Source of the DNA: a virus
Reading direction: 5' to 3' (one strand)
IMG/VR virus record: IMGVR_UViG_3300017746_000060
Location: 1-34,345 of that record
Length of the DNA: 34,345 bases
Both the position numbers and the translations under genes were made by a program. Below the pieces are notes generated by a model. It saw only the letters and a program-made list of their open reading frames with translations. It did not search any database and was not told the origin of the DNA. The number at the start of each line of letters is the position of its first letter. Positions within the stretch are counted from its first letter, which is position 1. Of this stretch, positions 1-34,345 are shown one piece after another.

Positions 1-1035
1 AATTTCTTTCCATGCTTTGGATTTTTGCTCGAAACATACTCTAACCAAATCGTTGAGATCTTTTATATTATATGTATCTAGCTTAAAATCTGTTAGAAAT
101 TTAGACCACATAAACACTGGTCTACCCTTCTTTAATTTCTCTGCCATTTTCTTTTTACCAGTTGCATCGTTATCAAACATATAACGTACTGTAGCCATTT
201 CATCAAATTCATCCGTAGTCCTACCGGCAGTTGCTAGGGCTAAAGAGTTATGCATAAACTTTGCATCGATCGGTCCCTCAAATAGAGTGACTGGCTGTTG
301 GAAATTAACCTGCATAATTCCAAATAGTGTTGAGGCCTTTGCAAGTTTTGTTTGTTCATCAGGTGGTAGATCAAGCGGCTTTCCCCATTCTTCATAGAGC
401 TTAGGTAAATCATAGGTAAGATACCTAGACCCATAGCCTTTCATTCTTCTGGATTGTGCGCCGATAATTTTACCTTCCATTCCCATATTTAAGATCCATA
501 ATCTGTTACCTTTTTGGGAAAAAAGAAATTCGTTAGATTTATTGTGTAATAACCTATCTTTAAGTTGGAACCATATCCAATCACCTGGTGTAATTTCTTT
601 AGCGCCAAATATCTGCTTAAATTCAGATACAGTTAATGCCAAATCTTGGACGCTAGCAAGAGATGAGTTCTTTAATACTTGTTCTTGGTTAACCTGAGAC
701 TTATTTGCTTTTATATAGTCTATAATAGTAAATGAGTCACCTGAATTAGGCATTTTAATCTGATGGTCTTTTAATAGCCCATATAGATTTGTATGCTCTG
801 AACAGTTGTAACAATGATACTGAAGAGTGTCCCAATACATATTTCCACGTTTCTTAGTGTCATCTGTATGGGAGTCACCACAATAAGGACACGCCAGGGT
901 TATTCGCCCTGGCATGTCTTTAAGTAGTTGCTTATTAGGAGTAGAATGTGCTTCGACACATACTTGTTTCAGTGCTTTCTTTATTCTACTTTTAAGCTCC
1001 TCAGTTAATTGTATGTTATTAGAGGTTGAGGTCAT
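1..1035 (-). CDS. DNA primase, gp61/DnaG-like (C-terminus cut by window edge)
   Basis: Makes RNA primers for lagging-strand synthesis with the replicative helicase. I translated the frame by hand: 345 codons from an ATG at 1035 run open to base 1. The N-terminal zinc ribbon is CPYC (Cys49, Cys52) and CYNC (Cys75, Cys78). A TOPRIM domain follows, with the glutamate motif LFEGPID (Glu253) and the acidic motif YMFDNDATG (Asp288, Asp290), then KDLNDLV near residue 326. T4 gp61 is of about this length, so only a short tail is probably missing. The chosen ATG overlaps the end of the gp32-like gene by 17 bases and has no Shine-Dalgarno sequence; it is the only ATG upstream of the zinc ribbon that I saw. 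The gp32-primase pair fits a replication operon. The zinc ribbon plus TOPRIM order is secure; whether it is closest to gp61 or to DnaG is not. Confidence 0.9.
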   Translation of the reverse strand, partial: MTSTSNNIQLTEELKSRIKKALKQVCVEAHSTPNKQLLKDMPGRITLACPYCGDSHTDDTKKRGNMYWDTLQYHCYNCSEHTNLYGLLKDHQIKMPNSGDSFTIIDYIKANKSQVNQEQVLKNSSLASVQDLALTVSEFKQIFGAKEITPGDWIWFQLKDRLLHNKSNEFLFSQKGNRLWILNMGMEGKIIGAQSRRMKGYGSRYLTYDLPKLYEEWGKPLDLPPDEQTKLAKASTLFGIMQVNFQQPVTLFEGPIDAKFMHNSLALATAGRTTDEFDEMATVRYMFDNDATGKKKMAEKLKKGRPVFMWSKFLTDFKLDTYNIKDLNDLVRVCFEQKSKAWKEI

Positions 1036-1942
1036 TCAAGAAAGAATCTAAATCATCATCTGTATTAGCTTTTGCTGGTTCCGTTGCAGTTGCTGCTGGA
1101 GCTGCTGCTGCCGGAGTGGCCGCTGCTGCTACAGGTGCTGCTTTTGGAGTTGCTTTCGATGCAGGTGTTGATGTAACCTCTGCAATAGAATCGCCTGGAT
1201 TTAGATACATTCTAAGAACGTTGTTTACAAATGAACGAGTGTCTTCGTCCCATGCTTTGTAATCGTATGTTGCAAGTGATGGAGCTGCTTCCAATTCCTC
1301 TTTAATACTTGCCATCGCCTCTTTAGATCTTTCTGCTGGAGTTTCTCCCATTAAGATTGCAGATTTACTTGAAGAGAATTTAGACTTATCGTAGTTGTTA
1401 TATTCCCCTTGTCTTGTAATAACAAGCTCAAAGTTCTTACCTTCGAATAGGTCAAATACCTGAGTTGGCTCACCAAAATCTGGCTTCAATTCAGAATCAA
1501 TCTTCTCTTTAATCTTATATCCAAATTTGAATACTTTGTAAGTACCTTCTAACTCTGGGTTTTGTGGGTCCTTAACGATCTTAATTAGAGAATAGTACTG
1601 CTGACGTCTCTTTAATTTCTCTGATGACTTACGGTCTACTGCAGAATCTGATTTTCTTAATTTCCAGAATACATCTGCAATTGGACAGTGTTCACCAATT
1701 GTTTGTGGAGAGTCTACTAATTTACCATCTCCATTAGAGTTAGTTAACCAGTGTACGTACTTTTGGATCAGAGATTTTCTTGGGTTCTCTGGGTTTGGTA
1801 CAAAACGAATTAATGCTTTGTAAGTGCCGTCTTTACCGTCATCGGCTGTAGGTTTGTAAACTTCGTTTACGCTTGTTCTTTCAGGCTGGTGTGTTTCCAC
1901 ATCTTCCACGCCTAAATTAAAAATGTCAAATGAATCGCTCAT
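1019..1942 (-). CDS. Single-stranded DNA-binding protein, T4 gp32-like
   Basis: Coats single-stranded DNA during replication and recombination and recruits partners through its acidic tail. The 307-residue length matches T4 gp32. The core runs from about residue 35 to 245, with GTYKALIRFVPNPENP near the start. An Ala/Pro/Thr-rich linker (about 258-292) leads to an acidic tail, DDDLDSFLNDLNL, much like the gp32 tail that binds replication partners. Oddity: T4 gp32 holds zinc with one His and three Cys, while this core has a single Cys (Cys86), so a zinc-independent fold is likely. The A-rich leader just before the ATG (TAAAAGAAAATT) has no Shine-Dalgarno sequence. The start was kept because MSDSFDIFNLG begins right after that leader. 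The next gene, primase, overlaps its 3' end. Confidence 0.9.
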   Translation of the reverse strand: MSDSFDIFNLGVEDVETHQPERTSVNEVYKPTADDGKDGTYKALIRFVPNPENPRKSLIQKYVHWLTNSNGDGKLVDSPQTIGEHCPIADVFWKLRKSDSAVDRKSSEKLKRRQQYYSLIKIVKDPQNPELEGTYKVFKFGYKIKEKIDSELKPDFGEPTQVFDLFEGKNFELVITRQGEYNNYDKSKFSSSKSAILMGETPAERSKEAMASIKEELEAAPSLATYDYKAWDEDTRSFVNNVLRMYLNPGDSIAEVTSTPASKATPKAAPVAAAATPAAAAPAATATEPAKANTDDDLDSFLNDLNL

Positions 1943-2047
1943 AATTTTCTTTTAGTTGTTTAAAATTGTTTAATAATGAAATACTTTAATTGTCTTTCAG
2001 TTCCTTATAGTTGTATAATAATCAATAGTTTCAAACTAGATCCATGT
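1943..2047 (-). promoter_or_regulatory. Leader and possible promoter of the gp32-like gene
   Basis: This 105-base AT-rich gap lies between the 73-aa gene and the gp32-like gene. On the minus strand it holds a short dyad, TAGTTTGAAACTA (stem of five, loop of three). Some 19 bases after TTGAAA there is TATAAG, a loose promoter-like pair. It lacks the GATATATAATA box seen upstream of the late genes, which would fit separate, earlier control of a replication gene. This is inference from one gap; no terminator is evident. Confidence 0.3.
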
Positions 2048-2269
2048 TTAACTCTGCGGTTCGCCAATCCCTTTTAACTCGGCATCAAAAACTCTTTCTA
2101 TAGTTCCTTCACCTGAAGTTATGTATGGTCCGGCGAACGAACACATTGTTATTGTTCCCGAGACAACGGTGTAACCCGCTGCGATCCCAGTATTGCATGG
2201 TGTATATTGAATTTCTAATGCTTCTTCCGAAGAATTATTTGTGATATTAAATACTTGACACTCAGGCAT
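2048..2269 (-). CDS. Small protein matching the C-terminal domain of the 863-aa adhesin
   Basis: This 73-residue protein of unknown function has no signal peptide or membrane segment. It aligns by eye with about residues 785-845 of the 863-aa collagen/BACON protein encoded at 7241-9832. Both share an aromatic-Asn start, NNSS, QYT-x-C, a Gly-rich turn, a Thr-x-x-x-Cys strand and a closing Gly-x-x-x-Thr-Ile or Ile-Thr strand. It is therefore probably a single small beta domain made on its own. The ATG overlaps the stop of the upstream 64-aa gene by one base (TAATG), so the two are translationally coupled. It could be a free virion decoration, a competitor or chaperone for the adhesin tip, or a remnant of gene duplication; the intact frame and coupling argue against a remnant. 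Confidence 0.7.
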   Translation of the reverse strand: MPECQVFNITNNSSEEALEIQYTPCNTGIAAGYTVVSGTITMCSFAGPYITSGEGTIERVFDAELKGIGEPQS

Positions 2270-2463
2270 TACGTTCGCTGTTTGTTAGAATCATAGTCCA
2301 TCGTTAATATTGCTCCTTCAGGTTCCTTCCATCTATTGTCCTCTAGCTTAATCAGCCCTGATTTGTGTAACAACGCCTCACGTTCTATAGACGTAATCTG
2401 GTTGTTTAACACCATTTTGTGTAGGATCGTCGCTAGACGAAAGTATTCTGCAGTTACTAACAT
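2269..2463 (-). CDS. Small hypothetical protein, 64 aa
   Basis: I do not recognise a family. The protein looks helical at the start (MLVTAEYFRLATILHKMV) and has a charged second half ending in DYDSNKQRT. It contains no Cys and no obvious membrane segment. It is supported as a gene by its position as first gene of a unit: a GATATATAATAAG box lies exactly 25 bases upstream of its ATG, and its stop overlaps the start of the 73-aa gene by one base. The + strand frame opposite it (2336-2542) is treated as a shadow. It may help fold or deliver the 73-aa domain protein, but only gene order suggests this. Confidence 0.6.
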   Translation of the reverse strand: MLVTAEYFRLATILHKMVLNNQITSIEREALLHKSGLIKLEDNRWKEPEGAILTMDYDSNKQRT

Positions 2464-2488
2464 ATCATTGATAAGTTTGATTTTTATA

Positions 2489-2501
2489 CTTATTATATAT
2501 C
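2489..2501 (-). promoter_or_regulatory. Candidate phage promoter box GATATATAATAAG
   Basis: The box ends 25 bases before the ATG of the 64-aa gene. The same 13 bases, with one change near the end, lie 25 bases before the ATG of the S1-like gene at 34107. Related boxes precede the amidoligase and 3074-aa genes. The shape recalls T4 late promoters (TATAAATA) but is not identical. Confidence 0.5.
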
Positions 2502-2627
2502 GTTATTTTGTTTTGTTTCTAGATGGTATGTTAATATATTAGACGTGCCGGAGCTAGGCTATTCTTAGCTAATTAAAAAAAATATTGAGATTTGTTGAAC
2601 ATTTTTGAAACCTTTTCTGGGAAGTCG

Positions 2628-2639
2628 CATATAAGTTAT
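2628..2639. promoter_or_regulatory. Shared intergenic element CATATAAGTTAT (copy 1)
   Basis: The 12-mer, followed by a similar TATTTA and CTCAA...GAGT, recurs at 34197-34208. Both copies lie in the two longest gaps of the window, each upstream of a minus-strand gene that has the GATATATAATA box. It reads ATAACTTATATG on the coding strand. Its role is unknown; a regulator-binding site or a second promoter is possible. Confidence 0.4.
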
Positions 2640-2681
2640 GTATTTAACCTCAAGGGAAGAGTAGTGCTGGTGTTGGCTTGT

Positions 2682-2720
2682 AGGCAGAGACTAGCCTGAA
2701 GGCAGAGACTTGGTTAGTCT
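2682..2720 (-). repeat. Direct repeat and hairpins at the 3' end of the RuvC-like gene
   Basis: AGGCAGAGACT occurs at 2682-2692 and 2700-2710 (18-base period). On the coding strand the hairpin AGACT-AACCA-AGTCT has the stop codon TAA in its loop, and it is followed by GCC-TTCA-GGC. Alternative pairing joins AGACTA (2688-2693) with TAGTCT (2715-2720). The segment is richer in G+C than the surrounding gap. No U-run follows directly, so a simple terminator is not shown; it may protect the 3' end of the mRNA. Confidence 0.45.
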
Positions 2721-3415
2721 GGCAAATTTTCCCCAAGTTGCTGAAGCAAATAATGATTAAGGAACCAAGCATCGACTAGATCATCAAATGGTTTCGGGAC
2801 TTTCTTAACCTCATCACCTATATCATTTACACAATACTTAAATAAAGAAGTCTTAGCTAACTCTGGACTATCTACTATATTATTTAAGAAGGCAACCCAA
2901 AGAGCTAACTTATTCATATTCCCTTTACCAGCATGTTTCTTAATTGTAGTAGGTGCAACGGTCAGTAAATTTTTGACCTCGAGTCTATTAATCATTTGTT
3001 CTTTAAGGATTGCAGCTCCTGCTGCCATGTCGATCATATTATTAGTTCCCATCTTAGAACCATAAGAAGTACCTTCGAAAGCTATATGATAATCTTGTTT
3101 GGTTTGAGTAATGCTTAATATCAGATTAATTATATCATCCGCTGTTTGGATATATCTTTTAATCTTTGCAAATTCGTTTTTAGAGTAATCACCGACTGAA
3201 GATTTCCAATCAGGTTGATGGACAAGTGTCACATCTGAGAATGTACTTATTTCTTCTTGTCTTCGCTGTTCGGCTTTTGTGCCAGAACCAGCTTTAATAT
3301 AGGAGATAAAGTGATATTCATTCGTGTCAGATTGCCAGACACAAATACCAGGGGAATTAAGCGAGAAGTCAACTGTAACTAAATTCAATTTAGATTCTTT
3401 TACCCATTGCAGCAC
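2714..3415 (-). CDS. RuvC-like Holliday junction resolvase
   Basis: An RNase H-fold nuclease likely to cut branched DNA in recombination or before packaging, the job done in T4 by the unrelated endonuclease VII. Visible signatures are VTVDFSLNSPGICVW with the first catalytic Asp (Asp16), AFEGTSYGS with Glu114, the substrate-binding VAPTTIKKHAGKGNMNK (153-169), and the C-terminal acidic pair PFDDLVDAW (Asp211/212, Asp215). The 233-aa length is somewhat above bacterial RuvC. The start is uncertain: a GTG at 3415 overlaps the upstream gene by 26 bases, while a TTG at 3388 begins just after the upstream stop and puts the catalytic strand nearer the N-terminus, as is usual. It ends in a structured segment and appears to close the unit beginning at the 3074-aa gene. 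Confidence 0.85.
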   Translation of the reverse strand: MLQWVKESKLNLVTVDFSLNSPGICVWQSDTNEYHFISYIKAGSGTKAEQRRQEEISTFSDVTLVHQPDWKSSVGDYSKNEFAKIKRYIQTADDIINLILSITQTKQDYHIAFEGTSYGSKMGTNNMIDMAAGAAILKEQMINRLEVKNLLTVAPTTIKKHAGKGNMNKLALWVAFLNNIVDSPELAKTSLFKYCVNDIGDEVKKVPKPFDDLVDAWFLNHYLLQQLGENLPD

Positions 3416-3758
3416 CTAGCGCGGCACCGACTAAACGGGAGGTTAATAAATCGTAAAAGATACCTTTTTGAATACCTAAGACTTTGCAAATAACTTTACC
3501 AATAGATTTACCTAAAGCAAATCCAGCTAAACCACCAAAGATAGAACCTAAAAGACCTTCATTTAAGAAAGCTTCTTCTAATCTATCTAACTCGAATGTA
3601 CCATCTTCATTTTGGTATTGTTGTACAAATTGCTCTAAGGCAAAATCTACTTTATCTTCTAAATCTTGAGTCCATTCTGATTGTAAACCTTCTTGTAAAA
3701 GTTTCATATCAGTTTCGGTCAATTGTTGTTCAACTAAGTAATCATTAAATGTTTTCAT
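3390..3758 (-). CDS. Internal head protein with T4-like capsid-targeting sequence and glycine zipper
   Basis: The first ten residues, MKTFNDYLVE, match the T4 internal-protein targeting peptide MKTYQEFIAE at every position by identity or close substitution. In T4 that peptide sends proteins into the prohead and is removed by the gp21 protease after the Glu. Further gp21-like sites (L-x-E followed by G) are LQEG at 21-24 and LNEG at 65-68. Residues 68-122 form a glycine-zipper hydrophobic segment (GLLGSIFGGLAGFALGKSIG, then VGAALGAAMGKRI) of the kind that packs in membranes. The middle is acidic and helical. It sits just after the tail-tube-fold gene, where T4 keeps head-core genes near gene 19. 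Inference: it is packaged, trimmed and perhaps ejected with the DNA, possibly inserting into a host membrane. A head-core (gp67/gp68-like) role is the alternative. Confidence 0.65.
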   Translation of the reverse strand: MKTFNDYLVEQQLTETDMKLLQEGLQSEWTQDLEDKVDFALEQFVQQYQNEDGTFELDRLEEAFLNEGLLGSIFGGLAGFALGKSIGKVICKVLGIQKGIFYDLLTSRLVGAALGAAMGKRI

Positions 3759-3773
3759 AATGTATATATCTTA

Positions 3774-4325
3774 TTAATCTATTTCTAATCTTAAATCTAG
3801 CTTATTGTAAAAGAATGTACATTCAAACGTACTGAAGTCAGCAACATTCTCTGCCATATTTAAGTTTAACTCATTTATAGAGTTCATTATTATTTTATTA
3901 AATTCCATATATGCTACTGAAGCTCCTTCGGCATCTAAGATTCTTAGAGTCATTGGTTCTATATAAGGCTCTTTAGTAGATCTAGCATAGTAATATAAAA
4001 GAGTATCTTGCATAATCCAGTAATTAATGAAACCATCTAATAGCTGGAATGTCACTGTGAATTCTCTAGAAATTGTATTTTGAATTGGCACTGCACCTCT
4101 ATGGTATCTTGTAGTTCCATCGTTATCCGCTTGAGTAATTGGATCAAAAGATAAGCCTGGGATATTAAGTCCCTGAATAGAGTAATTAATTAAATCAACA
4201 GGTTCTGCTAACAGATTACCCGGAGTTTTATTTAAGTACGCTTTATATTTGTTTGCAACTTCTTCAGGTATAAACTTTCTAGGAAACCTAAAGTCGTATG
4301 CATTATTTCTGCTATTTAATATCAT
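3774..4325 (-). CDS. Tail tube-fold protein (gp19/gp54-like)
   Basis: The 183-residue protein is close in size to T4 gp19 (163 aa). A central strand pair, REFTVTFQLLDGFINYWIMQ, and the C-terminal strand pair EFNKIIMNSINELNLN and STFECTFFYNKLDLRL follow the pattern seen in gp19-like tube proteins, whose end reads as alternating hydrophobic strands after an Asn/Asp-rich turn. It would form or initiate the inner tail tube. The ATG overlaps the stop of the 695-aa gene by one base (TAATG). The next gene is the capsid-targeted protein. It could instead be the tube initiator (gp54) or a tube-like baseplate hub part, since the major tube protein is not otherwise visible here. The fold assignment is by pattern only. 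Confidence 0.6.
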   Translation of the reverse strand: MILNSRNNAYDFRFPRKFIPEEVANKYKAYLNKTPGNLLAEPVDLINYSIQGLNIPGLSFDPITQADNDGTTRYHRGAVPIQNTISREFTVTFQLLDGFINYWIMQDTLLYYYARSTKEPYIEPMTLRILDAEGASVAYMEFNKIIMNSINELNLNMAENVADFSTFECTFFYNKLDLRLEID

Positions 4326-6412
4326 TAGTTACTTGTGAATTTACCTTTAGTGACCATTGTTTCATCTTGACCATTATCAATACTAATATAGAAAGTATCT
4401 GTTTGCATACCTCTAATAGAGTTTGCGTTTTGCTCGTTGATTTTAAATAATACTTCACCCTGTCCCATGTCAATATCTTTATTGTACACGTGGTTAAATT
4501 TCAGTTTAGTCTTACCATCATTAAATGTTAGTTTCACTAGTTCAGTATTTTCAAAAGAAATATACTCAAAATCATCACCTCTCTTTTTAGCAATTACAAA
4601 CTTAATATAAGTTGCAAATGGGGGTACTGTAATAGTTAAATCACCCTCGTTTACAAATTCACCAGCTTCTATATCTTCGACATCTGCTAACATTTCGTTA
4701 ACGCCTCCGCCAGATCCAGATCCAATCCCTGTTAAATCCACTCTAGAACTAGAAGCAATTACATTATATCTTTCGATAAAGGTAGGTACATATTTTATAG
4801 TTCTAGGCAAGTTATCTGTAATAAATCCAGAAATTATTTTGTTAGAAGTTAAACTAGGTAAAACATTGTAAACTTCAGTTAATATATTTGGGCTATCGAT
4901 TTTAAGAGCTTGTAAGTTTTTACCATATTTAGCTGCTTGGTTTACAGTGATTGAGGCTTTTTTAGTAATCTGAGTATTATCAGTTTGGTTGTAAATTCTC
5001 ATAGTTACATCAATTGAAAAACCAACTGCAACATTTGCGTTTGTAATTACAGGCCTAAAAGTAACAGGAGTACTAAAATCTTCGTATTGTGTAAATGTGT
5101 TTTGAGTAGTCTTAATAAATGATGTACCTACTTGTTCAAATACATCTACATCAAATATTACAATTATATCATCAGATGAAGTTTGAATTCTATTTAAGAT
5201 ATGCCCTTCAAATCCTGCAAGTGAATTATCTTTTTCACCGTAAATTTTAAAGTAATCTCCATCATCGGCATCTTCTACCACTACAGTAAAATCTGCAAAC
5301 TCATCTTCTCTAGCAACTGTAAAAGAATTCTCTTCCCCAGTATATACATAATCATAACCACCTATAGCCTCTAATCTATCTAGTAATTTAAAACTAATAT
5401 TATAGTTACCAAATGGATTTTTATCACTAGAACCCACTGTTCCATCACCATAGAATCTATCATCAAATTCTGAATTTTGACCAACTAAACTCGGTATCTT
5501 AATATTAATATATTTAGACCAAAGAGTTTCTCCTAAAATAAAAGGCTTAGGATTTGAAAGCTCATAGTTACTTTGATTTAAGTAAACTAACTGAGTTAAA
5601 TAGTTTTTAACTCTAGTAGTTCTATCTGCATTAACCTCAAACAAAAAGCCTTCATAACCTCTTGCTGCAAAACTAAATCCAGATCTTAAATGTAATCTTA
5701 CAGTATCATATAAGATAAAGTTAATATTAGCAGTTGCTTCTGTTTGGTAATTTAATAAATCATCCTCTCTACTTCCTGTCCACTCTAATGAATTATTAAT
5801 AAAGTTTTGTTGTTCGTAATTACCTGTCGAATCATAACCCAATAAAGCATATTTAGTTTTATCGTCACCTGGTACATTTACAGCATGGTATCTACCAATT
5901 GTTTGGTTAATATCATTTCCTGTTTCTTCATCAGGTGTAGCAAATAGAGGATTAGCTCTAGTATCAATAATTGCTTTACCTCCAATTAAACCTTCATAAG
6001 AATAAGTTACTGTTCCATTTATTACAGGAGTATATTCAGCAATATTAGTTATTGGAGAAAAAGAATAAACCCCTAAGCTATCACTAATTGTAAATAATTC
6101 AGGTTGTGGTAACGCATTTAAATCAAATTTATATGTCTTACCATTCTGCATTAATAAAGTTCTAGCAGCAAAGTTTTCAACAGCAAGATAGCCAGATATA
6201 ATAGTAACGTCAAAGTTAACTACAGCACTTCCTAATTCTGAAATTAAGTGTCTAGTACTTGTAGAGTCACCTTTTATAGTGTCTAGGAATTTAACCTCAC
6301 TACCGTTATCATCTACCTCGATGCGATACTTCTCTTGATCGCCTTGGTCGTGGTATATAAACTCAAGTAATATATCTTGGTCTATTCTAAAATATCTTGA
6401 AGATTCAGCCAT
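4325..6412 (-). CDS. Large structural protein, function not recognised (695 aa)
   Basis: I do not recognise a family. The sequence is beta-rich, nearly Cys-free and Asn/Thr-rich, with no signal peptide or membrane segment. The N-terminal 150 residues alternate hydrophobic strands. A middle part with YDTVRLHLRSGFSFAARG looks like a folded receptor- or baseplate-type domain. Around residues 380-480 two Ig-like strands sets appear (for example DFTVVVEDADDGDYFKIYG). A flexible GSGSGGG linker near residue 564 precedes a C-terminal beta domain ending in TFYISIDNGQDETMVTKGKF. It is placed between a spanin-like gene and the tail tube-fold gene. Position and composition suggest a virion (baseplate or fibre) component; this is inference. 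Confidence 0.6.
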   Translation of the reverse strand: MAESSRYFRIDQDILLEFIYHDQGDQEKYRIEVDDNGSEVKFLDTIKGDSTSTRHLISELGSAVVNFDVTIISGYLAVENFAARTLLMQNGKTYKFDLNALPQPELFTISDSLGVYSFSPITNIAEYTPVINGTVTYSYEGLIGGKAIIDTRANPLFATPDEETGNDINQTIGRYHAVNVPGDDKTKYALLGYDSTGNYEQQNFINNSLEWTGSREDDLLNYQTEATANINFILYDTVRLHLRSGFSFAARGYEGFLFEVNADRTTRVKNYLTQLVYLNQSNYELSNPKPFILGETLWSKYINIKIPSLVGQNSEFDDRFYGDGTVGSSDKNPFGNYNISFKLLDRLEAIGGYDYVYTGEENSFTVAREDEFADFTVVVEDADDGDYFKIYGEKDNSLAGFEGHILNRIQTSSDDIIVIFDVDVFEQVGTSFIKTTQNTFTQYEDFSTPVTFRPVITNANVAVGFSIDVTMRIYNQTDNTQITKKASITVNQAAKYGKNLQALKIDSPNILTEVYNVLPSLTSNKIISGFITDNLPRTIKYVPTFIERYNVIASSSRVDLTGIGSGSGGGVNEMLADVEDIEAGEFVNEGDLTITVPPFATYIKFVIAKKRGDDFEYISFENTELVKLTFNDGKTKLKFNHVYNKDIDMGQGEVLFKINEQNANSIRGMQTDTFYISIDNGQDETMVTKGKFTSN

Positions 6413-6415
6413 GTT

Positions 6416-7228
6416 TTAAAATTGTAAAAATTTAGGTGACCAGTAAAGCCCTACGCCAATTGATGGCCCAGTACTAATTACCTGGTTATTATTTAAGTTA
6501 ATACCATATCCAACTCCAAAACCAACTAGCCATCTAGATTTCTTTTGGTCTTTTCTATTTAATCTACTATTAACTAAGTTTATATTTTCAATATCTTTAA
6601 TCTCTAACCCAGGGTAGCTTGTTGATAACTTTAATCTATCCGCTCCGTCTACATTCTCAATCGCAGCCATTAGGCTTAAAGTTTGTGTCAATTCAAACTT
6701 AGTTTCTAATACTTTAAATTTTTCAAATTCATATTTAAAGGTAGAAAACCCTGTTAGTTTTCTAGAGTTACCATCACCGAAATCTTCTGATGATGCAAAC
6801 GTAACTTTAGTAGTTGTCGTATCAATAGTTTCAGTTGTAGTAGTTACATCTAAACTATCTGTAATTTCTAAGTTAGCTGAAATTAATGAGTTAACTTCTT
6901 TTAAGTCATCATTAAGCGCTAACGCCTTTTTATACTTTTTAGTCAACTTGGATTGGCTAGATTCTAGATTTGATAAATCAAATTCATAGGATCTAATCTG
7001 AGCAAGCTGATCTCCATTATCATTTCTTAGTATTGTAACTGAGTCTTGAGCAGCCTTAAAGTTATTAAGTTGTCTACCAGCATCTTCTTGTGCTAATTTA
7101 ACATCTTGTTTTAAGTTCTCAATACTATTACATTGTCTAAGAAATAATAAACATAAAAGAACTCCGGCGATAAACATCACCAGAGACTTATTAGATAGTA
7201 TATTTTTTATTTTGTCTTTCATAATCAT
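6416..7228 (-). CDS. Membrane-anchored coiled-coil protein, possible spanin
   Basis: The 270-residue protein has a short basic start, one membrane segment (about residues 15-31, SLVMFIAGVLLCLLFLR), then a long charged coiled coil (about 36-125). A Thr-rich stretch (TTTTETIDTTTTK) follows. It ends in a Gly-rich amphipathic strand pair (WLVGFGVGYGINL and GPSIGVGLYWSP) like outer-membrane beta hairpins. This layout, inner-membrane anchor, periplasm-spanning coil and outer-membrane-facing end, fits an Rz-like spanin that fuses the two host membranes at lysis. Similar anchored coils ending in a GxGxGY hairpin are known from Bacteroidota phages and prophages. No endolysin or holin is seen next to it, so the lysis role is uncertain. 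A second ATG two codons downstream is an equally possible start. Confidence 0.5.
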   Translation of the reverse strand: MIMKDKIKNILSNKSLVMFIAGVLLCLLFLRQCNSIENLKQDVKLAQEDAGRQLNNFKAAQDSVTILRNDNGDQLAQIRSYEFDLSNLESSQSKLTKKYKKALALNDDLKEVNSLISANLEITDSLDVTTTTETIDTTTTKVTFASSEDFGDGNSRKLTGFSTFKYEFEKFKVLETKFELTQTLSLMAAIENVDGADRLKLSTSYPGLEIKDIENINLVNSRLNRKDQKKSRWLVGFGVGYGINLNNNQVISTGPSIGVGLYWSPKFLQF

Positions 7229-7240
7229 ATTTTTACAATA

Positions 7241-9832
7241 TTATCTGAAGCCATCTCCGCTTCCGCTTCCATCACCTCCACTTCCGCCTCCACTACCAGA
7301 GCCCATACAACCTACACTGTCAACGAAGGTAATGTTTCCTCCATTAGGATTAACTGACAATAAATCAGCACATATAGTTGCTGTTGCAAATGGACCTAAA
7401 GATTGACCCTGGTTAACTCCACATAATGTATACTGTACATACAAGCTAGAATTGTTTGGATTATACACCGTGTGGTTAACCGCATTAGAGCCGCCCGCAC
7501 ATGGATCCGCATTAGTTGTAGGAGCAATCGTTGTAGGAGCAATCGTCGTTGTCGCTTCAGTTATATAGGGAGTACAATCTACTCCTTCTTGTTCATTTGT
7601 ACCGTTTAGATCAAACACCCAACCTATTTTATCTGCACCCCATCCAGTAGGACTAGCACTCACACATCGTGCGTAGTTTATGAAAATATTTGTGTTTACA
7701 GAAATCATTTCATCGATGAAATTAGCCTGTGAACCGTCGTATGTTATAGTCCATATACCGCCTGTAACATTACATGCTCCAGTTTGATTAAAGTTTCCTG
7801 TAAATGATGCTGATAATGGGAATGATGTATCATTAATATTTCTAGTTACACTTAATCCACCTGTTTGAGTTCCATTAGAGTCTGTTGCCCATAATGTAGC
7901 TATGATAGTTTCATCATCACCAGCTTCTAATAACACATCTTCTAGTACCGTAATAGAACCTGTACCCTGTTGTCCATTTATTGTAATTTCAATACCTTTG
8001 CCTTGACCAGCTCCACCCCCTGAACTTTCACCACTAATATCTGCCTCGTTATGAGTTCCAGATAATTCTAACCATACTGTAGTTCCATCGGTTATATTAC
8101 TTGTTGAAACTGTATAGTTAATTACAGTTCCTTCATCTACACTTGCAGTACCAGGTGTCGCAACTAACGTATTATACGTAGGTAGGGCAGGGTCTACTAA
8201 TGTAAAGTCATGCTCAACCGTACATCCATACGTTATATCAGTTATCCTTCCGTAATAATTTCCGGCTGCTAAACCGAATGGATTATACAATTGGTCGTCA
8301 TCCTGTCCAAACACTTCAAGATTATAGTTACCCGATCCGCCCGTTGCAGTCATAGTGAATGTCCCGTCAGAAGCACCTGGGTAAGTTGGGTTCGTCTCAG
8401 ACATGCCTGATTTTGCAAAGTTTGCACAATAAGTACAACTTCCATCATCGCTCGTAGCGTTCGGATCATAATTATCCGCCCCAGGATCCGTACAACCTGC
8501 ACCATATTCTGGATTAGCAAGCTGAGATACTGTTAACGTATCTGTTACCGATGCATTATTAGGGTGTTGTATTACAATATTTCCTGTTCTAGCACCCGTT
8601 GCATTAACAGCAACTGTAAAGTTTAATTCCGGATTATAGCCACTATCAAGATATGAGTTTATTGTTATCCACGCCGGTGCAGTTACTTTATCAGCACTTA
8701 GTATTAATCCAATAGTTGGTGTCGTACTGTAAGTTATTTCACCAGTTCCACCGCTATGTGGTACGTCATTAAATTGACTTACGTCACCAGAAAACGCAAT
8801 TGTTTCTGGAACATTAGTCGTTGCATTAGTTGCATTAGTTGTTGCATTTGTAGCTATTGTTGTTGCTGGTTCTCCAGTCCATGGATCTCCGTTTTCATCA
8901 ACTTCTAAATCACCAGATGGTTTTCCGTTTTCATCATTTATTACCACCGTATTACCTACAATGCCTCCATATTGATTTAGGTTTAGATCTGCAGGCTGTT
9001 CAAATATAGCAACAGTTCCAGCTACTGCACCAGCTCCACAAGGTGCTGTACAGAATTCTTTCCAACTGACATTACCATTAACATCTGCGAAAGCTCCCCA
9101 AAAGGCGCCATCACGGAATCTAATCATACCAGCCTCTACTAAATTAAGGTCTAAATTTGTCTCAGGTACTTTAAATGTACTTACATTACTTTCAAAACTA
9201 ACATTAGATTTAAAAGTAAATTTATCTAATTCTACAAAATATTCAATTATTTCTGCAGGATCTGTATTTAAATTAGTACCATAAGTCTCTGCTAATGTAA
9301 ATCTAGTCCAATCGACATCTCCATCAGTTTGTTCAGATGTACTAAGAGTAATTGCTATATTATTTGAAGTTCCAGTTCTTTGTCCATGCCAGAAAGTAAT
9401 TAATTCATCAGAAGGAGAAAGTCCTCCAACTGCATGTTTTCCAACTACTATTGTAGATCTTAAATTAGTTCTACCATTGTTATCTTGGACCTCATTAAAA
9501 TCTTGGTCTCCTAAAAATATTACTGGATGGTAATTATCTGTTGATACTTTAGGCTTAAGTATAACATATTCATTTTCAGCAGCACCATTATTAATAGGAA
9601 TAACTTTCCATCTAGAAGTAGTCTCTCCAGTTAAACCCTGAGGACCTATATCACCCTTCTCTCCTTTTTGTCCAGTCTGTCCAACAGATCCCTGATCTCC
9701 TGGATTTCCTTTTTTACCTGTAGGACCGCCACCGTTAGCCAGTATCTGGTCAAAGTTATAGTTAACCTTTTCCCACTTAATCTGGTTAGAGTCACTAGGG
9801 TGTAGTATTTCTTGTATATTGAATATGGCCAT
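7241..9832 (-). CDS. Collagen-like / BACON / SprB-repeat tail fibre or adhesin
   Basis: Likely host-recognition fibre of 863 residues. In order: an N-terminal attachment segment (KWEKVNYNFDQIL); twelve collagen-type Gly-X-Y triplets (about 35-70, GPTGKKGNPGDQ onward) that would trimerise; a beta region; a Thr/Asn/Ala linker; a BACON domain (about 332-443, with APAWITINSY and RTGNIVIQHP); a Cys-bearing motif GCTDPGADNYDPNA ... DDGSC; an SprB-like repeat (about 470-546, ATGGSGNYNLEV ... GLAAGNYYGRITD); and a Calx-beta-like domain (about 550-670). A TTIAPTT linker, a small C-terminal beta domain also encoded alone at 2048-2269, and a Gly/Ser-rich end follow. BACON and SprB modules belong to Bacteroidota surface proteins and glycan binding, so the domains were probably acquired from host-type genes. 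The ATG lies shortly after the 3074-aa stop. Confidence 0.75.
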   Translation of the reverse strand: MAIFNIQEILHPSDSNQIKWEKVNYNFDQILANGGGPTGKKGNPGDQGSVGQTGQKGEKGDIGPQGLTGETTSRWKVIPINNGAAENEYVILKPKVSTDNYHPVIFLGDQDFNEVQDNNGRTNLRSTIVVGKHAVGGLSPSDELITFWHGQRTGTSNNIAITLSTSEQTDGDVDWTRFTLAETYGTNLNTDPAEIIEYFVELDKFTFKSNVSFESNVSTFKVPETNLDLNLVEAGMIRFRDGAFWGAFADVNGNVSWKEFCTAPCGAGAVAGTVAIFEQPADLNLNQYGGIVGNTVVINDENGKPSGDLEVDENGDPWTGEPATTIATNATTNATNATTNVPETIAFSGDVSQFNDVPHSGGTGEITYSTTPTIGLILSADKVTAPAWITINSYLDSGYNPELNFTVAVNATGARTGNIVIQHPNNASVTDTLTVSQLANPEYGAGCTDPGADNYDPNATSDDGSCTYCANFAKSGMSETNPTYPGASDGTFTMTATGGSGNYNLEVFGQDDDQLYNPFGLAAGNYYGRITDITYGCTVEHDFTLVDPALPTYNTLVATPGTASVDEGTVINYTVSTSNITDGTTVWLELSGTHNEADISGESSGGGAGQGKGIEITINGQQGTGSITVLEDVLLEAGDDETIIATLWATDSNGTQTGGLSVTRNINDTSFPLSASFTGNFNQTGACNVTGGIWTITYDGSQANFIDEMISVNTNIFINYARCVSASPTGWGADKIGWVFDLNGTNEQEGVDCTPYITEATTTIAPTTIAPTTNADPCAGGSNAVNHTVYNPNNSSLYVQYTLCGVNQGQSLGPFATATICADLLSVNPNGGNITFVDSVGCMGSGSGGGSGGDGSGSGDGFR
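7515..7544 (-). repeat. 15-base tandem repeat, two copies, in the 863-aa gene
   Basis: GTTGTAGGAGCAATC is present twice in exact tandem (7515-7529 and 7530-7544) and encodes the TTIAP linker. Being a multiple of three, gain or loss of a unit would change linker length without breaking the frame. Confidence 0.7.
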
Positions 9833-9835
9833 GCC

Positions 9836-12800
9836 TTATGACGTTATTTTTACCATAGGTCTAATTCTATAAGAATAACCTAATCTTTTATTATATATCA
9901 ACCTAAAATTAAGGGGCTTTTGTTCGTGGGACGAAAATGTAAAGTTTTGATCGTAAACGTAGTTATTATTGTCTAAAGCATCAACAGAATCTACACTTTC
10001 TACTTGAGATCCTTGACCTTTAATCCTTTGTGTATATAGTTTAATTTGACTAATTCCAAACACGTTTATTAAGTTCTTTCCAATATAGAGTTGGGCGTCA
10101 TCTTTCAGCGTAGTTTTATCATCAGCCGAATTTGCAGCTAGTACATATTTTGTAATAGTATCTAACACACCATCAGCACTTAATTTTTTATTTATTGTAA
10201 AATCTATATAGAAGTCTAATACAACTCTATTCTTATCCTCAAACTGTACAATATCTGTTGTATTAGTAGAGTTAGCTAAAATATCGTCTAATTCTTCTTC
10301 TGTTCTTACACGAGCAACATCAAAGTCTAGCATCGTATAACTGTCTTTAATCTTCATAATAGTTGAAGCTAAATAAGATCTTTCCTCTTTAGTTTCAAAT
10401 GTTCCAGGCACTTCTTCTAAAAGACCACCTGATAAAGCCCTAGTATAATAGTTTTTATCCCATGAAGATTTAAACACATGCACATCTTTTTTGTCGATAG
10501 CAACCTCTCCTATCAATGGGTATAAAGGCGGCTTATCAGAAGATACTGATAATTTAATTACACCACTAGATTTAAATTCATTTACTTTTCTATAGAAGTG
10601 GTTCTTAATATAACCCCATTGGCTATCATGAGTGCCTCCATCATAAATATAACCTAAGTTAAAAGAAACACCACATCTATTATATCGTTTGTAATAATCT
10701 TTAGCTAACTGAATCTCTTCAGTACTAGTTAGAGAATGTTTATACATTTGCTCTTCTAATTCTAATTCAACAATATTCGAAGTATTTTGAAGAGTATTTG
10801 TTTTCATGTGAGCGTATACATCTGTAAATGTCACGACCGGAGTTGTATCAATAGTATATCCACCGTTATGTCTAATTAAGAATGGATAATAAGTTCTCGT
10901 TAGTCCTAAATTAAAACCAATATTACCAGAAGATAATTTAAACGACTCAGGCTTATCATCATCTACTTCAGTATTAACTTCAGCCTGTTTAATAAATTCA
11001 ACGCCATCTTCTAATAAGATAATAAATTTATTAAGAGCTATAGTTCCATCTAACTCTACTGTTGAATAAGTAACTTTATCTGGGTTTCTTAATAACATCT
11101 CCGCCATATCTTGTGCACCTAAAGATTCTAAGATATATTTGTACGCATTAATCCCTCCACCCTTGTAAACATATTCAGCATTATATTGCAAGTAGCCTGG
11201 TAGGTTATCTAATGTTGTTTCCACCGGAGTTCCGTTTGTAATATCTTGAGGAGGTCTTGCAAGTATTATTTCAGTTTGTCCACCTAAATTAGAAATATCT
11301 AATTGAATTTTCTGAAGACCAAACGCAGTATTTATATCTACGATAATACTACCATACTCATCATCTTCATTTTTATTAATTTGTTCTAAAAACTGTGGAA
11401 GGCTTCCGTCTGCGTGTGGTAAACCATTCACTATTAAATAATTATCAGCAGACGTATCCGAAAAGTTAGCATTAGCTAAATCTAAGTGACCATCAACTTT
11501 TACATCAGAATACTTAAATGTACCCTCTTCGTTATTCCATACCAATGAGTGGTTTAGTTCATATAATAACTTTCTAGTTAGGGTTTGATCTGCCCATAAA
11601 TCATCTAGTCTTAAAGAGATAAAGAATACTACAAACTTAAATTTCTTATTTTGTATTACCTCATACTCAATTCCGTTAGAATCTTCTGATGTTTTTACAT
11701 TTAATACAGTACTAAATCTATATCCATTAAATTCAGAAGATTTAACAAAATCAACTGGACTTGTAGATGTGAATTCCTTTCTAGATTTAAAAATAACTTT
11801 TAAACCTTTAAATATAGATTCAGCAAACGCAGTATCGTTACCACCATTAACTAATGTATACTTTTTCTGTCTATTAGTTTTAACAAAGGTCTTGTATGAA
11901 TTTTCACCTTTAGTTTCAAATCCTTCAGTTACAAAAAATCTATCAAAGTAATCATAATTAATATTCTTAAACATAGAAGGAGTCATTTCAAATCCTTCCA
12001 TAAAGTTAAGATAACTAAATGATTCGTTTAATTTATATTCTGGGTTAGTTGAAGTCCCGTTATTTTCTTTAAGGTATTTTGGTAAGTTGTTAATATAGAA
12101 CCACTCGTGGGTCATTCCCAACCTATCTCTACCTGCAACAGAAAGATCTGCTGAGAAGTTAGATCTACCAAACGCCTCGTTTGCGTTTAAGTAATAAGGT
12201 TGTTCTCTAACAGTTAGTGTATCTTTTAATACCCACTTGTTAATTGAAGGAACGACTCTACTCCTTATAGCGTTTTCTTTTAAATAGTTCTCTTTTAATC
12301 TATCATATTCACTTTCAACTAAGTCCTCATTAAATGTATCTGTTATTTCATCTGCCAATACTCCAGATAATCCAGAAAAATAGCTAAGAGGTGCTGTTAA
12401 ATAATCAGTGTTATCTCTTTCTCCAAATGGATATATGTCACTTTGGTTATCTAATTCAGGCTCATAGTTAATATTATTAGCAGTTTCGTATTTTAATTCT
12501 TTTATATCCGAGTTTGAAGTATCATAAAAATCAAAGTTCATATCGTGAATATCAAATGCAGAAAATAAACCTAATGTTACTAGGTTATCTGCAAAGACAT
12601 TTACTTCGCCTGATTCTAATGTGTTTTTTCTTTCTAATACTAGCTTTTTATATTGTAAAGGCAATCTTTCAATATCATCTACAATATCAATAACTTTATT
12701 GTAAACGCCCTGTGAGCTAGTTTCTAAATAATCATTAACATTAATATCAGCCACAGAATCTAAAGTTGTTAATATAGATTTACCACCAGAGTTACCACCG

Positions 12801-15800
12801 TTAAAGAAATAGATTTTACTATTTTTAAATACTTCAGAAGTATTGCCGGTTAGTTTTAATCTTAGTACATTTTTAGGCTCATACGTGAGTTCATTATCTC
12901 CCTCAACAGTTACCCAGTCATTTGCATTATCGTTCGGCACTGCGATCCCTGATTGCATTAATCTATATCCAAGAATATCATTCTTAATATAAAGATGATC
13001 TGCTCCATCATAAGTCAATGCTGTAAAACCATTGTCTACTGAGTTAATAGATTTAACTAACGCAGATGCAATTTCAGCATTAGTTCCATTTGAGGAAAAT
13101 GCTGTTGTATTAAAATGTCCTGGCAATAAAGCATCTGACCCAAAGAACATATTGTTCGATAGATCGTAAGGTACTTGTGTGTACTCGATTCTAGCTAATG
13201 TTGTATTAGAACCAGATAATGGAGATATTGAAGGTTTTAACGGTCTTAGCGTACATTTATTTTCATAAAATATAATATCATCGCCATCTGCTTTCCAATA
13301 AAGATTATCATCAATCCCAAGTCCTTTTAGCACCTCAACAGTTTCTTCAACAGTATTTTGTAGTGTTAACGAGTAATTTACATTACCATCAGTTTCTACA
13401 AGAGTAAGTCCAAACACAAAAGTGTCTCCAGGAGTAAATCTTGTAAAATTAATTCTATAATCTTGTTCTTTAGAAGGGAATATAGCTATCCTATCATTAT
13501 TAGCCGGAGTACCATTAATTGTAAGTTTAACAAAATCGCTACCAGCTGATTCATTTACTAAAGTATCAATAGATCTACCAACCGGAGCAAGTTTAATCTC
13601 ACCTGGTATTTTATTATTAGAATCTTGAACCTTTAACTCTAAAACCGACGTATCATAGAATGTCGGAGAAATATTATAGAACTCATTAGAAATATGAGCA
13701 TAACCCAACGTTGGAGTATTTCTCATTAATGCTACTGGAGGTATTGCTGACTTTACATCATCATTAATATATGAGTTTAGGGTTTTAAACCTAAGCAGTC
13801 CATTATTAGAAGACTCTAAAGATCCATACCCTGAATCAATATCATTTACATATAAGCCAAAGTATCTGTTTACAGCATAATCTTCTGTACCATCATCATC
13901 AAATAAAAACTCTAAGTTAATAATATTAGCACATGCTAATTTATTTCTTTCAAAACCACCAGTAATTAAATCATTTTCATTAATAATAGTTTGGTCTTGT
14001 TTTACAAAATCATCAAATAAATATTCACCTTTGTTTGTAAAACCACCTTGTTTTAAATCAATACCATTAAAGTTAGTTCTTTCGTTTTCACTAAAGTTTA
14101 CGTTAATTGGGTTACTTGGGAATAACTCAGACTGAACATGGTTTCTAATATAAGTACCAATGCTAGATTCTCTAGTTAAATCAAAAGTTTTTATTAACTC
14201 ACTATTTTTTAGAATTTCACCCATATTATCAAAGCTACTTTGATTATCAAAATCTAAAATAGCAGCAGGATCGCTAACTCTAAATATTACAAAATTATTA
14301 GGTATATTTTTATCTAACCAAATAGGAGCCAACATTCTAAAATCTTCATCATGTAGTTTAGAATAATTATATGTAGTCCCATAATGATAATCTTCTTCAA
14401 TTTGCTTCTCAAAAGTCTCTTGAACAGTCAAATCTGAAAACCTAGATTTTACATTGTATATTAAATCAGATGGTGTTTTATTAGCATTAAAAAACTTAGC
14501 TAAATCATAAGACCATTTACTATCTTTATTAACTGCCCATTTTTTATATTCAACCGCCGCTAATTCTTTACTAGCATCAATAGACTCAATATACATTTCA
14601 CCTGTACTATTGACTACTAATTTAGCATTTGTAGACAGTTTAGGGTTTGTTCTTAATAAAGGCTTAGATAGATTATCTAATTCGTAATTCTTTTCTAAAT
14701 CAAAGTTAGGAATAGATCTATTAATAATTTCAGCATCATCTACAGAATCTAAAACAAACTCTGTGAAGTTTTGCTCATCTAATAAACAGCTTCTACAATC
14801 TTCTCTATATTCTATTACTGCTCCACTTGTAAATCCTAATTCAACTGGATTAATTTCAATAACCCTAATATCATCACCATATTCTGGTCTTTCTAATAGA
14901 ATATTAACAGCATCATCATAATTAACTGCAAATATTTTATGTTGGATAGTAACACATTCTAACATACTATCACCTCCGATATTTATAGCAACTCCGTTGT
15001 TTTGACTTGGCTCTATAACATCTATCAGTTTTTTAATATATGACGTTGAGTTTGAAGCAAACGTATGTAATCCATCTGTTAAATATAAACTGTAATATGG
15101 TTTACCTGCTTCTATTTTAGCAGAACATGCATAAAACGCATAAAATACATTTACTCTAGATTCTAAAAGTTTCTCTTGGTCCGATATTTCACATTGATCT
15201 CCAGGAAGTCCAAGACAATAAGTTGAATTACCAGCTGGTTTAACAAACTGTGTATTACAATCACCTAATATTGAATTTGTATTCGCATACTCTAATGCGT
15301 TATCGGTCTGATTAACACCAAGCCATGAATAAGTATATAAAGCATTTTCTGTACTTAAGTAACCACTATCGTTTTCATTATCCCATATTGCAAATCTAAG
15401 ACTAGGTACATATCCAACCTCTGGGTCATCTATTGCACCATTTGCTTCGTCAACTGCAATAAAGGTAGTGTTATCCCATAGCCCATCGTAGTTAACTTCA
15501 CTGGCAGTTGCCTCAGTAGTGTATATTAATATTTGATTTTGAACTACATACTCTAGAGCTTTTTGATGTGTTGAAAGATCAACATAATTCGCGCCGCCCA
15601 CTATATCGTCGTAACGAGCATCTATTCTAGCCCATAAGTTAACTAAAGTCAGGCCATCTTCTCCAGCAAGACAAGCCGCGTCCACAGCTAATCTATTATC
15701 TTGACTATAATAAGCCTTAAAATTAAACGTTACGTACTCTATCGGTACCGGGCATAAAAATAACTTTACAGGATTATCAGGGTCTGTAAAATTATCTGCC

Positions 15801-18800
15801 CATACTCCTTGATTTGCATCATTTGTTGTAAACTCATAGTATATGAATTCACCATTACCATTTTTTCTAGTACCATCGTTATAGAAACCTGTCGATACAC
15901 ATAAAGATGCCGGAGCATACGTGTTTGTAATATCAGATGGATTATTTCTATACTCAGGCTGATTAGCATAATATTGACTAGTAAATAATTGACCTCCTGC
16001 AGCTATTACATCAGTAAGAGTTGGTTCATCCATTTCTACTGCAGTCCCCGATCCTGTTGGACCAATTACGTTTTGATAAACAATAGTCTGACTAACTGTA
16101 TATTCTAATTCTTGAGCACATATCTCATCAACATTAGTAGAGAAGTTAATTTCAATTGGCCATGCATTATCTAAACTGGTTTCACAATCAACAACTTGTA
16201 TAATTTCACCATTAGCTGCAATTTTAGCAGCTCTAATTATTACCTCACCGGCAATATCTTGTTGAATTGAAATCCAAGGCTGGGTATCAACAAATGCTGG
16301 GTCTGGGTTTTTCGCAACTTCATCGTCGTTTAGTGTTGTATCATTATATAATGAGTCACCCGCAGCTAAACCTGTAATATCTGTAACATCCGATGCTTTT
16401 AAGTAAAGAGGCACGTTTCTAGTACCATCCTCACAGGATTGTGAAGCAGTTGATCGCCAAATACCAGACGCTGTTATACCACTGATATAAAGTACTCCAG
16501 TGACATTAAATTTTAATGTATAAGTATCGGATCCACCGTTTGCATCTTCTACCTTAATAGTAAACACTTCTAAGACTGTAACCCCTGGAGATATATCCCA
16601 TTGATCTGAGTTATATGTCCATACACCAGTAATTTGATTTATATTGAGTGTACCTTGTTGCGAAGCCGCGTTAGTAGCGCTTACCCATTCCGCAGACCAT
16701 GTTAAAATTGCAGTTTCAGCATCAGATGCTGTAATATTATCACTGTCGGAATTATACGCGTCATATTGATCTAGCTGCTTTACTACTTCAGTTTGGCCTG
16801 TTGAGCCATTAAATGAAATAACAGGATCAGTATTTAACGCAGCTGTTATTGTAATAGTAATCGACTTTGCATCAGATTTTAATGGTGTATCATCGTCATC
16901 TTCTGCTTTATACCAGAATGTGTCTTGTTTCTGCGGTTGCCCTGGAGACATTGTAGCACCGGTATATGTATAAGTTAATATACCATTACTACCATATACT
17001 ATATTACCATGCGTCCCTGATTTAACTTCATCTACAACAAATTGAACATCATTATTTCCATTCGCGTCTGACCAATAGTAGGTTAAATCATTAGTTCCGG
17101 TATTAGTATCTGAAACATATTGACCTATGTTAAATAATGTTGTATCGTTCTGTTGAGCTGCAGAAATACTTCCAGTAATATCACTAGCGCTTGGCGCTGA
17201 ATTACCAGGAGGTGTTATTGTTAAAGTAGCAGTATATGTAGGAGAATCATCATTCCCGTCATTTACTTTATATTCAAAACTAATAGACTGAATAGCCCCT
17301 GAACCAACTGCAGCATTAAGATCTATCTGAGCAGTTAAAGTACTAGGACCTCCTGCTAAGGTGTGCGGAACTGTGCTAATAGTTGAAGGAGTACCACTTG
17401 AATTATCTATTAATACAGACGCATCACTACCTATTGTTAATCCACTAATATTAGTAATTATTACACTTAAGTCATCATTATCCGCATCATTAATAGATAG
17501 CGAGCCAGACCACCCACTAGTAAAGTCTAGAAAATTAATATCAACATTACTAGGGTTTGCGTCCCATGATTGAGACCTACTTATATCACCACCCGTTGGA
17601 GCTGTATTACCTGAATTTTGTGTTATTTTAAAAGCTGTTGCAGTTACATTAGGATTATCAGGGTGTCGAAGTGTCACGTTGACCTCTCTTGACGATCCTG
17701 TATTATTTTCAGTTGCTTGGAACCTTAATTGTCCACCGTTAATATCAAAGGCATTAGTACTTGCTGTAAGCCATGCTGCTGAAGAGTCATATAGAATATG
17801 ATTATCAACATCAAAGTTATTTGTAGCTCCAGTGATAGTAACCTGTTTTGTCTGGAATGGTGTTCCGAGCGGTGCTATTACAATATCACTAGTATCGGAC
17901 ATTGAAATACTTGCAGTAGCTAAACCACCAGTTACTTGAACATCACAATCAATTGTACCAGAATTAAGATAGCCAGCAGGTATATTAACAGTTAGTGTAT
18001 AAGTGAAGGTACCATCTAGATATAAATCATTATTAGAGTTGGTAATGCTATTAAAAGTTGCAGTACCGGTAGTTGAAAAGTCGGCAGCCGTAATCTGCTC
18101 ACCAATCACACCATTGGCAATTGTTAATGTCTCTGTAGAACATGTAAATGCTCCTAACGTTGCATTAGTCGCGTTAGTTGGAGCAGTAGTTGCAGCAGTC
18201 GCGTTAGTTGGAGCAGTAGTCGCAGCTATATCACCAGTAAAGTCACAAGAAATATATGCACCTCCAGAATTTGAATAACCACTTATAGGTGGTTCTATTT
18301 GAGTGATTGTATAAGTTGTAGTTCCATCACCATCGCCGTCGTAAGTATATACACTTGGAGTTATTATATAGTCGGAATTAGCAGGAGCCACTAACCAGGT
18401 AACTGCAGCTGGTAAAATTGTATCTCCAGCATTACCATTAGCAATTGTCGGGCCTGCTACGCTACAATCATATAGCGGGTCATTCGATACTACAGTTACA
18501 TTAGTTTGAACACATGCTTTATTACCATCTACATCTCCACCGCTCCAACCGCTTGGTAGTGAAAATTTAACACGATACGTGTTTTCACCATAAACGAAGC
18601 CCGTGGATGTTGTTGCGTCTTGTACAACCTGGCCCGTAGCATCACTTCCTAATCTAACTTCAATCAGCGATGGCATATTACCACCCTTAACGTTAGTACC
18701 GTATGTAATTGTAATTACATCTCCTGCGGTATTCTCTCCCGCTCCACTTGGATTAGCACCAATATATCCAAAATCATCCGGATCACTACAACCCCATGCC

Positions 18801-19060
18801 GGCATTGACTGGACACTAAGTATGCCACCGTCATTAGCAACTTGCCATATTTGACGACCATCGTCTTCAATCCAGAATTGATTTGCACCAGTAAACGTTT
18901 GAGACTGGTCTACTGTGCCTTGGTAAACGACGTCAGATGCAGTAGTACCTGCTGCGTTAACATCTTCTAATCCAGTTGTAGGTTTAGGGTTTAACCTAGC
19001 AGCATCAACTGCCGAGTCGTAATCTGAATAACCTGTATTTCTAAATTGGTAATTAGCCAT
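9836..19060 (-). CDS. Giant structural protein with N-terminal adhesin domains (3074 aa)
   Basis: The largest gene in the window. The first 30 residues (MANYQFRNTGYSDYDSAVDA) may anchor it. Three related Cys-containing beta domains follow (about 89-195, 196-275, 300-380; endings such as IPAGYLNSGTIDC); the second and third share TIANG near their starts and are split by the linker ATTAPTNATAATTAPTNA. A BACON domain (about 383-483) precedes two or three cadherin/VCBS-like domains (about 484-850), marked by NTAPTGGD, NSAPSASD, and acidic DADNDD/DDDD stretches likely to bind calcium. The remaining 2200 residues are not recognised; they are Asn/Asp-rich, with Cys clusters around CRSC and no membrane segment. 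It is likely a large baseplate-attached fibre or tail-tip protein for binding host surface glycans. It has its own candidate promoter and leader hairpin. The adhesin modules sit at the N-terminus rather than the usual C-terminal tip. Confidence 0.7.
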   Translation of the reverse strand: MANYQFRNTGYSDYDSAVDAARLNPKPTTGLEDVNAAGTTASDVVYQGTVDQSQTFTGANQFWIEDDGRQIWQVANDGGILSVQSMPAWGCSDPDDFGYIGANPSGAGENTAGDVITITYGTNVKGGNMPSLIEVRLGSDATGQVVQDATTSTGFVYGENTYRVKFSLPSGWSGGDVDGNKACVQTNVTVVSNDPLYDCSVAGPTIANGNAGDTILPAAVTWLVAPANSDYIITPSVYTYDGDGDGTTTYTITQIEPPISGYSNSGGAYISCDFTGDIAATTAPTNATAATTAPTNATNATLGAFTCSTETLTIANGVIGEQITAADFSTTGTATFNSITNSNNDLYLDGTFTYTLTVNIPAGYLNSGTIDCDVQVTGGLATASISMSDTSDIVIAPLGTPFQTKQVTITGATNNFDVDNHILYDSSAAWLTASTNAFDINGGQLRFQATENNTGSSREVNVTLRHPDNPNVTATAFKITQNSGNTAPTGGDISRSQSWDANPSNVDINFLDFTSGWSGSLSINDADNDDLSVIITNISGLTIGSDASVLIDNSSGTPSTISTVPHTLAGGPSTLTAQIDLNAAVGSGAIQSISFEYKVNDGNDDSPTYTATLTITPPGNSAPSASDITGSISAAQQNDTTLFNIGQYVSDTNTGTNDLTYYWSDANGNNDVQFVVDEVKSGTHGNIVYGSNGILTYTYTGATMSPGQPQKQDTFWYKAEDDDDTPLKSDAKSITITITAALNTDPVISFNGSTGQTEVVKQLDQYDAYNSDSDNITASDAETAILTWSAEWVSATNAASQQGTLNINQITGVWTYNSDQWDISPGVTVLEVFTIKVEDANGGSDTYTLKFNVTGVLYISGITASGIWRSTASQSCEDGTRNVPLYLKASDVTDITGLAAGDSLYNDTTLNDDEVAKNPDPAFVDTQPWISIQQDIAGEVIIRAAKIAANGEIIQVVDCETSLDNAWPIEINFSTNVDEICAQELEYTVSQTIVYQNVIGPTGSGTAVEMDEPTLTDVIAAGGQLFTSQYYANQPEYRNNPSDITNTYAPASLCVSTGFYNDGTRKNGNGEFIYYEFTTNDANQGVWADNFTDPDNPVKLFLCPVPIEYVTFNFKAYYSQDNRLAVDAACLAGEDGLTLVNLWARIDARYDDIVGGANYVDLSTHQKALEYVVQNQILIYTTEATASEVNYDGLWDNTTFIAVDEANGAIDDPEVGYVPSLRFAIWDNENDSGYLSTENALYTYSWLGVNQTDNALEYANTNSILGDCNTQFVKPAGNSTYCLGLPGDQCEISDQEKLLESRVNVFYAFYACSAKIEAGKPYYSLYLTDGLHTFASNSTSYIKKLIDVIEPSQNNGVAINIGGDSMLECVTIQHKIFAVNYDDAVNILLERPEYGDDIRVIEINPVELGFTSGAVIEYREDCRSCLLDEQNFTEFVLDSVDDAEIINRSIPNFDLEKNYELDNLSKPLLRTNPKLSTNAKLVVNSTGEMYIESIDASKELAAVEYKKWAVNKDSKWSYDLAKFFNANKTPSDLIYNVKSRFSDLTVQETFEKQIEEDYHYGTTYNYSKLHDEDFRMLAPIWLDKNIPNNFVIFRVSDPAAILDFDNQSSFDNMGEILKNSELIKTFDLTRESSIGTYIRNHVQSELFPSNPINVNFSENERTNFNGIDLKQGGFTNKGEYLFDDFVKQDQTIINENDLITGGFERNKLACANIINLEFLFDDDGTEDYAVNRYFGLYVNDIDSGYGSLESSNNGLLRFKTLNSYINDDVKSAIPPVALMRNTPTLGYAHISNEFYNISPTFYDTSVLELKVQDSNNKIPGEIKLAPVGRSIDTLVNESAGSDFVKLTINGTPANNDRIAIFPSKEQDYRINFTRFTPGDTFVFGLTLVETDGNVNYSLTLQNTVEETVEVLKGLGIDDNLYWKADGDDIIFYENKCTLRPLKPSISPLSGSNTTLARIEYTQVPYDLSNNMFFGSDALLPGHFNTTAFSSNGTNAEIASALVKSINSVDNGFTALTYDGADHLYIKNDILGYRLMQSGIAVPNDNANDWVTVEGDNELTYEPKNVLRLKLTGNTSEVFKNSKIYFFNGGNSGGKSILTTLDSVADINVNDYLETSSQGVYNKVIDIVDDIERLPLQYKKLVLERKNTLESGEVNVFADNLVTLGLFSAFDIHDMNFDFYDTSNSDIKELKYETANNINYEPELDNQSDIYPFGERDNTDYLTAPLSYFSGLSGVLADEITDTFNEDLVESEYDRLKENYLKENAIRSRVVPSINKWVLKDTLTVREQPYYLNANEAFGRSNFSADLSVAGRDRLGMTHEWFYINNLPKYLKENNGTSTNPEYKLNESFSYLNFMEGFEMTPSMFKNINYDYFDRFFVTEGFETKGENSYKTFVKTNRQKKYTLVNGGNDTAFAESIFKGLKVIFKSRKEFTSTSPVDFVKSSEFNGYRFSTVLNVKTSEDSNGIEYEVIQNKKFKFVVFFISLRLDDLWADQTLTRKLLYELNHSLVWNNEEGTFKYSDVKVDGHLDLANANFSDTSADNYLIVNGLPHADGSLPQFLEQINKNEDDEYGSIIVDINTAFGLQKIQLDISNLGGQTEIILARPPQDITNGTPVETTLDNLPGYLQYNAEYVYKGGGINAYKYILESLGAQDMAEMLLRNPDKVTYSTVELDGTIALNKFIILLEDGVEFIKQAEVNTEVDDDKPESFKLSSGNIGFNLGLTRTYYPFLIRHNGGYTIDTTPVVTFTDVYAHMKTNTLQNTSNIVELELEEQMYKHSLTSTEEIQLAKDYYKRYNRCGVSFNLGYIYDGGTHDSQWGYIKNHFYRKVNEFKSSGVIKLSVSSDKPPLYPLIGEVAIDKKDVHVFKSSWDKNYYTRALSGGLLEEVPGTFETKEERSYLASTIMKIKDSYTMLDFDVARVRTEEELDDILANSTNTTDIVQFEDKNRVVLDFYIDFTINKKLSADGVLDTITKYVLAANSADDKTTLKDDAQLYIGKNLINVFGISQIKLYTQRIKGQGSQVESVDSVDALDNNNYVYDQNFTFSSHEQKPLNFRLIYNKRLGYSYRIRPMVKITS
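18168..18227 (-). repeat. 30-base tandem repeat, two copies, in the 3074-aa gene
   Basis: Two nearly identical 30-base units (18168-18197 and 18198-18227, starting GTCGCGTTAGTTGGAGCAGT) encode two copies of the linker AATTAPTNAT (about residues 279-298). The linker separates two similar beta domains. Copies differ at two positions, which suggests recent slippage. Confidence 0.7.
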
Positions 19061-19081
19061 TAATTATTAATATCTTTTTCC

Positions 19082-19100
19082 TAGAGAATGTACTCCTCTA
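19082..19100 (-). promoter_or_regulatory. Leader hairpin of the 3074-aa gene
   Basis: On the coding strand TAGAGGA-GTACA-TTCTCTA can fold as a seven-pair stem (one G-U) with a five-base loop, directly after the promoter-like box and 21 bases before the ATG. It could stabilise the mRNA or control its translation; the AGGA in the stem is the only Shine-Dalgarno-like run nearby. Confidence 0.4.
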
Positions 19101-19110
19101 TTATATATTC
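19096..19110 (-). promoter_or_regulatory. Candidate phage promoter box GAATATATAATAGAG
   Basis: It shares ATATATAATA with the boxes at 2489-2501 and 34133-34145, but lies 35 bases from the ATG at 19060 rather than 25. Just upstream (19111-19124) is a dyad, ACCTAA-TG-TTAGGT on the coding strand, that could be an operator or a weak hairpin between the 1218-aa and 3074-aa genes. Confidence 0.4.
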
Positions 19111-19130
19111 ACCTAACATTAGGTTATATA

Positions 19131-22100
19131 TTATCTAAATAACTTGGCTGCCTTAATAGAGTTTAAATTCCTTCCTTTTGGACCGTACTTCGCGAAAACT
19201 TCTAAATCAAACGAGAACTGCTCACCATACTTGTCAAAAATATCTAAACCTATTTTCTTAGTATAAGTTAAGTTATTATACGCAAGTCTAGCAAATCCGC
19301 CAATTCGACCAGTGTCGATTGAATCCTCATTACCAAAGTAATCCGTCATTCTAAATTGGAATACAATATCTACTGAAACTGCATTAGACTCATTATCCTT
19401 TTTAGCTTTAACTTCTTTAGAAGATCTTTTAGTCTCACCGCTTACTTTTAGTGTATCGGCATTCACAGGAGACATAAATAAGAATGCTCCACATGACTTA
19501 CCACCTAACATATATTGGTCATTTGCTTCAAACGACATTTTCATAGGTCTCTCTTGCGCTACAGTCGAATATAAACCAGTACCTTGATGGTATGCTAATT
19601 GTTGTTTAGCTTGAGTTTGATTATCTGTATCAGCAGATGAACCGAAGATACTAAATAAAGTAGCCCCTGTTGCTAAAGTAGCTGTTTTGGGCATTGAAAA
19701 TATCATAGATTCTGCTACACCCGATATACTATAGCTACCTCCAGCATTTGCACCATCCCATATATTAGCTAAACTAGGGTGGTCTTTGTGTACAAATAAC
19801 CCTGAGTTATATTGAGAAATATTTACAGAACTAATAGGAGATACTTTAACTTGACTCTTGCTCCATTCCTGTCCGGTACTGTAATCAACAAAACCTCCAG
19901 ACCATATAAAGTTATTATTGCTATCTGTTGCAGCAGCCGAGTTTGGCCATTCTTCACCAGCACCAGCTCCAGATCCAGAACCAGTAGCAAAGGCTAATCC
20001 GTGTTCATAATCCGATATTTCGGGCGAAACTACAGTTTCACCAACTGGCTTAGTAATATAATGTGGGTTTTGATTTGCAATATCCATATATCTACTGTAA
20101 ATAAACTGACCTCTTCTTTGCGCCGATTGATACGGTGCATCTGATGTTAAATCAAAATTATCAGTATTTATATTTTGATATTGGATAGGTACTAAATCAT
20201 AATTACCCTCTTCTTGATAATAAGTATCTCTTTCAACTTTAGTATCTACAGCACTTTGTCCAGCTTGTTCATTTGCAATACCAAATCCTTTTGAGTTAGC
20301 TTCAGTATTTACGTTAATAGATCTATATACAGGTTTACTTCTATCGCCAATTAGTCTAGAAACTAATTCTAATTTAGTAGATTTACTATTTTCTAATTGC
20401 AACTTAAATGTTTTAGTTACAATATGTCCTTTTCTTACAGTTAAATCTGCAACTTCATCGACATAATATCCTGCAAATAATTGAGTCGTAGTATCTTTAT
20501 TAATATTTGTAACCGAACCGTCTTCTGAAAGAATTTTAACCATAAGTTCTCCAACTTCAGCTTCAACAGTTCCTTTAAGTCCAGCTATCTGAGCTTCAAG
20601 TTCAGCTATTTTATCATATACAGAAATTGGTTTCTGTTCTGGTGATAAAAATCCGGATGCAATATTAGTTGCAACGTGAGCATAATAATTTTCATTAGCA
20701 GTAAATGAATCATCAACGTGAGTAAATAACCCCTGACCTGTTAATTCTTCAGTGATTTGTACTTTTGCTAATTCAGCAGTATTTACTTGAACTACTGCAG
20801 CAACATCCGTTGTATCAATTTCTTCTTCTGGGAAATTAATTGTAACCGGCTCTGACCAGTCAGACATAATTGGGTTAGCAGGGAATCCAGCCTCAGAAAC
20901 AGATTTAACTCTAATTTCTACTAGTTCTCCTTGATTGATTGGAATATCTAATTGATTAAAATTAATCTCTTGGCCATCTTCAATTTTACTAGCTTGCCAT
21001 GAAAACCTCTTTTCAATAGATCCATCACTATTAATAGTTTTAGATCTTTGTCTAACTTTAGATTTCTTTTCGTTCCAATTTGAGAAGATAGCAGATTGTT
21101 CTCTACCATCAACTGTAAACTTAAGTTGCGAAGCCTCTGCTGCTTTACCTGAAGTTGATAAGTATCTATATTGTACAATAAATCTTACAACTTGTTGGTC
21201 TAATGTGTCAGCAACTTGTTTTGCAGTAGGCACTTTCCAGAAACCTCTAACTCTATATTTAGGATTAATCTTCTGTGCATTTGAAGAAGATGATAGCGCC
21301 TGTATTTGAGTTACAATAGAATTATATAATTTTGCTTCAGACGATCTCTCTTCGATTAAAGCAATTAATTCATTTTTATCTTTATCTTTTTGTACTTGAG
21401 ATGCATATTTAGTACTAGCAATAACCGATCTCTTTTTAGTAATCGTCTCATCTAGTTTTTTAATCGCCTCTTGTACAGATATTTTATCAGCAGATAATTT
21501 CTTTATTTTATCAGCAGCATCGTTTTCAGTTAAATGCTTATTGATTTGAATTACTTTAAAGTTTTGACCATCTAACTCAGGAGCATCTGGTGTAACACCA
21601 ACTGTCGCCGGAGGAATATTATCCTCTTTAATAGATGTAATAAACTTACCGAAATCTGCTACATTATCTTTATAGAAGGAAGATAGTAAAATAATACTAC
21701 CATCTTCTTGCAATACCTCTAAATCGTTTGAATAGAATCCAACACCTGGAGACCATTTCTCAGCTAAGATTTTTGATTCAGGGTCAATTGCTTTTACAAA
21801 CATTAAAATTCTTTCATCAAATCCAACAGGAACATTAATATTTAAATTGTTATCTTCAGATTTATAGATTGATAAAGCACCGCCGCCAATTTTAATAGCT
21901 TCATACCCTTCAACCAATCTAAGTTCAACCTGTCTAGTTGAAGAATCCAGCTTGTCAATTACATACCTAGTGTTTTTAGAACCGCCAGTGACCATTAACT
22001 GATCTCCTACACGTAGTAATTCAGTTTGATCTAGATCTTTATCATTATCTGAATAAGTTAAACTATCTAAAGTATATAATTTAATAGCCTGTTTTACAGT

Positions 22101-22787
22101 TACACCATTTTCAACAACCTCTCTTTTAGAATTAGAAATTGATAGAACATCAAAAGTTCCAGTATATTGTGTAGTTCTGTAAGGCATATCTCTCATCTCT
22201 TCGTCAAGAGTATATGCTATATTGTTATTGACAATATCTCTAATTGCCGTTAAATAATCGATGTCATCTTGGTTTCTATAATTCTCGTTAAAGAAATCTA
22301 CAGCAACTTGATTTGTTCCATCAAATAAAATTCTTTTAACAAGAATTCTTTCTGTATCATTTGGTATTTGACCACTTACATCAATTGATGTAGTTAACAT
22401 TGGGTTTAAAAAGTCTTCAGCAAAATAGTTTGCTTTAGACTCAAACGATGTTGGTCTAGCTAAAGTCGTAATATCATTAGCCGGAGTCTTTAATGAAGTT
22501 GTAATAATATTTTGAAAAGTACCATCTGGTAATTTTACTTTAGTACTACCCTTTCCTAATCCAGCTAGAGCTTTAAGATTATTATCTAATCTTAATAATT
22601 CTTGCTTCATATAACCAAACCCAGGAACCGATACGATCTTAGTACCCTCGTCTGTCAGTATTTCTAATGGAATAGATTTCGCATTAGTAGTTACTGCTTC
22701 GTTGATTCTTTCAAATGTCTTTAGAGAATTAGTATTAATTTCTAAAAGCTTCTTTAAGGAATTAGATATGGAATTGTTAGTGTTCAT
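19131..22787 (-). CDS. Large baseplate/tail structural protein with coiled coils and FN3-like part (1218 aa)
   Basis: Not assigned to a named family. The first 60 residues are helical and Asn-rich (MNTNNSISNSLKKLLEINTN). A beta-rich part follows, then a charged coiled coil (about 422-499, KKLSADKISVQEAIKKLDET). Next comes a fibronectin-III-like segment (about 609-656), with VEIRVKSVSEAGFPANPIMS and a closing EPVTINFP strand, of the type found in tail-tip proteins. A second short coil (about 719-742, KIAELEAQIAGLKGTVEAEV) and a C-terminal beta region of 450 residues with a GSGSGAGAG linker complete it. It is the last gene of the unit running down from the amidoligase; one base separates it from the 645-aa gene. 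Size and context suggest a baseplate wedge or fibre-attachment part, by inference. Confidence 0.6.
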   Translation of the reverse strand: MNTNNSISNSLKKLLEINTNSLKTFERINEAVTTNAKSIPLEILTDEGTKIVSVPGFGYMKQELLRLDNNLKALAGLGKGSTKVKLPDGTFQNIITTSLKTPANDITTLARPTSFESKANYFAEDFLNPMLTTSIDVSGQIPNDTERILVKRILFDGTNQVAVDFFNENYRNQDDIDYLTAIRDIVNNNIAYTLDEEMRDMPYRTTQYTGTFDVLSISNSKREVVENGVTVKQAIKLYTLDSLTYSDNDKDLDQTELLRVGDQLMVTGGSKNTRYVIDKLDSSTRQVELRLVEGYEAIKIGGGALSIYKSEDNNLNINVPVGFDERILMFVKAIDPESKILAEKWSPGVGFYSNDLEVLQEDGSIILLSSFYKDNVADFGKFITSIKEDNIPPATVGVTPDAPELDGQNFKVIQINKHLTENDAADKIKKLSADKISVQEAIKKLDETITKKRSVIASTKYASQVQKDKDKNELIALIEERSSEAKLYNSIVTQIQALSSSSNAQKINPKYRVRGFWKVPTAKQVADTLDQQVVRFIVQYRYLSTSGKAAEASQLKFTVDGREQSAIFSNWNEKKSKVRQRSKTINSDGSIEKRFSWQASKIEDGQEINFNQLDIPINQGELVEIRVKSVSEAGFPANPIMSDWSEPVTINFPEEEIDTTDVAAVVQVNTAELAKVQITEELTGQGLFTHVDDSFTANENYYAHVATNIASGFLSPEQKPISVYDKIAELEAQIAGLKGTVEAEVGELMVKILSEDGSVTNINKDTTTQLFAGYYVDEVADLTVRKGHIVTKTFKLQLENSKSTKLELVSRLIGDRSKPVYRSINVNTEANSKGFGIANEQAGQSAVDTKVERDTYYQEEGNYDLVPIQYQNINTDNFDLTSDAPYQSAQRRGQFIYSRYMDIANQNPHYITKPVGETVVSPEISDYEHGLAFATGSGSGAGAGEEWPNSAAATDSNNNFIWSGGFVDYSTGQEWSKSQVKVSPISSVNISQYNSGLFVHKDHPSLANIWDGANAGGSYSISGVAESMIFSMPKTATLATGATLFSIFGSSADTDNQTQAKQQLAYHQGTGLYSTVAQERPMKMSFEANDQYMLGGKSCGAFLFMSPVNADTLKVSGETKRSSKEVKAKKDNESNAVSVDIVFQFRMTDYFGNEDSIDTGRIGGFARLAYNNLTYTKKIGLDIFDKYGEQFSFDLEVFAKYGPKGRNLNSIKAAKLFR

Positions 22788-22788
22788 A

Positions 22789-24726
22789 TTATCTTAAAAT
22801 ATCTACTTCAAATACATAGTTGATTGGATCTATACAAACCAATTCAATGTAAGGTTTAGTCGTTATTAACTGTGATGGGTCGATGTCTGCGATATTTTGC
22901 CAACCTCCGGATTTATTAGTTAAAACCTTTATGTTGTTACCATTTACATCAATAGTATCTATCGCTATTTTAAATACTTGACCTTTCTTCCATCCGTTGG
23001 TAGAATCATCAATGTATATATCTAGGCTACTATTTAGTGACTCGTTGTTTAATATGTTATTTAGACTTAATCTATTAGTGTAAAGGTTTAATTTAACCCA
23101 TACTCCGTATTGATTAGCCTGTGAATTATCGAATAAGCTAGTTGATGTTAAAGCCCCAGTTACAATACCTGATGCAATATCCCATTTAAATAAATCAGAA
23201 ACTACATAGCCCTCAACTTCATTATTAACTTTAATTTTACCAGCTACTGATTTATCAACAGTAGTTCCTTTACCTGCAAATATTACATCTGTATTATATT
23301 GTAATTCTACTGGAATTGTCCCATCTATTAATTGATTAATCTTACCGTGTGCATTATTAATTAAAGTTAATAGTGCATCTGAATCTTGTAACTGTAATGA
23401 AGATGCAGTAAAGTCATCTTCTAATTCTTTTATTCTTGCTTCTAGTTGAGCTGCTTGAGCTGTCCCTAAAATTATATTCTCTAAATTAGTTAATCTTTCA
23501 GCAATTGCCCCGTATCTATTATTAGCTTGTAATAGTAGATCTGTCGCGTTCTCAAGCGCTGTGGTAGTGTCCATGAATAAATCCATAGAGAATGTAGTAA
23601 AATCATTTATACTAGTCTCAACACCTACGTTATCAAGAGATGAATTGAATTTAAGATTTAATTTTAAAGAGTATGCATTACCATTTAAGCCTGTTACTTC
23701 ATTAGGCTTAAATTTAATTTGTTCGTGGATTTTAGATCCAGGTCCATAAGCATCTGTAATATCATCTAATATTAAGATACCATATAAGTTTGTAGATCTA
23801 TTAGCAGGTACAGAAGAGCTATATAAATCATAATATACTAAAACGGCATTAAATCTAAACTGTTGTCCAGTTTTTGCATAATCCAATAACGACTTAATGT
23901 CTGGATTATTTTGGATCTGCTCATGAGCAGCAGTGTCCCAATCTATTTGTACAGAATTTGTAGAATTTGTTTGTACATCATAATATGGTCCTGAATTAAG
24001 AGTCCACTGATCTACAATCGGCAATAAGTCAATATTAGGATCCGGGTGAGTTTGCCCCTCTCTGCCTTCTATATTTACAGCATTTACATCACTAGGATAT
24101 AATTTAGTTGCTGTTGTATTATAGTCAGTAGGCTTAAATAAGACCTGAGGAGTAAAACCTACCGATGTTGGTACGTTAATATAAACCTCATGATAAGTAT
24201 TACCTTGATATGCAACGTCATTCTCTGCGTCGATGCTACCTAAATACTTTACTACTCTCTCATAGTTTGCTCCACCTAAAATCGCATTATCATTCTCAGC
24301 ATAATCACCTGTCGAAGATTCGTTAGAATCTGAAGGTCTAAAATCAATTGCCCCTAAAGAAGATAACCATTTAAAAAAGATCTTTTCTGCATCTGATTGC
24401 AGTAAGATCGGATCATAGTCATCATCATTTAAAAGAAGTTCTTCTAAATTTAATGCATAATTTTGGAATGTTTGCGCGAAATCCACATTCGGCATATTAG
24501 CGACGTACGGCTGACCAGAAGCTTGCTTTAGATTTAATTGAAAATCAATTGCGTTTTGGCCATTTGCAGACTGTGTGAAATCAGGTAAATCTAGTAAAGC
24601 ATATTTACTAAATTCAAAATTGATGTCAGCACTATTGAATGCTCTGGTAATATCTCTTGCCGATGAAGCAAATGCATACATCGTGCCGCCTTGCGGCTGT
24701 GGTATTCTAACTAACGGAGTTGCCAT
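22789..24726 (-). CDS. Structural protein with central coiled coil (645 aa)
   Basis: No family recognised. Residues 1-400 form a beta-rich, acidic region beginning MATPLVRIPQPQGGTMYAFA. A coiled coil at about 403-445 (ERLTNLENIILG ... ARIKELEDDF) probably makes it an oligomer, perhaps a trimer as in fibre-attachment proteins. The last 170 residues read as a compact beta domain (QYNTDVIFAGKGTTVDKSVA ... ELVCIDPINYVFEVDIL). It lies between a short fibre-like gene and the 1218-aa protein, so it is likely part of the outer baseplate. In T4 the comparable stretch holds genes 8 to 12; a match to a particular one cannot be made by eye. The + strand frames opposite it are shadows. Confidence 0.6.
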   Translation of the reverse strand: MATPLVRIPQPQGGTMYAFASSARDITRAFNSADINFEFSKYALLDLPDFTQSANGQNAIDFQLNLKQASGQPYVANMPNVDFAQTFQNYALNLEELLLNDDDYDPILLQSDAEKIFFKWLSSLGAIDFRPSDSNESSTGDYAENDNAILGGANYERVVKYLGSIDAENDVAYQGNTYHEVYINVPTSVGFTPQVLFKPTDYNTTATKLYPSDVNAVNIEGREGQTHPDPNIDLLPIVDQWTLNSGPYYDVQTNSTNSVQIDWDTAAHEQIQNNPDIKSLLDYAKTGQQFRFNAVLVYYDLYSSSVPANRSTNLYGILILDDITDAYGPGSKIHEQIKFKPNEVTGLNGNAYSLKLNLKFNSSLDNVGVETSINDFTTFSMDLFMDTTTALENATDLLLQANNRYGAIAERLTNLENIILGTAQAAQLEARIKELEDDFTASSLQLQDSDALLTLINNAHGKINQLIDGTIPVELQYNTDVIFAGKGTTVDKSVAGKIKVNNEVEGYVVSDLFKWDIASGIVTGALTSTSLFDNSQANQYGVWVKLNLYTNRLSLNNILNNESLNSSLDIYIDDSTNGWKKGQVFKIAIDTIDVNGNNIKVLTNKSGGWQNIADIDPSQLITTKPYIELVCIDPINYVFEVDILR

Positions 24727-24749
24727 CTACAGTTTCGGTTTTTGTTTAA

Positions 24750-25313
24750 TTATGATATTGTTGCTTTGTGAGAAGCTACTACATACCATTTAGTGTTAAA
24801 ACATCTAAGTGTTACAGTTGAGTTAACTGCGTCTAATGCAATACTTGTTGCTTGTAAAGAAGCTCCAGTATTCGCACCTAACGATATACTTGCTGATGCT
24901 ACACTTATGAATGTTACTTCTTGTCCATCGACTCCTACAGGAACCACGAAGTTACCATCAATAAAGTATGTGCCTTTATCTATACTAGACGGTGCTAAAT
25001 TAGTAGTTGCACTAGTTGCAGTACCAACGACACCTGACTTAATAATTGAACCACCAAGGTTCACCGAGCTAGAAAAAGTTGCAGCAGTAGAAACAGTTAC
25101 ACCAGTGTTGTTTACAACAAATAGTGTTGTCCCATCTACGATACTTAGTTGTTGTGCTGTAGCAGATGTTAAACCACTTAAGACTCCAGTCACAGGGTTT
25201 AAAAGAGCTGTTACAGATGCTAATTCGTCATTCAATAATTCGAAATTACTATTGATAGTTGGTCTCGAAGATGATACCGAATCTGTACCTAAAATTTCAG
25301 TAATGTTTGCCAT
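24750..25313 (-). CDS. Short tail fibre-like protein (187 aa)
   Basis: Low-complexity Ser/Thr/Ala/Val-rich protein with repeating short strands (VNNTGVTVSTAATFSSSVNL), typical of trimeric beta-helical fibre shafts. It ends in a compact tip-like segment (TVTLRCFNTKWYVVASHKAT). The N-terminus, ITEILGTDSVSSSRPTINSN followed by FELLND, resembles the start of the 863-aa fibre (both end in N-x-NF-D/E-x-L), suggesting a shared attachment segment. It follows the gp7-like gene by seven bases. It is probably a small virion fibre or a capping protein. The 180-aa open frame on the opposite strand (24793-25335) is judged a shadow produced by codon bias in this repetitive gene. Confidence 0.6.
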   Translation of the reverse strand: MANITEILGTDSVSSSRPTINSNFELLNDELASVTALLNPVTGVLSGLTSATAQQLSIVDGTTLFVVNNTGVTVSTAATFSSSVNLGGSIIKSGVVGTATSATTNLAPSSIDKGTYFIDGNFVVPVGVDGQEVTFISVASASISLGANTGASLQATSIALDAVNSTVTLRCFNTKWYVVASHKATIS

Positions 25314-25320
25314 TTTATAT

Positions 25321-28119
25321 TTATTTTACTTTTAACATGTTGCGTTTTACAACGTTCTTATTTCCATACGTGTCTTCAGCTTCCAATTGTATCGAGTATT
25401 CACCCGGTTCTTGAAAAATGTAAGTAAGCCACATATTATTATAGTATATATCATTGATTTCTGGGTTAGTTATATTGGTGATAGTCCATATTGGCTTTCT
25501 AGCACCAGGAAACTTAGAAATGTCAGTTGATATAGTTAAATGCGTTGATCTTTCGACCACAGCATAATTTTTAAATACTTTTACATTATCCCATGTTGGA
25601 TTATAGTGGACCACATGTACCTCTCCGCTTATTGCCGAAGTAGGAGATTCTGTGTCTATTGTAACTGATTCAAAATCATAAGTTTTTGAATACTCTTGTC
25701 CACTACATATAATATAGTAAAACTGATCGTTAGTATCTATATCATCGTCAGAATCTATATCTTTAAATACAGGATTGTAGTTAAATTTTGAAATTACAGG
25801 ATCTATTGACGCCTCTAATTCATTTGCAATTAATTTCCAACCATCTACATCATTTATACCAGCTGGTGTTGGAGACATAATCGTATGTGAACCTATTCTT
25901 TCTACGCCAGTCGTTGGGTTCTTATGTGTAATTGCTAATATATCACCCTGTTCGATCCAATCTATTTTAAAAGATGCTGTTAAATCTGGACCAACTCTTA
26001 AGTTGTCCCACCAGTTATGCTCAGTATCTTTCCATCTAAAGCTACATTCATCCCATTGATAAGGTCCAGTAGTTTCTGAATATCCAGTATCTGAAAACAC
26101 ATCGCCAAATCTTCTAACTGTAGAAAATCTAAGACCTTGGTCTTCTTCTAAATGTATATAGTTTGCTCTGTCTAGGGTTTGATATAAAGTTGCAATAGTA
26201 TCTTCTACCCTTTGGGTATTGTCTTGTGGCATATCCCAGTAGCCTCCAGACTTATCCCAATCTAAAGATTTAAGATTCCATGGAGTTGCATTACCCTTTG
26301 CATCAGTCTCTAACCATTTATAGACTCCGTATAATTCTAGTTCTTTTAATTTAACTTCAAAAAGATCTGATTTTTTATAGTAAGACATGTGTCCAAATAA
26401 ATCATACATTCTCATTTCTACTGTGTAGCTTCCAATGTATGGTAAAGTAATTGGTAATCTTTTATAGTCATCAATAACATTGCCGTCAACATCTAAATAA
26501 TCTACAGGCCCTCTATATTCTTGATGGAAATCATTTGGTCCATCGATAATCCACTCAATTTCATATACCCATCTTTTATACCAATTGTTCCAAGTTACTT
26601 TTAAATTCTGATTTGCATCAACTGCATCATCCCATACAAAAGTAGCCTCATCCCAAATATCATCCCAAGACTCAGTAGAATCTAAAATAATAGGACAACC
26701 TATCGGTATATTAGTTTGTGAGAAGTTTTGGTTATATGATTCCATAGATCTATCATGATAAGAATCATAAAAACTTTCAAAAACACTTTTTTCTTCAGAT
26801 CTTTGAATATTTGTTAAACTAGCCTCGTTACCAACTCCTAAGTTTAAGAACGTATCATAACTGCTAGTTGCATCGTTTTGGTCTAATGTAGATTTTAAAA
26901 CCATTGAGGTATCTTCAATAAAAAGATCTCTATCTCTTGGCCATATATCGAACTTAACTCTATGTCCCTCTGAGAAGAATCCAATTGGATTTTGAATCTT
27001 CCACATATTTACATTCTTCTGTGTGAAATAGTCGCCTTCTCCTGTAATATCTACAATTTTAGCTTCGAGGGGTAAAAAATCTCTTTGTAATCTATTCTTT
27101 AAACCGTATAATTTAATTAGGACTTCTTCTGGTGTAAAATCAAAGACTTCATCAACATTAGCAAAATCCCATTGATCGAAAGTTCCATTCGGTTCATTTA
27201 GTCTGTAAACTAATGAGAACCTACTAGTTTTCTTTTGTGTTTTAGAAGGTACTTTAAATCTTAATCTCTTTCTAGTCATCTCACCTCTAACCGATGAGTT
27301 AGGTACTGGGATTGCATGTAGCTTACCAAAAGTTCTTGATGAGTTATCTACATTAATCCAATACTCTTTTAGTGTAATCTTATCATAGCCAAAGAAATCA
27401 ATAGCATTTAAGATTGCTTTATATGTTCCAACAAAAGGTTTAATGTTATTAAGTTCTAATAACATTTCTTTTCTCTTTTGGTTTAGAAGTTGATAATCAG
27501 GATGCATCTCAGAAATATCATGAGACTTAAATATCATAAAGTCTTCTGCTTCTAATGAGGCACCCAAGTTAGCTAATAAAACTCTTAGTCTTTCATCTTC
27601 CGATTCAACCTCTCCATAAAATTCTATTCTTGCGACAATTGAGTCTCCAGATTTAATTTGTAAAATTCTTTTATGAATACCAGGGTTTTCAGAAGATACT
27701 GCAATATTAATTTGTATTCCTGAATTTAAGTTGGTATTAATAGTCTTTAAGTAATTAGCATCTTGTGAAACTATTGTATCAGAAGGTCCAAATCCCCATG
27801 ATTGAGTTTTAAGCTCTTTTACAAACGCGTTCCCGTTTTCATATCGCATACCATACATAATAACATCTGTAGATTGGTCAGGTCTTAAGTTTTCCCAACT
27901 AAAATCTAATGATGTAAGTGTACTGTCTGGAGAAAGTGGTTTATTAATAACGACGTCACCATTATATAGACACTCTTCTAAAATAAACAAATTAACAGTT
28001 TCGTATAGGCTTGCAGATACTTCTGGAAGATATACTTTTCCTGTCCATATATTATCAGCATCCTGAACTAATTGTAGCTCTGATTTTGTGCCATTAAAGA
28101 ATCTTAAATTATTCCACAT
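25321..28119 (-). CDS. Baseplate wedge protein, gp7 / tail protein I-like (932 aa)
   Basis: Comes after the gp6-like gene, as gp7 does in T4 and gpI follows gpJ in P2. The segment at about 210-253, ending FVGTYKAILNAIDFFGYDKI and TLKEYW, has the form of the tail-protein-I core that joins the baseplate to fibres. A Trp-rich middle (DDIWDEATFVWDDAVDAN) and PKD-like strands follow: LPYIGSYTVEMRMYDLFGH near 553-593 and EPGEYSIQLEAEDTYGNKN at the C-terminus. It likely forms wedges with the gp6- and gp25-like proteins and carries the fibres. T4 gp7 is of similar size (about 1030 aa). The start ATG overlaps nothing; TAATATG links it to the 90-aa gene. The gp7 identity rests on order and the short motif. 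Confidence 0.65.
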   Translation of the reverse strand: MWNNLRFFNGTKSELQLVQDADNIWTGKVYLPEVSASLYETVNLFILEECLYNGDVVINKPLSPDSTLTSLDFSWENLRPDQSTDVIMYGMRYENGNAFVKELKTQSWGFGPSDTIVSQDANYLKTINTNLNSGIQINIAVSSENPGIHKRILQIKSGDSIVARIEFYGEVESEDERLRVLLANLGASLEAEDFMIFKSHDISEMHPDYQLLNQKRKEMLLELNNIKPFVGTYKAILNAIDFFGYDKITLKEYWINVDNSSRTFGKLHAIPVPNSSVRGEMTRKRLRFKVPSKTQKKTSRFSLVYRLNEPNGTFDQWDFANVDEVFDFTPEEVLIKLYGLKNRLQRDFLPLEAKIVDITGEGDYFTQKNVNMWKIQNPIGFFSEGHRVKFDIWPRDRDLFIEDTSMVLKSTLDQNDATSSYDTFLNLGVGNEASLTNIQRSEEKSVFESFYDSYHDRSMESYNQNFSQTNIPIGCPIILDSTESWDDIWDEATFVWDDAVDANQNLKVTWNNWYKRWVYEIEWIIDGPNDFHQEYRGPVDYLDVDGNVIDDYKRLPITLPYIGSYTVEMRMYDLFGHMSYYKKSDLFEVKLKELELYGVYKWLETDAKGNATPWNLKSLDWDKSGGYWDMPQDNTQRVEDTIATLYQTLDRANYIHLEEDQGLRFSTVRRFGDVFSDTGYSETTGPYQWDECSFRWKDTEHNWWDNLRVGPDLTASFKIDWIEQGDILAITHKNPTTGVERIGSHTIMSPTPAGINDVDGWKLIANELEASIDPVISKFNYNPVFKDIDSDDDIDTNDQFYYIICSGQEYSKTYDFESVTIDTESPTSAISGEVHVVHYNPTWDNVKVFKNYAVVERSTHLTISTDISKFPGARKPIWTITNITNPEINDIYYNNMWLTYIFQEPGEYSIQLEAEDTYGNKNVVKRNMLKVK

Positions 28120-28120
28120 A

Positions 28121-28393
28121 TTATCTAGTTCTTTCGTCGTCTTTTTCTACTGTAAAGTTACTAAAATTCTTTAAAGATCTAACCTGGTCTAATAGCGCTA
28201 AAAAATAATCATTAACAAATATAAGAAACTCTCTCATTGTTTGATTTCTCCTAATATGAGGAGATATTTGTTTATCAAGCAAACCATGTTTTTTGTAATC
28301 ATACTTAACGTTAACATTATCATCTTTCCTATGTTTGGAAATCTTGTATAATCGTTTACGTCTGTATACTAATAGATCTTTAAATAGACTCAT
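28121..28393 (-). CDS. Small basic protein between gp6- and gp7-like genes (90 aa)
   Basis: No family recognised. The first 45 residues are very basic (LLVYRRKRLYKISKHRK); the second half carries a hydrophobic helix (REFLIFVNDYFLALLDQV) that may pack against a neighbour, and the end is charged. Its stop and ATG sit within one to two bases of the neighbouring wedge genes, so it is expressed with them and is probably a small wedge or assembly component. No catalytic motif is seen. Confidence 0.6.
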   Translation of the reverse strand: MSLFKDLLVYRRKRLYKISKHRKDDNVNVKYDYKKHGLLDKQISPHIRRNQTMREFLIFVNDYFLALLDQVRSLKNFSNFTVEKDDERTR

Positions 28394-30222
28394 TATCTTA
28401 TAGATTTTCTATTTCCAGCTTGTACTCTAGTGTAAATAGTTCTAGGTACTGCAGTTGCGTCAAAGTTAATTGAAAGTGCTGCTTCAGCATTCATTAATGC
28501 ATCATCAACTATTTCATCGCCATCTCTATCTTGCCAGCCACCTCTGAAAACAGCAACCTCTTCTTTATCCATAATAATATCTCCCCATTCATCTAGTCCA
28601 GCTATATCGTATGGTATTTGAGTTGTTTCATCAACATCCACCGTTTTAACTTCTTCTATTTGTTTAAAGAAAATATATTTTTGTTTACCATTACCTATGT
28701 CTTCTAGAACTACAGGCTCTTGTGGTACAACTGTTACAGTCGTAGACACATAATAACCTAATCTTCTTGCAGTTTCTTCAGTCTCAGATATAAATCTTAC
28801 ATTAACCGCATCGATGCCGTCGATTGATTCTAAGATATACACAATATCAGACTTAGGTAGTTTATCTCTTCTTGTAACGTTTAGCATATAATCACTTACT
28901 GCTCTTCTAACGTTAATAAATATTTCTTGTTTAGTATATCCTTCAAAATATCTAATATTAATATCCATACTATATTTTCTAATCTGTGGTTTTACAAATA
29001 CTACTTCAGTCGTAACCATTTGCTGTCCACTATCTTGAATGACTTGTGACATTTTATCATATTCATTTTGATCAAAAAACATTTCATTTATTGGGATCGA
29101 AAAATAATCCTGATCTGCTAATAACTTTCTTCTAGCATCTGGTATTGCAAAAATGTAAATTACATTGTCATCATCTAAATATTGATCCGCAGTCGTATTA
29201 TAGGCATCCACATACGAGAACATCCCATATCTTGATAAGAAATACTCATAGTTATCTGGAGTTGCTAAAACGTATGATTTAGAAGCCAGGGGCGCCATTA
29301 ACTTAGTAAACTCAGACGACTCTTTATCTGCTCCCATTTTAGGAGAAGAAGTTACTGTTAATTCTAAATATTCATTTAAATCAAACTCATTACCGTTTGA
29401 ATCAGAACCTTCTGCGTCCCATTTAAAAATAATATCTTGTGCATCATCTAAGTTACCTTGGAAACCTACATGCTTAAGATATTCTACCTCAATTAAATTA
29501 CCAGCACCTGGTATAGCACCAAAGTTACCAGTTCCAAAATAAACATCTAATCCACCGGAAATACCAGTTTTAAGAATATACGCCTTTTCGTTACTTAATA
29601 GATCGTACATAGAATCATGTTTTGTCCACTTCTCACCATTAACTGAAACGCTAACTTTAGAATGATCTGTTAAAGAGGCTGTTTGTACATTATATGATTG
29701 CATTGACTCTCCAGTTCCAGTAAAGGTTTGAGATTCAAATTTACCCTGAACAATTGCACATTTTATAGCGTACTTATTTGACTTTTCTAATCTAAATCTA
29801 TCTTGCGAAGTTAATAGAGTATACATTAATCCATTTAGTTCACATTTTAACTCTGATCTTGCATCAATATTTAATCCTGTTCCTGCAATTTTACCAAGAT
29901 CTGCTCCAACTGCCCATTTAAATTCAATCTCACCAGTTGCTGCAAATCCTCTAGTTGCATCATGGCCTGTCAATCTAGACATACCATATATTGATTCTGG
30001 TTGTTGTGCAGTATATATGTTTTGTTCTACTAAAGAGTCTTCTATATAGAACATAATTAACTCACCTAACTCAGCCATAACAGAAATAATCTGAGCAAAT
30101 GGAGATGCTTCAGTAAATAAGGTATTCGCACGCTTGTAAACTCTTGCGATATATGTTCGAGCATCGGTCTTAATTTGATTAGCCGATGTTCTTAGTGTGC
30201 TTAAAAATTTTAATTCTGCCAT
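28393..30222 (-). CDS. Baseplate wedge protein, gp6 / J-like
   Basis: The 609-residue protein matches the size of T4 gp6 (660 aa), the ring-forming wedge protein that opens the baseplate. The start has the usual helical region (YIARVYKRANTLFTEASPFA ... LVEQNIYTAQQPESIYGMSR). Next come a beta domain (GFAATGEIEFKW) and the J-like core with PDNYEYFLSRYGMFSYVDAY. A second J-type feature, QIRKYSMDINIRYFEGYTKQ followed by RRAVSDYMLN and DIVYILESIDGIDAVNVRFI (about 457-477), is characteristic of the family. It follows the gp25-like gene by seven bases, the order seen in many contractile tails. The gp6/J assignment is firm at family level. Confidence 0.85.
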   Translation of the reverse strand: MAELKFLSTLRTSANQIKTDARTYIARVYKRANTLFTEASPFAQIISVMAELGELIMFYIEDSLVEQNIYTAQQPESIYGMSRLTGHDATRGFAATGEIEFKWAVGADLGKIAGTGLNIDARSELKCELNGLMYTLLTSQDRFRLEKSNKYAIKCAIVQGKFESQTFTGTGESMQSYNVQTASLTDHSKVSVSVNGEKWTKHDSMYDLLSNEKAYILKTGISGGLDVYFGTGNFGAIPGAGNLIEVEYLKHVGFQGNLDDAQDIIFKWDAEGSDSNGNEFDLNEYLELTVTSSPKMGADKESSEFTKLMAPLASKSYVLATPDNYEYFLSRYGMFSYVDAYNTTADQYLDDDNVIYIFAIPDARRKLLADQDYFSIPINEMFFDQNEYDKMSQVIQDSGQQMVTTEVVFVKPQIRKYSMDINIRYFEGYTKQEIFINVRRAVSDYMLNVTRRDKLPKSDIVYILESIDGIDAVNVRFISETEETARRLGYYVSTTVTVVPQEPVVLEDIGNGKQKYIFFKQIEEVKTVDVDETTQIPYDIAGLDEWGDIIMDKEEVAVFRGGWQDRDGDEIVDDALMNAEAALSINFDATAVPRTIYTRVQAGNRKSIR

Positions 30223-30229
30223 TAGTTAT

Positions 30230-30586
30230 TTATCTTAAATTTACTTTGATTATATACTCGTTATTAACAGTAATATCAATGAACGCAATATCTCTAACTT
30301 CACCACGCATAAACTTAACGCTTACACTGGTTCTGTACTTTCTAGAAAGAGGTACGTAATTAGCTAGTTGGCCTTGTATTTCATTTTTAATTTGAAATTC
30401 ATTTTGACCTAAACTATATACAATATCTTCTAAGTTACAACCAAACCCTGGAGTACCTAAAACATCTCTCTTTCTTGTGAAAAGAGCTGTTTCTATTTGA
30501 GCCAACAATTGTTCAATTTCACTTACGTTTTGAACAATCCCTGTCTGATAGTTAGGGTCTCCTATATATTTTATATAAAAATCCAT
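30230..30586 (-). CDS. Baseplate wedge protein, gp25-like
   Basis: Small (118 aa) protein of the gp25/lysozyme-like baseplate family that nucleates sheath assembly by seeding the sheath mesh. The family signature is RKRDVLGTPGFGCNLEDIVY (residues 38-57), equivalent to the G-x-P-x-FG-x-x-L motif, followed by an amphipathic helix (EIQGQLANYVPLSRKYRTSV) and two closing strands (DIAFIDITVNNEYIIKVNL). It lies directly upstream of the gp6-like gene. The lysozyme-like name refers to sequence similarity; this family is structural, not enzymatic. The leader is AT-rich (ACATATATAA) with no Shine-Dalgarno sequence. Confidence 0.85.
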   Translation of the reverse strand: MDFYIKYIGDPNYQTGIVQNVSEIEQLLAQIETALFTRKRDVLGTPGFGCNLEDIVYSLGQNEFQIKNEIQGQLANYVPLSRKYRTSVSVKFMRGEVRDIAFIDITVNNEYIIKVNLR

Positions 30587-30606
30587 TTATATATGTATTC
30601 TACTTT

Positions 30607-31449
30607 TTATGAGTGGAACATCCAGTCCACTCCTTCGTCTCCCTTTATCTCCTCAATAATTGACTCTAATTCGGTGTCTCCCATGTCTTTTATTGCGTCG
30701 TAGTCGAATTCCACATTACCAGGTAATGCAAACTTAAAAATACCAAGCTTAGCGCCTAGTGATTGCTTAATCTTAGCAGAACAATATCTAAAAAAGATTT
30801 CGTCGTCAAATAGTGCACAATCCGGAATCGTTTCGTACACATCAAGTATTAGATCTCCCTTCGGAGTATCTCCCATAATCTTTAATTCTCCAGTCAGTCT
30901 AGAGTATTGAAAAGAAATAGGGTTTTCTAAAATCTGTCTAGCCATATCTGCTAAAGACTGATTTAATACATAATATTCTAATTCAGCTGCAGACTCTGCT
31001 GCTCCAGAGCCATCGTACATACCTCTAAATAACATCTTCTCGATAGCGAAATCTCCACCACCCTGGAATCTTACATCTAATCCACCACCGGTTGAGTTCC
31101 AACCAGATGCTATATCATGTACTCCAAATACTGAAAATACAGAACCAGATCCATCTACACTTGCTCCAGGTAAATTTAATGTTCTATTAGTTTTAAAGTA
31201 TTGGCTACTAAATACCGAGTGCGGTACATGATAATAGTTTTCTAAAACAGAATCTTCATAGTTTTTATAGAACCATTTCTTAGCTCTTTTAACTATATTA
31301 ATAATTTCTCTTTGTGGTAAATTCACTGGCACCATACACGCCCCTGTTAGTTCATCACCTAACTCTTGTAAAAAGGCATTTAAGCAACTATCACCAAAGG
31401 ATCTCCCGGTGTTTAAATTACTATCATTACCACTTCTAATTTCACTCAT
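30607..31449 (-). CDS. Neck protein, gp13-like
   Basis: Closes the head and links it to the tail. The 280-residue length is near T4 gp13 (309 aa). The second half follows the known pattern of gp13 from marine T4-like phages: ELEYYVLNQSLADMARQILE, then FQYSRLTGELKIMGDTPKGD, then DLILDVYETIPDCALFDDEI, then a helix AKIKQSLGAKLGIFKFALPG ending NVEFDYDAIKDM and an acidic helix. The first 60 residues are helical (REIINIVKRAKKWFYKNYED), as in the family. A Gly-rich loop (GWNSTGGGLDVRFQGGGDFA) is larger than I would expect. The gene overlaps neither neighbour but follows the amidoligase by one base, so the enzyme and the neck protein are made together. Confidence 0.7.
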   Translation of the reverse strand: MSEIRSGNDSNLNTGRSFGDSCLNAFLQELGDELTGACMVPVNLPQREIINIVKRAKKWFYKNYEDSVLENYYHVPHSVFSSQYFKTNRTLNLPGASVDGSGSVFSVFGVHDIASGWNSTGGGLDVRFQGGGDFAIEKMLFRGMYDGSGAAESAAELEYYVLNQSLADMARQILENPISFQYSRLTGELKIMGDTPKGDLILDVYETIPDCALFDDEIFFRYCSAKIKQSLGAKLGIFKFALPGNVEFDYDAIKDMGDTELESIIEEIKGDEGVDWMFHS

Positions 31450-31450
31450 T

Positions 31451-32764
31451 TTATGATTTTATTTTTTTACTTACCACAACTTCAGTTTCATCTGAAAATC
31501 TAGCATTAGGTCCAACTCCGCCTTCTCTAAATATGCCGCCTTCCATTCTACCTTTAAAAATACCATCTCGTCCAAAAACAAAACAGTTTTTTACTGTTAC
31601 GCTGCCGTGTACAAAACAAGATTCTACTTTAGAATCCATGATTTCACACCCTTTATATATTTGTGATCTTAATATTTGTGCTCCGTTTACTTGACCACCG
31701 TATATTTCACTATTTTCTATATTACCTGATAGCTCACAATCAATAAATTCAAAACCGTCTAGCAAATATGCTACTTTAAATTTACCATCTTTAACTTGGA
31801 CTGTTGAATAGTCTGAGTCGTAATTAATTATACCTTCTTCCATTGTACCATTTGATAGCAAATCTAATACTTTATGTTTAAATCTATCCCATTGTACGTT
31901 AATTACCGTAGGATCTGATTGTAAATCTACTAATATATCTATCTTAGGCCAATATTTATTTACGGCGGTATAATCTCTTAACATTGCCATTAGAGGTTCA
32001 TTCTTTCTTAAAATACGTTGTAACTCGATTTTATTAGCAGAATTAAACCTTGGATCTCTACAAGACCTCCAAATTGCTAAGATAAATCTATCCGCTAGAG
32101 TTAAAATATCTTCTTGTCTCTTCTCATAATCTTTACCGCCAATATATCTAAATTCTAAATAATTACTTTGAGCTTTTTCAAAGTTAATACCATAATATTT
32201 AGTATTAGCAAAAGTAAAGTTGTCCTTATTAATTAAATCAGCATTATAGTAAAACGCTTCATGTTTAGGCATAATCCATTTAATAGACTTCGCATAAGTA
32301 GAATCTTCTCTATTTGGAAAATACTTATACACACGATCTTCGTCAAACTCAAGTATGAATTTCAACACATCCATGTGCTGGATCATATTTGGTTCTTCTA
32401 AATAATCCGGATTGAATGACATATTAAGGTGGATCGATGCTCGATCAGATGTGTAACCGTTTTCACGAATCCATCCTAACATTTTAACAATAACTAACCT
32501 AGCATTTCTATAAGGCATAGGACCAGTTACTAATTCAATTAGCCCAGCACCACCAGACATATCTGGTTCCATCTTGAACACATCTGCTGACGGTACAAAA
32601 TCTGAATGAGCCTTTTCTTCTAGTTGAATCTTTCTATCTAAAAGTTCAGATAAAGACTTTTGAGTCTTTTTTAATTCTAGATTAGAATAGAACTCAAATT
32701 CTATGCCCATTTGGCTGGCAGCTAGTACCTCGTGCCTTGTTGAATTGCTTTTTAACTTTTGCAT
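31451..32764 (-). CDS. Amidoligase-like enzyme with C-terminal beta-helix
   Basis: Resembles the glutamine-synthetase-fold amidoligase family, ATP-dependent enzymes that form amide bonds between carboxyl and amino groups. Expected motifs appear in order: GIEFEF (Glu22, Glu24; metal-binding pair), KMEPDMSGGAGLIELVTGPM (64-83, Glu77), a HxN motif in ASIHLNMSF (His112, Asn114) and YLEFRYIGG (Glu204, Arg206). Residues 210-335 are helical. From 338 to 416 short Cys/Gly-containing strand repeats (FIDCELSGN, IENSEIYGG, ILRSQIYKG, CFVHGSV, CFVFGRD) suggest a beta-helix, unusual for this family. It lies between the S1-like and neck genes, ahead of the baseplate genes, and a promoter-like box is upstream. 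Substrate is unknown: a virion protein, host wall peptide or surface polymer are options. The domain call is from motifs only. Confidence 0.65.
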   Translation of the reverse strand: MQKLKSNSTRHEVLAASQMGIEFEFYSNLELKKTQKSLSELLDRKIQLEEKAHSDFVPSADVFKMEPDMSGGAGLIELVTGPMPYRNARLVIVKMLGWIRENGYTSDRASIHLNMSFNPDYLEEPNMIQHMDVLKFILEFDEDRVYKYFPNREDSTYAKSIKWIMPKHEAFYYNADLINKDNFTFANTKYYGINFEKAQSNYLEFRYIGGKDYEKRQEDILTLADRFILAIWRSCRDPRFNSANKIELQRILRKNEPLMAMLRDYTAVNKYWPKIDILVDLQSDPTVINVQWDRFKHKVLDLLSNGTMEEGIINYDSDYSTVQVKDGKFKVAYLLDGFEFIDCELSGNIENSEIYGGQVNGAQILRSQIYKGCEIMDSKVESCFVHGSVTVKNCFVFGRDGIFKGRMEGGIFREGGVGPNARFSDETEVVVSKKIKS

Positions 32765-32787
32765 TAATTAAGAGTATGATATTACTT

Positions 32788-32800
32788 TTCAATATATATC
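32788..32800 (-). promoter_or_regulatory. Candidate promoter box GATATATATTGAA upstream of the amidoligase
   Basis: It keeps GATATATA of the box shared by the S1-like and 64-aa genes, then diverges. The 13-base window ends 23 bases before the ATG at 32764. It is the weakest of the four boxes and would head the long unit ending with the 1218-aa gene. Confidence 0.35.
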
Positions 32801-32817
32801 AAACTCTGTGGCAATAG

Positions 32818-34107
32818 TTATTGGGGTAGTTTAAGAAATACCTTCATTGAGTCCTCGTCGATCCTAGTAATTTGTACTTCGATCTCATCTCCAACTCTGT
32901 AGGTATCTAATATATCACCTGGCAACTCACTAACATGTAGCAATCCTGTTACACCATCTTCGATGTTTACAAAGACTCCATATTCTTTTTTAGTCTTAAT
33001 TTTAGCCTTAACAACTGATGGTATTTGATACCTTGTAGAAATATTAATCCAAGGGTTAACTGTTGTAGTTTCCTTTTGAGTTAATGTAATCTTGCTGTTA
33101 GTGATAATATCTTTTACAAAGAAGTTAATTGGCTCTCCTGGCTTAATTTCCCTAGCTTTGAATTTAGCTGAAGTTTCTTCATCAAGTTCATTTGTATGAA
33201 TCATACCTGTTAAACACTTATTAAATTCAACAAATACTCCGTATTTTGCAGTACCTGTTACTAAACCTGATTTAGGCTCATCAAGTGTTTGTTTTAAATC
33301 ATTAATAGAGCTTGGTATTAGAGCTTGTAAATATTTTCTATGTGAAACCACTAAAGTACCTCGATCTGGTGAGAAGCTTACTGGTACAACATATAATTCT
33401 TCTCCAACGATAGAACTAAAGTCTGATAATTTATTAATACCTGCAAGCGATCCTGGCATAAAGCAATCTACGCCTTGTACTTTTACAATATAACCACCAT
33501 TCTCAATCATATTATTCACTGTACCGATCCAGGCAGTATTGCCCTCGTTGATCGCAGCTCTAAGATCCATGAATGTTTTATGTTTTACACCACCAGTAAT
33601 AGTTCCAGTTAATGTACCTTTAGTTTCTGTAATTAAAACTGCAGTTTCCGCTCCAGGTAAAAGTTGTCTAACTTCCTCTGATTCTTTATTAGCCTTAACA
33701 TAAACTAATTCTCTATAGTTAATGTCTATTGTAATCCATTCTTCAGTCACACCATGTATTGTACCTTCATGAATTTCACCTGCAAATAACTGAGGCTTGA
33801 TGTCCATGCTAGCACCTTTCATAATATCGTACAATTCTTGAGCATAAGGCTCGCGAGAGAATACTTGATCTCCGTCTTGTGTCTTAATATGTGGATTTGC
33901 TGTTCGGGTTGCTGTTATACAAGTTGCTTCGTAAGCTTCCCATTTGAATTCCCCTGATTCATCATAAAATTCTGAAAAATCATTACCATCATCTTCTTTC
34001 TTTTCGGTAACTTCTTGGGTTGGAGTTTGAACTGTTTCTTTTACTAGTTCTACGGTTGTTGCCTCTTGGGCTGAAGTGTTTATTCTTCGTCTTTTTTTGT
34101 CTGACAT
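32818..34107 (-). CDS. Ribosomal protein S1-like RNA-binding protein
   Basis: 429-residue protein with a Lys/Arg start (MSDKKRRRIN), an acidic linker (31-55), then four OB-fold S1-type domains: about 108-172, 190-258 (IGTVNNMIENGGYIVKV then CFMPGSLAG), 276-345 (GLVTGTAKYGVFVEFNKCLT) and 360-428 (VVKAKIKTKKEYGVFVNIED ... TGLLHVSELPGD). Domains 2 to 4 carry the G-x-V-x-x-G-F/V-x-V pattern of S1. Bacterial S1 has about six such domains, so this is a shortened version that could bind ribosome or mRNA. It is the first gene of the leftward block, with a promoter-like box 25 bases upstream. A role in steering host ribosomes to phage mRNAs is inference; a transcription or RNA-stability factor is the alternative. 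Confidence 0.85.
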   Translation of the reverse strand: MSDKKRRRINTSAQEATTVELVKETVQTPTQEVTEKKEDDGNDFSEFYDESGEFKWEAYEATCITATRTANPHIKTQDGDQVFSREPYAQELYDIMKGASMDIKPQLFAGEIHEGTIHGVTEEWITIDINYRELVYVKANKESEEVRQLLPGAETAVLITETKGTLTGTITGGVKHKTFMDLRAAINEGNTAWIGTVNNMIENGGYIVKVQGVDCFMPGSLAGINKLSDFSSIVGEELYVVPVSFSPDRGTLVVSHRKYLQALIPSSINDLKQTLDEPKSGLVTGTAKYGVFVEFNKCLTGMIHTNELDEETSAKFKAREIKPGEPINFFVKDIITNSKITLTQKETTTVNPWINISTRYQIPSVVKAKIKTKKEYGVFVNIEDGVTGLLHVSELPGDILDTYRVGDEIEVQITRIDEDSMKVFLKLPQ

Positions 34108-34132
34108 TTATTTTTTATTTAAAAGGTATTAA

Positions 34133-34145
34133 CATATTATATATC
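34133..34145 (-). promoter_or_regulatory. Candidate phage promoter box GATATATAATATG
   Basis: It ends 25 bases before the ATG of the S1-like gene, the same spacing as the GATATATAATAAG box before the 64-aa gene. Match is 12 of 13 bases between the two. Confidence 0.5.
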
Positions 34146-34196
34146 TACTCACCCACACGTTTTATCCATGTTGTTTTTTCTTAATTTGCAGGGTTT

Positions 34197-34208
34197 CATA
34201 TAAGTTAT
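34197..34208. promoter_or_regulatory. Shared intergenic element CATATAAGTTAT (copy 2)
   Basis: Identical to 2628-2639. Downstream on the + strand, AGCTC-AAAAA-GAGTT (34215-34229) can form a five-pair stem with G-U and leads into GGCTTTTC. It lies between the divergent S1-like and + strand genes, so it might act for either direction. Confidence 0.4.
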
Positions 34209-34261
34209 TTATCTAGCTCAAAAAGAGTTGGCTTTTCTTACAAAATAAGTACCAAATAATT

Positions 34262-34316
34262 TTTTTATGTCAATTATTTTTCGTATATTAGTACTGTAAT
34301 TAAAACTAAATAATAT
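34262..34316 (+). promoter_or_regulatory. Possible host-type promoter for the + strand gene
   Basis: TATATTAG (34284-34291) is one base from the Bacteroidota -7 consensus TAnnTTTG. No clear TTTG lies at the -33 position. It is followed by an A/T-only leader (ending AAATAATAT) before the ATG, without a Shine-Dalgarno sequence. Low confidence. Confidence 0.3.
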
Positions 34317-34345
34317 ATGAGTAAATTTAATGTAAACGAAGTAAG
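34317..34345 (+). CDS. Start of a rightward gene (cut by window edge)
   Basis: Only the first nine or so codons are present (MSKFNVNEV). The frame opens with ATG after an A/T-rich leader, in the style of the other genes here, and it would be divergent from the S1-like gene. Product cannot be told. Confidence 0.4.

Follow-up and report, generated by a model that had tools for sequence, protein, structure and literature searches.

A conserved glutamine-synthetase-like amidoligase with a predicted beta-solenoid arm precedes the neck and baseplate genes of a marine phage lineage

The stretch of viral DNA analysed here, hereafter the window, comprises 34,345 nucleotides (IMG/VR record IMGVR_UViG_3300017746_000060, positions 1 to 34,345). 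Its minus strand carries a gene for an amidoligase-like protein fused to a predicted beta-solenoid, preceded by a gene for an S1-domain protein and followed by genes for a gp13-like neck protein and for gp25-like and gp6-like baseplate wedge proteins (Table 1). A preliminary description, made from the sequence alone, had noted at this place an open reading frame with the motifs GIEFEF, HLN and LEFR in that order, directly adjacent to a gp13-like gene. Both observations were confirmed, the two frames being separated by a single untranslated base. The gp13-like family profile weakly matched a 309-aa frame at 94.0 kb in T4 (E 0.005), consistent with gene 13, and matched P-SSM2 at 8e-7. The opposite end of the structural block carries a gene for a gp32-like single-stranded DNA-binding protein (window positions 1019-1942; Pfam gp32, 8e-19).

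Table 1 Features of the amidoligase locus in the window.
Feature	Positions	Strand	Details
Amidoligase-solenoid fusion gene (P0001)	31451..32764	minus	ORF of 437 aa; ATG at 32764, stop ends at 31451
Predicted glutamine-synthetase-like catalytic domain, residues 8-240	32045..32743	minus	VIA-align Z 11.7, rmsd 3.5 over 183 residues to GS 4bax
Predicted helical linker, residues 241-306	31847..32044	minus	Secondary structure; least conserved part
Predicted beta-solenoid, pentapeptide-like, residues about 307-416	31517..31846	minus	Own AF2 model; hydrophobic period 5
Motif GIEFEF, residues 20-25 (G20, E22, E24)	32690..32707	minus	G/E/E invariant in 50 relatives
Motif EPDMSGGAGLIELVTG, residues 66-81	32522..32569	minus	E66, P67, D68, S70, G71, G72, E77, T80, G81 invariant in 50
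Motif HLNMS (HLN, residues 112-114)	32417..32431	minus	H112, N114, S116 invariant in 50
Motif KYYGIN (K189-N194)	32183..32200	minus	K189, Y190, Y191, G192, N194 invariant in 50
Motif LEFRYIGG (LEFR, residues 203-206)	32135..32158	minus	E204, F205, R206, G209, G210 invariant in 50
GATATATA box, putative late promoter	32793..32800	minus	36 nt upstream of the amidoligase start codon
Conserved inverted repeat GAGTTTGATAT..ATATCATACTC	32772..32806	minus	Overlaps the GATATATA box, shortly upstream of the amidoligase ATG
S1-domain protein	32818..34107	minus	Pfam S1, 5.9e-21; conserved upstream neighbour; own GATATATA box at 34138-34145
gp13-like neck protein	30607..31449	minus	PHROG 211 "head-tail adaptor Ad2", 3.7e-10
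gp25-like baseplate wedge protein	30230..30586	minus	PHROG 43, E 0.0026; Pfam GPW_gp25 sub-threshold
gp6-like baseplate wedge protein	28393..30222	minus	PHROG 219, 1.7e-30

The profile search that had been proposed as a check on the amidoligase assignment gave a match to PF12224 (Amidoligase_2) over residues 18-131, with 24.4 bits against a Pfam gathering cut-off of 22 (E 3.1e-5). This was the only family reported for the window protein in a Pfam search up to E 1, which returned no glutamine synthetase (GS) family model; a GS model was likewise absent from the NCBIfam matches up to E 0.1, and the PADLOC anti-phage defence models yielded zero matches up to the same value. PF12224 was matched by 25 of 50 relatives (E up to 0.1). 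Counts based on PF12224 understate the spread of the family, because a Pfam scan of whole huge-phage records missed most of the copies that a family profile detected. Neither a signal peptide nor a membrane segment is evident in the protein sequence. GS-like amidoligases (Amidoligase_2) were reportedly described by Iyer et al. in 2009; the window protein shares with them the GxExE, HxN and ExR motifs, the GS fold and the above-cut-off Pfam score, but differs in its C-terminal pentapeptide-like beta-solenoid, its apparently late neck/wedge context and the lack of an amidotransferase partner.

The AlphaFold2 (AF2) model of the window protein, built with 50 sequences, reached a pLDDT of 92 and a pTM of 0.85. 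A GS fold, whose absence would have spoken against the amidoligase assignment, was recovered in residues 8-240: all 50 VIA-align rows listed for this region were glutamine synthetases or close GS-family ligases, and the best Foldseek matches were likewise GS (E 0.0016). Z scores to glutamine synthetases and to GmaS (gamma-glutamylmethylamide synthetase) were about 10-12 at 9-15% identity, whereas the remainder of the GS chain was unaligned and no GS family model was matched. The linker that follows averages 2.93 bits of column information, against 3.44 in the N-terminal catalytic part. The preliminary description had also placed a beta-helix at residues 338-416; structure prediction recovered it, with an earlier start at about residue 307. 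Modelled alone, the C-terminal 133 residues again formed a solenoid (pLDDT 93), aligning with Z 9.5 to a synthetic solenoid and 9.3 to the pentapeptide-repeat protein 2j8k, while Foldseek alone gave only weak matches (E 0.004 or worse). The fold (Z 8-9.3) and the period of five residues in its hydrophobic positions are those of the pentapeptide solenoids NP275/276, MfpA, AlbG and EfsQnr, although the window solenoid is short and its repeats degenerate. Pfam Pentapeptide_4 matched 8 of 50 relatives (best 5.4e-6) and no pentapeptide model matched the window protein, for which we accordingly use the term pentapeptide-like rather than assigning it to the pentapeptide-repeat family. The suggestion that the helix binds glycans found no further support, pectate-lyase-like solenoids, a common shape, appearing only lower in the match list. 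The AF2 models carry no ligand geometry, and E77 in EPDMSGGAGLIELVTG is a presumed metal ligand by analogy with the GS family.

At least 549 related stretches were found in IMG/VR by alignment query; the closest were 51-100% identical among the matches listed, with more divergent stretches turning up in additional scans. By tblastn, full-length relatives with 32-39% identity were retrieved in LR756500-LR756504 and LR745206, and partial ones in Agrobacterium phage Atu_ph07 and Salicola phage SCTP-2. A pattern scan of 84,980 bacterial and archaeal species genomes gave 17 pattern matches and zero true relatives, and the search for solved homologues by sequence returned weak solenoid matches only. 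Across 50 aligned relatives, G20, E22, E24, E77, H112, N114, K189, N194, E204, R206 and G209 were invariant. The invariance of E22, E24, H112, N114, E204 and R206 extended down to 31-38% identity; E22, E24, H112, E204 and R206 were also conserved in Atu_ph07 and SCTP-2, and the G/E/E of GIEFEF was invariant in an alignment of 20 sequences including these two phages. All three motifs were intact in 127 of the 128 copies read, the sole exception (L079) being a frameshifted assembly with a broken S1 gene as well, and the solenoid arm was present in all 123 IMG/VR relatives except one frameshifted fragment. Pairwise dN/dS was near 0.07 for most comparisons, in the catalytic and solenoid parts alike, and distances between amidoligases tracked those of gp6 (r 0.93) and gp13 (r 0.92) in 46 phages. 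The family is thus widespread and under purifying selection. With a GS fold and an intact, conserved Glu/His/Arg active site (E22, E24, H112, N114, E204, R206), its identification as an amidoligase stands. A chance motif match is ruled out by the agreement of profile, fold and selection, and a pseudogene or dead enzyme by the intact motifs together with the low dN/dS.

In the marine clade to which the window belongs, the gene order S1 - amidoligase - gp13 - gp25 - gp6 - 90 aa - 932 aa was held down to 45% identity. The S1 gene lay immediately upstream of the amidoligase in 112 of 118 loci of sufficient length, and a script placed gp13 immediately downstream of it in 112 of 122 loci. Of the ten exceptions, four were overlapping starts or the frameshifted assembly, in which gp13 does follow on inspection, and the other six came from divergent lineages (L121-L126). 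Baseplate-hub-like genes, including one with a Phage_base_V OB domain, were found upstream of S1 in relatives. In every marine locus inspected, the gene for the 90-aa protein (window positions 28121-28393) separates gp6 from the gene for the 932-aa protein; the 90-aa protein had no family match worth naming.

Within the window, seven copies of the GATATATA box lie on the coding strand and none on the opposite one. Over all loci, it was found within 60 nt upstream of 115/130 frames labelled as amidoligase and 109/116 S1 frames, as against 0/118 for gp13, 1/114 for gp25 and 0/99 for gp6. Since the box precedes the amidoligase and S1 genes and not those of gp13, gp25 and gp6, the neck/wedge unit seems to begin at the amidoligase, which, judging from this pattern, probably heads a late neck/wedge transcript. 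We interpret the box as a putative T4-like late promoter, by analogy and as a sequence pattern rather than a mapped promoter. ATATA was invariant at the box position upstream of the amidoligase in 18 loci, including divergent huge phages; the box also precedes the amidoligase in several huge phages with different neighbours, and ATATATA boxes stand before far more ORFs in the divergent huge phages than random 60-mers predict. The ATATATA box was absent before the amidoligase of four loci (L084 and L122-L124). In the marine clade, an inverted repeat overlaps the box; TGATATATA and a portion of its second arm were invariant in 13 loci, the RNA fold had -6.7 kcal/mol (z -1.8), and the GAGTTTGATAT/ATATCATACTC repeat was looked for before S1 and not seen there; it is possibly an operator or a leader hairpin.

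Complete huge-phage genomes, including those of 634, 636, 642 and 735 kb, have been published (PMC7162821). A single full-length amidoligase copy was present in each of five complete huge phages of 462-735 kb. In the 462 kb phage (W01), gp13, gp6 and S1 all lie no more than 12 kb from it, whereas the 636 kb phage has gp13 3 kb and gp6 168 kb away from the amidoligase. In the 642, 634 and 735 kb phages, about 390, 350 and 210 kb, respectively, separate it from gp13 in record coordinates, and gp6 is >330 kb away (less when the genomes are taken as circles, still >180 kb). The cluster of neck, wedge, S1 and amidoligase genes is thus intact in the marine relatives and in the 462 kb phage, and its members are scattered over hundreds of kb in W02-W05 (LR756502, LR745206, LR756501, LR756504; 634-735 kb). 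The neck/baseplate operon of the preliminary description accordingly applies to the marine clade, with gp13, gp25-like and gp6 genes downstream, hub-like genes upstream and a shared putative late promoter; the link to the neck genes is lineage-specific. Three Lak genomes matched the gp13 profile and gave no match to the amidoligase profile at E 1 in the same search that detected the positive records; Lak-A1 has gp6 and S1 besides gp13. Because the Lak genomes keep gp13 without a detectable amidoligase, necks and baseplates of this type do not generally depend on the enzyme. T4 and P-SSM2 also matched the gp13 profile and not that of the amidoligase, and RaK2 matched neither. The amidoligase is therefore a lineage-specific addition, or was lost specifically in the Lak lineage, and stands outside the general T4-type assembly machinery. 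The S1-domain gene is present, though dispersed, in the 634-735 kb huge phages.

Other phage-borne relatives show how the window gene differs from described systems. The best match in the viral structure library (BFVD) was A0A6J5PQ40, a 439-aa protein of an uncultured Caudovirales phage for which no function is given; it has the same architecture over its full length (TM 0.84 both ways) but only 21% identity, and is followed in the list by many annotated amidoligases. The structural matches also include I2FLP2 of Pseudomonas phage tf and S0A2A0 of Cellulophaga phage phi14:2. LUZ24/tf-like podoviruses and phi14:2 also carry a GS-fold ligase, although theirs belong to cassettes beside replication genes, with further genes for a COOH-NH2 ligase or ATP-grasp protein, a class-II glutamine amidotransferase and a gamma-glutamyl cyclotransferase, whereas the window gene is solitary, its neighbours being S1, gp13, gp25 and gp6, with no ATP-grasp, COOH-NH2 ligase or cyclotransferase. 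The class-II amidotransferase search covered the GATase_6 model, which was absent from all 13 related records, including the five complete huge phages, and was detected in 14 of 14 control genomes. Membership of a class-II amidotransferase cassette is ruled out on this ground. A GS-type ligase could do without GATase_6 if it takes free ammonia, or an amine, directly. Atu_ph07 gp196 and SCTP-2 gp124/gp125 are divergent homologues of the catalytic part, with longer catalytic regions and no aligned solenoid. The SCTP-2 copies are in tandem (gp125, gp124; L087:8924-12684) and both are annotated as hypothetical, and gp196 falls inside the gene range 170-215 of Atu_ph07, one of the three clusters coding for most of its virion proteins (PMC6102473). 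We found no literature on this amidoligase-solenoid fusion or on virion-borne amidoligases, and the huge-phage (PMC7162821) and aquatic-lineage (PMC12619734) papers do not mention the protein by name. It is an enzyme of known kind in a new fusion and a new, widespread and strongly conserved genomic setting.

Weighing the computed features together (fold, active-site residues, selection, solenoid, gene order, promoter-like box and lack of a GATase_6 partner), we give a probability of about 0.4 to the reading that the gene encodes a late cytoplasmic ATP-dependent carboxylate-amine ligase that uses its solenoid arm in modifying a late phage protein. Ligase activity, late timing and cytoplasmic location are what we infer; the identity of the substrate and of the amine is a guess. 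The GS mechanism is established for the GS fold. Following it, the binding site for metal ions and ATP would comprise E22/E24, E77, H112 and E204, with R206 holding the phosphates or an acyl-phosphate, roles assigned from the family motifs. The carboxylate of a Glu/Asp side chain or of the C-terminus of a late phage protein would be activated with ATP and joined to an attacking amine, so that a virion part would be modified before or during assembly. Expression would be late in infection; in the window's lineage the gene would be the first of a unit that would also yield gp13, gp25 and gp6. The short, presumably rigid beta-solenoid is likely to serve in substrate docking, oligomerisation or assembly rather than in catalysis, since it is kept in intact members and unaligned in Atu_ph07 and SCTP-2. 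The lack of an evident export signal and the late transcript probably shared with neck and wedge proteins make a late phage protein the most economical choice of substrate, although a gene can be co-transcribed with virion genes without acting on a virion protein. The preliminary description had proposed a virion-linked ligase that would crosslink or tag a structural protein or a host surface peptide; this is a hypothesis, against which speak the separation of the gene from the baseplate genes in the 634-735 kb phages and the Lak genomes with gp13 and no detectable copy. A narrower proposal is conceivable, if on balance doubtful: a virion-maturation amide ligase, produced alongside the neck and baseplate wedge and guided by its beta-solenoid, that would attach an amino acid or amine to, or form isopeptide bonds in, a protein of the tail or neck.

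GS-fold ligases act mostly on small molecules, and the nearest solved folds of the catalytic domain are precisely glutamine synthetases and GmaS, so that the product might instead be a gamma-glutamyl-amine or short peptide used in late DNA condensation, packaging or redox. Some related aquatic phages have also been reported to carry "glutamine synthetase" genes (PMC12619734). A small substrate, however, offers no obvious use for a solenoid arm that is near-universal among the relatives; no partner enzyme gene is adjacent, and GATase_6 is missing from the five complete huge phages. We hence regard this alternative as rather unlikely. Much the same low weight goes to a late modification of a host protein or surface precursor (a translation factor, a peptidoglycan peptide or a target serving exclusion of other phages), for which the neck operon would be merely a convenient late slot. 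The S1-domain protein encoded upstream may act in translation (phage S1 is discussed in PMC7162821), and the dispersal of the gene in huge phages and its lack in the gut Lak phages are as might be expected of a host-adapted function. Yet no secretion signal is evident, and within the marine clade the gene has evolved in step with virion genes and sits directly before gp13 throughout.

The tf and phi14:2 cassettes near replication genes recall the DNA or nucleotide hypermodification or peptide tagging suspected for other phage amidoligases; we hold such a role improbable here, the window gene standing alone among late structural genes and none of the 13 related records having GATase_6. Least probable of all is a non-catalytic structural or chaperone protein with a retained GS fold. 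Its location among neck and baseplate genes would suit such a protein and solenoid folds are common scaffolds, but invariant E22, E24, H112, N114, E204 and R206 are unexpected in a dead enzyme. 

Phage amidoligases have been annotated for years and, to our knowledge, no substrate has been demonstrated for any of them. The amidoligase-solenoid family is common to abundant marine phages and to the largest known phage genomes. As a solitary, single-copy and strongly conserved gene in a late-type context, it allows the substrate to be sought among late phage proteins. If the substrate is indeed a virion protein, a contractile tail would carry an enzyme-made amide modification or crosslink, and we know of no precedent for this chemistry in such tails.

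Elsewhere in the window, a 3074-aa protein (9836-19060) and a collagen-like tail-fibre protein (7241-9832) each contain a BACON-like domain, sub-threshold in the former; this domain is best known from Bacteroidota. The hosts of moraphages, a related aquatic lineage, are mostly Bacteroidota (PMC12619734), and five huge phages over 634 kb were predicted to infect Bacteroidetes (PMC7162821).
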